From Pascua guehoae (lineage: Eukaryota > Basidiomycota > Tremellomycetes > Trichosporonales > Trichosporonaceae): DNA of 64,000 nt. Of this stretch, positions 1 to 64,000 are shown in pieces. Below the pieces are notes generated by a model. The model was not told the origin of the DNA and made no database searches. It saw nothing but the letters and a program-made list of their open reading frames with translations. Location of the stretch: the NCBI GenBank assembly GCA_001600415.1, contig BCJX01000020.1, forward strand, positions 466,945-530,944, written 5' to 3'. The translations under genes were made by a program, and so were the position numbers. Every line of letters starts with the position of its first letter. The stretch's first letter is position 1.

Positions 1-969
1 TCACTCCCATCGAGCCTTTGCGTATATTTCTGCCAGGGCCGCGAGACCCTGACCATCCTGGCCGTGGCAAAGACTGGAATCTGTCGATTCTGGCCACGGC
101 ACTTCTCGCCATCAGCATAACTGCAGTAAGTTCGCCAGGTCAGCGAACCCGCAACTATAAGCTGATCAACGTCCTAGGGTTTGACAGAGCCGAAGATCCA
201 GTACGCAATATACGCGTTTGGTTGGGATACGGCCTCAGTAGGGCCATTCCTCTCGTTCAATGCTGCTTGTCGCTTCGTCGTTCTCATCGTTCTTGTGCCA
301 GGTAAGCTGTACCATCTAATGCTTTGATGTGGCGAGGACAAACCGCTAATCACTCCAGTCGTTACACACTACCTCAAGCCGTATTACGTCAAACACGAGA
401 TTGCGTCAGAAATCAATAGAGCTCGTCAACATGTCGCGGACGAAGGGGCGGCGACCGAGGTGTCGCCTCTTCTTCCGCCGCGGAGTTTCTCGGGAGACAC
501 GATCACCCGTGACAGCGTCCCATCCAGTCTTTCGGGTGAAGAGACCGACACATTAGCAGGAAACGGCGCAAAGAGCACCATCGCTTTCGACCACGCCCTT
601 TTGGTCTGCACACTCATCATGGAAGTCGTTGGCTACGCCGCAATCAGTGCCAATGTCAAAGCCAGCCAAACGCTCTTTGTTGTTGTGCACGCAGCGCTCG
701 CGCTGGCATCCCCCGCGCCATCGTGCGCCAATTCATTGGCACTCGAGTTGGGTCCAAAGGATATGGCCTCCGGACGACTGTTTGGAGCGATCGGCATTCT
801 CGATGCTCTTAGCGGGGCTCTCCTCTCCCCGGTGATCTTCAACACTCTCTTTTCGGCTACTGTCGGCATATACCCCCCGGCCATCTTCATACTCGCCACA
901 ATCTGCTTCATGATTGCGTTCTTGGCGGTGGCTTTTGTGCGCCTGCCCACATCTGCGGGCCCACGCTGA
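1..969 (+). CDS. MFS transporter, C-terminal part (5' end outside window)
   Basis: Membrane transporter of the major facilitator superfamily; substrate unknown. I read three exons in frame: 1-125 (frame from base 3), 178-301 and 359-969, with introns 126-177 (gtaag...cctag) and 302-358 (gtaagc...ctccag). Spliced, this gives about 285 residues ending at TGA 967-969. The exons join phase 0 and phase 1 without stops. Hydrophobic segments occur at LSILATALLAISITA, FVVLIVLVPVVTHYL, LVCTLIMEVVGYAAI, LFVVVHAALALA, LFGAIGILDALSGAL and FILATICFMIAFLAV, i.e. about six membrane spans, with a hydrophilic loop (PLLPPRSFSGD onward) between the second and third. This matches the second half of a 12-span MFS protein, where a long central loop is usual. 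It is the only convincing host gene in the window. The family call rests on topology and on general resemblance to fungal MFS proteins. Splicing is inferred. Confidence 0.8.
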
Positions 970-1143
970 AGAAGCCGTGACTTCACGCCAATGTATCTCC
1001 ATTGCCATCATTTAGTATATCATGCCAGCGCGATCCGGCAACTGCATCATCGCCAGCTTCACTCATTCATGAACAATTCCCTAGCGCCTTGTACCCTCCA
1101 TAATCCGACGACGGGTCGCACAATGTACCGTCTGTCTAGGTGG

Positions 1144-1597
1144 GCTCCTGTCAAGACCCGTCGCGTCGGCGAGGGGTCACGTGATCTGGGTATGTGTGGC
1201 TGAGGTAGCGTCGGCTGTCCTCGCAAGTCGCCCACGGCGTCCATCTCGTAGTACTGGTAACGTCGTTACCATGACAGAGGAATACTACTTCGTTACCATA
1301 CCCTTGTACGCAACGAAGTCCTTATATATGTAGGGCCACGTTGCGGCCCTCGGCGTTGTTCAGATTGCTCTCCGGGCCGTCGGCCTTTCCCTTAGCCGGG
1401 CCTGTGTCTCGGATGAGATGGAGGGCAGACTGGGCCGGTGGTGCCGCCACCGGTCTGGCTCATCGGTCGAGCGGTGTGGGTTATTAGGTAATGGGGTCCC
1501 TTGTGGGTCCCATGTGGCTTCGGGTCACGTGGGAGGGTTTCCACGTGGCTCTCTGGTCATGTGGTTGTCCTGGCACGGGCCGCGTCATGACAGCTCC
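1144..1597 (-). repeat. solo LTR, family C, with 5-bp target duplication
   Basis: The LTR proper is 1149-1592 (444 bp). It starts TGTCA and ends TGACA, and is flanked on both sides by gctcc (1144-1148 and 1593-1597), a perfect 5-bp target site duplication. It is highly similar over its full length to 26240-26684, the 3' LTR of element C. On the minus strand it contains TATATAAGG, a good TATA box, which agrees with the minus orientation of element C. The absence of internal sequence and the intact duplication show a solo LTR formed by LTR-LTR recombination. It lies about 180 bp downstream of the MFS gene. The following 270 bp (1598-1868) show no feature I can name. Confidence 0.9.
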
Positions 1598-1868
1598 GTC
1601 CACACCACCAAAAACCTCGTTGCCACAATCCCAACCAGCGAGCTCGACTTCACTTTCTCAACAACTATGCATGCTTGAAAGCTGAAATGTGGCATTTTTG
1701 ATAGCTACATGCACAGGCTATCAGAAGATCAAGTTACTTCCCCATACACATCAATTGTGTTATGACTATGACTAGTCATACCCACCAAGTACATACATTA
1801 TTCAATACACCTTGTAGTACAATTAGCAATGACCTCAAGTCATTGCCCAGGGCGCTTCATCAAAGAGT

Positions 1869-2256
1869 TGTCACGAACTGTATCATGGAACACACCTCCA
1901 TCCCTACTGAATCCCTTTCAGACTTAGTGAATCCCCTTCGGTTCGTGACGTCACTCATGCCTGAGTCAACCTCAGGGCGACGCCCCGACACAAGTACCCA
2001 CGGCAATCCCTGGACATCCCCAGAGAATTGTTCTTTTTGTTTCTTTTCCCTTCTAGTACCTCTACTAGTCACTCTGCACCCTTGCCACCCTCAATCCACC
2101 TCCTACGAACCCCTAGGACCCTCTGAGTGCGACAAGAGGCCTACATGACTCGTCAGCATCGCTTCGCACTCTCTGTGGAGCAAACTCTGTACCGAACTTC
2201 TTTTGGTATCCCCGAACCTCACTTCGGTCTACTCGCAGCTGAATCAGGTCATAACA
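1869..2256 (+). repeat. 5' LTR of element E
   Basis: 388-bp LTR running from TGTCACGAACTG to GTCATAACA. A near-identical copy, 55720-56106, has a perfect target duplication, which fixes the ends independently. A gag-like reading frame begins about 50 bp downstream, so this copy is the 5' LTR of a truncated element rather than a solo LTR. Confidence 0.8.
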
Positions 2257-2306
2257 GCCAGAACAATTCTCTCACAAGTCGCTACAAGTCGTAATCCTTG
2301 CAATCC

Positions 2307-2870
2307 ATGTCGCGCGCCCCGTCCAACAACGCCGCCAAGCTCAATCACATCCTCCAGCACCTGGAGAACTTGGCAGATAACGTTAATTGCCTTGACAAGC
2401 GCATCCGACCTCTGGAATCGTTACCAGATGAAGTTTCGCGACTCCGAAACCACGTTCGGAGCGTCTGGACTCAAGTCCAGCTGCGCGCCACCTCCGCGCC
2501 CCCGCCCCGGGATACGTCACTTCTGGACCTTGAGGATCCACCGATCCACCCTTCAGCACCCCCATAGACCTTACGACTGTCCCGGAGATGGAGGACAACC
2601 TGCTCCCCTTTATGGTGAGCGATACACAAGACGGCAATGATGAGGAATCGGATGAATCATCGGAGTTGGAGATAGGCTCCTTCGAAGAGTGAGAATTTGG
2701 TGCAGTCCGACCGAAAGGTAGAACGGACGTACCGTTGTCACCTTCGCGACCACTGAGAGCCCCTTCTCTCCGACCCCTGCGGCCCGAAATCATTCCGGTC
2801 GCAACTGACCCTCATCTCCATCAACATACTCTGGCCCTTGGCTGTGGCCCACGCTGCATCAAGGAGCTGG
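2307..2870 (+). pseudogene. Gag N-terminus of element E (truncated)
   Basis: An ATG at 2307, about 50 bp after the LTR, opens a frame to the stop at 2565-2567. The product begins MSRAPSNNAAKLNHILQ and is rich in heptad-spaced Leu/Ile/Val (a coiled coil), then becomes Pro-rich. Position and character fit the N-terminal part of a Ty3/gypsy Gag; no capsid or zinc knuckle remains. A second acidic frame (EESDESSELEIGSFEE) follows at about 2613-2690 in another phase, suggesting a frameshift in a once longer Gag. The sequence stops abruptly at 2871, where a minus-strand family-A LTR begins, so the element was cut by that insertion. The Gag call is inference from position and coiled-coil content. Confidence 0.45.
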
Positions 2871-4054
2871 TGTGGCAGTTTTTCCCTACTGACGAGACTG
2901 GGCTGTTGCTCTGAGAGGTACTCGGCCTCCTACCTGCTGTCCTGCCTGGCTTACCTACTAGTCCCCACAGGGCCCCAACACTGACTATGTCGGGCCCCTT
3001 TACCTTTCGTGTCGATATCATGGGTTCAAGCCCCACAGGCGGTTTTCGCTGGCCATCCTTGGGCCCCTTTTTGCATCCCAATACAGATCGACGGCGGGCC
3101 CCATGCGCAGCGCTGGAGGCTGCGTGCCTGCCTCTGTTGCCTTTCTGCGTCAAGTACAGTCGGACCCCTCGTCCCTCGCCGCTAACCGATAGCGGGCTCC
3201 ATGCACTGTACTCGCCGACTAGAGTCAGGCTCCATGCCCCTCGCTGTTGACCAACAACGGGCTCCACACGCGGCAGTCGCCAACTCACGTCGGACCCCTC
3301 GTCCCTCGCCGCTAACCGATAGCGGGCTCCGTGCACTGTACTTGCTGACTAGAGTCAGGCTCCATGATCCTCGCCGATGATCAATAGCGGGCTCCGTGTG
3401 CTGTACTCGCCGACTAGAGTCGGGCTCCATGATCCTCGCCGCTAACCGATAGCGGGCTCCGTGCACTGTACTCGCCGACTAGAGTCGGGCTCCATGATCC
3501 TCGCCGTTGACCCACAACGGGCTCCATACGCGGCGGTCGCCGACTCACGTCGGACCCCTNNNNNNNNNNNNNNNNNNNNNNNNNNNNNNNNNNNNNNNNN
3601 NNNNNNNNNNNNNNNNNNNNNNNNNNNNNTCGGACCCCTCGTCCCTCGCCGCTAACCGATAGCGGGCTCCATGCGCTGTACTCGCCGACTAGAGTCAGGC
3701 TCCATGATCCTCGCCGCTGATCGATAGTGGGCTCCGTGCGCTGTACTCGCTGACTCACGTCGGACCCCTCGCCCCTCGCCGCTAACCGATAGCAGGCTCC
3801 GTTAGCTGTACTTGCTGACTAGAGTCGGGCTCCATGATCCTCGCCGCTGATCAATAGCGGGCTCCGTGCACTGTACTTGCCGACTAGAGTTGGGCTCCAT
3901 GATCCTCACCACTAACCGATAACAGGCTCCAAGGGAATGATGCATGAATGACATGAAACTCCGATGTCGCTTCTAGTTATTGCTATGGACAGCCTAGTGA
4001 ACCTGAACTTCGATGCTAGGAGATTAGCAGAGAGGGCGAGAAATTACCACCACA
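2871..4054 (-). repeat. LTR of a second family-A copy (A'), minus strand
   Basis: Reverse complement of the family-A LTR: begins TGTGGCAGTTTTTCC and ends ATTACCACCACA, the mirror images of the LTR ends at 5191-5799 and 21093-22385. The interior is a minisatellite of units carrying GGGCTCC next to short palindromes (the hairpin array described in the findings). A 70-base assembly gap lies at 3560-3629 inside the array, so the true length is uncertain. It is the 3' LTR of a minus-strand copy whose internal sequence continues at 4055-4639. Confidence 0.85.
3560..3629. other. assembly gap in LTR minisatellite
   Basis: 70 N bases flanked on both sides by the same repeat unit (cggacccct...). The gap is most simply a collapsed tandem array. 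Confidence 0.95.
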
Positions 4055-4639
4055 GTTCACAAGCGCCCCGGTGGGTCGGCCCTCTGACCCTGGCCATCTC
4101 TTTTGCCTCTTAATGCTCTCCTTTATGAGGGATCGAGCATCCCAGGGCCTAGTAAGGCCTTACACTTACTTGGCACGTCGTTACTGCAGCATCCAGTCCT
4201 CGCCCCCTTTCTTTCTCAACCAGCCCCTCCTCAGATCAAGTTCACTCTTCACTCCCCACAGTCAAAACTTAACTGCTTAAACAGTAACTAGCCCACCCTT
4301 TACCCTCAGAACCCACATAAGGCCGTCTCTTCAGGCTAAGTAGCCTGGTGATTATGCACCCCCTCCTCCAGGATCCATACAGCAAGCCGACTCTTTTCAA
4401 ACCACTTCGCCCCTTTGATGACCACGCTAGATGAATCAGCCCCTTATCCAGGCCATGCCGCTCCCGATGTCTGTGCTAGACTAGTTAACCCTTGTCCAGG
4501 CCGTTTCCCAGTGCCCATGCTAGACTGGACCATCCATGCTAGAGTGAATCTGCTCCCGGTGTCCCTGCTAGATTAGAACATCCACGCTTAGGCCAACCTG
4601 CTCCCGGTGTCCGTGTTAAGTCGGACCATCCACACTAGA
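4055..4639 (-). repeat. 3' internal fragment of A' (family A), minus strand
   Basis: This stretch matches the reverse complement of about 20560-21092, the sequence just upstream of the 3' LTR of the full-length A element, including degenerate units of its 48-bp minisatellite (4440-4639). It holds no gene. It ends at 4640 where LTR B begins, so element B inserted into A' and separated it from the rest of its internal region. Confidence 0.8.
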
Positions 4640-5190
4640 TGTCACGAGCCGAACGGTGGAGGCTTGGGAACCTAACACAAACCCACCACCGTGACTCCGT
4701 CTCAACCTGGAAGACGGCATCGGACTCACGGAGTTGACGACCTAAAGGAAGGCATCGGGGCCAGGGGATTGCTGCGACACGCACGCGGAGGGGACGCGGA
4801 GAGACGGAAGGATGGAGCAGAGACGGAGGTGGCGCCGCGGAGGTGTCGGAGAGGGCAAATGCCGAGGCAACTGGTTGTCGAGACTAGACTTGTAGTTGCA
4901 TGGCTTGGAGATACAAACTACGGATGGCGCTGAACTAAGTACCCTAGCGAGCGTACGAGCAGGAGCTGCACGGGGGATACGGATTTAGGCCTAGTCTACA
5001 AGCGTGGCACCCTGGGTCGGCGATAGAGCCTCTAGTAGTAGCGCCGACATGCACGGGCGACAGTACGGCGTGTGTGCCTCACGAGGCATCATGAAGCGTG
5101 TACTGTGTGCTGTCAAGACAACGTGCATGATTTCTTGTCGCTTGTTGTCTCGAGTGGCAAACCAAACTGTGCAGGTGGAGGTCGTGACGT
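4640..5190 (-). repeat. LTR B of element B, left part (split by element A)
   Basis: Starts TGTCACGAG. Its other part, 22386-22455, ends TCGTGACA, giving 8-bp perfect terminal inverted repeats (TGTCACGA/TCGTGACA). The two parts are contiguous in the related LTR at 58631-59249 (reverse orientation), which shows the unbroken site. Full length without the insert is about 617 bp. It is the 3' LTR of minus-strand element B; the run of C following 22455 is the polypurine tract in that orientation. Confidence 0.85.
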
Positions 5191-5799
5191 TGTGGTGGTA
5201 ATTTCTCGCCCTCTCTGCTTATCTCCTAGCGTCGAAGTTTAGGTTCACTAGGCTATCCATAGTAATAACTAGAAGCGACATCGGAGTTCATGTCGTTCAT
5301 GCATCATTCCCTTGGAGCACAACTCTAGTCGGCGAGTACAGCGCACGGAGCCCGCTAGTGGCTAGCGGCAAGAGACGAGGGGTCCTACGTGAGTCGGCAA
5401 CCGCCACGTATGGAGCCCGTTGTTGGTCAACGGTGAGGAGCAAGGAGCCCGACTCTGGTCGGCTAGTATGACGCATGGAGCCCGCTGTCGGCTAGCGGCT
5501 AGGGGCGAGGGGCCTGACTTACTCGACGCCGAAGTGCAACAGAGACAGGCACGCAGCCTCTAGCGCTGCCCACGGGGCCCGCCGTCGATCTGTATCGGGG
5601 TGCATAGGGGTCCGAGATCAGCCAGCGAAAGCCGCCTGTGGGGCCCGTCCCCTATCGGCGCTAAAGGTAAAGGGGCCCAACATAGCCAGTGTTGGGGCCC
5701 TGTGGAGATTAATAGGTAAGCCAGGTAAGACAGCGGGTAAGAGGCCGAGTACCTCCCAGAGCAACAGCCCAGTCCTGTCGGTAGGGAAAAACTGCCACA
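5191..5799 (+). repeat. 5' LTR of RE-A
   Basis: 609 bp, TGTGGTGG...CTGCCACA. The last ~285 bp differ from the 3' LTR at about six positions, all transitions and mostly at CpG sites. The central part carries fewer hairpin minisatellite units than the 3' LTR, so the arrays changed copy number independently after insertion. Confidence 0.9.
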
Positions 5800-5822
5800 A
5801 ATTTGGAGCCCATTATGGGGCG
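5800..5822 (+). promoter_or_regulatory. putative primer-binding site of RE-A
   Basis: Directly after the 5' LTR lies aatTTGGAGCCCATTATGGGG. The identical motif follows the LTR of element D at 41148-41168, although the two LTRs differ. Conservation at this exact place fits a minus-strand primer-binding site; the priming tRNA cannot be named by eye. The motif is itself a small palindrome (CCCA-TTA-TGGG) and shares TGGAGCCC with the LTR minisatellite units. Confidence 0.55.
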
Positions 5823-6092
5823 ACGCTCTGGGAAAGAAAGGTTCGTTTCAGGGGTAGAGGGGATGGAGATTGGGGTCTTGCTACCCTACCTTCCAAATTT
5901 CGTGGCAACTGTACTGGGATTGGAAATTGCGAGTCTTGTGGCCAATAGTCGACCCTGAGTCGGAGCCCACTGGTCATTGGTACAAGACTGGGGTCTGAGA
6001 AGGAGGTGAAGAAGGAGCGCCCGCTTCTTCCCTTTTCGACACACCACCACTATCCACCCAGTAAACTAACCAAGAACCAATCCGAGAACACT

Positions 6093-9000
6093 ATGTCATC
6101 CGACTCTATTAAGGACAACGCTGTTCGCGACGCGCCGACTTCTGCACCTCTGGAGAAGGACGCTCTGCCGCATTGGTTTATGGTTGCAACTGCCATCGGG
6201 CAGGATAAGGTAAGTGGTGAGAAGGGGAAAGAGAAGGAGAGGGGTGAGGATGAGAAAGAGAAAGGGGCTGAAGGTGAAGGTCGGCAGGGGTCCGACATGG
6301 GTCATGATGGGATGACCCGGAATGAATCCAAGCTGGGGATTTATCACGAAGAGGGAGGAAATAAAAACATCCCCCTAAAAACGGGTTTAGAGGAGCAGCC
6401 GCCCCTAAGCCGCGGTGCGCATGCTGCAGTACATGATACTGGCGCAACCGCAAAAGATGGGAAAAGGCTTGAGCCTCCTGTAGAAGACCGGTCCCACATA
6501 TATGTGGTGTCTTCCAGTGGCCCTCCCCACCCCAGCCAGAGGGCCGCTGTACAGTCAGACCAGGAGGGAGAGTGGTACTTGAGTGAAGGACCGTGACCTG
6601 CCGAACGCGGTGCAGCAGCCGCTCAGTGGGACCAGTACAGGGAACCAGAAGTATTGGCGGAGTCCAAGAGTAGTGGGTCTCGGAACCTCCGAAAAGACGG
6701 GTCACCATATGGGACCTGGGAAGAGAGACTCGCCACTGAGCGAAGGGAGAAGAAGGAGAAGGATGCTCTGGACCCATGGTGGGGGCCGCGGAGACTATAC
6801 TACGAGAGTCGCCTACCAACCAGGGGAGTTGACTTTGCGAAGATTGATGCCCTGGCAAAAGGGGATGGAGAATCGAGCAGCAGTGGTGAAGAGGACGTGA
6901 TAAAAAGGGGTCATAAGGGCAGCATGCCTAATCCTGGGGGTCACAAGGCGCAAATGTGGGATTGTGACGGAGCCACGCTATCTGACCACTTAAAGTGGTT
7001 CAATGACGCTGCTGAATATGCCTGCTTGAGTGATGGGGAGAAGTTTGATCAGTACCCAAAATACGTGGTGATTGATAAGAGAAACAAGTTCCAGGCCGTG
7101 GTGCGAGCAGCCAAGGTGTACACATGGGCACAACTGGAAAAGGAGCTGAAGGATCGTTATTACGACCCGACGAAGGCTCCGGCCACGGCTAAAGACTTGG
7201 AAGAAATGGCCACGCGAAAGGCTAGTAAGGAGGTACGGGATTATCTGGACATCATCAAATACACGGAGGAGTTTGCACTGGTGGCGGAGCAGTACAGTCG
7301 GAGCCCGGAGTATGCCGCTAAAGTGGTGGACCGGTGCTACTATTGTAGTTTCTCGGAGTCCGTGATGAGATCCCTTCTAATGGCTCATGAAAGCCAATGG
7401 AGGATGGAACATCAATGGAATGGGAAGAGTGTGCCCCGGTGGGAATGGATGGAAAAGGCACTGAGAGAGCATTACTCCCCTGAGAATGAGATTGCTCAGT
7501 TGCGTGCGGATAGTGAAGGGGTGAGACAGAACCGAAGGCTGATGGCCCAACGGGGAGAGGAGAGCCTCGCCCGCTACCGTGCCAAGGTGGAAGGAGAACG
7601 GTTTCTGCAGATTGGAGACGGGGGTAGAATCTTGTTGACTGACGGTGTGAACGGCTCTCGGCGGGGTGGAAAGGCCATAGGGGTAGATGAGCTGGTTAAG
7701 AGCATGACTAAATTGAAGATAGAGCATGCATCGGCCAGCAGGCCTAAACACAAAGAAGTAGAGCAACTTTATCATGCACGATGGTTGGAGCTCAATCGAG
7801 CTCTACCAGAGGCAGGCAAAGCTTGGCCGGAATCGCTCAAGGACAAGACAATGGATGCCCATCGGGCCCATGAGGCTAAAACGGCGGCTTGGGAGGCGTA
7901 TGCAAGAGGGGGACCTGGCAGTCAAGCTTATGTGGAAGCTTATACCATGGCTGCCATGGTGTCGCCGGAGGCAGCACGAGATTTAGTAGTGCCTGATGTT
8001 AGTAAGGCATATCCCTACTCTAAGAATCCGTTGCCAGGGCAGAGTTTCAGGCCGCCTCGGGCTCCGATGGCTAATCGACCCTGGGTCCCACGGGGCGTGC
8101 CCCCAATCATGCCGACACGTCTCGCTCCTCCGGTGGCGAGAGGTTTCGGAATGACAGTACGACCACCGTTTTTGAAGCCTGCTTTGAAGGCCGAGTCGAT
8201 GGAGTTGGAGGCACTCTCGGTGGAGGAGCCTGCTCTTGGTCCTCAAGTCGCTGGGGTTAACCCACGACAGTACATGTGTTTCTGGTGTAGCGAGTTGGAC
8301 CATTTCCTCATGGATTGTCCTTGGTTGAAGGCATCGATCAAGGTGGGGTATGTAAAGTATGGCCGAGCCATGTGGGGACAATGAAGTAATCCGATAGTGT
8401 GGGCTCATGATGGGACCTTAGTGAAGTGGCATCCCGTTCATGGGTCGCGAAAGGCAACTGTAGATGAACAGGTAGAGAAGGCTCGACGGGCTGCTGTAGC
8501 CGAGGCTGCGAACGCTGAGTATTATCAAGACGTGCATGCTCAAGGATGGGATGACACAGATGATGAAGATTACCAAGGGGCTGAAGGCCGAGGAGAACCC
8601 GCAGGTTGTTACCTGGATGAGGAATCGGACCCCGAAGGTGAGGATTGGATGGACGAGGACGAGTACTCTGAGTTTGAAGGAGCAGCAGTGCTGGTCGAGC
8701 TGGAAGGGGAGGTCGAGGACGTGGAAATAGGGTCTGCTAGGGCTTACCTTGAAGAGCTACTGTTGGATCTGGCCGAAGAAGCCAAGCCCAGTAGGGCAGA
8801 GCGCCAGCACGCGTTGCAGGCATTCCTGGTGGAAAGGATTAGGGCCAGTGAAGTCGAAATGGCAGCAGCGGAGAAGAGAGCGACTGGGATTAGCGGGAAT
8901 AGACTAAGCCCTTACGAACAGGGGTCTAAAAAGGTGACCTTTGTTGCTCCACCTCCGACTGTAAAAGCAGGAAATGGGGGTGGGGACCGGCGAGGCCCAG

Positions 9001-10676
9001 TCACACAGGGGGCGGACCCCAAGTTGGGTGGTCGTCAGATGTTAACGAGTGACGGGAGGCCGGGATTGGTTAGCCTCACAGTGCCAGGCAAAGCTGGTAC
9101 AAAAGTGACCCAGAGCCGTGGTGGCACGGAGGCACGTAAGGAAGCCAAGCCTCAGCCTCTTAATGTAAAGGAAACGAAGAAAGGGGATGAAAAGGTAGAC
9201 CATGGTCGGGGAAAGTACTCCACAGTCAACAACAGCTTGACTCAAGGAGTAGATCGAGAGAAGGTGTGTGAGCGTTTGCTCCAGTCGTCGGCTGGGCATG
9301 GGATGGTGTTGACTCTGGCGGAACTGGTGACTCTGTCTCCCTATTTTGCGCGCTTCCTGGCTCAATCTTTAAAAAGGACAGCGGAACAGACCGCCCATTG
9401 TGGGGAAAATGCCGAAGCAGCTGCGGTGGGACTCACGGGGTGTAGCCAAAGTCTAGAGTGGGACGAAGAGGAAGTAGAAGGAGAAGTACGATCATACTGG
9501 GAGCCGCCGCTGTTAGAGGTAGGGGAAGTGGAAGAAAAAGGAGAGTGAGAAAAAGGGACGTTCGTGCCTGCCGTCTACTCTAGCAAAGGAAGGATGGGGA
9601 TGAGTAGGTTGCCACTAGCAGTGCGGACTGCACTGTTGCCATGTAGGTTGAATGGGGTGGAATGTCGGGCGATGGTTGATGATGGATCCATGCTCAACCT
9701 CGTACCCCGAGGAGTGTTTGAGCAGCTCCGAGTCGGACTCTGCAGCGACATTCGCTTCCGTGTGTCGGGTATTCATGATACGGGTGGAGTCGGGCTGGCG
9801 GGCCACTTCACAGCCGAAGTAGAATTTGGTGGTTTGACTACACGTCATTTCTTTTGGGTAAACGACGCGATGAAGGAGGAGAAAATCTACTTGGGTATGC
9901 CATTCATCCTAGCGAATCGAGTAGAGTTCTTCTGGCATGGCCCCAACTGAATCATGCATCAACAGACTATGCAAGGGACCTCAGAGTATGCTATGTTCCC
10001 GAGCGAGGGACCTGAAATCACAAGGTACAGCAAATCACCCAGCTTGCAAGCGGAGCGGGGGCGATATGCGTCGGATTTAGCCAACTACGAGGCCGAGCTA
10101 GAGTACCTTGGGGCCGCTAGTTACGTCAGTGAGGCTGCCAGCTGTGACTACTCCGAAGAGGAAGAGGAGGAGTATGAAGTGGCAGGATTGGATGTTGTGG
10201 AGGTAGAATTTGAGGATGCACCGGAGGAAGGGGAAGAAACACCGCGACCGCGCCCGGAGCCCGGACGGGGGACAGAAAGTGATGAGGAAGAAGCATTATG
10301 GCGTGCGGCTGAAAAGCTCGGGGAAGAGCTCATGTCCCAAGCCTCCGCCCAGGTGTGGGATGGGCAGGATATTAATCGAGTCCAGCTAGAGGACATGACC
10401 AGCAGGGGATGTCAAGTATTGGAAATTGATATGGGGGCTGAGGAAGCCACCTATGAGGTAGCGGGAGCTTATAAGCCGGTAGCGAAGAAGCAACACCCCG
10501 TGGCTACCACTATGCCTGAGGAGGCAAAGCCCATTCTGAAAGAGCCCGAGGACATGTGGGCGGACCTGCCAGAAGTAAGCATTGACTACACTAGGCGGGA
10601 GGACATACCAGGGGGTGTTCGCCTCACTAAAGAGCGGCAGGAAGGCCTGTTTGACAGCGATTATGAGGGTTTTTGA
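6093..10676 (+). pseudogene. RE-A Gag-protease polyprotein (in-frame TGA codons)
   Basis: One reading phase from ATG 6093 (MSSDSIKDNAV) to TGA 10674-10676, about 1,527 codons, broken by TGA at 6594, 8382, 9546 and 9948. Each fits a former CGA (Arg). Parts in order: Glu/Lys-rich N-terminus (6093-6700); capsid-like region (about 6940-7850, homologous to the Gag of element D); a CCHC zinc knuckle, CFWCSELDHFLMDC (C-x2-C-x4-H-x4-C, about 8277-8318); an acidic spacer (8397-9548); an aspartic protease-like segment (9564-9950) with AMVDDGSMLNLVP, where DDGS replaces the usual D-S/T-G; then a very acidic tail (9954-10676). The frame ends on a slippery heptamer that leads into pol. Gag packages the element RNA in virus-like particles and the protease processes the polyprotein. 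Protease identity rests on position and one motif. Confidence 0.75.
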
Positions 10677-10716
10677 CTGAGGAGGAAAAGTGTATGATGG
10701 TCGTCGTCCTCCTCAG
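10667..10716 (+). promoter_or_regulatory. -1 ribosomal frameshift signal (GGGTTTT + hairpin)
   Basis: At the end of the Gag-protease frame the codons read gag ggt ttt tga. The heptamer GGGTTTT (10667-10673) is in the canonical X-XXY-YYZ phase and the stop follows at once. Slipping back one base opens the pol frame (ttt ttg act gag gag). A perfect 10-bp stem follows: CTGAGGAGGA (10677-10686) pairs with TCCTCCTCAG (10707-10716), with a 20-nt loop. The spacer is only 3 nt, shorter than usual, so some of the lower stem may have to open. A further 5-bp loop-downstream pairing (10701-10705 with 10745-10749) is possible but weak. The structure was read by eye, not computed. Confidence 0.7.
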
Positions 10717-13687
10717 AAATGAGACGGCATTGGCATGGATGGAAGACGAGAAGGGTGGGTTCCTAGAAGAGTACATACCACCGCACAAAATACCGGTGGT
10801 TGAACATGAGCCCTGGCGCGATCGGAATCTCTGTTTGCCTATAACAACATGAGCAAAAGTAATAGCCTTCCTAAAAGAAAAGTTAAGGAATGGACTTTAT
10901 GAGCGTTCACAGTCAAGCTACAGATCGGGCTACTTCGCAGTGGAAAAGAAGGACGGGAGAATCAGAATTGTTCATGACTTGCAGAAACTTAACTCCATCA
11001 CTATACGAGATGCGGGGGTGCTGCCTTTGATGGATGAGATGACAGAAAACTTGGCGGGTAGTCAGATATACACCAGCCTAGACGCCTTTGCAGGGTATGA
11101 CCAGTTGGCCTTGCACCAGGACTCTAGAGACTTGACCACGTTCGAGAGTCCTATTGGTACCCTTAGGCTGCGGCGCATCCCTCAAGGGTGGACCAATGCG
11201 GTGGCGGCCTACCAAAGGGTGATGACATTCATATTTGCGGAACTAATACCCGAGGAGGTGTGTGTCTACGTCGACGACGTTACCTTGAAGGGGTCCAAAT
11301 CGCTATTCCAAGACGCTACAGGGGGTCCGGGGAAACTTCCCGGTAAGGACATACGGAAATTCGTTCACAAACATGCTATGGGCCTAAACCGCGTATTGCA
11401 TCGCATGAAAAGGTTCGGTGGAACGTTTTCAGGGGCAAAGATTCATTTAGGGGTGCCAGAGGTTAAAATGGTCGGGTACATGATCTCTGCAAAGGGTCGC
11501 CGTCTCACTAAAAGCGCGATAGCAAAGCTATTGAAGTGGCCTCCTTGTGCTACTCCCACCGATGCGCGCAAGTTCTTGGGTCTGGTGGGGCCCGGTCGCA
11601 GTTGGGTTAAAGGATATGGGCAGATTGCGCGGCCCATTGTCCAGTTAACCAGGCAACTACTTGCCAAAGAATTCAAGTGGACAGCAGTCCATCAAAGGGC
11701 TATGGATGAGATCAAGCGGCGCGTAGCCGCGAGTGACTGGATTACGCCAATAGACTATGATCGTGCAGATGAATACCTGCCCATAGTCGCTATTGATGCC
11801 AATACTACGGGATGCGGAGTGGAGTTAGCTCAGATGGGTCTGGACGGCAAGAGACACCCAGCGAGGTTCTACAGTCTGTACTATAACGCTACTCAACAAG
11901 GATATAGCCAGCCTAAGCTCGAGCTGTTTGGTATTTACGTGGGACTGCGCGCGGTACGTTACCACATCCACAATACTCAGTTCATTCTGGAATCCGACTG
12001 TATATCCATTAAACAGATGATAAACTCCCCTTTTCTGCCCAACGGCCCTGAAGCCAGGTGGTGTTGGTACATTAAGCTTCACGACTTCATCTTTAAGCAC
12101 GTCCCTGGAGAGCGTCACCGGGTTCCGGATAGCTTGTCGCGGCGTCCGAGAGCGGAAGATGATAGTGATGATACGGACCCCGAGGAGTGGCTGGACCAAA
12201 ACTGTGGTGCTGGGGACGCCGAGACTGTGAACCCTGACGTTGATGATGTTCCGTTCCAGGAGGCCTTGTATGAGAACAATGAGGACTGGTTGGCTATAGG
12301 ACAATTCTTGGAAGGAAAAGGATGGCCTGAGCGCCTGTTGCGCCCAAGGGTCCGGAAACTCAGGGCTTTGGCCAAATATTGCCACCTTGAACAAGGCCGT
12401 ATATGGAGGCGCAAGGGATACTGCCTACCTACAGAGGTTGTCGTGGATAAGGCGCGTCAAAATGAAATCCTTAGGATGAGCCATGAAGAAGCGGGTCATT
12501 ACGGTGGAAAGAGTATGTACCTGAAAGTCACTGAACGGTTCTATTGGCGAGGGCTGAGCGAAGATTGTAGGCAGTGGCGCAAGTCATGCCCCGACTGTCA
12601 AGCGCGAGACTATAGGTTCTATGAGAACCCGTGAATGAGCATACATATACCAACCATATTTGGGAAGGTCAACATCGACTGTGTCACGATGGGGGCAGAT
12701 AATAGGGAAGAAGCCGGTGGTACTAAATACATAGTACTGGCTCGGGATGACCTGACGGGCTGGGTAGAAGGTAGAGTCGTGCCAGACTTGAAAGCCGAGA
12801 CGATAGCAAGATTCTTCTTTGAGGACGTAATTACACGATACGGGCTCATAGGACAAGTCAGTATGGACCAGGGATCGGAGTTCAGAGGCGAGTTTGAGAG
12901 CCTCCTCCGTAGTTGGGGAATTCACTACATCTGAACCTCCCCTTATCACCCGCAAGGGAACGGAGCGATTGAACGAGGCAATGGGCCAGTAAAGGAACTA
13001 TTGTTCAAGCTGGCTCGCACGCGGACTCCAGATTGGCGAAGGTTGTTGCCGCTGGTTTTATGGGCAGATCGTACCACATCCAAACGGACAACTGGATACA
13101 CCCCTCACTTCCTACTGTATGGGATGGAAAGCGTACTGCCCATAGATGCCAAGTTTGAGACTTACATGACCACCCATTGGCTGGATGGCATGACCACGGC
13201 ACAGCTGTTAGAGGCGCGCCTGAATCAGATAGAGAGGAAGCCAGAAGATGTTGCTCAGGCGGCCACTCTTTCGCGAAAGGCGAGGCAAGACGGTATTCGG
13301 AAACACAATGAGGACTTCAAGCGGCAACAGAAAGACCGGGTGTTTAGAAAGAATGACTTGGTCCTGGTTCGCAATTCTAGACAGGACCAATCTCACCAAG
13401 CAAAGCGTGAGGATCGATATCTGGGCCCATATAGGATCTTGACCTTCCACCAGAAAGGGGCAGTAAGCCTGGCAGAGTTGGATGGAACACCAATCCTAGA
13501 CAAAGGATTGGCACATGTGGGCCATAACAGATTGCGCAAATATTACTCACAGAAGGTAATGACTGCCGACGTGGAACAAGGGCGGAGCCCGGAGAGAGAA
13601 GTGATTGACATGCAGGGCCCGGTAAGGTCGGTAGCCAGACCTACAATTGGTCTGGGGGATTCTAGCCAGTTGCCAATGCATGATTAA
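10677..13687 (+). pseudogene. RE-A Pol: reverse transcriptase, RNase H, integrase
   Basis: Read in the -1 phase relative to Gag; stops at TGA 10850, 12632 and 12932 all fit former CGA codons, and the natural end is TAA 13685. RT: KKDGRIRIVHDLQKLNSIT, LDAFAGYDQLAL, and the catalytic box CVYVDDVTLKG (about 11258-11290). RNase H: DANTTGCGVEL...ESDCISIKQM (about 11790-12020). Integrase: HHCC zinc-binding domain ending CPDCQ (about 12480-12600), then the catalytic triad Asp in VNIDCVTM, Asp in SMDQGSEF and Glu in GAIERGN, and a GPY-type module (YLGPYRIL, about 13420). No chromodomain is visible. YVDD rather than FLDD, and the ISPYHPQGNG-type integrase, recall the basidiomycete marY1-like gypsy group. 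Enzymes convert element RNA into DNA and insert it into the genome. Confidence 0.88.
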
Positions 13688-13817
13688 GCTTTAGTCCATT
13701 ACCAATAACTTGGTTGTGGAGCCCGAGGTCGGCTCCATAAACGTCTGGGGGAGAAGGAAGTGAAGGATAAAAGGAAAGAGAGACGGATGGGCAAGAGAGA
13801 AAAACTCACGACGCAAG

Positions 13818-14872
13818 ATGATCACAACCAGTGAATGGCCAAACCAGAACCCGGACATGTCGGCCTTGTCGATCCAGTCGCCGCCAGTTACCCCATCCCA
13901 GTCGCAGACGGGAGAGCAGGGCCATGCAAGTACCACGTTGAACGAGGACACGACGTTCCAGCTCATGGGTGAAGTCACCTCTGCGGTAGTGGCCTCGGAC
14001 TCCATCCACATGAACATGGACATGGACACGGAGGTCAGTGAGGGTATGGACTAGGAGTGTAGAAATCCAAAACTCACCTCTATGGGCAGGCCACCCCTTC
14101 CGTCATGTCGCCCCCAAGCCTCGCAAGCGTAGTGGAAGCGCTGTCGCCCCAAATGGACTATGGTCCCAACGACCATGTGCCGATTGTCGAGGTGGACCAG
14201 TTCTTTACAAAGAAAACGGATGCCACGGTGACTTGCGCATTTTGTGGTTCGACCCATGACTCTGCTAGGTTCCCATCTTCATCCAACCGGTACCTGTGCG
14301 TAATCGTATGCTGGATCGAGGTCCAGTGGGGGCAGGATAACTTTCACTACTCTGTTGACCCCTACGGGCCTTTCTGGTTCAACACGGGCAACATCCGCGA
14401 GCCCATCTACCGCTTCGAGGGAGAGCTGCCCATCATTGCATGGCTGCGGTTTGAGCGTCACATGTGAGCCAACTGGTACGAATGTCTGGACAACAAGCCC
14501 AACTATCTCATCAGGTACGGGACCCAGCTCTTCACCGTGATGGGTTCCCGAGACTTCCAGTATGTGCGTGTACTCCTCAAGAAGGGAGAATCATCCCACA
14601 ACGCAGTGGCGACCAGGACGCTGGAGGACCAGAAGAGGATGGCGATGACCTTGCTCCTCTCGGGGTGGAACATCACTCACCATACCCATCGGATCCCGCA
14701 TCCCTCGGTGGGCCAAGGGAAGCACACGAAACTTCGTTACGATGAGTGTCCGGCTCGGCCAGTGCCCACGTGGCGCACCGACAATCACGCGGGCCCGACA
14801 TATGGTGGTGCGGGTAGGAGGCAAGGGAAGAATCAAGCCTTTAGGCTGAGTAGGAAGAATGGAGGGTGGTAG
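13818..14872 (+). CDS. cargo gene A1 (sense, one intron, one internal TGA)
   Basis: Starts 130 bp after pol. Exon 1 is 13818-14033 (72 codons, Ser/Thr/Met-rich); the intron is 14034-14089 (gtcagt...gggcag, 56 bp); exon 2 is 14090-14872. The join is phase 0 and gives 332 residues with one TGA at 14465, again a likely CGA. The second exon contains CAFCGSTHDSARF with a later CVIVC, a possible small metal site (C-x2-C-x17-C-x3-C), then an aromatic region (DPYGPFWFNTGNI) and a basic, Gly-rich C-terminus. I do not recognise the family. It is transcribed in the same direction as the element, so its intron would be lost from any spliced genomic RNA; its retention implies that unspliced RNA was copied, or that it uses its own promoter. 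Not an envelope gene by any feature I can see. Confidence 0.55.
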
Positions 14873-15077
14873 ACGGCAGGAGGTCGAAAAGAGAGAATGT
14901 ACAGTACAGTACCATGACAGGGAAATGAATTGGGTGCGGAAACAAATGGGCCGGAGTCCGCGAGCGTAATGCTATTTGGGAAAACGGAGTGCGGGGGAGA
15001 AACCTAATTACATTTCGGGTATTGCTACTAACTTGACAACTGGGTATAAGAGAGACTATGGATACAATATGAATGGA

Positions 15078-16583
15078 TTAGGGGTTGGCCGCTGCGGCTG
15101 CTGCTGCAATTAGAGCCGCCTGACGAGCGTCCTTGCATTGACGACGAGCAGTGATGCGAGGACAGACTTTCTCAAGCCAGCACTTCACCTTCTCCAAGCC
15201 ACCATCGTACTTGCTGTGAGGGGCAGCATCGGAGTCGTTGTCACTGCTGTCCCCGTCGCTACTATCATACTTCTCGAAAGGCTTAGTGACAGGCAAAAAC
15301 CAGGAACCAAGACGCAGAGAGAGGATATCGTTGGCGTCTGGCCAAAATGGGCAACCACTGTCGTAACCGAGGAGGACTTTGTCCTTGCTGTCGCTGTCGT
15401 CTGCGGAGGGCTCGGCGACAAGGGCCGGACAGTACGAAAAGGGAGGGGCACCAAACTGGTACATGGTGTGCGAGGTCTGACCAGGAAGGAGGAATGCAGC
15501 AGGTGCGCCCGGGATCCAAGGCGGGTAGCGGGCCACTTTGGCCCAGACGAGGAGGGGTTCCGGAAGAAAAGGGGGAGGGATGGGATATGTCTCCCAATGA
15601 AGAATGGAGACGCGGACAGTGGGGAGGGCTGCCTGCGCGAAATCGAGGTGCTTTAACACAAACTCGCAGAACTTGGCCCGATCTGCGGAGTTGTCAGGTG
15701 GTTGGCGCCGAGTGACAAAGTGTGACAACTGAGCAGAAATCTCGGCGATTACTGCGCGCTTGTGCTGCAGAAAGGTAGGGGTGAACGAGCATGCTCCGGG
15801 GGGACACTGTCCACAAGCGTTAGGGAGGAGCTCGGCGGAAAAGGGGCAGCAGTACTGCAAAAGTTTGCACCACGCGCAACGGCGACGACCGTAGATAATC
15901 TCCCAATCGCGAGAGGGGAAACGTTCCTGGAAGGGTCAGTGGACACCAAAGGCAGGCAAGAAAAGGGGGGGAGAGGAGCAAGTCAGCTTACCTTGATGTC
16001 GAGAGAGATCTGGGGCGCCGAGAGCGCTTTGTCCTCCTTGACACGTGCAGGGAGCCCCTTGCGTCGGCGGCTGGAACCCGGAGTCAACTTGTCACGGGAC
16101 CCGGAGGCGGAAGGGGTCACCTCCTCTTCCTCGTCATCCTCCTCCTCCTCGTCTACTTCCTCCATGGCAAAATCCTCCTCTTCGTCTTCCTCTTCCTTGT
16201 CCTCTTCTCCATCGTCCTTGACAAGGAATGGGGATTTGGGGTCTGAAAGAATCAGCAGAAGAAGCGGAGGGGAACGGTAGAGGGTCGCAAGAAAGACAGC
16301 TTGACTTACCAATAAAGTCTTTGAGGAACTTGGACCGTTTACGAGAGGGCGAAGCCATCAGATTGGAGACAGCTTTACGGTGGTCGGGATTCATGCGTGT
16401 GATAGTCTGGGCATGGTCAGGGACCCAAAACAGTGAGGTTAGTGTTGGGGAGCACACAACGTACCGCAAGAAGCTTTTTCGACTCTTTGAGTTTGGCCTT
16501 TTTAACATCTGCGCGAGGACTGAGCTGCGAGTGTGTGAAGCCTTCTGCTTCCCCTTGTCCTTCTTGGTCGATTTGGGCGCCAT
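15078..16583 (-). CDS. cargo gene A2: antisense zinc-cluster-like protein, three exons
   Basis: Minus strand, convergent with A1. Exons 16583-16310, 16242-15992 and 15926-15078, with introns 16309-16243 (gtaagt...tttcag) and 15991-15927 (gtaagc...ttccag). Joins are in frame and give 457 residues. Start ATG 16583 (MAPKSTKKDKGKQK, basic). Residues ~100-130 are almost all Glu/Asp. The third exon opens with C192-x2-C195-x6-C202-x10-C213-x2-C216-x4-C221, close to the fungal Zn2Cys6 pattern (last spacing 4 rather than 6-8). Then come a Pro/aromatic region, an acidic Ser-rich stretch and an Ala-rich end. Role unknown; DNA or RNA binding is inference. A possible extra intron in exon 1 (GTACGT...CTAAC...CAG, 58 bp) would break the frame, so I leave it in. 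It sits between pol and the 3' LTR, antisense to the element. Confidence 0.6.
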
Positions 16584-16739
16584 TGTGGAAGAAGTGATGA
16601 AGAAAGGAGGGTGTGTAAAAGAGGAGGAGCGAAATGGACCAGAGGGGAGAAGAAGAGGAGGGGCGAGTGGGAAAGATGGGGGTGGGAGCTTGGTTGGGGG
16701 AGAATGGGATGAAGTAGGGGCGAGTGGGAGAGGGGCTTT

Positions 16740-18180
16740 TAATACGTTGAGGAAACGGGGAGGGAGCGAGAGTGAGCTGTAAGATGGAGTGCGAGTGGGG
16801 TAGGGGGAATAATAGTGGGAAGTGGTGTGATAAGGTGTGAGTGGTGAATGGAGCCCGTGCGAGTTAGGGGCAAGTTGACAAACATAGTGGAGCTGGCCGC
16901 ACGAGGAACAAGGTGGAAAGGGGGTGTGATGAGAGGTGAATGGCGCATGTTGACAAGAGTGGTGGCGCTGGCCGCACGAGGAACAAGGTGGAGAGGGGGC
17001 GTGATGAGGTGTGAATGGCGCGTGTTGACAAGCGTGGTGGAGCTGGCCGTATGAGGAATAAGGCGGAGGGAGGGGGCGTAATGAGGCGTGAATGGCGCGT
17101 GTTGACAAGCGTGGTGGAACTGACCGCATGAGGAATAAGGTGGAGAGGGTGTGATGAGGCGTGAGTGACGAATGGAGCCCGTGCGAAGCTAAGGGAGAAG
17201 CAATAAACATGATGGAACGAGCCGTGCAAGGAATAAAGCGAAGGAGGCATGATGAGGCGTAAGTGATGATTGGAGTCCGTGCGAGGCTAGGGATGGGTTG
17301 ATAAATGTGATGGGACGAGCTGTGCGAGGAATAAAGCAGAGGAGTTGTGATGGGAGGTGTGATGATGGGGTCTGTGTGATGATGGGGTCTGTGTGAGGTT
17401 AAGAAAAAGGGGACGGATAGGGTGGAGCAAGTTGCGAGAAGGACAGGAACGGAGAGCATGGTAGTACAGCGTGCTTGGCAAGTGGGGTCCGTGTGAGACC
17501 AAACTGGGGTGACAAATAAGGTATGAGATAGGCCGCGAGAAGGACAAGAACGGAGAGCATGGTAGTACAGCGTGCATGGCAAGCGGGGTCCGTGTGAGAC
17601 CATACTGGGGTGACAAATAAGGTATGGGATAGGCCGAGAGAAGGACAAGAACAGCGGAGCATGGTAGTAAGGCGTGCATGGCAAGTGGGGTCCGTGTGTG
17701 GCCGAAGTGGAGTGACAAATAAGGTATGGGACAGGTTGCAAGAGGGACAGGAGTGGAGAAGCAGGGGTAGTAGGGCGTGCACGGGAGTTAGGTCTGTGTA
17801 AGATGGTGACAAGTTGGGAAGGCCGAGCTGTAAGAAGGATAGGGGCAGAGAACTTTGGTGAAAGGGTGCACAAGGAACAGGGTCTTGGCGTTACGCATGA
17901 GGTTAGCTGCAAAAAGGGGATGGAAAAGGAGTATAGTGAGGGTGATGCAAGTGTGTGGGACGGAGCCCGTGTGAGACTAGGGTTGGGGGAAGCCAGACCA
18001 TGGATGGACGAGCTGTGGAGGGTAGAGGGTTGAAGGACAAGGGCGAAGCATGAGCAACAAATGGGGTCCAAGTGTAGTTGTATGAACTTCGGGTGGAATG
18101 GAGTTGTTGAATGCTACGGAGTATAGGCCAGGAGTGGGACATGCTGAGAGGCTGAACAAATGCATTGACAACACAAGCGG
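16740..18180. repeat. tandem repeats upstream of A2 (about 75-bp and 102-bp units)
   Basis: From about 16840 to 17200 a unit of about 73-77 bp recurs (the marker agttgaca/tgttgaca at 16873, 16949, 17022 and 17099). From about 17440 to 17790 a unit of about 101-103 bp recurs (gtagta at 17461, 17562, 17664 and 17767). The strand is purine-rich (G-rich on +). The repeats fill the space between cargo genes A2 and A3, i.e. the 5' flank of A2 and the 3' flank of A3. A long minus-strand frame runs through them only because the repeats lack stops. No other gene seen here. Confidence 0.75.
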
Positions 18181-18283
18181 GACGGGGAGCTACAGGATGG
18201 TGGCTATGCTACACTGCGGGACCCGAGGTGCCGGAACCCTGGGCTTTGGAGGCGGCCTCACGACGGGCCTTCTCGTCCTCTTC

Positions 18284-19866
18284 TTAGATGCGTTTTTCCT
18301 CCTTTGCCTCGTCGTAGACGCGCAGCATAAACTTGGCCTCGGAGGCAGACTTGTACTTGCGGGTGTGGCGAGCTGCCTGTGCACGGCTGTCCATGAACTT
18401 CCCATTGGGCTCGGGAGTAGGAGCAGGGAGGTCTGCCACCACAGCATCGTGAGAATAATGGGAGCCTTGAGTAAGGGTCTTGGTGTTACGCATGAGTTCG
18501 AGGGCCAAAGGGAGGCGAAGGTCTGCCTGGACCTTGGGAGAAAGGGAGATAGCCTCCTGGAGTGGAACCAAGGAAGCTTGGTGAGCACGAGGAAGGATGG
18601 ACAGAGGACCGGGGTGGAAAGTGCAGGGGACCTTGCCCTTTTTACAGGGCGTGCACGAGTCTTCCGGGTTCTTGACGTTGCCCCAGCAGGTAATGCCCAA
18701 GTTCCGGCAGTGGGCACAGGCCGCAGTCGGGGGCAGGACAGCATGCATGGGAAATTCCTTAGCCCAATTGACCTATCAGTTAGTAAAAGGGGCGACGGAA
18801 GGATGGGGGGAAAAGGCTCACGTCTGCAAAGCGGACCTGCATCTTGTCGCTCCCGTAAGAGGTCCACGCGCAGAGTTTCTCATGGTCGGCAGGGGACAAA
18901 TCCTCCTGTGTATGGAATGGGTCCTCTTTCTCTTCCTCCTCAGACTCTTCGGACTCCGAAGGGAGCCGAGGGGAAGGGGTACGGAGGTTCACGTCGACCG
19001 GCCGGATGCGGCGTTGGTTGGGGGTGACGACGGTAGGGGCCGGGAACGGGCTGTTGGGCACAACGTCAAAGCGATCAATCCAGGCTAAGAAGGCAGCCGG
19101 GTCAATGGAGTGGAGAAAATGGTTGAAGGCCTAGGAGTTAGAGTGACCGGAATGGTACAGGCAAAAGGTGTGAAGGTTGAGACTTACTCGGTGGCAGGCG
19201 TAGTGCTCTTTTCGGAGTTTGACGTAATGGCAAAGGAGCCAAGCCGCCAGTATCTTGCCTGAGGCTGTGGAATCGGTAGAGGAGCAAGGCCCAAGGACTC
19301 GATCCCAAAGACGGCAAAAAGTCGCGACAGAAGGTCTGGAAGGAACAGATGAAAGAGGGGCGTGGTGAGCAAGGGGAGAGAAGGGAAAGAGTAGGAAAGA
19401 CTCACTCCTCGATGTCATCCTTGCCGTTGTCGGCGAATAGGCCCTGGAAGAGCGGGAAGGAAAGGACCTGTGTCCAGAAAAGACTCCAAGAAACCAGAGC
19501 GGCAGAGCGCACACGCGTAACCGGATGGTAAATGTGAACAAAAGGGTTCTTCACAGGGTCCTGTACAAGCTAGGGGGGGGGAGGGGATTAGTGACTGGAG
19601 AAGGGTGGTGACCGGAGTCCGCTCACCTTGGTCTTGAGATCCTGCACGATTTCCACCAGAGCCTCGACCACGGCATCATCATCTGTGGTTGCCACCGCTT
19701 TAAAGTCGATGCCGCGGAGGGCATCTTCGAGTGGCTTGGTGCGAGCCATGACGGTCTTGAGGTCGGGGGCGGGGTGAGTCGGGAGGATATCCGCCTTGAT
19801 CTGAGTAAGGACCGAGCGATCCGTGTAGCCGTAAATGGTAGAGAGGGAAAGGGGGTTGGCAGCCAT
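18284..19866 (-). CDS. cargo gene A3: antisense Zn2Cys6-like protein, five exons
   Basis: Minus strand. Exons 19866-19627, 19569-19406, 19335-19188, 19130-18822 and 18772-18284. Introns of 57, 70, 57 and 49 bp all have GT-AG ends; the last has ACTAAC before the acceptor. Lengths 240+164+148+309+489 keep one frame and give 449 residues from ATG MAANPLSLSTIYGYTD. The middle is acidic (PSESEESEEEEKED). Exon 5 carries C306-x2-C309-x6-C316-x10-C327-x2-C330-x6-C337 (ACAHCRNLGITC...SCTPCKKGKVPC), which has exact Zn2Cys6 spacing. In transcription factors this cluster is usually N-terminal; here it is two-thirds along the protein. The stop TAA 18284 may be a mutated CAA, since the frame runs on in the same style to TAG 18209. 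Antisense to the element, which lets its introns survive retrotransposition. Target and function unknown. Confidence 0.65.
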
Positions 19867-20339
19867 GGTGATCGAGAAAGCGTGGTTCTGAAGGGAGAGG
19901 CGACTAATGAAAAGGGGGTGAGAAAAGGGGATGGTAGTGGGATGGAATTGAGGAGGGAAGGAGGCAATGGTGGGGTCTGCTTATAAGCCGAAAGGAAAGG
20001 GGTGGGAACAGGTTAGTTGGTAGTGTGATAGAAACGTGGGACGAGTACACGGAAGGGCGAGGGTGACAAACAATGCGTGCATACCGAGAAGCTAGCTTGT
20101 GATGATACTGGAAAGAAAGTGACGGGGCTTGAGAAGCAGGGTGAAGTCAGTGCGAGGGTAGGGTGGAGGTTTCGGGTAGTCGCCTTGGCTCGCGAGCGGG
20201 GGGGGGTGGAGAATGAATCGAGGAGGGCGTGGGTGTGATCGAGGTGGGGTGTAAACCTTGAGAGGGGAGGTGTGATGAGGAGGTGAGAAAGACATGAGTG
20301 AGTGGAAAAGTGTGTGATGGAGGCAAGAAGAGGCGTCGA

Positions 20340-20720
20340 GTGGCTTGAGTGGCGGGGCCTGAGCGAGGATGGGCCGATCTAGCTTGGACCCCGGGGGCAG
20401 ATTGAGCCGAGCGAGGATGGGCCAATCTAGCTTGGACCCCGGGAGCAGATTGAGCTGAGCAAGAATGGGTCGATCTAGCTTGGACCCCGGGAGCAGATTG
20501 AGCTGAGCAAGGATGGGCCGATCTAGCTTGGACCCCGGGAGCAGCTTGAATCAAGCGTGGATGGTCCAATCTAACACGGACACCAGGAACAGATTGACCC
20601 AAGCATGTATAATTCAATCTAGCGCAGACAGCAGAAGTAGAATGGCCTGGACAAGGATTAACTAGTCCAGCACGGACACCTGGAGTGGAATGGCCTGGGT
20701 AGAGGCTGACTCGTCTAAGT
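20340..20720. repeat. 48-bp minisatellite in 3' internal region of RE-A
   Basis: Units containing gatctagcttggaccccgg recur at exactly 48-bp steps (20376, 20424, 20472, 20520) and then degenerate toward 20720, about eight units in all. Inverted, decayed units are present in the A' remnant at 4440-4639, so the array is a feature of the family. No gene here; the minus-strand frame of repeated SAQSAPGVQAR is a by-product. Confidence 0.85.
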
Positions 20721-21092
20721 GAGGTCGTTGGAGGTGGAATGGTTTGGGGGAGTCGGCTTGCCTGTGTGGATCTCGAATAAAGGAGGTGCATGATTGCCGG
20801 GTGAACTGGCATCAGGCGTGACGGGTTTTGTGCGGATTCCGAGGGTAAAAAGTGGACTAGCTACTACTGTTAAGCGGTCAAGTTCGGACTGTGGAGAGTG
20901 AAGGGTGAACTTGTTCGGGGAGGGCTGGTTGAGGAAGAGGGAGGGCGAGGACTGAGTACTGCAGTAACGATGTGCCCAGTAAGTGTAAGGCCTTACTAGG
21001 CCCTGGGGTGCTCGATCCCTCGTAAACGAGAACATTAAGAGGTAAAGAGATCACCAGGGTCGGAGGGCCGACCCACTGGGGCGCTTGTGAAC

Positions 21093-22385
21093 TGTGGTGG
21101 TAATTTCTCGCCCTCTCTGCTTATCTGCTAGCGTCGAAGTTTAGGTTCACTAGGCTATCCATAGTAATAACTAGAAGCGACATCGGAGTTCATGTTGTTC
21201 ATGCATCATTCCCTTGGAGCCCGACTCTAGTCGGCGAGTACAGTGCACGGAGCCCGCTAGTGGCTAGCGGCGAGGGGCGAGGGGTCCGACGTGAGTCGGC
21301 AACCGCCGTGTGCGGAGCCCGCTGTCGATCAGCGGCGAGGATCATGGAGCCCGACTCTAGTCGGCGAGTACAGCNNNNNNNNNNNNNNNNNNNNNNNNNN
21401 NNNNNNNNNNNNNNNNNNNNNNNNNNNNNNNNNNNNNNNNNNNNNNNNNNNNNNNNNNNNNNNNNNNNNNNNNNNNNNNNNNNNNNNNNNNNNNNNNNNN
21501 NNNNNNNNNNNNNNNNNNNNNNNNNNNNNNNNNNNNNNNNNNNNNNNNNNNNNNNNNNNNNNNNNNNNNNNNNNNNNNNNNNNNNNNNNNNNNNNNNNNN
21601 NNNNNNNNNNNNNNNNNNNNNNNNNNNNNNNNNNNNNNNNNNNNNNNNNNNNNNNNNNNNNNNNNNNNNNNNNNNNNNNNNNNNNNNNNNNNNNNNNNNN
21701 NNNNNNNNNNNNNNNNNNNNNNNNNNNNNNNNNNNNNNNNNNNNNNNNNNNNNNNNNNNNNNNNNNNNNNNNNNNNNNNNNNNNNNNNNNNNNNNNNNNN
21801 NNNNNNNNNNNNNNNNNNNNNNNNNNNNNNNNNNNNNNNNNNNNNNNNNTCGGCAACCGCCGCGTGCGGAGCCCGCTGTCGATCAGCGGCGAGGATCATG
21901 GAGCCTGACTCTAGTCGGCGAGTACAGCGCATGGAGCCCGCTATTGGTTAGCGGCGAGGGACGAGGGGTCCGACGTGAGTCGGCAACCGCCGCGTATGGA
22001 GCCCATTGTTGGTCAACGGCGAGGAGCAAGGAGCCCGACTCTGGTCGGCAAGTATGACGCACGGAGCCCGCTGTCGGCTAGCGGCTAGGGGTGAGGGGCC
22101 CGACTTACTCGATGCCGAAGTGCAACAGAGACAGGCACGCAGCCTCTAGCACTGCCCACGGGGCCCGCCGTCGATCTGTATCGGGGTGCATAGGGGTCCG
22201 AGATCGGCCAGCGAAAGCCGCTTGTGGGGCCCGTCCCCTATCGGTGCTAAAGGTAAAGGGGCCCAACATAGCCAGTGTTGGGGCCCTGTGGAGATTAATA
22301 GGTAAGCCAGGTAAGACAGTGGGTAAGAGGCCGAGTACCTCCCAGAGCAACAGCCCAGTCCTGTCGGTAGGGAAAAACTGCCACA
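21093..22385 (+). repeat. 3' LTR of RE-A, with assembly gap 21375-21849
   Basis: TGTGGTGG...CTGCCACA; 1,293 bp including 475 N. The first ~140 bp and last ~285 bp match the 5' LTR, and the extra length is hairpin minisatellite. Distinct stems at matching places after GGAGCC include CCGACT/AGTCGG (21221-21234) and CCGCTG/CAGCGG (21320-21336). Confidence 0.9.
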
Positions 22386-22455
22386 ACGTCACGTGATTGT
22401 CGGTCATGTGATTTCGACACCGCGTAGAAACGACTAAGTCGTCCAGATCGTGACA
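22386..22455 (-). repeat. LTR B of element B, right part
   Basis: Continuation of the LTR broken at 5190 by RE-A; begins with the duplicated acgt and ends TCGTGACA. The following ctgccccccctg is a polypurine tract on the minus strand, marking this as the 3' LTR of element B. Confidence 0.85.
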
Positions 22456-25400
22456 CTGCCCCCCTGACAGAGGGGCCGAAGTCCCGACGGGCCTCGTTTA
22501 TCGATATCGACAGCGTCGACAGGATCGGGCGAGGTAAGTCGTTTCGTTGGATCGGTTTGCCGGGTTTCGTTTGTTCAGTGACGCTTGCGCCGTCGCTTTG
22601 GAGCGGGAACAGGGGGAAAGAAATGCTCCGGGTTGTCCTTGTTGGCCTTGTAGAACTCACGGAATGCTCCCACATTCTTGATCGCGTGGTAGGGTTCCCA
22701 TGAGTCTTCGTAGTCGGGAAAGCCATGCCAATGGATAAGGTACCAATACTTATCCTCCTCGTTCTCTTCATCATGCTGAGAGTCGAGGACCTTGTCGACA
22801 TACCATTCGGGTTCGCCGTCAACATGGATCGGGGGCTCAGGTTCCTGACGCTGGCCGGGCAAGGGCGGTTTGGCTGGGCGGAACAACTGCACGTGGAAGA
22901 CAGAGTGCAGCCGTTGCAGCTCGGGAGGAAGATCGATCACCCACACCAATGGTGACTTGGTCGGGGCGAGGATCTTGTAGGGGCCGAGGGCGACGCGGTC
23001 AAGCTTGAACAGTGGTCGGAGTGACGTGATGTTCTTGCNCTTGAGGTAGACGAGGTCGCCCTCCTTGTAGGGTGGAGCTGGTTTAACCTTNCGGTTATAG
23101 AACTCCGAGTGACGTGCTTGCGCTGCCTTGATGTTCTCCTTGAGGGTCTCGCGGAGAGTTGCAATCTCATCGAGGCGGCGTTGCGCAGCCGGAACGTTGG
23201 CCAGACGGACCGGGGTCGTGGGGTCCACGGGGTTGAAACCGTGGAGGGTGAAGAACGGGGAGACCTTGGTTGACGATTGGATAGTGTTATTGTAGGCAAA
23301 CGCGGCAATCGGCAAGAGGCACTTCCAGTCCGTGTACGTCGCGTTGACGTGGTGCCGCAGATAGTGGATGATAATCTGAATGAGACGCTCAGTTTGCCCA
23401 TCGGTCTGCGGGTGCCAGGCCGTGGACAAGGCGGACTTGGTGCCGAGTGCATCAAAGAAGGCACGGGTGTAACGTGACGCATTGAGGGGGCCCCGGTCGG
23501 AGACGATATCCAGAGGCATGCCATAGACAGAGAAGACATGCTTGATCGTCAGTTCGACCAGGTCTTCTGCGGTGAAGCCCTTTTCCTTGAACGGGGCGAA
23601 AACTGCAAACTTGGTAAGGCGACAGATCCAGAACATGATTGAATCGTTGCCGTCTTCGTCGGGTGGCAGTTTNGTCAGTGCGTCCATGGCAAGAGAACTC
23701 ATGGGACGCAAAGGAATGGGGAGNGGTTGCAGAGGTCCAAATTGCCGCTGGCGCCAAGGCTTGTTCCANTTACAGGTGTGACAGCCGGCGCAATAGGCAT
23801 CGATGAACTTGCGCATCGCGGGGAAGTAGAAGTAACGGCTGACGGCGGCAAGAGTTTTTGCACTACCGGGGTGGCCAGCCGTGGGAACGTTATGAGCCTG
23901 GTAGACGATGTCNAGTTTAAGTTGATGGTCGTCAGGCATGAACAGGAGGTTGGAAAAGAAGAGAAGCTCGTCGTGCACTGAGAAAAACTCGAGATCATCG
24001 TCGGCCAGGTCGTCCGGAGGAGACTCCTCAGGGTGCTGCAGAGCATGGATCAGCTGCTGACAGCGTTCGTCNTTGTCTTGGGCTCTGCGCAGCCGCTCGA
24101 CAATGTCGGAATGAGGAGGGTAGTNGTCAGGGTTGTCTTCGTCGGCGTCTTCCTGTTCAGGGGGTACAGGGGGATCGTCGACGTTCTCCGGTTCCGACTC
24201 GACCTCGGGGATGGGTTCAAGGTCAAGCTCTGGTTCCTGGGGGATGCTCGCGGCCTCTTTTCTGGTGCCGCTTCGGGTGCGAGCCATGGTAGCGACAGCA
24301 GGGGGAGGGGTTTCGGCTCGATCGGGGTCAAAGAACAACCGGGGTTCAGCTTCCTTTGCTTTCGTGCCAGGCTGAAGGTCATGCCGGCGCGAGAGAGCAT
24401 CGGGCTTCACCATCTGCAAACCCTTCTTCCACTTGATGGAGAAGTCAAAGGGCATGAGCAGTTCGATGTACTGGTTTTGACGCCGATTCCATGATCTCTC
24501 GGTGAGGAAGTACTCAAGGTTGTGGTGGTTGGTGAACACTTGAGTATCGTGAGCGTACGCAAGGTAGTGGCGCCACTGCTTGAAGGCTTCGATGATGGCA
24601 AGCATCTCCTTGTCGTGCGTCTTGTAGTTGAGCTGAGAGGGAGTGAGCTTTCGGGAAAAGAATGCAATGGGAAGGAGGTGGCCGTCGTCGTCGCGCTGGG
24701 AAAGGACAGCAGCGATGGCGAAGTCAGATGCATCAGCTTCGATGAACAGCTGGCGCAGGGGGTCGAACATCCTCAACACTGGGGCGACAGTGAAACAGTG
24801 TTTGAGGAAGTCAAAGGCTTTCTGCTCTTCTTCGGTCCAATGCCAAGCGCGCCCTTGCTGCGTGAGGCGGTGCAGCGAGAGTATGATCTTAGCGTAGTTG
24901 TGGATGAACCATCGATAGAAGTTGCAGAAGCCAAGGAAGGAGCGGACGTGTCGGATCGTGGTTGGAACGGGCCAGTCGAGGATGGCAGCGACTTTTGTCG
25001 GGCGTCATGCCAAGCTCGCCATGGCCCACGATAAATCCGAGGAAGCGTGTCCGNTCGGTGAAGAACTCGCACTTCTCAGCCTTTGCGTAGAGACAGTGCG
25101 TGCGGAGCTGCTCGAGGACCTCTTTGGTGTCTTTGATGTTGTCCTCGCGCNAGTCGGAGTGGACCAGGATGTCGTCTAGGTATCCGACGGTACACCTGTC
25201 CAGGAGCTCACTGCCGATAGCCTCATTGATGAGGTTCTGGAACGAGGCAGGAGCGTTGGTCAGTCCAAATGGCATGACGAGGTACTCGAATTGCCCTCTG
25301 GACGTGACGAAGGCGGTCTTCCACTCGTCGTCTGGTCAGATGCGTACAAGGTAGTACGCTGAACGCAGGTCGATCTTGGTGAAGACCTTGCCGGCACGGA

Positions 25401-26239
25401 GTCTGTCAAGGACGTCGTCCATGCGAGGGATGGGGTATTGCCATTTGATGATGTGCTCATTCATCTGGTGATAGTGGATGATGGGCCGAACGCCGACATC
25501 GTCATCCTTCTTGCTGACAAAGAAGAGGGGAGCCGTGGTAGGGGACTTGGAGGGACGGATGTACCCCTTGGCAAGCAATTGATCGAAGTAGTCTTCAGCA
25601 ATTGCTGCCTTGCGGCTGGCGAAACGGTAAGCTTTGCGCTTACCCGGGAACTTGCTCTCGTCCTTGAGGTCGATCGCATGGTCGTAGTTGGTGTGTGCCG
25701 GAAGGCGATTGCTGTTGGTCTTCGAAAACATGTCGAGGTAGTCGTGGAACTCGACGGGCATGACCTTGGCAATCTCGTCGCGATCCGGCACAAAGGTGGA
25801 GAGTGGGTCATCGTAGTCATCGGGATCGGGGTCGGTCAACTCGGCGCTAGCGCACTCGAGGTCCAGACCAGAATCGAGAGACGTGACTAGACCCGTGGAG
25901 GAGTAGGCGAACGGTTGGGCAGGAACAGCATCATCCTCATGTTGGAGCAGAAGGAAGGAGGCTGCTGAATGTGGGTACCACATCAGCATCTCAACCTCCT
26001 CTGGTTCCTCAGAGTTGAGTTTGCTCCCGTCGTCGGCTAACTCCGACATGGCGGCAGCACGTGGCGTGGGTTCCATAGTCGTGGCCACGGCCGCAAAAGC
26101 GGGCGGAGGGGAAACGAGCGATAGCAGAGGAGCAATGCCATCACTCAGGAAGCACGGGAGTAGTTGTTGCATAAAGGCTTCAACTACTTGCTTCGGGACA
26201 GGGGTATTGGGCTTGTCACACTTCGTGAACTTGACTTTG
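22456..26239 (-). pseudogene. RE-B Pol: protease remnant, RT, RNase H, integrase, chromodomain (minus)
   Basis: Coding runs from 26239 down to about 22577. Upstream of RT the frame (VPKQVVEAFMQQLLP) is cut at 26239 by LTR C. RT: EDYFDQLLAKGYIRPSKSP, FTKIDLRSAYYLVRI, then TGA (25336-25338, a likely CGA), DEWKTAF, and the catalytic [11 protein letters not shown]. One extra base in a run of A near 25000 shifts the frame after GMTPDK. RNase H: EADASDFAIAAVLSQ...NHHNLEYF. Integrase: Asp in MDAL, Asp in SDRGPLNAS, Glu in GQTERLIQ, then LGPYKIL. A chromodomain (EWYVDKVLDSQHDEE...YLIHWHGFPDYEDSWEP) ends the protein, typical of chromoviruses that target methylated-H3K9 chromatin. About a dozen single N bases lie between 23039 and 25150, so some breaks may be sequencing errors. 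Confidence 0.88.
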
Positions 26240-26684
26240 TGTCAAGACCCGTTGCGTCGGCAATGGGTCACGTGATCTGGGTATGTGTGTCTGAGGTAGC
26301 GTCGGCTGTCCTCGCAAGTCGCCCACGGCGTCCGCCTCGCAGTACTGGTAACGTCATTACCACGACAGAGGAATACTACTTCATTGCCATACCTCCGTAC
26401 GCAACGAAGTCCTTATATATGTAGGGCCGTGTCGCGGCCCTCGGCGTTGTTCGGATCGCGTCCCGGGCCGTCGGCCTCTCTCCTAGCCAGGCCCGTGTCT
26501 CGGACGAGACGGAGGGCGGACTGGGCCGGTGGCGCCGCCACCGGTCCAGCTCGTCGGTCGAGCGGTGTGACTTATTAGGTAATGGAGATCCGTGTGGGTT
26601 CCACGTGGCTCTGGGTCACGTGGGGACAGTTTCCACGTGGCTCTCTAGTCACGTGGTTGTCCTGGCGCAGGTCGCGTCATGACA
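26240..26684 (-). repeat. 3' LTR of element C (minus strand)
   Basis: 445 bp with TGTCA...TGACA ends; nearly identical to the solo LTR at 1149-1592. It interrupts the coding sequence of element B. The flanks (ctttg, ttccc) do not match, as expected if the element extends to the right and this is only one of its LTRs. Confidence 0.88.
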
Positions 26685-26696
26685 TTCCCCCCCTTC
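26685..26696 (-). promoter_or_regulatory. polypurine tract of element C
   Basis: On the minus strand gaagggggggaa lies directly upstream of the LTR TGTCATGACG. This is the expected plus-strand primer position of an LTR element and fixes the orientation of element C. The region 26697-27851 beyond it is GC-rich and holds no gene I can support; it forms the 5' flank of gene C1. Confidence 0.75.
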
Positions 26697-27851
26697 AAGC
26701 GTGGCGCGTCCCCGTGCCACTGTCGGCTTCGCTTTGTGCGGCGTCGTCAATGGGTTGCCTTGGTGTCGGTAGCGGTTGTCAGGTGCCTCCGTGACGGTGC
26801 GCATCGGGCGCGTCGCGCGCGGGCCCCCCCTGACAGGGCCTCTTCGTCCTTGCGTCTCCGGGGGCTGTCCTTTTGCGCCGATCAGGTGCCTAGACCGCTC
26901 GTCGCCAGTTGGTCGCAGTCCGTGGAGACGATGACGGTCTTCGCGGGCTCCGACGATCGACAACGCGCCGTTGGGGCGCCCCCGGGTGAGTATGCCGGCT
27001 CCTGTCGCTCCACCGATCGACGCCCCCGACGCTTCCTGTCTGACCCAATGTAGCATGGGTTGGTTGCTAACCTCCTCGTAGCAGGCCTTGGCCACCGTCG
27101 CACGTCGTCCTGTGCGGTGGGGTCCCCAGTCCCGCCTGCTGGGGGTCTGGCCCTAGGCCGGCGTCGTTTACACTACTATGCTCGACGTCCGGTATGGCCG
27201 GGTCAAGGTCATTGGGTGCGCTCGACGTGAGACGGCTGCTGCTCGCTTGCTGCGCCATCCTCGCACTCTGGGGGGCATTGCTGTGGTCGCCTTCGGCCTG
27301 TTGGGCGGTGGTCCCGCTGTTCCTTTCCGATGTAGCCGGTCCCGATTGGCGGGGAACTGTGCTGCCGTTGCATCTGCGCCCTGCGGCGAACGGGCCGCGC
27401 TTGGCCTGGCACGGTTTCGTGCTCCTGCCCAGTGCCGTCGCAGGGCTCCCCTGCCCGCCATGCCACGCGTCGCAGACACCCGTGGGTGTCGCCTCCCGTG
27501 CTCCCCCGTCCTTCTTTGGTCGGGGACTATGCGTCCGCACAGGGATTTTCGGCGATGTCGAGCATGACGTTGCTGCGTTTCGTCGTCGCCATGTTACTAG
27601 TTGTTGTGCTATCCGCAGTGATGGTGATCCAAGCGGGCCGCCTTCAGTGTCCCGTCGTGTAGTGTGAGTTGTGCGCGTACGTGGTGTGTCAGGGGTGCCT
27701 TTGGGTACACAGGTTCCATGTAGAGGGTGGCTTGGCATGGGAAGCCCGTCGTCCGAGGAAGGTCACATAAGTATGGGGGTGTCGAGCCAGCACCTTCCTT
27801 TTCCCCACCTTCCTTTTCTTTTTCGTGGCTTCACTGACCACTGACCCTCCC

Positions 27852-29777
27852 ATGCCGCTGGACACCACAGACTACGACGAGGTCGACGTCCTCGAGGTTG
27901 TCGACTGCGCGGTCGCGAACGAGCCCACCAACGAGGACTACCGCAACAATTTTGTCTTCGAGTTTGATGATTCGGTCGTGGCGCGGGCTCGGCGTAAGGT
28001 CATGGGCGACGGTGTGTGGCGGCGGAATGGCCGTTGCTACTTCCTGCGGCAGGACGGTCTGTGGCTGCGCTGGCTCCCGGGCGAGGACAACCGTCGCGCC
28101 ACGTTGATGGTCGTGGAGAGCAGTCTGGCCCTCGAGCAGGGGACAGAACATCATGCGGTTAGTGTTTCTGGAGCTCCCATTCCGCTGTCCCTTCTGCTGA
28201 TCCTTTTCGTATAGCAGCTCGCCGCACTCGCCGAGCGTCTGGGGCCCGACGGCACCGAGAAGTGGGGGCACGCCACCGGTTACTTTGAGGACAACATGCC
28301 CGCTCGTCTCGACTGGCGGTGCCGCGTGTGCCACGAGGAGGACTACCCGTGTGTCTTCCTGTTGCATGAGGGTCGGGGCGTGCCCGTCGGCCTCCCCGAG
28401 GACCAGGTCGCGTGGATGTAAGTAGCCCCCCCTTCAGGTCTGTGTTTCCCCTGCTGAAACCGTGGTAGCTGCATGTGTTGCTTTGCGCGTAAGCAGGGCT
28501 GTTCGCTCCTCATCCAGGCTGGTGTGGTGCGCAAGGGCGTCCTCCGTGGGCCACCCGACGTTGTCCGGGCAGCCGCCCAACACCTGCGCCTTGCGCGCTC
28601 CCGCCTCGATCAGGCCGTGGGTTCGTTCCCCCTGGCCCAGCGTGTGAGCATGAACCTCACCACCCACGAGTGTCGGCTGCTGCGTGGGCTCGACGACATG
28701 GTCAAGCCCCTCCATGATCTGTACAAGGTGGGTCTTGGCACGCCTAATTTTAATTCACGGCATGCCTAACCAAAATGTTCGGCTTGGCATGCTGGGCATT
28801 TCGCGTCACGTGACCCCATGTCATGTGTCCGTTGTGTGTCAGTCCTGATGCTGCAGATCTTGGAGCAGGCCCAGTACAAGGGGAAGGGCAAGGCCAAAGC
28901 TCCGTCGCCGGACCCCGGGCAGGAGGGGCTGGACGTCCCCGTCGGCACTGGCGCCAGTTATCGTCCCGACCTCTCAACCGCCGAGCCGGAGCGCCCCGAG
29001 AGGCCCCCTGACGACGAGCCGCCTGAGCCCAAGTACCGCCCCAACCGCGCCGTGCCTCGCGGCGTCAACGCGTCCTGGAAACGTGTTGGGAACAAGCCGG
29101 GCCGGCCTAAGAAGGCGCGCGGCCCCCAGCAGGAGCGCAAAGCGTGGGGGTGGCTGGGCAAGCCTACCGCCGCCCAGCTCATCTGGGACCACTGCCCCGA
29201 CGGCCTTCCCAAATGGCAACACCCCGCCCTGGCCCCTGCCAGCACCGATGTCAAGATGGCCGAGGACCCCCTCGACCGGCTGCTGCCGCTCCTCGCCCCG
29301 AGCGTGCACACCGCGCAGCCTCTGCAGCTGCCGGTGCTCAAGACACCCCGCGGCCAGGTCATCGGCCACAAGGATGTCGACGCAGTCGTCGACACCTTCG
29401 AGGAGCGTGGCATCGGCCCCGACAAGTCCCCGTTGGTCCGCGAGCTGCTCGACACCCCGTCTGGCGTCGCGACCGTGTCGGTGGCTGAGCGCGACGTCTG
29501 TCGCTGCATGCTGCGCGGCATTGAGGAGGCAGAAGCGGCGGCGGTGCAGCGGAGCCGTGATGCGTCGCCGACTCTGCAGGCGCAGACCCGGCGTGAGCTG
29601 CAGGAGGCCCGCGCCCGTGTCGCTGAGCTTGAGCTGGAGCTCGCTGGCGGTCCTCACCGTGCGGCGACGCCTCCTGCGGGCGGTCCCCGCACGCCCCAGG
29701 CCACGCCTCGTGGTGGCGGCCATGCCGGTGCCGTCGGCGGCGGCCACGCCGGGGCTGCCGGGGGCGGTGGCGTGTGA
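27852..29777 (+). CDS. cargo gene C1: antisense zinc-cluster-like protein, four exons
   Basis: Plus strand, antisense to element C. Exons 27852-28157, 28215-28417, 28469-28727 and 28857-29777; introns 57, 51, 129 bp with GT-AG ends. Exon lengths 306+203+259+921 keep one frame and give 562 residues, start MPLDTTDYDEVD, stop TGA 29775. Cysteines form C138-x2-C141-x6-C148 (CRVCHEEDYPC) and C171-x2-C174-x6-C181 (CMCCFARKQGC), two Zn2Cys6-type half-clusters 22 residues apart, a longer loop than usual. Exon 4 has a basic Pro-rich region (KPGRPKKARGPQQERK), a helical segment likely to form a coiled coil (RRELQEARARVAELELEL) and a Gly/His/Ala tail. Codons are strongly G/C-ending, unlike nearby pol. 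It lies between integrase and the 3' LTR, as A2 and A3 do in RE-A. Function unknown; a regulatory or nucleic-acid role is inference. Confidence 0.65.
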
Positions 29778-29885
29778 CATGCACGTCGGTCGTTTCCTGC
29801 GCGGCCGCGCTTCCTTTACTGTCCCTTTGTAATCCAGTGTCTGCTTCCCGTGTGTGTATTACGTTTCATGCATGTGTCCACCTGC

Positions 29886-32339
29886 TCAGTCTTGCCGTGG
29901 TTTCTTGTACTTGTCTTTGAACACTTTGAGGTGCGCCACGCCTGCTTCCGGTACCCAGGAGTTGTGGCTGTCATCGTAACCCAGCCATTGGACCAGGTAT
30001 TCCCGTTTGCGTTTCTTGTCATTGGCCCATCGTTCGTCGATGATGTCCTCGACCTCGTACTCTGCGTCCGGGGCAGTGTGGGCCCTGTGCTGTTGTCTGA
30101 CGGGCCTGTCGGGGAACTTGTCGTCGTTCGCTTTCGTGAGCAACGACACGTGGAACGTGGGGTGGATCCTCATCCATTTAGGTAATGCTAGCCTGTGCGC
30201 GGTGTCTGACAAGGCTTCCTCGACCGTGAACAGCCCCAAGTGTTTGTAGTCCATTTTCTTGGATGGCCGTAATGTGCTGATGTTCTTCGCGTTCAGGTAG
30301 ACGAGGTCGCCGGTCGCGATCGTGGGCTCTCGGTGAGTTTTGTCATATTGCGCCTTGTACGCCGCTTGTGCTTCGGCGATGTTTGCAGGCAGTAGGTCTG
30401 TGATGGACAGCATGTGGTTCGCCCATTCGACGGCCGTAGGCTTGCGGCCTGTCTGCAGTCGTGCTGGTTCCAGGAACGTGCGATGTGGCACACGGCCGCA
30501 GTAGGCTTCGAACGGTGTCATCTTGGTGGACGTGTGTGTCGTGCTATTGTAGCAGAACTTGGCTTGCGGGAGTAGGTCCGCCCAGTCGTCTTGCTCGTAG
30601 TTGGAGAATACGCGTAGGTACTGTTCCAGCCACTGGTTCACGATTTCCATTTGTCTGTTCGTCTGCGGGTGGTATGCCGTGGAGTAGTGGTGGTCCACTG
30701 ACATCACCCCCGCCAGGGACTGCCAGAATCGGGAGACGAACAGTACCCCTCTGTCGGACACGATCGTGTCTGGGAGGCCGAACCTGGGGTATGCGTGGGT
30801 GAAAAACAGTCACGTGAACTCAGGGGCGTCGGCCTTGGTGGTTGTGGGGATAAAAATCGACATCTTAGTGAGGCGGTCGACGATGACGAGGATCGCGTCG
30901 TAACCGTTGGACGGCGGTAACGCTACGATGTGATCCATTGAGATGTCCGCCCATGCATGGTTCGGGATGGGCAGCGGTTTGAGGAGGCTGGTCTTGCACT
31001 GGCGCTTTATCTTGGTGAGTTGGCACTCCTTGCAGCCATCGACATAGTCGCACACTGCTGAGCGGAAACCGGGCCACCAGAACGAGCGGGCCATGTTCTG
31101 TATCTTTCGCTTGCGGCCCGGGTGTCCTGCGGCCCCTGAGTCGTGCTGGTTGGACAGTCCTAGCGTGCGGTATTTCTCCGGCAAGAACATTGGTGTGAGG
31201 GGTGTGGTTTGGTTGTCCGACTCCGTCATTGTCGTCCCTTTTACGACCCGCCGTGGTGTACCCTTGGCATCTAGTGCCACTTGGCCTGTTTTCAAGAGTC
31301 GGGCGCCCTCCAGGGACTCCGGGAAGGCTTCTCGGATCATTTCGTCGAACCTCGTGACCACAATGGCTGCCACCAACTGGGCTCTTGTCAAGAGCGGGCG
31401 GTAGTTGTGGCCGTTGAGTTCTGGGGACAGCATTGTCGAGTCTGTGTCGTTGGGTCTGAAGTCTGGCCTGCGGGATAGCGCGTCCAGCTTAGCCGACTTC
31501 TTCCCTGGTCGGTACGTGATGACAAAATTGAAGCCTGCCATGTACTCGCCCCAGCGCGCTTGTCGACATGTGAGCTGTTTTGTCGTAAGGAAGAACTCGA
31601 GGCTGCGGTGGTCGGAGTACACCTGTACCTCTACGTCGCAGCCCTCGAGGTAGTGACGCCATTCTTCGAATGCGTAGACGATGGCGAGGAACTCTTTGTC
31701 GTGCACGGGGTAGTTGAGCTCAGCCGGCGTCATTCCTCTAGACAGGAACGCTACTGGTCGTAGGACGCCCTCACTGTCGTACTGGGAGAGAATCGCCACG
31801 ATGGCGTAATCCGATGCGTCGGTCTCTACAACTGTTTGGTCTTTGGGGTCGTAGTGTCGTAGGCTAGGTGCCTCCATGACTTGCCGTTTTAAGGCCTCGA
31901 ACGCCTCCTGGCATGCGGGTGTCCATGCGAACATCGTGTCCTTTCTCGTGAGGCCGTGTAGTGGCCTGGCGATTTTGGCGAACTTCTCGATGAATCGTCT
32001 GTAGAAGTTGATGAATCCTACGAACGACTGAGTGTCCTTGAGGTTCCGTGGGGCTGGCCAGTTCGTGACTGCGATGACTTTGCCCAGGTCCATGTCTACT
32101 CCTTCTGGCGAGATGACGTAACCCAGAAACTCGACCTTGTCGGCATGAAACATGCATTTATCGTGTTTGGCGTATAGTTGGTGGGTGCGTAGTCTCCGTA
32201 GTACTTCTTGGACATGTCGTCGGTGTGTCCCTAAGTCGTTGGAGTAGATGAGGATGTTGTCTAGGTAGATGATGATGTAGACGTCGAGGATGTCACGGAA
32301 GAGGTGGTTCATGAGGTGTTGGAAAGATGCCGGCGCGTT
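29886..32339 (-). pseudogene. RE-C Pol: RT (mutated), RNase H, integrase, chromodomain (minus)
   Basis: Coding descends from 32339 to TGA about 29886, truncated at its 5' end inside RT (NAPASFQHLMNHLF). The catalytic box reads IIYLDNILIYS, so the second Asp of YLDD is Asn; GAC to AAC within CGAC is a CpG transition. RNase H: ETDASDYAIVAILSQ...YSDHRSLEFF. Integrase zinc domain GHPGRKRKIQNMARSFWWPG with CKECQ; catalytic Asp in SMDHIVAL, Asp in VSDRGVLF and Glu in NRQMEIVNQ. One TGA (30810-30812) fits a former CGA. The chromodomain (EYEVEDIIDERWAN...YLVQWLGYDDSHNSW) is at the end, about 29890-30060. Gag, protease and the 5' half of RT are missing. A different gypsy lineage from RE-A. Confidence 0.88.
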
Positions 32340-32585
32340 GGGAACTTCCCGAATCGATTATCAAACATGCCCGACCCGCCTGATTAAACGACTTATTTGA
32401 TTGTTTTTCGATCGAAACTTCGATTCACCCTCATAGGACTTCTTTGCAAACTCGAAATTTGCCACCCAGATTCCCACCCAACCGTTTATCGCACATACCT
32501 ATTCTTCAACATTACTTGAGCAATCCACACCTGCTCTTTCCGATAGAACGATCAAATCCGACGTACAATCAACCAATCGCTCACA

Positions 32586-33089
32586 ATGGCCGAAAACGAC
32601 ACTTCAATTTCGAAAATCGAAAAACTCAAGGGGTCTGAGGACTACCCAGACTGGCAGTCGCTGTAGGCGCTCTACTGCTTGGGAAAGGCGTTCTCAACTT
32701 CGTTAAAACCGAAAATATTGACACCTCCAAGGCCAAGGACGTTTCTAATCGCGATTTGGCGTTTTCGATCATCATTCAAACGCTCTCCCCCACAGTTAGG
32801 GGTAACTTAAGCCCTAAATCGCGAAACTACCTCGATGCAAACCCCAAGGCCCTCTGGGACGAAATTAAGACGCGCTACAGTGCATCCTCTGGGGCTAGAC
32901 AGGCTGCGCTCCTTCAAAACATGTGGACAACTCCAATTTCGGAAGGAGAAGACCCTCTTCCTCATATTGGGCGCATTAGCCTTGCTCATTCACAGCTTAA
33001 TGCTGCAGGCGAAAATCTGAGTGACTCAATGCTTGCCTTTGCGCTTGCAATTTGCTCTTCCTGAGTCCTACAACGTTCTTAAATAGTCC
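32586..33089 (+). pseudogene. copia Gag, frameshifted
   Basis: Starts MAENDTSISKIEKLKGSEDYPDWQ, the usual N-terminal gag region of fungal copia elements. Against the inverted copy at 38546-38779 a base is missing after DYPDWQS, so the frame shifts there. A second indel comes before LPESYNVLK, followed by TAG where the other copy has CAG (VLKQSMWL). No intact Gag can be made from this copy. The CCHC-like knuckle (CEEHQIYGHSTKDC) lies further on, at about 33302-33343. Confidence 0.75.
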
Positions 33090-36000
33090 ATGTGGCTCAA
33101 GACACCCCTGGACTCGAATTCGGTTATTACTGCGATTGAGGCCGAAGTTACTAGGCGCAAGACCGATTCAGCATCGTCTACAGCGCTTTTCGCATCGAAT
33201 AAGGGCAAAAACAACTTTAATCGATCGCCAAACAACCAGAACAGCAACAACAACAACAGCAACCGCTCAAACAACCAGTATAAGCGCGATCCCAATGCCT
33301 ACTGTGAGGAACACCAGATCTATGGTCACTCTACAAAGGATTGCGCATTTTGCCAGCGAAAGGAAAAGAACAAACAAGGCCAGGGTTCCGCCAATATGGC
33401 CTCAAACGAAACGAATCGAAACGATCGATCGGACGCAATGCTGGCCTCTGTCGATTCTGCATATGCGTTTAACGCTGCGATTTCGGCCGGTATTCCCTCG
33501 AATTCGTTCATTATCGACTCTGGAGCTACCCACCACATGGTCCATGACATAAGGCTCCTTAACAACATTCGAATTAGGCCGAAAATCGATATTTGTTTTG
33601 GGGATGGCTCCATTCTGCAAGCTACCCTTGAAGGCGACCTCAAGATCCAAGGCATAACGTTCTACAATGTCCTCTATGTCCCTGGACTCAAGCACAACCT
33701 CATTTCGGTCGCTTCTTCCCCTGGCAACTGGCTTTTCGATTCGAAACTCGCTCAACTTGTCAATAACAAGTCCAACACAGTTACTCTAACTGCGATAAAC
33801 GAAAACGGCCTCTTCGCTCTGGCAAGTGTTGCTCAAACGTCTATAAATCCAGCAGCTGACCATCTGGCAGCTTGGCATTTTCGCTTAGGTCACCTTAATG
33901 TCCAAGACATTGCTAGGTTAGGCCGTGCTGGTAGACTAGGCAGTAACACTTCCATGAGCTCCAATGAATTGAAGAATTTCCAGTGCAAATTCAGCTTTCT
34001 GGGCAAAGGCAAACATCTGGCTACAACCTCTAACCCGACTTTGAGGGCTACAAGGCCTCTAGCAACGGTCCATATCGACTTATGGGGCCCAGCACGAACT
34101 CCCAGCATCTCAGGAGCGAAATACATGGCCACCTTCTATGACGATCACTCTGGCAAGTTACATGTGGCCTTTCTCAAATCCAAGGACGCTCCATTCACTG
34201 CGATCGTTCACTATATCGCTAAAGTCGAAAAACAACTTGGAATTCAAGTTCTTAGACTTCGAACCGATCTAGGGGGCGAATTCAGCTCTAAACGACTCAA
34301 GGACATCACCAATCGCTTTGGAATCGAACATATCCAAATTCCTCCAGATGCGCACAGACAACAAGGACGAATTGAGCGCGCTCATCTTACTATCCTGAAT
34401 GGAATCCGCACCGTTCTGGCCCAAACTGGACTTCCACCTCAATTCTGGGCTGAAGCGGCCAACTATATCATCTACACACGCAATTACAGCCCCTCTGGAC
34501 TGCACAAGACTATTCCAGAAGATATCTGGCGAAAACAACAAGGCTCTACCGCCCAGTTCGAACACCTACAACTGTTTGGCACCTCTCTCTACTATAGGGA
34601 CCATACCAACACCAACAAACTGGCACCTCGCTACAAGAAAGGCCTTCTTATGGGATATGTGGAAGAAACGCGCAACTATCGCATTCTGGACTTTGAAACG
34701 TCCAACAGCACGAAAATCATCATTTCTAGGGATGTGGTATTTCCTAAAGGCCGATTTGACCACACAGGCCGATTCAGCAGCCGAAACCACCCTAAGCACC
34801 CTCCCCACATCAAAGAAACACCCACTGGAACGATCGAAAATCGAAACGAAAATCGAAACGAAAACCCAAATGTTCACAAGCCCAAATCTGACACTTTGGA
34901 CACTTTCGATTTTGTTAATTCTCGATCACAGCCTTTCGATTCGAATTGTGGTGATCGAACAAGCGTCCAAGGTCAATCTACACCTGAACTTTCACCTAGT
35001 GAAGACAATTCCCAAATCCGTCCAGCCGATCACGAGTTATTCGATTTTTCGTCTCAAAACGACCAATCTCAACATCAAATCGAAACTTCTTCGATTCGAT
35101 CCCCGATCGCAGGCCATCCACCACATTCAGATAGCGACGATTCTGAATATCCAACGACCTCCTCAATCGGCCCAGCCGTTCAAGAGATATCACCATTTCA
35201 AAACGAAACTTTCGATCGAAGTGCAATTGAGCCCCAAATGGAACGAATCGAAACTTTCGATTTCGATCACTCTCGATCACAGCGTTCTAGGTCGAATCCC
35301 CCGGATGTTTCAAGCCATCCAGGACCTTCTCAACGCGCTCTTTCAGATGGGGGGCTTAACGAAACCGTACGATCGACCGATCGAGAGTTATCGCATGATT
35401 CGTCCGCAACCCGTTCCAGTGGGAGACTTCGATCGATCCCAAGAATCAACTACAACGAAGACGAAAGCGGAAACGAAAGCGATACTACATCCAAGGATCC
35501 CCTGGACATTATTTCCGACCTGGCCTTCGCTCTATCCTCAATTTCGATCGATACTCCAGCAACATATCAACAAGCCCGACACTCAATTGAGTGGGAGCAG
35601 TGGGAGAAAGCAATTGAGGCCGAACTTGCTAAAATGGCAAAGTACAAGGTCTTTACAGTTGTTGAACGAAACAAACAACACACTGTCCCTGCTAAATGGG
35701 TGTTTACACGAAAACTCGACGGTCAAACAGGCAAACCAAACGAATACAAAGCCAGATGGGTCGCTAAAGGCTTCAGGCAAATCCCTGGGATCGAATACAA
35801 TGAACTGTTCTCTGCAGTTACACACAAGGATTCAATTCAACTATTCCTGGCGATTGTCAACTATTTCGACCTCGAATGCGACCAAGTCGACATCAAAGCG
35901 GCCTTCCTAAACGGCGAACTTGAAGAAACAGTCTATGTCGAACCACCAGAGGGCAGTAACATCCCAAACTCGAAAGTTCTGCTCTTAAACAAGTCGCTCT

Positions 36001-37290
36001 ATGGCTTAAAGCAATCCCCAAGATGTTTCAATCGCAAACTCGACACCTGGCTTCAATCGCAAGGCCTACAGCCTACAACTGGGGACTCCTGCCTCTACAT
36101 TCGTCGCAAATCGAACTCGATTCTCATGCTATGAGTGCATGTAGACGATCAACTTATCGCTTGCAAGGATCGAAACGTCTTAAACGACTTCAAACGCGAT
36201 TTAAACGACACATTCGAGTGTTCAGACTCTGGAAATGCCAACTACTTCCTTGGATTCAACATTATCCGAAATCGATCGAACAGAACACTCCAAATCAGCC
36301 AACACCACTACATAAACGCAATTTTGGAGAAGTTCAACATGTCTGAGTGCAATCCAGCCCAGACACCGCTACAACAGGGCTTCCAGGCCTTAGTTGCGAC
36401 CGATACAGAGTTTGAAGCGGCCAAACACCTCCCTTATCCACAACTTGCTGGTTCCTGCCTATATCTCTCAACAATCTCTCGTTTGGACACATCCCATGCT
36501 GCAAACACGCTCTGCAGGTTCATTTCAAGTGGAGCAAGGCCCATTACAATGCTGCAAAGCATTTACTTCGCTATCTCAAAGGAACGATCAATTACGCCCT
36601 CACTTTCACTGGAAACGATCGAGAAATCGAAGCAATCGATCGAAAAAGCAATCGAAAAATCGAAGCAAGCGATCGAAAAATCGAAACTTTCAATGAATCG
36701 AAAGCATCCATTCAAACCCTTGAAAGCAACGACAGCCAAACATCAGCCACAAGGTTTCAAGACTCTGAATCCGACCATTCAACACTTCGAAACGACAAAT
36801 TAACTGGATTCTGCGATGCAGACTGGGCTGGCGATCGAAACAACTGCAGATCAACCACTGGTTACGTTTTTCGATGCTTTGGTGCTACAGTCGCTTGGAA
36901 ATCGCGCTTGCAGCCCACAGTCGCACTTTCTACAACTGAAGCTGAGTACATGGCTTCTGTGGACGCAGCAAGACACTCTATCTGGCTCAAACGACTTCTT
37001 ATTGAGCTAGGCTTCGAAAATAACGACTCAGCAATCCTCATTTACAACGACAATAGAGGATCTATCGCTCTATCTCGAAACCCAGTCAATCACGAACGTT
37101 CCAAACATATCGACATTCGCCACCACTTCCTAAGGGAGAAAGTACTCGAAAAATCGATCGACTTACAGCATATCGCCTCTGAAAACAACTTGGCCGACAT
37201 TTTAGCCAAGTATCTCTCCAGAGACTTATTTAAACGACTCAGAGACAAGTTACAACTTCTACCAACACTACAGCCCTCTGAACGAGTGGG
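33090..37290 (+). pseudogene. copia Pol: protease, integrase, RT (TGA at active site), RNase H
   Basis: A long frame (33090-36134) holds protease (FIIDSGATHHMVHD, ~33510), GAG-pre-integrase (AWHFRLGHLNVQDIAR), and integrase (DLWGP, RTDLGGEF, then Glu in GRIERAHL; ~34020-34480). A Ser/Asp/Arg-rich linker follows, then RT (AKWVFTRKLDGQTGKPNEYKAR, DIKAAFLNGELEE, LYGLKQSPR). TGA 36132 lies three residues before the catalytic VDD (VHVDDQLIACKD), and the same frame then continues to about 36803. RNase H ([42 protein letters not shown]) is at 36810-37260 in shifted phase. Domain order integrase before RT is diagnostic of copia. A simple-sequence stretch at 36610-36720 separates RT from RNase H. Inactive copy. 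Confidence 0.88.
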
Positions 37291-37292
37291 AG

Positions 37293-37834
37293 TGTCGAAA
37301 TACAGCGCCGAGAGGCCTGTAAATGCGCCCAATAACGCCCTTCGGCCCGTTTTGCGCCCTCTAAGTCCGCAAATGACGCAATCTGACTCGGAATCGCCTC
37401 AAACCACCGCCCAGGGCACCGCAGGGCGTCGTTTTAGCCCCTAGGGCGTCGGATTAAGCGCCAGGGCGTCGGTTTCACTCAATCCCCACCGTTTCGACCC
37501 CTGTTTCGACTTATCCGCACTCTGAGACGTCTCAGAATCGACACACACCCCTGGGAACAGTCCAGACCAAGTCTAGACTTCGTTTCAACACCCAGGGGTA
37601 GCGTTTAGGACCTTGGAACGCGGGTCCAGACCGTTCTTAAGCGTTCCCCCTTGTTTTGGCTGTGTTACACTTAGGGGAACACTGCAAACGCGTTCCCTTG
37701 GCTTAAACAGCACCCCAACTTGTAGAAAATCACCCAAGTAGCCTAGCCACTTGTACATATAGAAGAGGGCGCTTTGAGCGCTTGGGAATGTCAACAACTT
37801 TGCGCTTTTTGACCTTCCCTTTCATATCTTGAAA
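37293..37834 (+). repeat. copia 3' LTR, truncated
   Basis: TGTCGAAATACAGCG onward, following the purine-rich gagtgggag. Its last ~110 bp match, inverted, 39200-39315 and 39840-39950. Those copies continue with ggttatgagcctggg where this one stops, so its end is lost at the junction. Confidence 0.75.
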
Positions 37835-37839
37835 ATCTG

Positions 37840-39003
37840 AGCCGAAATCGCAGAGTTAAACGCATATGCAGAGTCGACAGAGGCAAGCATAGCGTCCGAT
37901 CGATCGTTTCGATCGTTTCGATTTGTTTCGTTTCGATTTGCTTCGTTTGAGGCCATATTGACCGATTCCTTGTTGTTGTTGGCTAGTTTGCGCTGCCTAA
38001 GAGCGCAATCCTTTGTAGAATGGCCATAGATCTGGTGTTCCTCACAGTAGGCATTGGGATCATGCTTATACTGGTTGTTTGAGCGGTTGTTGTTGTTGTT
38101 GTTGCGGCTGTTGTTGTTTTGCGATCAATTGAAGTTGTTAAAGTTGTTTTTGCCCTTATTCGATGCGAAAAGCGCTGTAGACGATGCTGAATCGGTCTTG
38201 CACCTTGTAACTTCAGCCTCAATCACTGTAATAACCGAATTAGAGTCCAGGGGTGTCTTAAGCCACATTGACTGCTTAAGGACGTTGTAAGAGTCTGGCA
38301 GAGCGATTGCAAGTGCAAATGCCAGCATTGAGTTGCTCAGGTTTCCCCTGCAGCATTAAGCTGTGAATGAGCAAGGCTAATGCACCCAATGTGAGGTAAA
38401 GGGTCTTCTCCTTCTGAAATTGGAGTTGTCCACATGTTTTGAAGGAGCGCAGCTTGCCTAGCACCAGAGGAGGCACTGTAGCGTGTCTTAATTTTGTCCC
38501 AAAGGGCCTTGGGGTTGGGTTCGAGGTAGTTGCGCGATTTCGGGCTTAAATTACCCCTAACTGTGGGGGAGAGCATTTGAATGATGATCGAAAACGCCAA
38601 ATCGGGTTAGAAACATCCTTGGCCTTGGAGGTGTCGATATTTTCGGTTTTAACGAAGTTGAGAACGCCTTTTCCAAGGAGTAGAGCGCCCACAGCGAGCT
38701 GCCAGTCTGGGTAGTCCTCAGAACCTTTAGGCTTTTCGATTTTCGAAATCGATGTATCGTTTTCGGCCAGTGTGAGCAATCGGTTGCTGGTAGGTTTGAT
38801 TTGATCGTTGTATCGGAAAGGGCAGGTGTGGATTGCCTAATAGTGTCCAAGGATGGGTATATTCGTTGAACAGATGGGTGGGAATCTGGGTGGCAAATTT
38901 AGAGTGTGCAAAGAAGTCCAAAGAGGGTGAATCGAAGTTTCAATCGAAAAGGCGGTGTAATCGGGCGCGCGATGAGTGTTTGGTAATTGATTGGGGAAGT
39001 TCG
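37840..39003 (-). pseudogene. inverted copia gag/leader fragment
   Basis: Reverse complement of about 32340-33495: knuckle region, gag (IENIDTSKAKDVSNP-type sequence) and leader. It lacks some indels of the plus-strand copy and is therefore a different copy, not a duplicate of that one. Together they form a long inverted repeat with arms of about 1.15 kb and a ~4.3-kb spacer. Confidence 0.8.
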
Positions 39004-39960
39004 CCGTGTGTAGATTGTGCTAGGCACTGAGATCGCAGTGATTGAGGCGGAATTGGGCGAGTAGCGCTGGTGGCAAATGTGTGGTATATGTCTAAGTGCT
39101 GTGTGTGAGGCGCTTGTGGGGCTGTGTAGGGCGCTTGTGGGGCTGTGTAGGGCGCTTGTGGGGGTATGTGATCGCTATAGAAGGGCGCCCAGGCTCATAA
39201 CCTTTCAAGATATGAAAGGGAAGGTCAAAAGCGCAAAGTTGTTGACATTCCCAAGCGCTCAAAGCGCCCTCTTATATATGTACAAGTGGCTAGATTACTT
39301 GGGCGATTTTCTAAGTTTTCATCATCTGAATGTGGTGGATGGCTTGTGATTGGGGATTGAATCGAAGAAGTTTTGATTTGGAGTTGAGATTGGTCATTTT
39401 CGGGCCAACAATCGAATAGCTTGCGATCGGCTAGACGGATTTGAGAATTATCTTTATTAGGTGAACATTCAGGTGTGGATTGACCTTGGGCGATCGTTGC
39501 TTGTTCAACGTTTCAGAGTCCAGAATTCGATAATTGCACGTTCCTTCCACATAACCCAGAAGAAGGCCTTTCTTGTAGTGAGGTGAAAGTTTGTTGGTAT
39601 GGTCTCTGTAGTAGAGTGTAAGGAGTGAATAAGTCGTTTGATCGGGGGCGCAGAGCGTGGTTGGCGATTGATTCAGGAAGGTCGCTGTGTGTATATAGTG
39701 GTAGACACTGAGATTGCCGTGATCAAGGTGGAATTGGGCAAGTATCACTGGTGGCAAATGTGGTATGTGTGTAAGGGCTGTGTAGGGTGCTTGTGTGGGT
39801 ATGTGATCGCTATAGAAGGGCACCCAGGCTCATAACCTTTCAAGATATGACCGGGAATGGAAAAAGCCCAAAGTTGTTGACAGTCCCAAGTGCAAAAGCA
39901 CCCTCTTCTCTATGTACAAGTGGCTAGAGTACTTGGGCGATTTTCTACAAGTTGGGGTGC
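39004..39960 (-). repeat. inverted copia LTR and internal fragments
   Basis: 39004-39315 is a minus-strand copia LTR part, with a triple tandem of gggcgcttgtggggctgtgta. About 39316-39612 matches, inverted and with deletions, pol 34590-35130. About 39613-39960 is another LTR fragment. No intact gene. The mosaic shows repeated recombination between copia copies. Confidence 0.7.
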
Positions 39961-39989
39961 AGGTAACAGAGCCAAGACAAGGGGAAACA

Positions 39990-40385
39990 TGTCATGATTG
40001 TGGAACCAGCGAGTGCACAGCATGAACCACTAGCTATCACTCACTCGGTCTGCTCCATCTCAACTGGATCGGAGGTCGGGGCGATGCTCTTGAGGAACCG
40101 TAACGGCGATGCTCTTGAGGAACCATATCGGCGATGCTAGACGGGATTGCTGCCGAGCTGCTTGCTATGACAACGGCGATGGCGGGATCATGCTCTGCAA
40201 TGAAGTCGAGACTTGATGCGCAGTAACATGGCTTAGAGTCAAGAGAGACTATGGATCTGTCACTATATACCCTGCAGAGGGTGCCATGTTCAGAGTGTAA
40301 CCCTTAGGCTGCTGTGATCAGCCATGTTTACCAGCGCACATGACCGAAGTGGAGGTTTGGCATGACTGAAGTGGACTGAGGGACT
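39990..40385 (+). repeat. LTR G, 3'-truncated
   Basis: TGTCATGATTGTGG onward; matches the complete LTR G copies at 61757-62223 and 62371-62840 but loses similarity after ggactgaggga near 40385. It contains a local duplication of gcgatgctcttgaggaaccg. Confidence 0.8.
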
Positions 40386-40499
40386 TCTACCATCTTCTCA
40401 TTCTTCGAATCAACATCTATACATTTTTTTCGCGAATCGCACTACAAACAAGCTAGAGCGACAATACCAGTAGCAACAGAGATAGGGATTCGCTGGCAA

Positions 40500-40848
40500 G
40501 CTGCAAGGACACCGAGACTCACCGAGACCCGTGGACACACGATGGAGAGGCTCGAGTATGACCGAGAGTGAGACTCAAGTGCGGCCGAGAGTGCGACTCA
40601 AGCGCGACGGAGACCAAGACTCGAGCCAGAGGCAGACCGAAACTTGAGCCAGATGCAGACTGAGACTCGAGCCAGAGGCAGACCGAGATTTGAGCCAGAT
40701 GCAGACTGAGACTCGAGCCAGAGGCGGACTGAGACTTGAGCCAGAGGTGGACCAACACTTGAGCCAGCAGTGGGCCGAGACTCCAGCCAACCATGGACCG
40801 AGACTCGAGCCGGCAGTGGACCGAGACTCAACCCGACAAGTGGACCGG
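40500..40848. repeat. minisatellite of gactcgagccaga units (about 24-48 bp)
   Basis: Repeats of (ag)actcgagccagaggcagaccg alternate with close variants. A related array is at 55370-55590. Both lie just upstream of the same LTR-D end sequence (ctgacagagcaaggcccta), so the array belongs to that repeat family. Confidence 0.75.
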
Positions 40849-41147
40849 TGTGGGAGATTTTCCTCAGCACTCCCGATTCTCTGGGCCTTGCTCTAGAGAC
40901 TACTCGTGCACACTCCCAGACTCTCGTATAACCAGAACTTGCTCTCTTGTCTCGCCCGTTCCCCGAGAACTGTATACCCATGCTACGAGTCTCGTACGGT
41001 GGGCATTTTCCACCACACTGGGGCTCAGTGCTGGGGAGAGACAGAGACTTGAGGGAGAGCAAGGGCGAGACTCGGCCTAGTGAGCGATGGCAGTGAGTAA
41101 CTGACAGAGCAAGGCCCTACACCCGAGGGTGAGGTGAAACTCCCACA
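40849..41147 (+). repeat. putative 5' LTR of element D
   Basis: 299 bp from TGTGGGAG to CTCCCACA, an 8-bp perfect terminal inverted repeat. It is followed by the same primer-site motif as RE-A. The true LTR could be longer if the upstream minisatellite belongs to it, as the copy ending at 55718 suggests. Confidence 0.6.
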
Positions 41148-42985
41148 AATTTGGAGCCCATTATGGGGCTTGCTCTTCAAGCGAAAGCTGCACCTGCCGG
41201 AGAAAGGAGAGCAGAGTGGATGACAAGTGGGGCGAGCCCCGAGAGACTCAGAAGACAGCGCGGCACTGTTACGATCAAGGCCGAGACCCGAGGGCAAGGG
41301 CGGCGCTGCCCTCTCCACAAAAACCGAGACTTGAGGGCAAGCGCGGCGCTGCCCTCTCTACAAGACAGAGACTTGAGGGTGAGCACAGTGCTACCCTCTA
41401 AAAAGACCGAGACCCAAGGGCAAGCATGCCTGCCTGATCGCGACCCACTGGGAGATGTGCAGTGCCGCAGTCTCGGGGCCAGGATGGGCTACGACCATGC
41501 AGCAGCAAGGTCTTCCCCCCCCCCCCCCCCCCCCCCATCAACTGGTGGATCGACGTCATCAGAAAATGTGCACGGGGACACTGGCAAGCATGAGCTGTAC
41601 CACCCAGGGTTCAAAGGGCAAGGCCGGGGGTCCCCAAACCAAGTGGTCCTCACCACCTACAAGACCATTAACAGGCAATGAGTGGCTCACCCCGGCTGAA
41701 GACGAAGGCTGCTCATGCCGATGTCCTTGTGCATGCAATTGGGAATTGAGGCTCCCTACACAGCAGTGACCAGCCAGGAGAGCAGGACTCCGGGGCCGGC
41801 GGGCCTTGTCACACCTAGGGGACGAAAGTCGAAGGCCATCCCTGGGGGCAGGGCCGGGCTGCAAAAGGGGGCAGGCAGCAGATGCATCCCATGCAAGTCT
41901 GCAGGGACCTGACAATCACGTCCCCTGCAAACCTGCTGGCGACCACGACAACTGCATCCCCTGCAAGTCGGCGGTTGCCAATAACGCCAACTGGCGAATT
42001 TTGCCTGATGAAGCAAACTGAAAGTGTCGGGTTGCCAGGAGTGAAACTTGCCCACCTACGCAGAGGCCAGTGCGGGGCTGGCATATTGAGAGACCGAGAG
42101 TCGAGGGCAATCCTGGTGCTGCCCTCTCAAGAAGATTGAGACTCAAGGACGAGCGCGGCACTGTTGTCCCCAATTAAGGGCAGGCCTGCCCCGGCCTTGG
42201 CATATCACCACAAAGGGGACCATTCGCGCATGTCTGGACGGCATGAGGATGGGTGGGGGTGATGGCCTTGGCCATGAGGCTGTCAGGGCCCCCAGAGGGT
42301 GGTGTCGAACGGAAGCCGCTGCCCCTGCTGTTTGCCACATGTGTCGCGATTTTGCAGGCTTTTGCCCTTGCAATTGGGAACTGAGGCACCTCATCAGTTC
42401 GACCCACGACGAATGAAGAAGGGCGCGAGGGAGCGGGTGGGGAGCGTGGCCCGGTTTCGCCCAGTTTTTGGGCTTGTCGGAATTGGGACAGGGACCCGAG
42501 CGGGGAAGGGGCTGAAGAGCCCCAGCGTGCAGGCCAGGGAACAAGACTTGGGGTGCGGTCCCTGGAGCCAACCCATGTCGAGTCCCCACCTGACTCCACT
42601 TTTCACAGGCCTAGCACCGCGAGCCCCAGCTTGCGAAGCTCAATTGAGCCTTCCCTGGCCCATTGTTGCGACACGAGAAAACGATGGGCCGCCTCCTTGG
42701 AGTCGAGAAGGAGATTTTCAGTTTTCCCAATAGGTGATTCACCAGATCTTCAAGTCCCTCATACATGCCCAAGCACCACTACCAAGGAAGCCGCTCCTCT
42801 CAAACCCAGCTCAGACAGGGGCTGCCACTCGACTCCACTTTTCACCTGCTCGAGGACACCAATCTGAGGATGAGCGAAAATGTCTATGAACTGTTCAAAG
42901 GAACCGATGGCTGGGAAGCCGCCCGTGACTGGTTTCGCAGATAGAGGCCTGCCCCCACTGGGACATTGGCGCGGCACCGATACAG
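41148..42985 (+). other. element D leader, no gene supported
   Basis: Begins with aatTTGGAGCCCATTATGGGG (primer site, 41148-41168). It then has degenerate gagacttgagggcaagc repeats (41270-41430), a run of 22 C (41515-41536) and repeats encoding CIPCKSA-like peptides in one phase (41870-41980). The unusually long leader (1.8 kb) may hold a decayed N-terminal Gag extension. Confidence 0.5.
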
Positions 42986-44662
42986 GTGAGTGGCGAGCCG
43001 AGGGGTGGGCAAGAGGATGAGCAAGAGGGAGATGCTAGCCCGGAGCAAGCCAGAAGGGTTCACGGCGACATGAGCCACAGTGGTTCAATGCCAAAGGACA
43101 CTGCTACCAAGAGAGATGGCATAGCCCCTCTTGAGGACCCAAAGGAGCATACGCCCTTGGGTCTTGGCGCACAAGCTGCAGTGCTAGCCGCTGGTGTCAT
43201 CGTTAGCAGAGAAGAGGACAACCCCTCTGCCAGAGACCGGTCCCACATTCCTGTGGTGTCTCCTGGAGCTCCTACCACCCACTTTGGCAATGGGGCAGCC
43301 GTTGTCAAAGACTGCGAGCCGAGGACGTTAGGACCGCAAGCCGAGGACATTAGCATCGGAGCTCGATCATGCCGAGGCTGGCACAGCTGCCACCCGGTGG
43401 ACTGTGTATCAGAGCCCACCCCCTGCCATAAGCAGTAGGGGTGGAAGTTATGGATCTCATGCCCCAGCCAATCAGGAATCTGACGGTATCCCGCAAGTCG
43501 GGTTTCGGGTGAGAGAGGAGGAGACTAGGCGTTATACCACACATACTGCACAAGCAGTAGAAGAGCGAGACTCTGGCCAGGGTCGGAGGACTGGGTGGGC
43601 CCTCCGACAGCCGCGCTATGAGGAGCATGACAAATATGCACAAAAGGCAGCCTGAGAATATGACGACGAGACTCGGAGCAAGGATAGCGGGGAAGTGGTT
43701 AGCAAGAAGGTGACCTACCGCTCGATGCCTACTCTTGGTGGGCACATGGTGAGGGTCTGGGACCTCAACGGCGCCACTCTGGTTGAACCCTTGGAGTGGT
43801 TCAATGATGCCGCAGATGCAGTGGGTCTGACCAGAGGGGAGAGGATGAGTCTCTATCCCAAGTACATGCTCATCGAGAAGAGGCGACAGTTCGCGGTGGT
43901 CGTGAAGGCCATGAATGTCAGGAGCTGGGGGGCATTTCAAGAGGAGCTACAGGAGAGGTACTATGACCCTACAAGGGCACCCGCAATGGTGAAAGACTTG
44001 GAGGAGCTCACTGCGCAATGGTTGGCAAAGGGGGTCACAGAGCAGGGAGATGTGGTGTGGTACATGGAGGAGTTTGCCCTCTTGATCGAGCAGTACCGGA
44101 GGTCGGAAGAGTACACGGCCAAGGTGGTGGACCGCTGCTACTTTAGTAGCTTCTCGCACTTGCTCATGCAGGAAGTGAAAGTGGCGAACGAGAGTAGGTG
44201 GAGGAGCGAGGGATGGGATGGGAAGAGTCTCCCTCACTGGAAGCAGGTGGAGAAAGCACTCTTGGAGTATTTCTCTCCTGAGAATGAGATGGTGCAGTTG
44301 AGGATGGGGAAGGGCGAAGCAGCCCAAAGCCTCTGCAATCAGGCACAGTGGGGAGAGGAGGCTCTAGCCCACTATCGCAGTAGAATCGAAGGGGAGAAGT
44401 TGATTCAGATCGGCGGGGACGGGGCGATGTTTGCCCTCGCCAAGGGCCTGAGTGGGACTTGGGTACCTAAGAAGCTGGGCATGATGAAGGAGATAATAGA
44501 TGGGATGAAGAAGCTGAAGATGGAGCATGTCAGCTCTGCACTGCCCCAATGTCAAGAGGTGGAGAGGCAGTATCAGGAGCACTGGATGAGGCTCAATCAG
44601 GTGCAGACTGGGGTGGCCAAGGCATGGTTGCCTAGCTTGAAGAGGGAGTTTGTGATAAAGGT
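42986..44662 (+). pseudogene. element D Gag (partial, frameshifted)
   Basis: The first part (42986-43438: GDMSHSGSM..., ARDRSHIPVVSPGAP) matches the N-terminal Gag region of RE-A (EDRSHIYVVSSSGPP). The main frame 43695-44662 matches its capsid region closely: WDLNGATLVEPLEWFNDAAD against WDCDGATLSDHLKWFNDAAE, and ERYYDPTRAPAMVKDLEEL against DRYYDPTKAPATAKDLEEM. Frames change between the two parts, so there are indels. The frame is cut at 44663 by LTR J; no zinc knuckle or pol remains. Element D is thus a relative of RE-A with different LTRs. Confidence 0.75.
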
Positions 44663-45442
44663 TGTATCACACTGAGCGGGGGGCCTATCTCCTAGACAGG
44701 GCAGACGAGGGTGAGGGACAAGACTTGAGGACAAGAGAGAGGAGGAAGGCCAGGCCGCGAAGCAAGGACAAGGTAGCGGTCAACTAAGGACGGCTGTGTG
44801 TCTCTGGCTAGCACTTGGATACTTCAAGGAAGGGGACAGGACAGGAAGGTCGAGGTGGTCGATAGTGATCGGTCCAAGGTCGATGGGGTCAAGGGGGTCG
44901 CACGTGGTGTAGAGTAAGTCAAGAGAGAGTGGGTAGAGGATAGAGTGTAGAGGGAAGTGGGAGGTCGAGGGAAGAGGTGAACTGTGGTGGGGGAAGGGTG
45001 ATCTGGGAGACTTGTGATCCATTTCTGAAGAGGGGTCTGAGGGCCTCAGACCCCACTCTTATATATCGTTCGGTTAAGTACAAGGAACTAATAAAGAACT
45101 ATGGATGGGTGGCAAATACGTAGCTCACAGACGACCTGGTCGGTGGTTATCGGTGTCCCTATCAGTGCTTGTCGATGTTATGACCTCAGGCGTTGCTAGT
45201 CGGTGTCTGGGTCAGGGCTTATCGATGTCTGGGTCGGGGTTTGTAGATGACTGTGTCAATGTTTGGCGATGTATGATGTCAGTCATAGTTTGTCGATGTT
45301 AAGAGATGACCAGGGTGATGTTTATCGATGACCAGGGTGATGTTTGGTGAGGTATGATGTCAGTCGTAGTTTGTCGCTGACCAGGGCGCTGTTTGTCGAT
45401 GACCAGGGTAGTGTATTATGTAAGGCTGGATGATTCATGACA
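44663..45442 (+). repeat. probable LTR J with about 25-bp tandem repeats
   Basis: TGTATCAC...TTCATGACA. Contains catttctgaagaggggtctgag and a TATA-like ttatatatcg, shared in part with LTR H (57455-58157), then about 25-bp units of gatgaccagggtgatgtttatc at its 3' end. No matching target duplication, and it joins element D to LTR A sequence, so the right flank was probably lost. Confidence 0.55.
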
Positions 45443-45961
45443 GTTGGGCTCCAAGCTTCTCGCCACTGACCAACAACGGGCTCCACACACTGCACTTGCT
45501 GACACACATCGGGCTCCATGATCCTCCCCATTGATCGCCAACGGGTTCCATTGTGGCAGATTTTCTCTACCAGCGAGACTGGGCTGTTGCTCTGAGAGGT
45601 ACTTGGCCTCCTACTCATTGGTCCACCCGACATACCAACTAGTCACTGCAGGGCCCCAACCTTCACCACTTGACTAGTGACGGGCACAGCACGTGACTCA
45701 CACCGCCTAACGTCGGGTCCCTCTGCCTTTCACTTCGATAGAGGGTGGGCCCCACAGGTGGCATTCACCAGCCAATGTCCGACCCCTCTCTTCTCACCAT
45801 GGATCAGTAGCAAGCTCCATGTCCAGCATTAGCAGATACATGTCCGGCCCCATTGCCCTCGGTGTTGAGTAGGCAGTGGGCCCAGCACGTTACACCTGCC
45901 TACCAGCATCAGACTCCCTGTCCGTCACCATCGACAGATGATGGGCCCCATCTTCTCTACT
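45443..45961 (-). repeat. family-A LTR fragments (minus strand)
   Basis: 45443-45551 is hairpin-minisatellite sequence. At 45552 a fresh LTR end begins (TGTGGCAGATTTTC, compare 2871) and runs to LTR F. No gene. Confidence 0.7.
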
Positions 45962-46585
45962 TGTTATGACCCAGCACAAAACTGCCTACTGCCTCATTCC
46001 CCACTGGGTCTCACCCCGAATTAGGCCAAATTCCACCCCGTTATCGCCTTATTACAATCCTCCAATTGCCTAATTACCACATGGTACCAGCTAGTAATCG
46101 ACTTGCCTACTCCAATAACTAGCTCGCCACCACCAATACCCACCTCGTCCTTGCCAGTTCCTTGGCATATTCCCACCAATTCTTGGCTAGTTCGCAGATA
46201 GTTCTCAGTGTATTTGACACGTAATGACTCGTGTCAAGCTCGCCTCTATGGGTATTCATAGGGCTCGCCTTGTAGCAAGTGTGGGGGCCCTCGCTGCCCA
46301 CAAAAGGTATATAAAGGGGCCGTCTGCCCATCGATCCCCACAAGGATCAATTTATCTGAATACTTTTGCCACCCATACAAATACGACACCACGCAGCTCA
46401 CTACCGTTCGCCTGCTCATCACTACCGCACATCCGACATACACCACTGCTTGCCCCCGATCCTTCCAGGCAGCCGCCCACCTGTATACACCTGTTCACAT
46501 TAGGTTTAGTGGACTGTGGATCATCACCACATCCCGAGTCATGAATTGCACACCGTCCTTTCCCATTACAGACAGGAGCGTAACA
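45962..46585 (+). repeat. 5' LTR of element F
   Basis: 624 bp, TGTTATGAC...GCGTAACA, with a TATA box in aaggtatataaagggg about 350 bp from its start, the expected place for the U3 promoter. The gag start codon is 73 bp downstream. I see no matching 3' LTR in the window. Confidence 0.75.
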
Positions 46586-46657
46586 GTATAAATTGATCCT
46601 TCACCGCCTGTGTTGGACAGTTGTACACGTTAATCAAAACACCAACAACACCACATC

Positions 46658-47833
46658 ATGGTGCCCCCAGTCACGCCTGCCACAATGGAGAATCCTCCTG
46701 ATACCCCTCCTGCACCTACCATGCAGGACCGCATCTCAGCACTCGAAGACAACCTTGCTTCTCTCCTTCAACATCATCATGACCTGGAGCAGGATCACCA
46801 AATCCTCCAGCAGTCACACCATGACTTGCAGAATGAGAATACCCAGCTGCGACGCCACCAGCAGCAGCAGGCATCGCTACCACCCCCACCTGCCATCCAC
46901 CAGGATGAGCGACACATCACGCCCTTCAGTGATGCCACCACAAGCCATGGCCATACCTCTGAGCCAAAAGTGGCACAACCGGAGTTCTTCCATGGCCAGC
47001 GTAACAAGCTGTCATCATTCATCACACAAGTCACTATGGTCATTGCTCTGCAACCTACTTGATTCCCTTCCGAATCCTCAAAGGTCATCTATGCTGGATC
47101 ATTCTTGCGTGACACTGCATTCCTGTGGTTTCAGCCCTTTGTCACTGCCGACAACCCACCACCCTTCATGTCGGACTTCAAAGAGTTCTGTAAAGAGCTC
47201 CAGAAGACATGGGGTGACCCAGATGAAGTGGCCACTGCAGAATGCCAACTCTACAGTCTGAAGCAATGTGGCGCAGCCTCCAGCTACCTTGCCGACTTCA
47301 CTCGGTATGCGACCAAAGTTTGCTGGAATGACAATGCCCTGGCTGCTCAGTTCTACCATGGTCTAAAGGACCCTATCAAGGATGAACTGGCCCATACCGG
47401 CAAGCCAGAGGACCTCAAGTCATTGCAGGACATGGCTATCCATATCGACACCCAACTCTTTGAGTGACAAGTGGAGCACAGTGATCAAGACTGCCAGTCC
47501 TTTACAGGAAATAACCCAAACCGCTCCTTGTATCATACGATCTCGACATATCACCAGCCACTTACTGGCTCTCAGTGCCCTACCACCACAACACATCCAC
47601 GCTCAGAGACATCGACCACTACTCAACCCACCGAGCACTTGCGCACAACATTCAGCCCCAAGCCCGCTACCTTTCATGGCAAACTGACTCCTGAGGAGTA
47701 TCGACGTCACAAGGACAACAACCTGTGCCTCTACTGCGGCAATAAAGGGCACACTGTCACTGGCTGCCCTATCGCACCGCCTGCACGTCGCATGTCACCA
47801 CGCACAGCCACTTCTCAATTGGGAAAAGATTGA
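46658..47833 (+). pseudogene. element F Gag with zinc knuckle, two internal TGA
   Basis: ATG 46658 (MVPPVTPATMENPPD). The N-terminus has a His/Gln-rich coiled coil (about 46720-46860). A retrotransposon-Gag domain follows (FLRDTAFLWFQPF, FCKELQKTWGDPDEV, LADFTRYATKVCWNDNALAAQFYHGL), then a zinc knuckle, CLYCGNKGHTVTGC (C-x2-C-x4-H-x4-C, about 47728-47769). TGA at 47060 and 47465 interrupt an otherwise single phase and fit former CGA codons. The natural stop TGA 47831 follows a slippery heptamer by one codon. Gag forms the particle and binds RNA. Confidence 0.85.
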
Positions 47834-47890
47834 AGCTCCAACCTGTGCATGGCAGCCTGGGGTTGGAGCGCCTTGAGACTCGACAGGCTG
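47821..47890 (+). promoter_or_regulatory. -1 frameshift signal with H-type pseudoknot (element F)
   Basis: Gag codons read ttg gga aaa gat tga, so GGGAAAA (47821-47827) is in X-XXY-YYZ phase, and the -1 frame is exactly the pol frame. After a 7-nt spacer, GCTCCAACC (47835-47843) pairs perfectly with GGTTGGAGC (47861-47869). CAGCCTG in the loop (47853-47859) pairs perfectly with CAGGCTG downstream (47884-47890). Loops: 9 nt, 1 nt between stems, 14 nt. Slippery site, spacer and two stems match the classical arrangement of viral gag-pol frameshift elements. Read by eye from the bases. Confidence 0.85.
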
Positions 47891-50800
47891 TCTCTCACAT
47901 GCGCACCTCTTCAACTGTTCCTTTTAATGTTTCCAAAATCAATGAACTGCAACTCCGACATATAATACTGCCCTTCAAGCTGGACAGCCCTCAGCACCCA
48001 CCAACCAACAACTATCCCTTCCGAGCCCTTATCGACTCTGGTGCTTCAAATAACTTCATCGACCTTGAGTTTGCACGCCGAATGCAACTCAATCTACTAT
48101 CTCGTCCACCCCGATCACTATTCCTTCTCGACGGTGCTGGCACACCCTCTGCCATCGAATATGAGGTTGAGATCTGTGTCAAATTCAACCACTTCGGATG
48201 ACAGTGGCTACATCTCCTGGCCACCAATCTTCACACATTCCCCATTATACTGGGGATGCCCTGGTTACGATCCTTCAATCCTGTCATTTCCTGGTCACGT
48301 ATGACCATCCAGCCCTCATATTACTGGCCCAACAATTCTCAACTCCAGGCAGCAGTGGTAACCGATAGTTACCGCTCTGAGTCACCTGTTACTCGATCAC
48401 ATCTGGAGAGGGGTGGATCGCCCTCTGCCTATTCATCAATCTTCACAGCCACTACCAATACTACGGCTGAAGTTGGGTCCACTACAGTTCAAAGCGATGA
48501 GCAACTTGTCCCACAGGAGTACCATGATTTCCTCGACGTCTTCAGCAAGAAGAGCGCCGACCATTTGCCTCCTCATCACCCCTTTGATCACCACATTCCT
48601 ATTCAAGATGGTAAACAACCACCCTTTGGCCCAATCTATTCCCTCTCTGACAAAGAGCTGAAGGCTCTCCGAGAGTATTTGGATGAGAAGCTCTCAAAAG
48701 GTTTCATTGTACCTTCCGAGTCCCCAGCGGCTGCACCAATACTCTTCGTAAAGAAGAAAGATGGCTCATTGCACCTCTGCGTGGACTACTGTGGCCTTAA
48801 TGCGATCACTATCAAGAATCACTACCCACTTCCCCTTATCTCTGACCTCCTCGATCGGCTACGACATGCCAAGGTCTTCACAAAGATAGACCTTCGAGGT
48901 GCCTACAATCTCCTTCGCATTGCTAAAGGAGAAGAATGGAAAACAGCCTTCCGCACTCGCTATGGCCTGTTTGAGTACAAGGTCATGCCATTCAGCCTCA
49001 CCAATGCCCCTGCATCTTTCCAACACCTTATGAATCACACCTTCAGGGACATGCTCAACTCCTTCGTTATCTGCTACCTCGACGACATCCTGATCTTTAG
49101 CCAGGATGAGGTAACGCACCGTGACCATATTCGACAGGTCCTCCAGCGACTTCGTGACATAGGCCTCTTCACAAAAGCAGACAAATGTGAATTCCACCAG
49201 TCATCAGTGGAATTTCTGGGCTATGTTGTCTCTGCAACTGGAATCGAGATGGACAAACAAAAGGTCCAGACCATCCTCGATTGGCCCACGCCACGCAATC
49301 TCCATGATGTCTGTTCCTTCCTTGGCTTTGCAAACTTCTATCAACAGTTCATCAGGAACTACTCCACTATCGCCAACCCACTGACATGCCTTACCAAAAA
49401 GGATAAGGAGTTCAGATGGATGGACAAGGAGAAACAAGCCTTCAGGGCACTACAAAGTGCCTTTACATCGGCCGACCTATTACATCATTACGACCCCTCC
49501 AAACCCACTATTCTGGAAACTGATGCCTCTGACTATGCCATTGCTGGTATCCTCTCACAAGAAGAGGATGGGATACTCTATGTGGTTGCCTTCTTCAGCC
49601 GCAAGCTTCAAGCTGCTGAACTCAACTATGAAATCCACGACAAGGAGATGCTTGCCATCGTTGCCTCCTTCAAACAATGGCGACACTACCTCGAGGGTAC
49701 AGCCAGCCAGATCAAAGTCTACACCGACCATAGGAGCCTGGAGTATTTCACCACCTCCAAGCAGCTCAATCGTCGGCAAGCCCGTTGGTCTGAATTCCTG
49801 GCTGAATTCAACTTTGCAATCATCTACTGCCCAGGGCTCAAAGGCACAAAGCCTGATGCCCTTACACGTCAACCGGACTACCACCCATTGTCCAAAGGCT
49901 CCAGTCTGTCTGTGGAAAGCAACCCACAGAACACCCAGACTCTCCTGAAACCTGGACAATTCCTTGGTGCTGCAATGACATACACAGTCACCTCTACGAT
50001 TGTGGCAGACCTACAGGCTGCACTCGAAAAAGACAACTCAGCCAAAGCTCTCATCGCTAAAGCCAATAGCAACATTGAGCCCAACTACACCCTCCACAAT
50101 GGACTACTTCAATACAAACAGAAGTACTATGTCCCAGATGCAGATGACATGCACCTTCGAATCGTCAAGGAATGCCATGACCACCCTACAGCTGGACACC
50201 CTGGACAACGCAAGACAATGCAGCTGGTACGGTGCAACTTGTAATGACCAAGATATCGCGCGTACCAAAGACGCACAATATCGATAGATATCAATCGATA
50301 TCCAAGGACAACGGAATCAATCGGACGAACGGCGACAATCCCGAGGAGGGATCACACAACCGACGAGACCACTATCAATGGACGACACGAGTTGGCAACA
50401 CCAATAGACGACCAGCCACGAGTGCCAGTCACGAGTCACCCACACGAGCCTCACCACTCAATGGACAACACCAGTTGGCAACCGCGGACCGATACCAGCC
50501 ACACGTGTCGGTCACGAGTCGTACACGCCAAGTCACGAGGTACTGCTACCAGTCACGAGATGAAGAAAGGACAACATCCCATGGTCCATCAATATCAAAC
50601 GACATCACGCGACCTAGTACAAGGTCGCGTCCATCAGGAACCTCGACAGAAAGATTGGAACTTGTGACCCAGTAGGCGATGCGTCAGCGTCTCTACTACA
50701 GGGTCATATCAATCAAGACGGGTCGAGTAAAGTAAACAAGTCGAAGGTAAACAAGTCGTTACAACTAGGAACAAGGGATGTTTGGTCCAGGGCGTTGCGG

Positions 50801-52330
50801 GGATGAGAAGAGACCGACTTAGCGTCTGATCCCCGCAACAATCTAAACTCATACGTAGCTTCACTCTATAGCCCTTCGCTATAGTTCAGCAGACTTATCC
50901 AATTCCTATCTCATCACCGCACATCCGATACAAGTCGCACGGCAACTTCCTACTTTCCATTGTCGTGACTCTCTGCAGTACCTTCACTCCCGCGTCCCGT
51001 CCAACGCGCTATCTCGACAGATATCAATCAATAAATGTCAACCTCGATTGCTTCCGCTTCTTACCTAATCCATCTACCACGACCCCATTTCGGCGTCTTA
51101 CACAACTATTGGTGGCCAGGCATGAATCAATTCATCCACCACTATGTTGACACATGTCATGCATGCAATCGAGCCAAATCCAGGCACCACCAACCCCATG
51201 GACATCTCAAATCCCTTCCAGTTCCACCATACCCCTGGTCTTCAGTGTCAATGGACCTTATTGAGCACCTTCCAGTCTCAAATGGATTCAACTCAATCCT
51301 TGTCATTGTCGATCGCCTCACCAAAATGGCCATATTCCTCCCGACAAACATCGACTTAACTGTGGAGCAGCTTGCCCAGCTGTACATTGAACATGTCTTC
51401 TCCAAGCATGGCCTTCTGACTGACATCATCTCTGACCGTGGATCAGAGTTCACCTCTCGCTTCTGGCGAGCCTTCACCACACTCCTGGACATCAATCTCA
51501 AGTTGTCTATGGCCTACCATCCCGAGACTGATGGTCAAAGTGAATGCACAAACCAAACACTCGAACAATACCTCCGCCTCTACACCGACTACAAACAACA
51601 TCTCTGGGCATCACTCCTGCCCCTAGCAGGGTTTACCTACAACAACGCGCCTAGCTCCTCAACAACAGTCTCCCCCTTCTTTGCAAACAAGTGATATCAC
51701 CCACGAGCCTACTTCACACCAAACGACACCCACGATACCCCTGTAAACTCGCCCACTGCGATTCACCAAGTTGATGGCCTTGCCGACCTTCATAAGTTCC
51801 TGCAGGAAGAAATGGCCATTGCCCAAATATCCGTGGCCAACCAATTTGATAAGAAACGAAAGCCGGCACCGGAATACAAAACAAACCAACTAGTTTGGGC
51901 AGCCGCACCAAAGAAACCACCTACTTGACCCTCGCAATCTGTCACACAACCCTCCAGAAAGCTCCACAGCCGACTCTGGGGACCATTCAAGACTATTGAA
52001 TGTATATCATCCCACACATACCGCGTTGAACTGCCATGCACAATGAAGATCCACAATGTCTTCCATGTTCAACGCCTGGAACCGTGCATGGAGAATACCA
52101 TCAGAAACCGACATCAGCCGCCACCACCACCCATCGAAGTGGAAGGAGAAGAGGAATACGAAATTGAAGCCATCCTTGACACTCGAATTGACAAGCGCTG
52201 TGCAGAACCCCGGCGCTACCTTGTCAAATGGCTGGGATATGACGAAACAACATGGTTACCACCTTCCGAGCTGGAGCATGCTCAGGACCTCCTAAAGGAA
52301 TTTAACAAGAAGTACAAAATCCACAAATAA
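47830..52330 (+). pseudogene. element F Pol: protease, RT, RNase H, integrase, chromodomain (split by LTR K)
   Basis: Protease: LIDSGASNNFIDLEFARRM (~48030), then TGA 48199. RT: VDYCGLNAITIKNHYPLPL, FTKIDLRGAYNLLRI, catalytic ICYLDDILIFS (about 49070-49100). RNase H: ETDASDYAIAGILSQ...TDHRSLEYF. The integrase zinc domain (TAGHPGQRKTMQLVRCN) is interrupted at 50239 by a solo LTR and resumes at 51103 (YWWPGMNQFIHHYVDTCHACN). Removing the LTR and one copy of caact restores the frame. Core triad: Asp in SMDLIEHL, Asp in ISDRGSEF, Glu in GQSECTNQ. TGA 51692 and 51926 follow. GPF module at ~51980 and chromodomain (EYEIEAILDTRIDKRCAEPRRYLVKWLGYD...TWLPPSELEHA) at 52150-52300; end TAA 52328. A chromovirus. 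Confidence 0.9.
50235..51107. repeat. solo LTR K in integrase, 5-bp duplication caact
   Basis: LTR 50240-51102 (863 bp), TGTAATGACC...GGCGTCTTACA, flanked by caact at 50235-50239 and 51103-51107. It contains repeated gatatcaatcgata-type palindromes near its start. A partial copy in the opposite orientation is at 56127-56560. Confidence 0.92.
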
Positions 52331-53281
52331 ACCATGGTTCCGCCATTCTACCACCGGCCCATTCTCAATTACCACCAACCAGACCATGGCTCACCTATGA
52401 TTCTGTCACTTTACCATGTGTGCCCACTCTCTACCAGGTGCACCCACACTCTACCACCATTGCGCTATGTTCCGACACATGGGTTTTCATTTTATCGCCT
52501 ATGGAACTATACGAGACTACAAGGGATTTCATGTACCACCCTGCCGTTTCACACCTATCACAGTGCAACAAGAATACCACAACACTACCATCCCAATGCC
52601 ATGTGGTTTTCACGTGTTTTCGGTTCCGCCATCGTACCACACACACATCCATCACTTATCACTGGCCGAGCTCATTGGCGATGGCGACAACATGGGCAGA
52701 TATCGCGTTCCACATGGCGACTTCATGATTGTGACGAGTTTCTGCATACCGGATGTATTCTGCCAGTTGAGAGACGAGTTCCGCCAGCTGAAGCCATGCT
52801 CCCACCACCTTCTCGGGCTTGTGGTCTGCCGACCGAATGACAGTCGCAGTGCCGAGAACATCTGGAACAACCATCCATCAGCATGGAACTGTCATACCAC
52901 ACACCTTCGGTGTCACAGTTCCATGTTCCACAATGGGCTCATCGTGGAATGTGAAGTCACACTTCGTGCTATTCTTCACACATTGATAGCACTTTGACCA
53001 TTGTGGAGATTCAAAAGCGTCCCGCCTACACTCTCTAATTCTGCTCACTTAGGAACTCACTCTGGCTGCCTGCCGCAGTTCCCAGCATTGGCACTCTCGC
53101 GGTCCGTCTCTATCTGGTTACTCGGTGGTGTTATCTTCTCGCTGTGGTCTCGAATGAGTTAATGGACGACGCCACGTGCCCATACATGGCGCCCCATTTC
53201 CCGCCGAGGCGTCTTTGCCCCAACCTTCCCACGGTGACCTACTAGCCTCTTACCTCTGGCCGCCTGGGCCCATTTTCCCAC
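52331..53281. other. element F downstream region with weak antisense frame 52652-52874
   Basis: The plus strand is rich in degenerate ttccgccat/taccacac motifs, shared with 54280-54900, and has no credible gene. On the minus strand 52874-52659 encodes 71 residues (VSQLAEYIRYAETRHNHEV in the middle) with ordinary protein composition. It lies between pol and the expected 3' LTR, antisense to the element, as the cargo genes of A and C do. No introns or partner exons could be fixed, so I do not call it a gene. Confidence 0.3.
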
Positions 53282-54200
53282 GTGGGCTGTCAGCCCGGGT
53301 TCACCACCAGCGCCAGTGTCCCTAGCCGACCGCCGAGGTTCACCCCTTGCACACAGGCTGACCGCTCATGTTTGCCACCGGCGCCAGCGTTCCCAGCTGA
53401 CCGCCGAGGTTCACCCCACGCACACAGGCTGACCGCTNNNNNNNNNNNNNNNNNNNNNNNNNNNNNNNNNNNNNNNNNNNNNNNNNNNNNNNNNNNNNNN
53501 NNNNNNNNNNNNNNNNNNNNNNNNNNNNNNNNNNNNNNNNNNNNNNNNNNNNNNNNNNNNNNNNNNNNNNNNNNNNNNNNNNNNNNNNNNNNNNNNNNNN
53601 NNNNNNNNNNNNNNNNNNNNNNNNNNNNNNNNNNNNNNNNNNNNNNNNNNNNNNNNNNNNNNNNNNNNNNNNNNNNNNNNNNNNNNNNNNNNNNNNNNNN
53701 NNNNNNNNNNNNNNNNNNNNNNNNNNNNNNNNNNNNNNNNNNNNNNNNNNNNNNNNNNNNNNNNNNNNNNNNNNNNNNNNNNNNNNNNNNNNNNNNNNNN
53801 NNNNNNNNNNNNNNNNNNNNNNNNNNNNNNNNNNNNNNNNNNNNNNNNNNNNNNNNNNNNNNNNNNNNNNNNNNNNNNNNNNNNNNNNNNNNNNNNNNNN
53901 NNNNNNNCGCCAGCGTTCCTAGCTGACCGCCGAGGTTCACCCCACGCACACAGGCTGTCTACCCAAGTTTATCACCGACACCAGCTTCCCTGGCTGGCCG
54001 CCAGAGCTCGTCCTATGCACACGGGCTGTCTACCCAAGTTTGTCACTGACACCAGCCTCCCTGGCTGACCGCCGGAGCTCGTCCTATACACACAGGCTGT
54101 CTACCCAAGTTTGTCACCGACACCAGCCTCCCTGGCTGACCGCCGGAGCTCGTCCTATGCACACGGGCTGTCTACCCAAGTTTGCCACGCGGTAAACACG
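53282..54200. repeat. 71-bp minisatellite with assembly gap 53438-53907
   Basis: Units containing gctgaccgccgaggttcacc and later ggctgtctacccaagttt recur about every 71 bp (53953, 54024, 54095, 54166). 470 N bases lie inside the array. Nothing else is visible here, and 54201-54975 holds only degenerate ttccgtcc/accgccat repeats. Confidence 0.85.
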
Positions 54201-54975
54201 TGAATCAGGCCGCCTCGGTTTCCTCCCCACACCGTATGCCCCACTGCCGACATACCGGCGTGATGGTCTTGAGGGAACGACATGCGGAACACATGGGTTG
54301 CTTACCCACACTGTGGTTAAGTATTTTCGCCATCCAAGACAAGCGGTAATATGTCTGAGTGGTTAGCTCAGTGATACCGCCATCACGCTTCACAATACCA
54401 CACACTGATGGTGCCATCCCGTCATGATGGGAATGAACTCGAAGGGAGAACCACATCGTGGGAACGATGGAACAGTGTGACTTTAAATACCACAGAAGTC
54501 CGCCCTTGGTCCACCTTATCCCAAGAAAAGTACAAGTCCAAAGACCACACCAAACCACACCCACGGTATGCAGTACCCCTCCTCCGCAACTTAACAACTT
54601 TGCTTCCGACATTCTGCGGTGTTGCTTCCGCCACCACGTGTCACCAGTTCCACATGGTGGTACCCTAAACCGGTTGGTGGTATGCAGCGCTATGACCATA
54701 GTGTTATACCAGTGAAATACCGCCATGCTATTCTGGTACCGTCGCCTTACTGCCACACGGCAATGGTTCCGTCCAATTTACCGTTACCCCACAATGGTTC
54801 CGTCATAATACTGCCACTACTGCTGGCGCTATGAGCTATACCGCTGACGCTAAAAGTCTACCGCCGACGCTATGTCCCATAGCGTCAGTGCTATGACTCA
54901 TAGTGTCCAGCCAGGGGTCATACTGCCATACCGTACTACGCTATAGCATGGTACAAAAGGTTATTTCATCTCGTT

Positions 54976-55161
54976 CTATTCTACTGCCTCCCCGATCTCC
55001 TTGCGGATCTTTCTCATCCTGTTATACCAGAGCTTCCAGAGTTGATCGCCCTCCAGTTGCCACGATTCTTCGAAGTCCGCCAGTACCACCTTGATCCGGC
55101 CCATCCGGTCTTCGCGGTCCGTCGTGGGCGCCCTCTTCTGCTTGTTCTTCCAGGGCGCCAT
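54976..55161 (-). CDS. small basic antisense frame (possible first exon)
   Basis: 61 codons from ATG 55161: MAPWKNKQKRAPTTDREDRM, then a charged helical segment (DQLWKLWYNRMRKIRKEIGEAVE). A MAP start followed by a Lys-rich run recalls cargo protein A2 (MAPKSTKKDKGKQK), but that is weak. The frame could be the first exon of an antisense gene downstream of element F, with GTAGAA near 54980 as a possible donor. No downstream exon could be joined. Confidence 0.3.
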   Translation of the reverse strand: MAPWKNKQKRAPTTDREDRMGRIKVVLADFEESWQLEGDQLWKLWYNRMRKIRKEIGEAVE

Positions 55162-55718
55162 GTTGAGGGAACAGTGCGGTTTCTGCCAGACTCGACCGAG
55201 AATCGATGACGTACCTGCCAGAGACTCGCGCCAAACATGATAGCCAACCTAACCGAGGCTTGGGTTGCAGAGTGAGACTTGGTGTCACCCATTCACCGAG
55301 ACACGAGCGAGAAACGGAGAGAGAATCAAGGCCGAGACAGAGAAGGGCCCACGCACGCATGACACCGAGACTCGAGCATGACCAGCACCAGGCTCGAACC
55401 AGTCGCAGACCGAGACTCACGCCAGTCGCGGACCAAGACTCGAGCCAGTCGCGGACCAAGACTCACACCAGTCGTGGACCGAGACTCACACCAGTCGCGG
55501 ACCGACACTCGAGCCAGCTGCGGACCGAGACTCGAGCCAGCGACAGATCGAGACTTGAGCCAGCAACGGGCCGAGACCAGAAGTGATACCAGGCCAAGAT
55601 TCTGGGACGGGGAAGATAGAGACCCGAGCAGGAAGGAGAGCAAGACCCTGCCCAGTGGGCGACAGCAGTAACTGACAGAGCAAGGCCCTACACTCGAGGG
55701 CAAGGCAAAATTCCCACA
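55162..55718 (+). repeat. LTR D-like sequence with minisatellite
   Basis: The end (ctgacagagcaaggcccta...attcccaca) matches the end of LTR D at 41097-41147. About ten units of cgagactcgagccagtcgcgga type lie at 55370-55590. The start is not recognisable. Confidence 0.6.
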
Positions 55719-56111
55719 GTGTCACGAACCGTACCACGGAGCACATCTCCATCTCAACTGAAGCCCTTTCGGACACACTGAAGCTCCTTCGGTTTGTGAT
55801 GTCACTTGTACCTGAATGAGTCTCAGGGCAACACCCCGATACAAGTACCCATGGCAATCCCTGGGCATCCCCAGAGAATTGTTCTTTTTGTTTCTTTCCC
55901 TTCTAGTACCTCTACTAGCCAATCTGCACCCTTGTCACCCTCAATCCACCTCCTATGAAGCCCTAGGACCCTCTGAGTGCGACAAGAGGCCTACACGACT
56001 CGTCAGTGTCGCTTCGTGCTCTCTGCGGAGCAAACCCTGTACCGAACTTCTTTCGGTATCCCCGAACCTCGCTTCAGTCTACGCGCAGCCGAATCAGGTC
56101 ATAACACACAG
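55715..56111 (+). repeat. solo LTR E with 5-bp duplication cacag
   Basis: LTR 55720-56106, TGTCACGAACCG...GTCATAACA, nearly identical to 1869-2256. Flanked by cacag at 55715-55719 and 56107-56111. It inserted one base beyond the CCACA end of the LTR D-like repeat. Confidence 0.92.
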
Positions 56112-56126
56112 CACGTTCAGGCCTCG

Positions 56127-56560
56127 TGTAAGACGCCGAAATGGGGTCATGATAGATGGATTAGGTAATGGTTGGAATCAATTGGAAGTGTCGTTTATCG
56201 ATTGATATCTGTTGAGATAACGCATTGGATGAGATGCGGGAGTGGAGGTACCACGGAGAGTCACAACAATGGAAAGTAGGAAGTTGCCGTGCGACTTGTA
56301 TCGGATGTGCGGTGATGAGATAGGAATTGGATAAGTCTGCTGAACTATAGCGAAGGGCTATAGAGTGAAGCTACGTATGAGTTTAGATTGTTGCGGGGAT
56401 CAGATGCTAAGTCGGCTCTTCTTATCCCCACAATGCCCTGGACCAAACATCCCTTCTTCCTAGTTGTCACAACTTGTTTACCCTTGACTTGTTTATCATT
56501 CTTGACCCATCATGATTGATATGACCTTATGGTAGAGACGCTGATGCGTGTCACAAGCTA
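56127..56560 (-). repeat. partial LTR K, opposite orientation
   Basis: TGTAAGACGCCGAAATGG onward is the reverse complement of about 50680-51102 and very similar, including a long identical run around 56280-56400. Similarity fades after about 56550. Confidence 0.8.
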
Positions 56561-57424
56561 GGTCTTATCAACAGGATAGAATGCTAGTTGACCTCGTCTT
56601 CTATGCTTACCGTCCTAGTCTCGACAGGGTATGTGGGCGTAGGCACAGAAGATAAGGGTTTCAGAATAACAAGCTGAGGCTTAAGGCTTGCTAACAGGCA
56701 GGATTGTGATACAGTTACTATGGACTTAACCTGGTAGCAGGTTGATGGTGCTGATGCTTGGGATAAGCTATGCGTAGTCGGAAAGGACAAGGTAAAAAGC
56801 CTGACCGACAAGACTACAAGTTACTACGGCTTATATCTATGCTCCCTCCTCGGCGAGCGCCCTTCTCCTCCATCCCCGATGCCCGTTTAACCTGTCTTCT
56901 TCCATCTTCTATGAGAACCTCCCTATCTCGATGGCCTTCTACGATCGTTTGGTCTTTTCCCCAAGAAACTGTAAAAATCCCTCAACTGAGGATAATTGGT
57001 TCGTGCTCACGGATGGATGTCCCGCTCGTCGCTACTCGTGCTCATGACCTCTTCCTATGCCGTAGTTTCTTGATAATCTTGATGTACCGTCGGTCATCCT
57101 TCACCATATAACGCTTGTGGTCCTTGAGCTGAGCTATCGTGCTCAAGTAAGGCCGTCGGGCTGCCTGCTCAGTACCTGGTGCTTTCGTCCTCATGACTGT
57201 CATGAAGTGGGAGTTGCGATCATGATTTGTCAGTGGTTTTTGATAGATTAGCCTTGATTCGGGTTACTTAGGATAATTACATGGCGGCTGATATCAGCAT
57301 CGCGTGAGCATCACGTGAGGATCACGTGATCTGCGCCCCGTGTTTTTGTCTAAGTAGGGCGTGTGAGGACCGTATGTGCGTGTATATTGGGTGTGTTGGG
57401 CGTGGTATAGGCGCAACTCATGAC
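56561..57424 (-). other. unassigned sequence; short basic frame on minus strand (57042-57265)
   Basis: No repeat or gene is recognised over most of this stretch. On the minus strand an open frame ends at 57042 and reads ...RPYLSTIAQLKDHKRYMV, then a run of Lys/Arg with Ile/Tyr. It is open upstream to a stop near 57268 (about 75 codons). Such Lys/Arg-rich ends occur in many proteins, and I cannot assign a family. It may be a remnant of an element coding region. Confidence 0.25.
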
Positions 57425-58414
57425 AAGCGGTGACCAACTCACATCAGACCCCTTTGTTACGCGGGTTACCTTACCTGTGAGGAAGAGGAAGGCAGACGGC
57501 TATACGCACCGGTGTTGGTATCGCTTAGCTGTGATGGACAGTAATACCTCGCTCACCTAAGTCGTGGTGCGAGATTGACAACTTGAGGGCTTGGCAATTG
57601 AGCGATGGGGTCGATGGGTTGACCGATGGTGTCGACTAGTCGGTTGATGGTGAAGGTCAATGACTACAGAGTCGCTGGGGTAATAGTGCTAGAAGGTGTG
57701 GTGATGGTGTTGAGGGTGATTTAGGTGAAAGTTGAGAGGGAGTGTGATGAACGTGGTCGAGAATTCATTTCTGAAGAGGAGCCAAAGGGCTCAGACCCCT
57801 CCTTTATGTATCGTAACACTATGTAAGAGGACTATATAAATACGGACACCTAGAGCATCTAGATTGGCAATGCTCAACGTTTCTGGCGATGTCCTGGTCG
57901 ACGTATTGGTCGTTGTGTTGGTCGTTCGGCATCCTGGTCGACGTTCTGTGTGACATATTGGTCGTTCGGCATCCTGGTCGATGTTCTGTGCGACGTATTG
58001 GTCGTTTGGCATCCTGGTCGACGTCCTGTGTGACATATTGGTCGTTCGGCATCCTGGCCGACGTCCTGTGTGACATATTGGTCGTTCGGCGTCGGTCGAC
58101 GTAGTAGAGGGCCCTTGGGACTGACTGTGTTGCGAGCTGGATTACCAGACCGTAACACCCTTGTCCCTCACCATTAACCAATAGCAGGATCCATGCGCTT
58201 TGCTCACTGACTAGAGTCGGGCTCCATGATCCTCACCATTGACTGACAACAGGCTCCGTGTGCTGTACTCACCAACTAGAGTCGGGCTCCAAGGGAATGA
58301 TGCATGAATGACATGGAACTCCAATGTCGTTTCTAGTTATTACTATGGATCACTTAGTGAATCTAATTTCAGCACTAGGAGATTAGCAGAGAGGGTGAGA
58401 AATTACCACCACAC
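57425..58414 (-). repeat. family-A LTR (minus) split by solo LTR H
   Basis: 57425-57454 and 58158-58414 are contiguous LTR A sequence (cagaccccttgtccctc across the site), ending ATTACCACCACA. The solo LTR H lies between them. A further LTR A fragment follows at 58415-58630. Confidence 0.85.
57450..58162 (+). repeat. solo LTR H with 5-bp duplication ccctt and a 40-bp minisatellite
   Basis: LTR 57455-58157 (703 bp), TGTTACG...CGTAACA (7-bp inverted ends). Flanked by ccctt at 57450-57454 and 58158-58162. Near its 3' end attggtcgttcggcatcctgg repeats at exact 40-bp steps (57957, 57997, 58037, 58077). Confidence 0.92.
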
Positions 58415-58630
58415 CATGCACTGCACTCACCAACTAGAGTTGGGCTCCATGCCCCTCACCGTCGGTCGACCATGGGCCCCTTATGTGGCATCCACCGACC
58501 CACGTAGTACCTCTCATCTCTTGCCGTTGACCGTCAACAGGCTCTGTGCACTGTACTCACTGACTAGAGTCAGGCTCCTAGGGGAATGATGCATGAACGA
58601 CACAAAACTCCAGTGTCGCTTCTAGTTATT

Positions 58631-59249
58631 TGTCATGATCTGGAGGACTTAGTTGTTTCTACGCAGTGTCGAAATCATGTGACCGGCAGCCACATGACGT
58701 CATGACCTCCACCACCACAGGACCTGGTTTGCCACTCGAGACAACAAGTGACAAGAAATCATGCACATTGTCTCGACAGCACACAATACATGCTTTGTGA
58801 TGCCTCATGGAGCACACCCTCATTGCTGTCATCTGTGCATGTCGGCGCTACTACTGAGGGCTCTATCACTGACCCAGAGTGCCATGCTTGTGCACTAGGC
58901 CTAACTCTGCACTCCCCACGCAGGTCCTGCTCGTATGCTCGCTAGGGTATATAGTTCAGTGCCATCCGTAGTTTGTATCCCCAAGCCATGCAACTACAAG
59001 TCTAGTCTCGACAACCAGTTGCCTCAGCATTTGCCCTTCCCGACACCTCCGTGGCACCACCTCCATCTCTGCTCCCTCTTTCCGTTCTTCTGGGTCCCCT
59101 CCACGTGCATGTTGCAGCAACCCCCTGGCCCCGACACCTTCCTTTAGGCCATCAATCCTGTTAGTCCGATGCCGTCTTGGAGCTCGAGACTGAGTCATGG
59201 GGCTAGGTTTGTGTTCGGTTCCCAAGCCTCCACTGTTCAGCTTGTGACA
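58631..59249 (-). repeat. LTR B (minus), unbroken copy
   Basis: TGTCATGATCTGG...CTTGTGACA, 619 bp. Its sequence is continuous across the point where RE-A split the other LTR B (catgacgtcatg near 58693-58704), which proves that insertion. No target duplication found; its left neighbour is an LTR A fragment. Confidence 0.85.
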
Positions 59250-59600
59250 AAGTGCAGCTTCACTTTCAAGGTTTAAGGTGGGGTTTTGATGATTTTTCGA
59301 AGTTTTTCAATTCTTACTTGCCCAGATTTGAAGCAAAGGCTGTGCACTTTGGCATGCAGGTCACCCCAAGGACATCACAAAAGCGAGAATTAAAGTAAAG
59401 ATGGGAGCACACAAAATGATTAGGAAATGATAGGAAACGTGAAGCTGGATTAGGAATTTTTCTAATGTGGCACTGTAAAATTCCGTAACATTATTTGAAA
59501 AATGCGGAATTAATTAGGAAATAATGCTGTTTTGAGTGCCCATTGGGCCCCCCATAATTAATGCTCTTTATTTCCCTTTGTAGGGCTTAATACCATGTTG
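59250..59600. other. AT-rich stretch, no gene
   Basis: Clearly more AT-rich than the surroundings, with repeats of attaggaaat. No reading frame or LTR end recognised; perhaps the 3' non-coding part of element I. Confidence 0.5.
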
Positions 59601-61047
59601 TTTTTGGTAAGAAAGGAGTATATCCCTGCCAAGTATGTTCATTATACCAAGCCACTTAACAAGATAGCACACTGGATCTGCATGTTGTCAGTCATAGCGA
59701 TGATCCAGAATGTCCTCAACTTCATATTCCTGTTCCCTGTCAATTTCAATTGGTGGAGGAGGTGGTTGTACCCTTCCCAGGATTTTGTTTGGGTGGCACG
59801 GTTCAAGTAAGTAGACATGGAATACATCATGAATCTTGGAATCAAAAGGCAGTTCCAAATGGGAGGCATGAGAGGAGATTTTCTCCTTAATTTTGAATGG
59901 ACCAAGGTACCAATGGTCTAGTTTCTTCAAAGGGCATGTCGTCATTATGTTGCACGTTGATAGCCAGACAGAATCACCATCAGTATAGGATGGAGTTGAC
60001 AGGTCATGTTCATTGTCGTTGTTGGCTCCTGACTCATGTGCCTTCTGTATTTCCTGTTGAAGGAAATTGTGAATGTCTTGAAGATGTGTGGCATATTCTG
60101 TGGCTGCTGGGGACTTGGCAGACAATGATGAAGAACTCTGTGGCTTTTTGGAAGCCCAATCATTGGAGTCCTGTGACGATGATGGAGTACCCTGTGGCTC
60201 AAGTGCAGCCTGATCATCTGGGTCCATCAATGTTCTGGGATTAAAACCCTTGTTTGCAAAGAAGGGAGAGCTGGTGGTGGTGGTGTGAGGAGAGTTGTTT
60301 TTCAAACTCTGCCATTGGTGGGAGATGTGACCAGTCCTTCTGTTTATAGTCTGTGAACAGGCGTAAATACTGTTCAAGGACCTGGTTAACATGCTCTGTC
60401 TGTCCATCAGTCTCAGGATGGAAGGATGTGGAGAGGTCCAGTCTGATGCCAAGAAGGTTGGTGAATGCCTTCCAGAATCATGATGTGAATTCACTGCCTC
60501 TCTCTGAGATAATGCTGGTGGGCAATCCATGCTTGCTGAAAAGTGGGTGATGAAGAGTTGGGCTAGTTCTTCTGCAGTCAGTAAGGTGGTTGTTGGAATG
60601 AAGACAGCCATTTTGTGAGGCGATCAATGACCACCAGGATTGAATTGAAATTGTGTGAATTAGGCAGGTGTTTGATGAGGTCCATGGACACATTGGCCTA
60701 TGGCTTCACTGGTATTGGCAAGGGTTTTAGGAACCCATAAGGCAGGTGATGTCATGACTTTGTCCGATTGCACAAATCACATGTGTCAATGTATTCATTG
60801 ACAAATGGCTTGAGGCATGGCCACCAGTAGTTGCATTGGAGAAGGCAGATTGTCTTTAAAAGTCCTGGGTGTCTGGCTTATGTGGAGTCATGATGTTCCT
60901 GTAACAATTGAAGGCGTAGGGATTGGGACATAGTAATGGTCCTTGTAGCATATTAGGCCATCAACCACAGTGAAGGGGTTGTCTGTTGAGTTGTTGCCAT
61001 TTGTGCGCTCCTGTAATTTTGGTGCCTCTGCAACAGTTGTAAGGCTG

Positions 61048-62238
61048 TGTTATGATCTGGTAATCTAGCTCACAACACAACTAGCCCACATACCATCCAG
61101 GACACCGATGCTGATGCTGAACATGACACCGAACAGAACGCTGAACAGAATGCTGACACTGAACAGAAAACCAACACCAAACAGAATGCCAAACAGGATG
61201 TCAACGCCAAACAGGATGTCAATGCCAAACAGGACACTGACTAGGATGTCGAACATGATGTCATGAATTACACATGACATAAACATTGCTGACAAACCTT
61301 GTTGCCACAAATGTCAATCTCATTGTCACCACAAACGTCGAGCTCCTCATCACCACAAACATCAAGCTTGTCATCGAGCATTACTAATCAGTAATACAAA
61401 TGTCTGTATTTATTTAGTCATAGTGATACAATACATAATGCAGGGGTCTGAGCCCTTTGGCCCCTCTTCAGAAATGAATTCTCAACCATGTTCATCACAC
61501 TCCCTCTTGATCTTCACCTAAATCGCCCTCGACACCATTGCCCACACTCTCCATAGTCATTGACCTTCACATCAACTGACTAGTCGAAACCATTGGTCAA
61601 CCATCGACCCCATCACTCAATCACCAAACCATCAAGTTGGCGATCTCGCACCACAACTTAGGTGAGAGAGGTATTGCCATCCATCACAGTCAAGCAATAC
61701 CAACACAGGTGCATATAGCTGTCCACCTTCCTTCTCTTCCACACATGTAAGGTAACTGTCACGAGCGTGGAACCAGCGAGTGCACAGCGTGAACCACTAG
61801 CTATCACTCACTTGGTCTGCTCCGTCTCAACTGGATCGGAGGTCGGGGCGATGCTCTGGGGAACCGTATCGGCAATGCTAGATGGGGTTGCTGCCAAGCT
61901 GCTTGCTATGACAATGGCGACGGCGGAATCATGCTCTGCAACGAAGTCGAGACTTGATGTGCAGTAACATGGCTTAGAGTACAAAGAGACGATGGATCTG
62001 TCACTATATACCCTGCAGACAGCGCCATGTTCAGAACGTGACCCTTTGCCCGCTGAGACCGGCCGTGTTTGCCGGCGCACGTGACCGAAGTGGAGGTTCG
62101 GCGTGGCTGGAGCAGACCGAAGGTTCACCCGAGGGCCGAGGGAGGCGTTGTTGAGTTGTCTGATCTGGCACGTGAGGAGACTGTGGTGAAAATCGAGTGA
62201 CTGGTGACAAGCGGATCGTTACAGTAACCCACAAAACA
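61048..62238 (-). repeat. LTR H inserted in element I, itself carrying LTR G
   Basis: Begins TGTTATGATCTGG and ends CCACAAAACA, mirror images of LTR H at 57455-58157. Removing LTR G leaves about 719 bp. The target duplication is eroded (only ggc matches directly). Element I coding resumes on both sides. Confidence 0.8.
61752..62228 (+). repeat. solo LTR G with 5-bp duplication gtaac
   Basis: LTR 61757-62223 (467 bp), TGTCACGAGCGTGG...ATCGTTACA, flanked by gtaac at 61752-61756 and 62224-62228. It lies within LTR H. Confidence 0.92.
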
Positions 62239-62370
62239 GGCCATTTTGTATTTTGTCCAGGATTGGTGACCTGATCACCATTGCTGTTGCAATAAATTGT
62301 CCAGGCTTCAGGAGCTGTTGATAATTGTGTGGGTTGCACTCTCTTGTGAGACTGATGCCTTTCTCCTGGG

Positions 62371-62840
62371 TGTCATGAGCACGGAACTGGCCAGTGCACA
62401 GTGTGAACCACTAGCTATCACTCACTCAGTCTGCTCTGTCTCAACTGGATTGGAGGTCGGGGCGATGCTCTTGAGGAACTGTATCAGTGATGCTAGATGG
62501 GGCTGCTGCCGAGCTGCTTGCTATGACAATGGCAATGGCATGATCATGCTCTGCAACGAAGTCGAGACTTGATGCGCAGTAACATGGCTTAGAGTACAAA
62601 GAGACTATGTATCTGTCACTATATACCCTGCAGACAGTGCCATGTTCGGAGTGTGACCCTTAGGCTGCTGAGATCGGCCATGTTTACCAGTGCACGTGAC
62701 CAAAGTGGAGGGTCGGTCATGGCTGAAGCAAGCCAAGGGTTTCACCCAAGGGCCGAGAGAGGCGCTGTTGAGTCGTCTGATCATGCATGTGAGGTGACCG
62801 TGGCGAAAATCAAATGACTGGTGACAAGCAGATCCTTACA
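62371..62840 (+). repeat. LTR G, third copy
   Basis: TGTCATGAGCACGG...GATCCTTACA, 470 bp. Left flank is element I and right flank an unrelated coding remnant; the flanks share no duplication. It probably marks a recombination between two G copies. Confidence 0.8.
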
Positions 62841-63690
62841 CATCTACCATTGAGGCCTTTCTTGTCCACCAGGCCAAGAGGATTGCTTCACCACCCAAGG
62901 GCATCAAGGGTGTGCATATTGCTTCCAAGAGCACAATTGCAAAAACTTGGTATGCTTTCAGGTACCTCCTCCATCTTAACTGACACCAACTTGTGGCTGA
63001 CTCAGTAACGACACCAGTCAACCACTACATATGTTTCGAAATGGTGGACATCAATCTCATCACCCATGACTGTCATCGCCACACCTTCACTGACTTGAAT
63101 GGTCTTGAGGCTATTGCATGGGCCATCCTCCATCCATCATTTGTCCACCACCATGCACGTGCACATCTTCAAATGCTGTTTCACCAGTCTCTCAAGATTG
63201 ATGGTGGCACCCATGGCACTGCTCACTACCCCACCAAGAAGCACAACCCCAAGATGTGTATATGGCCCACCAGCACATTGTTGTGATTGTTCGCCATTCC
63301 ACCAAGGGTCCAGATGAGGAAAACAAGATGGAGTTGGAGTACGAGCCACACTGGCATAAGGCAGGCACAACTGAGGGTGGTAAATTTCCACTTGTCTGAG
63401 TACCTATACTGTGGCATGATCCAGTTGTCCACTATCTTGCACTTGCCTCCCTTGATGGGGCATTGAACTACACAATCCCCAAGATGCTCGACCCCTTAGT
63501 CCTCTGTGCGGGTGAACATGAATGACATCTTGACTGCAAACCCGAAGCATGCAATCTTCCTGTCTGTGTAATGGACAAGGACAAAACGTGGATGGTCTAC
63601 ATTATCAGAAACATGCTCAAATGTCTATCAGAGTTGGCACTGTCCGAGCACCCCCTTAGCCCCCACACCTACCATCACATGGTTGCCCTC
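62840..63690 (+). pseudogene. decayed gene of an unrecognised repeated fungal protein family
   Basis: From the last base of LTR G one frame runs TSTIEAFLVHQAKRIASP, then TGA 62981, then VADSVTTPVNHYICFEMVDI to about 63286. A frameshift leads to HIVVIVRHSTKGPDEENKME, another TGA (63398), LWHDPVVHYLALASLDGALN, and a last part MDKDKTWMVYIIRNMLKCLS (63571-63690) in a third phase. The pieces are colinear and clearly come from one protein, truncated at both ends by LTR G and LTR B. The text looks like a family I have met as 'hypothetical protein' in mushroom-forming fungi, but I cannot name it or its function. A mobile-element protein is a guess based on context. Confidence 0.55.
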
Positions 63691-63692
63691 TA

Positions 63693-64000
63693 TGTTACGA
63701 GCCGAACAGTGAAGGCTTGGGAACCGAACACAAACCTAACACCGCAACTCTGTCTCGACCTGCAAGACGGCACCGGACTCACGGGATTGACGACCTAAAG
63801 GAAGGCGCCGGGGCCAGGGGGTTGCTGCGACACGCACGCAGAGGGGACGCGGAAGGACGGAGGGACAGAGCGGAGACGGAGGTGGCGCCGCGGAGGTGTC
63901 GGAGAGGGCAAATGCCGAGGCAACTGGTTGTCGAGACTAGACTTGTAGTTGCATGGCTTGGAGATACAAACTACAGACGGCGCTGAACTAAGTGCCCTAG
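63693..64000 (+). repeat. LTR B, start only (runs off the window)
   Basis: TGTTACGAGCCGAAC onward; close to 4640-4945. Continues past the window end. Confidence 0.85.

Follow-up and report, generated by a model that had tools for sequence, protein, structure and literature searches.

A clade of large Ty3/gypsy elements with a conserved set of accessory genes, two of them antisense and multi-exon

The element RE-A, found in a window of 64,000 nucleotides (the whole stretch of DNA analysed), is a member of a clade of large Ty3/gypsy elements with a conserved set of accessory genes located between the integrase and the 3' LTR. The order in the clade is A1 in the sense direction followed by A2 and A3, both antisense. 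LTR elements are usually pictured with gag and pol alone; here a fungal clade has three more genes maintained by selection, of which two are antisense and have several exons. The explanation which we consider the best is that the genes form an accessory set of the clade under selection, and that A2 and A3 are expressed as spliced antisense genes; we give it a probability of roughly 0.75, and a regulatory role of A2 and A3 is clearly less certain.

Structure of the element

RE-A is a gypsy element of 17,195 bp (5191-22385) with paired LTRs and a target duplication of 4 bp, ACGT (Table 1). The LTRs are 92-95% identical over their aligned parts, and the domain order, gag and then RT-RNase H-integrase, is that of Ty3/gypsy elements with Pfam matches above the cut-off. 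RE-A is inserted in another element, for which the empty site was found elsewhere in the genome, in a relative on C4 in which the flanks of RE-A are continuous and gap-free. The extra genes have therefore travelled with RE-A.

Table 1. Features of RE-A, in window coordinates
Feature	Position	Strand	Remarks
Left target-site duplication	5187..5190	.	ACGT; empty site in C4 relative
5' LTR	5191..5799	+	TGTG...CACA
gag-like ORF	6654..8384	+	PF03732, 27.5 bits (cut-off 24.1)
pol: RT, RNase H, integrase zinc-binding domain	10940..12634	+	PF00078, PF17917/PF17919, PF17921, all above cut-off
Integrase reading frame, end	13001..13687	+	ORF; DNA match with lineage B pol reaches 13442
A1 exon 1	13818..14033	+	peptide PDxSxLxIxSP common to lineages A, B and C
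A1 putative intron	14034..14089	+	56 nt, GT-AG (GTCAGT...GGGCAG); lineage B equivalent not settled
A1 exon 2	14090..14872	+	in-frame TGA 14465-14467; conserved C-x2-C-x3-H
A2 last exon	15078..15926	-	cysteine cluster ~15789-15878
A2 middle exon	15992..16242	-	
A2 first exon	16310..16582	-	open frame in window; may be two exons in lineage A
Degenerate tandem repeats	16842..17803	.	units ~75 and ~101 nt, between A2 and A3
A3 exon 5	18284..18772	-	CX2CX6CX10CX2CX6C at ~18623-18718
A3 exon 4	18822..19130	-	
A3 exon 3	19188..19335	-	
A3 exon 2	19406..19569	-	
A3 exon 1	19627..19866	-	ATG at 19866
3' LTR	21093..22385	+	65-bp tandem repeats; masked stretch 21375-21849
Right target-site duplication	22386..22389	.	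ACGT

The sequence-only reading described A1 as a sense gene of two exons, A2 and A3 as antisense genes of three and five exons, and all exon joins as in frame with short GT-AG introns. The genes themselves are borne out by homologues in the same order and by the codon-position pattern presented below. The frames are as described with respect to the joins and the short GT-AG introns: the A1 join keeps the frame, the A2 frame holds across both joins, and the four predicted introns of A3 (57, 70, 57 and 49 nt) are joined in frame to give a predicted product of 449 aa. Two of the window genes are damaged: A1 is broken by the TGA in exon 2, and A3 lacks 25 residues in length compared with the copy on C16. 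The splice model of A1 is not settled for lineage B. A2 exon 1 may be split by a further intron, because the copy on C12 is open only after the removal of one more intron; in this region the frame of the C12 copy is one base off that of the window.

Copies and lineages in the genome

Three diverged lineages of the cargo in the same genome, called A, B and C, have homologues of A1, A2 and A3 in an identical order, as the sequence-only reading had proposed to check. At the 18 pol loci of the clade A1 was found nearby in 11, A2 in 9 and A3 in 7, with A2 and A3 antisense without exception; the loci with no nearby match (7, 9 and 11, respectively) may include nested, truncated or masked ones. A six-frame search of the genome (33.6 Mb) gave 20 exon-level matches for A3, 18 for A2 and 18 for A1, all of which by our reading of their places lie within or adjoin element sequence. 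Several copies have frameshifts or stops. The copies at C4:558-567k and C3:2752-2760k looked like cargo joined to a different pol. This was rejected, since at these places a gypsy element of the chromodomain type has inserted, bringing an LTR of its own.

Place and phase agree between lineages A and B for three of the four A3 introns (2, 3 and 4) and for the last intron of A2, and the introns contain indels not divisible by three. A1-A3 lie within the transposed unit, occur in all three of the diverged lineages and change in the manner of protein-coding genes.

Selection on the reading frames

Substitutions in lineage B at codon positions 1, 2 and 3 number 221, 191 and 454 in A3 and 203, 150 and 425 in A2, to be compared with 219, 209 and 209 in the spacer. 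The excess at third positions could be mere CpG decay, and this was rejected as the pattern survives the removal of CpG sites: with CpG-prone columns removed the rates at the three positions are 0.034, 0.037 and 0.099 for A3 and 0.032, 0.030 and 0.097 for A2, and the noncoding rates are 0.088 for introns and 0.085 for spacer. The pattern is unchanged without the copy B_C10a. The low rates at positions 1 and 2 therefore place the A2 and A3 proteins under selection.

The sequence-only reading asked for dN/dS across the copies, and it is not near 1. Taken alone dN/dS overstates the constraint, because the synonymous divergence exceeds that of the introns in deep pairs, and several young pairs have a dN equal to or above their intron divergence. 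The CpG-free rates are a fairer measure and give a constraint on A2 and A3 of about 2.5 to 3 fold. Judged by the codon-position pattern, dN/dS between copies within this genome and the intron positions common to lineages, the gene structures are beyond chance.

The cysteine clusters

The spacing CX2CX6CX10CX2CX6C of A3, stated in the sequence-only reading to be exact, is indeed exact in lineages A, B and C; four of the cysteines are invariant and two are present in 9 of 10 rows. A2 was called a close variant, which it is: the arrangement in the window is C-x2-C-x6-C-x10-C-x2-C-x4-C, with a last loop shorter than that of A3, and all six cysteines are present in every row covering them (8 to 10 rows). 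The spacing rule of Zn2Cys6 clusters is CX2CX6CX5-12CX2CX6-8C. The last cysteine gap of A2, 3-5 across lineages, is outside this rule.

Both genes carry cysteine scaffolds like those of zinc clusters, and for A3 the label Zn2Cys6 describes a match of spacing. Against PF00172 A3 of lineage A scores 15.2 bits, below the cut-off of 21, A2 of lineage A gave no match, and neither did the rows of either gene from lineages B and C at E<=1. A two-zinc cluster in A3 is presumed. The module of A2 aligns in register with that of A3 (E 7.3e-4 in one hhalign comparison, probability 26%), and on this alignment the two genes are probably paralogous. In the PDB the A3 profile matched a single protein at E<=1, Leu3, which has a zinc cluster (E 0.74); this match did not recur with alignment A6. 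The Zn2Cys6 fold has two helices in pseudo-symmetry about the zinc. Structure prediction of the clusters, also suggested earlier, gave a model of low confidence in which each CX2C motif has a short helix, and no fold match in Foldseek; AlphaFold models had a mean pLDDT of 56 and 58.

Searches of Pfam, NCBIfam, PDB profiles, AlphaFold models and Foldseek gave no functional assignment for A2 or A3. About 5.8 billion proteins searched with A3, A2 and an A2 alignment gave no match, which is a weak null since shared 5-residue words and similar length were required; this filter would drop single-exon pieces of A3, and the database may cover few fungi.

A model for expression and function

The gene structures suggest that A3 and A2 would be transcribed antisense and spliced, with starts within the element upstream of 19866 and 16582. 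A scan for TATA-like boxes gave them upstream of both genes in the window copy and gave none in the copies of lineage B. The introns of A2 and A3 would not be lost in retrotransposition, since in the sense genomic RNA they are present only as their complement, which is not spliced. That antisense placement lets introns ride along, as proposed from the sequence, would explain A2 and A3; it is not the whole story, because A1 is sense and also has a putative intron. Partial splicing of the sense RNA, or a promoter of its own, could supply A1, which is likely to be an accessory protein that binds zinc and acts in the replication cycle.

As the most likely function we tentatively suggest that A2 and A3 bind nucleic acid in the nucleus through related six-cysteine modules and act as regulators, setting the transcription or chromatin state of the element itself. 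The more specific version, somewhat more doubtful, is a set like that of complex retroviruses: paralogous zinc-cluster proteins A2 and A3, made from spliced antisense mRNAs, would bind control regions of the element and direct either its expression or its evasion of silencing by CpG methylation, and a spliced sense A1 would serve replication.

Alternative explanations

A2 and A3 could also work in the particle or the pre-integration complex, in RNA chaperoning, nuclear import or targeting, instead of in transcription. By our reading of the motifs the termini are basic, with a lysine-rich A2 start in lineage A and an RGG-rich A2 start and a PKRQK A3 end in lineage B, which fits such a role. A separate antisense transcription unit is, however, an odd route to a particle component, and the searches made gave no homology to any such protein; we regard this role as possible and rather doubtful. 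An origin of A2 and A3 from a second element, inserted in reverse into the ancestor of the clade and then domesticated, would agree with the two genes being adjacent, co-oriented and probably paralogous, which equally fits a later duplication. No transposase or free copy was seen among the genome matches of A3 and A2, and we find this origin unlikely.

The antisense region might act mainly as RNA, pairing with the genomic RNA and feeding small-RNA silencing with the ORFs secondary. A2 and A3 do lie antisense to the 3' portion of the genomic RNA, and such a role has been proposed for plant antisense ORFs (PMC7264820). A role as RNA only needs no protein-level constraint, conserved cysteines or common intron positions, and we consider it more unlikely still. 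The least probable explanation is a chance capture of host genes, A1-A3, which would now be in decay. In its favour are the damage in the window copy and introns with the sizes of ordinary fungal introns, but the six-frame search of the genome gave no match outside element sequence, and three lineages carry the genes with codon positions 1 and 2 constrained.

Comparison with known systems

The cysteine spacing of A3 is like that of the fungal Zn2Cys6 (GAL4-type) transcription factors (PF00172) and that of A2 departs from it. The fungal cluster is usually N-terminal, whereas that of A3 is in the last exon. LTR elements of bdelloids with extra ORF3s also have non-env ORFs after pol; two types of these ORF3s are of enzyme origin and, unlike here, no significant departure from neutrality was reported for the ORF3s (PMC5408684).

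The sequence-only reading considered the cargo new for a fungal element. An antisense gene in a fungal LTR element is already known from the gypsy element Boty of Botrytis, in which brtn lies between pol and the 3' LTR (Zhao et al. 2011, as cited in PMC7264820, PMC8365987 and PMC4227169). These accounts name one extra gene, and Boty has a chromodomain in gag-pol (PMC4227169). What may stand as new is the multi-gene set: no description of several antisense intron-bearing genes and a sense gene kept across lineages was found in a literature search mostly of papers outside subscription. A1-A3 show how a retroelement replicating through RNA can hold intron-bearing genes.

A close likeness is to plant gypsy elements with antisense aORFs, such as maize Grande with gene23, rice RIRE2 and Silene Retand (PMC11963269, PMC7264820). 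Like RE-A these are large, with a long region between pol and the 3' LTR, often with tandem repeats, and with antisense protein genes kept in most copies for which a nuclear or regulatory role is proposed (PMC11963269, PMC7264820). The same antisense position is found in RE-A and at each of the 9 pol loci with A2 and the 7 with A3. RE-A differs in having two antisense genes and one sense gene. The words "intron" and "zinc" are absent from the text of PMC11963269, and Retand proteins mostly have the TRP28 domain (PF04195), for which neither A2 nor A3 gave a match at E<=1. With many copies in a small fungal genome, the old question of which role antisense accessory ORFs have becomes testable here. 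The role proposed for A2 and A3 can be likened to that of the accessory proteins of complex retroviruses and of gene23 of Grande, which has its own promoter and a nuclear product (PMC11963269, PMC7264820). In the summary given in PMC11963269, HBZ of HTLV-1 and other antisense retroviral genes offer a further parallel, an antisense nuclear regulator in a retroelement, as an analogy of function with no homology claimed.

The Extra Genes as Part of the Element

The extra genes A1, A2 and A3, which lie between pol and the 3' LTR of the Ty3/gypsy element RE-A, are part of the element and have evolved as protein-coding genes. The window copy is a damaged family member, and the case depends on the other copies. 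In the window the five exons of A3, separated by introns of 49-70 nt, form one open frame of 449 amino acids; the copy on contig C16 is 25 residues longer. The three A2 exons are in frame, although, judging by the C12 copy, what looks like the first may in fact be two exons. The A1 join across one putative sense intron is also in frame, with a TGA interrupting exon 2. The sequence-only reading that all exon joins keep frame holds for the joins, but not without reservations about A1 exon 2 and A2 exon 1.

The window makes up the end of contig C20 in a genome of 33.6 Mb and 28 contigs. The LTR pair of RE-A has 92-95% identity in its aligned parts, and ACGT borders the element at both ends. Its flanks are pieces of a different gypsy element; they are continuous, without interruption, in a C4 relative, and a C3 relative aligns across the same site, so RE-A and all its extra genes were inserted as a single unit. 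The two LTRs are unequal in length because the LTR family contains 65-bp repeat arrays. Judged by eye, the pol end of the surrounding gypsy element resembles the chromodomain type. In both the C4 and the C3 copy an element of this kind likewise sits immediately upstream of A1; its position is almost the same in these two separate cargo lineages, a hint of insertion-site preference.

RE-A, its surroundings and related copies (plain numbers are window positions)
Feature	Location	Remarks
RE-A	5191-22385	LTRs start with TGTG and end with CACA
A1	13818-14872	sense
A2	15078-16582	antisense
A3	18284-19866	antisense
Flanking gypsy element	4637-5190; 22386-25593	minus strand
65-bp repeat arrays of the LTR family	3030-3994; 5313-5520; 21215-22105	
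Tandem repeats in spacers around A2/A3	16842-17803; 20311-20694	units of about 75, 101 and 48 nt
Lineage B element, remnants	40570-44650	LTR-like stretch and gag region; 42880-44650 about 85% identical to C10 copy
Extra genes without uninterrupted adjoining clade pol	C4:558-567k; C3:2752-2760k; C12:470-477k; C16:36-41k	
Lineage A	window; C10:15-20k; C12; C16	
Lineage B		eight copies with cargo DNA; A1-only relative at C4:584-587k
Lineage C	C4:558-567k	

The extra genes are not confined to the window copy. Six-frame searches of the genome gave exon-level matches for A3 (20), A2 (18), A1 (18) and pol (69). Counted by hand from the match tables, 18 distinct loci have a pol at least 60% identical to that of RE-A; at three of them only a short or broken piece of it is present. 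A1 follows in sense within 6 kb downstream of pol at 11 of these, A2 lies in antisense within about 8 kb at nine, and A3 in antisense nearby at seven; at the remaining loci the searches gave no nearby match to the respective gene. At three of the four loci without an uninterrupted adjoining clade pol, A1 has the expected orientation, opposite to that of A2 and A3; the fourth has A3 only. Lineages A, B and C are diverged sets of copies; lineage B is 65-70% identical to RE-A in pol (full copies), 38-40% in A1, 38-41% in A2 and 26-31% in A3. Many copies (C3, C6, C10, C16, C20, C26) are no more than about 100 kb away from the end of their contig, which suggests a subtelomeric or otherwise repeat-rich setting; those on C4 and C12 are internal.

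Introns and Cysteine Clusters

The A2 and A3 introns are found in every lineage B copy spanning them, and introns of both lineages A and B contain indels not divisible by three. Frame-breaking exon indels occur in A3 of four lineage B copies (B_C10b, B_C10a, B_C26, B_C3b). Of seven copies set against the reference, five also have such indels in the last A2 exon, mostly near its end. These indels show decay of individual copies. The last A2 intron and all A3 introns but the first (2, 3 and 4) have identical place and phase in lineages A and B; A3 intron 1 was not seen in lineage B. Old introns shielded by antisense orientation would be expected to behave in this way. The proposal that antisense placement preserves introns fits A2 and A3, but the putative A1 intron is in sense; most lineage B copies have a GTGAGT donor for what may be an equivalent intron. 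The extra genes are presumably transcribed and spliced.

The A3 spacing CX2CX6CX10CX2CX6C is kept in all three lineages. Four cysteines are invariant in ten aligned rows and two are kept in nine; the alignment leaves out an eleventh piece (L028, the frameshifted B_C10b), whose first cysteine pair is outside the open frame. The A2 cysteines, with gaps of 2, 6, 8 or 10, 2 and 3-5, are present in all covering rows (8/8, 9/9, 9/9, 10/10, 10/10, 10/10). The A2 and A3 modules can be aligned in register (hhalign E 7.3e-4 for one comparison, probability 26%), which makes it probable that the two genes are paralogous. The likeness to Zn2Cys6 clusters is one of cysteine spacing in A3; in profile searches neither A2 nor A3 reached the PF00172 cut-off. 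The clusters are predicted to bind zinc and DNA.

Constraint on the Proteins

The antisense strand of the eight lineage B copies was aligned, B_C4a spanning the end of A3 only and an insertion being removed from B_C10a. Substitutions against one reference copy at codon positions 1/2/3 were 221/191/454 in A3 and 203/150/425 in A2; the spacer, counted in the same way, gave 219/209/209. The five introns gave nominal p-values of 0.02 to 0.74, which are indicative only, as kin copies were treated as independent.

Among six lineage B copies, changes confined to one copy are chiefly C-to-T at CpG: there were 167 over 565 CpG sites, and 46-62 over 524-765 sites of the other contexts. Cytosine methylation would be expected to have this effect. 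Because the copies decay mostly in this way and third positions might be CpG-rich, the count was redone without CpG-prone columns. The rates were then 0.034/0.037/0.099 for A3, 0.032/0.030/0.097 for A2, 0.088 for introns and 0.085 for the spacer. Position 3 is near the intron and spacer rate, and positions 1 and 2 change at about 0.4 times that rate; the pattern was the same without B_C10a.

Values of dN/dS near 1 across copies had been named as a sign of unconserved frames. In lineage B we found 0.13-0.50 for A2 (28 pairs) and 0.22-0.63 for A3 (21 pairs of at least 400 codons); seven A3 pairs with B_C4a, of 87-88 codons only, gave 0.17-0.84. Pairs with the deepest copy, B_C3b, gave 0.13-0.16 for A2 and 0.22-0.29 for A3 (seven each, one A3 pair short). 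For the integrase end, used as control, six pairs with B_C3b gave 0.09-0.16 and six with the C4 relative 0.11-0.20; B_C3a, which has another element at that site, gave 0.67 and 0.85. In A1 exon 2 the range was 0.12-0.15 over seven pairs with the C4 relative and 0.25-0.35 over seven with B_C3b; the short exon 1 (40-43 codons) gave 0.09-0.37. Lineage A values were 0.35 for A3 against C16, and 0.22 and 0.16 for A2 against C10 and C12. It should be noted that in deep pairs dS exceeds intron divergence and that in some young pairs dN is not below it; the CpG-free position rates are the fairer measure of constraint.

Possible Function and Comparison with Known Elements

The likeliest function of A2 and A3 would be nuclear autoregulation, to which we give a probability of about 0.35. 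Next in likelihood, the proteins might act in the particle or the pre-integration complex.

Antisense genes in LTR elements are treated in a review (PMC7264820) which names Grande, RIRE2, Retand, PvRetro13 and the fungal Boty, and recommends that antisense and spliced transcripts be looked at. The Boty antisense gene brtn is taken up there and in PMC8365987, PMC4227169 and PMC5987419. Among the titles and abstracts searched, none described zinc-cluster cargo or multiple spliced antisense genes in a fungal LTR element. Tandem repeats such as those in the spacers next to A2 and A3 are also reported for plant Retand elements.
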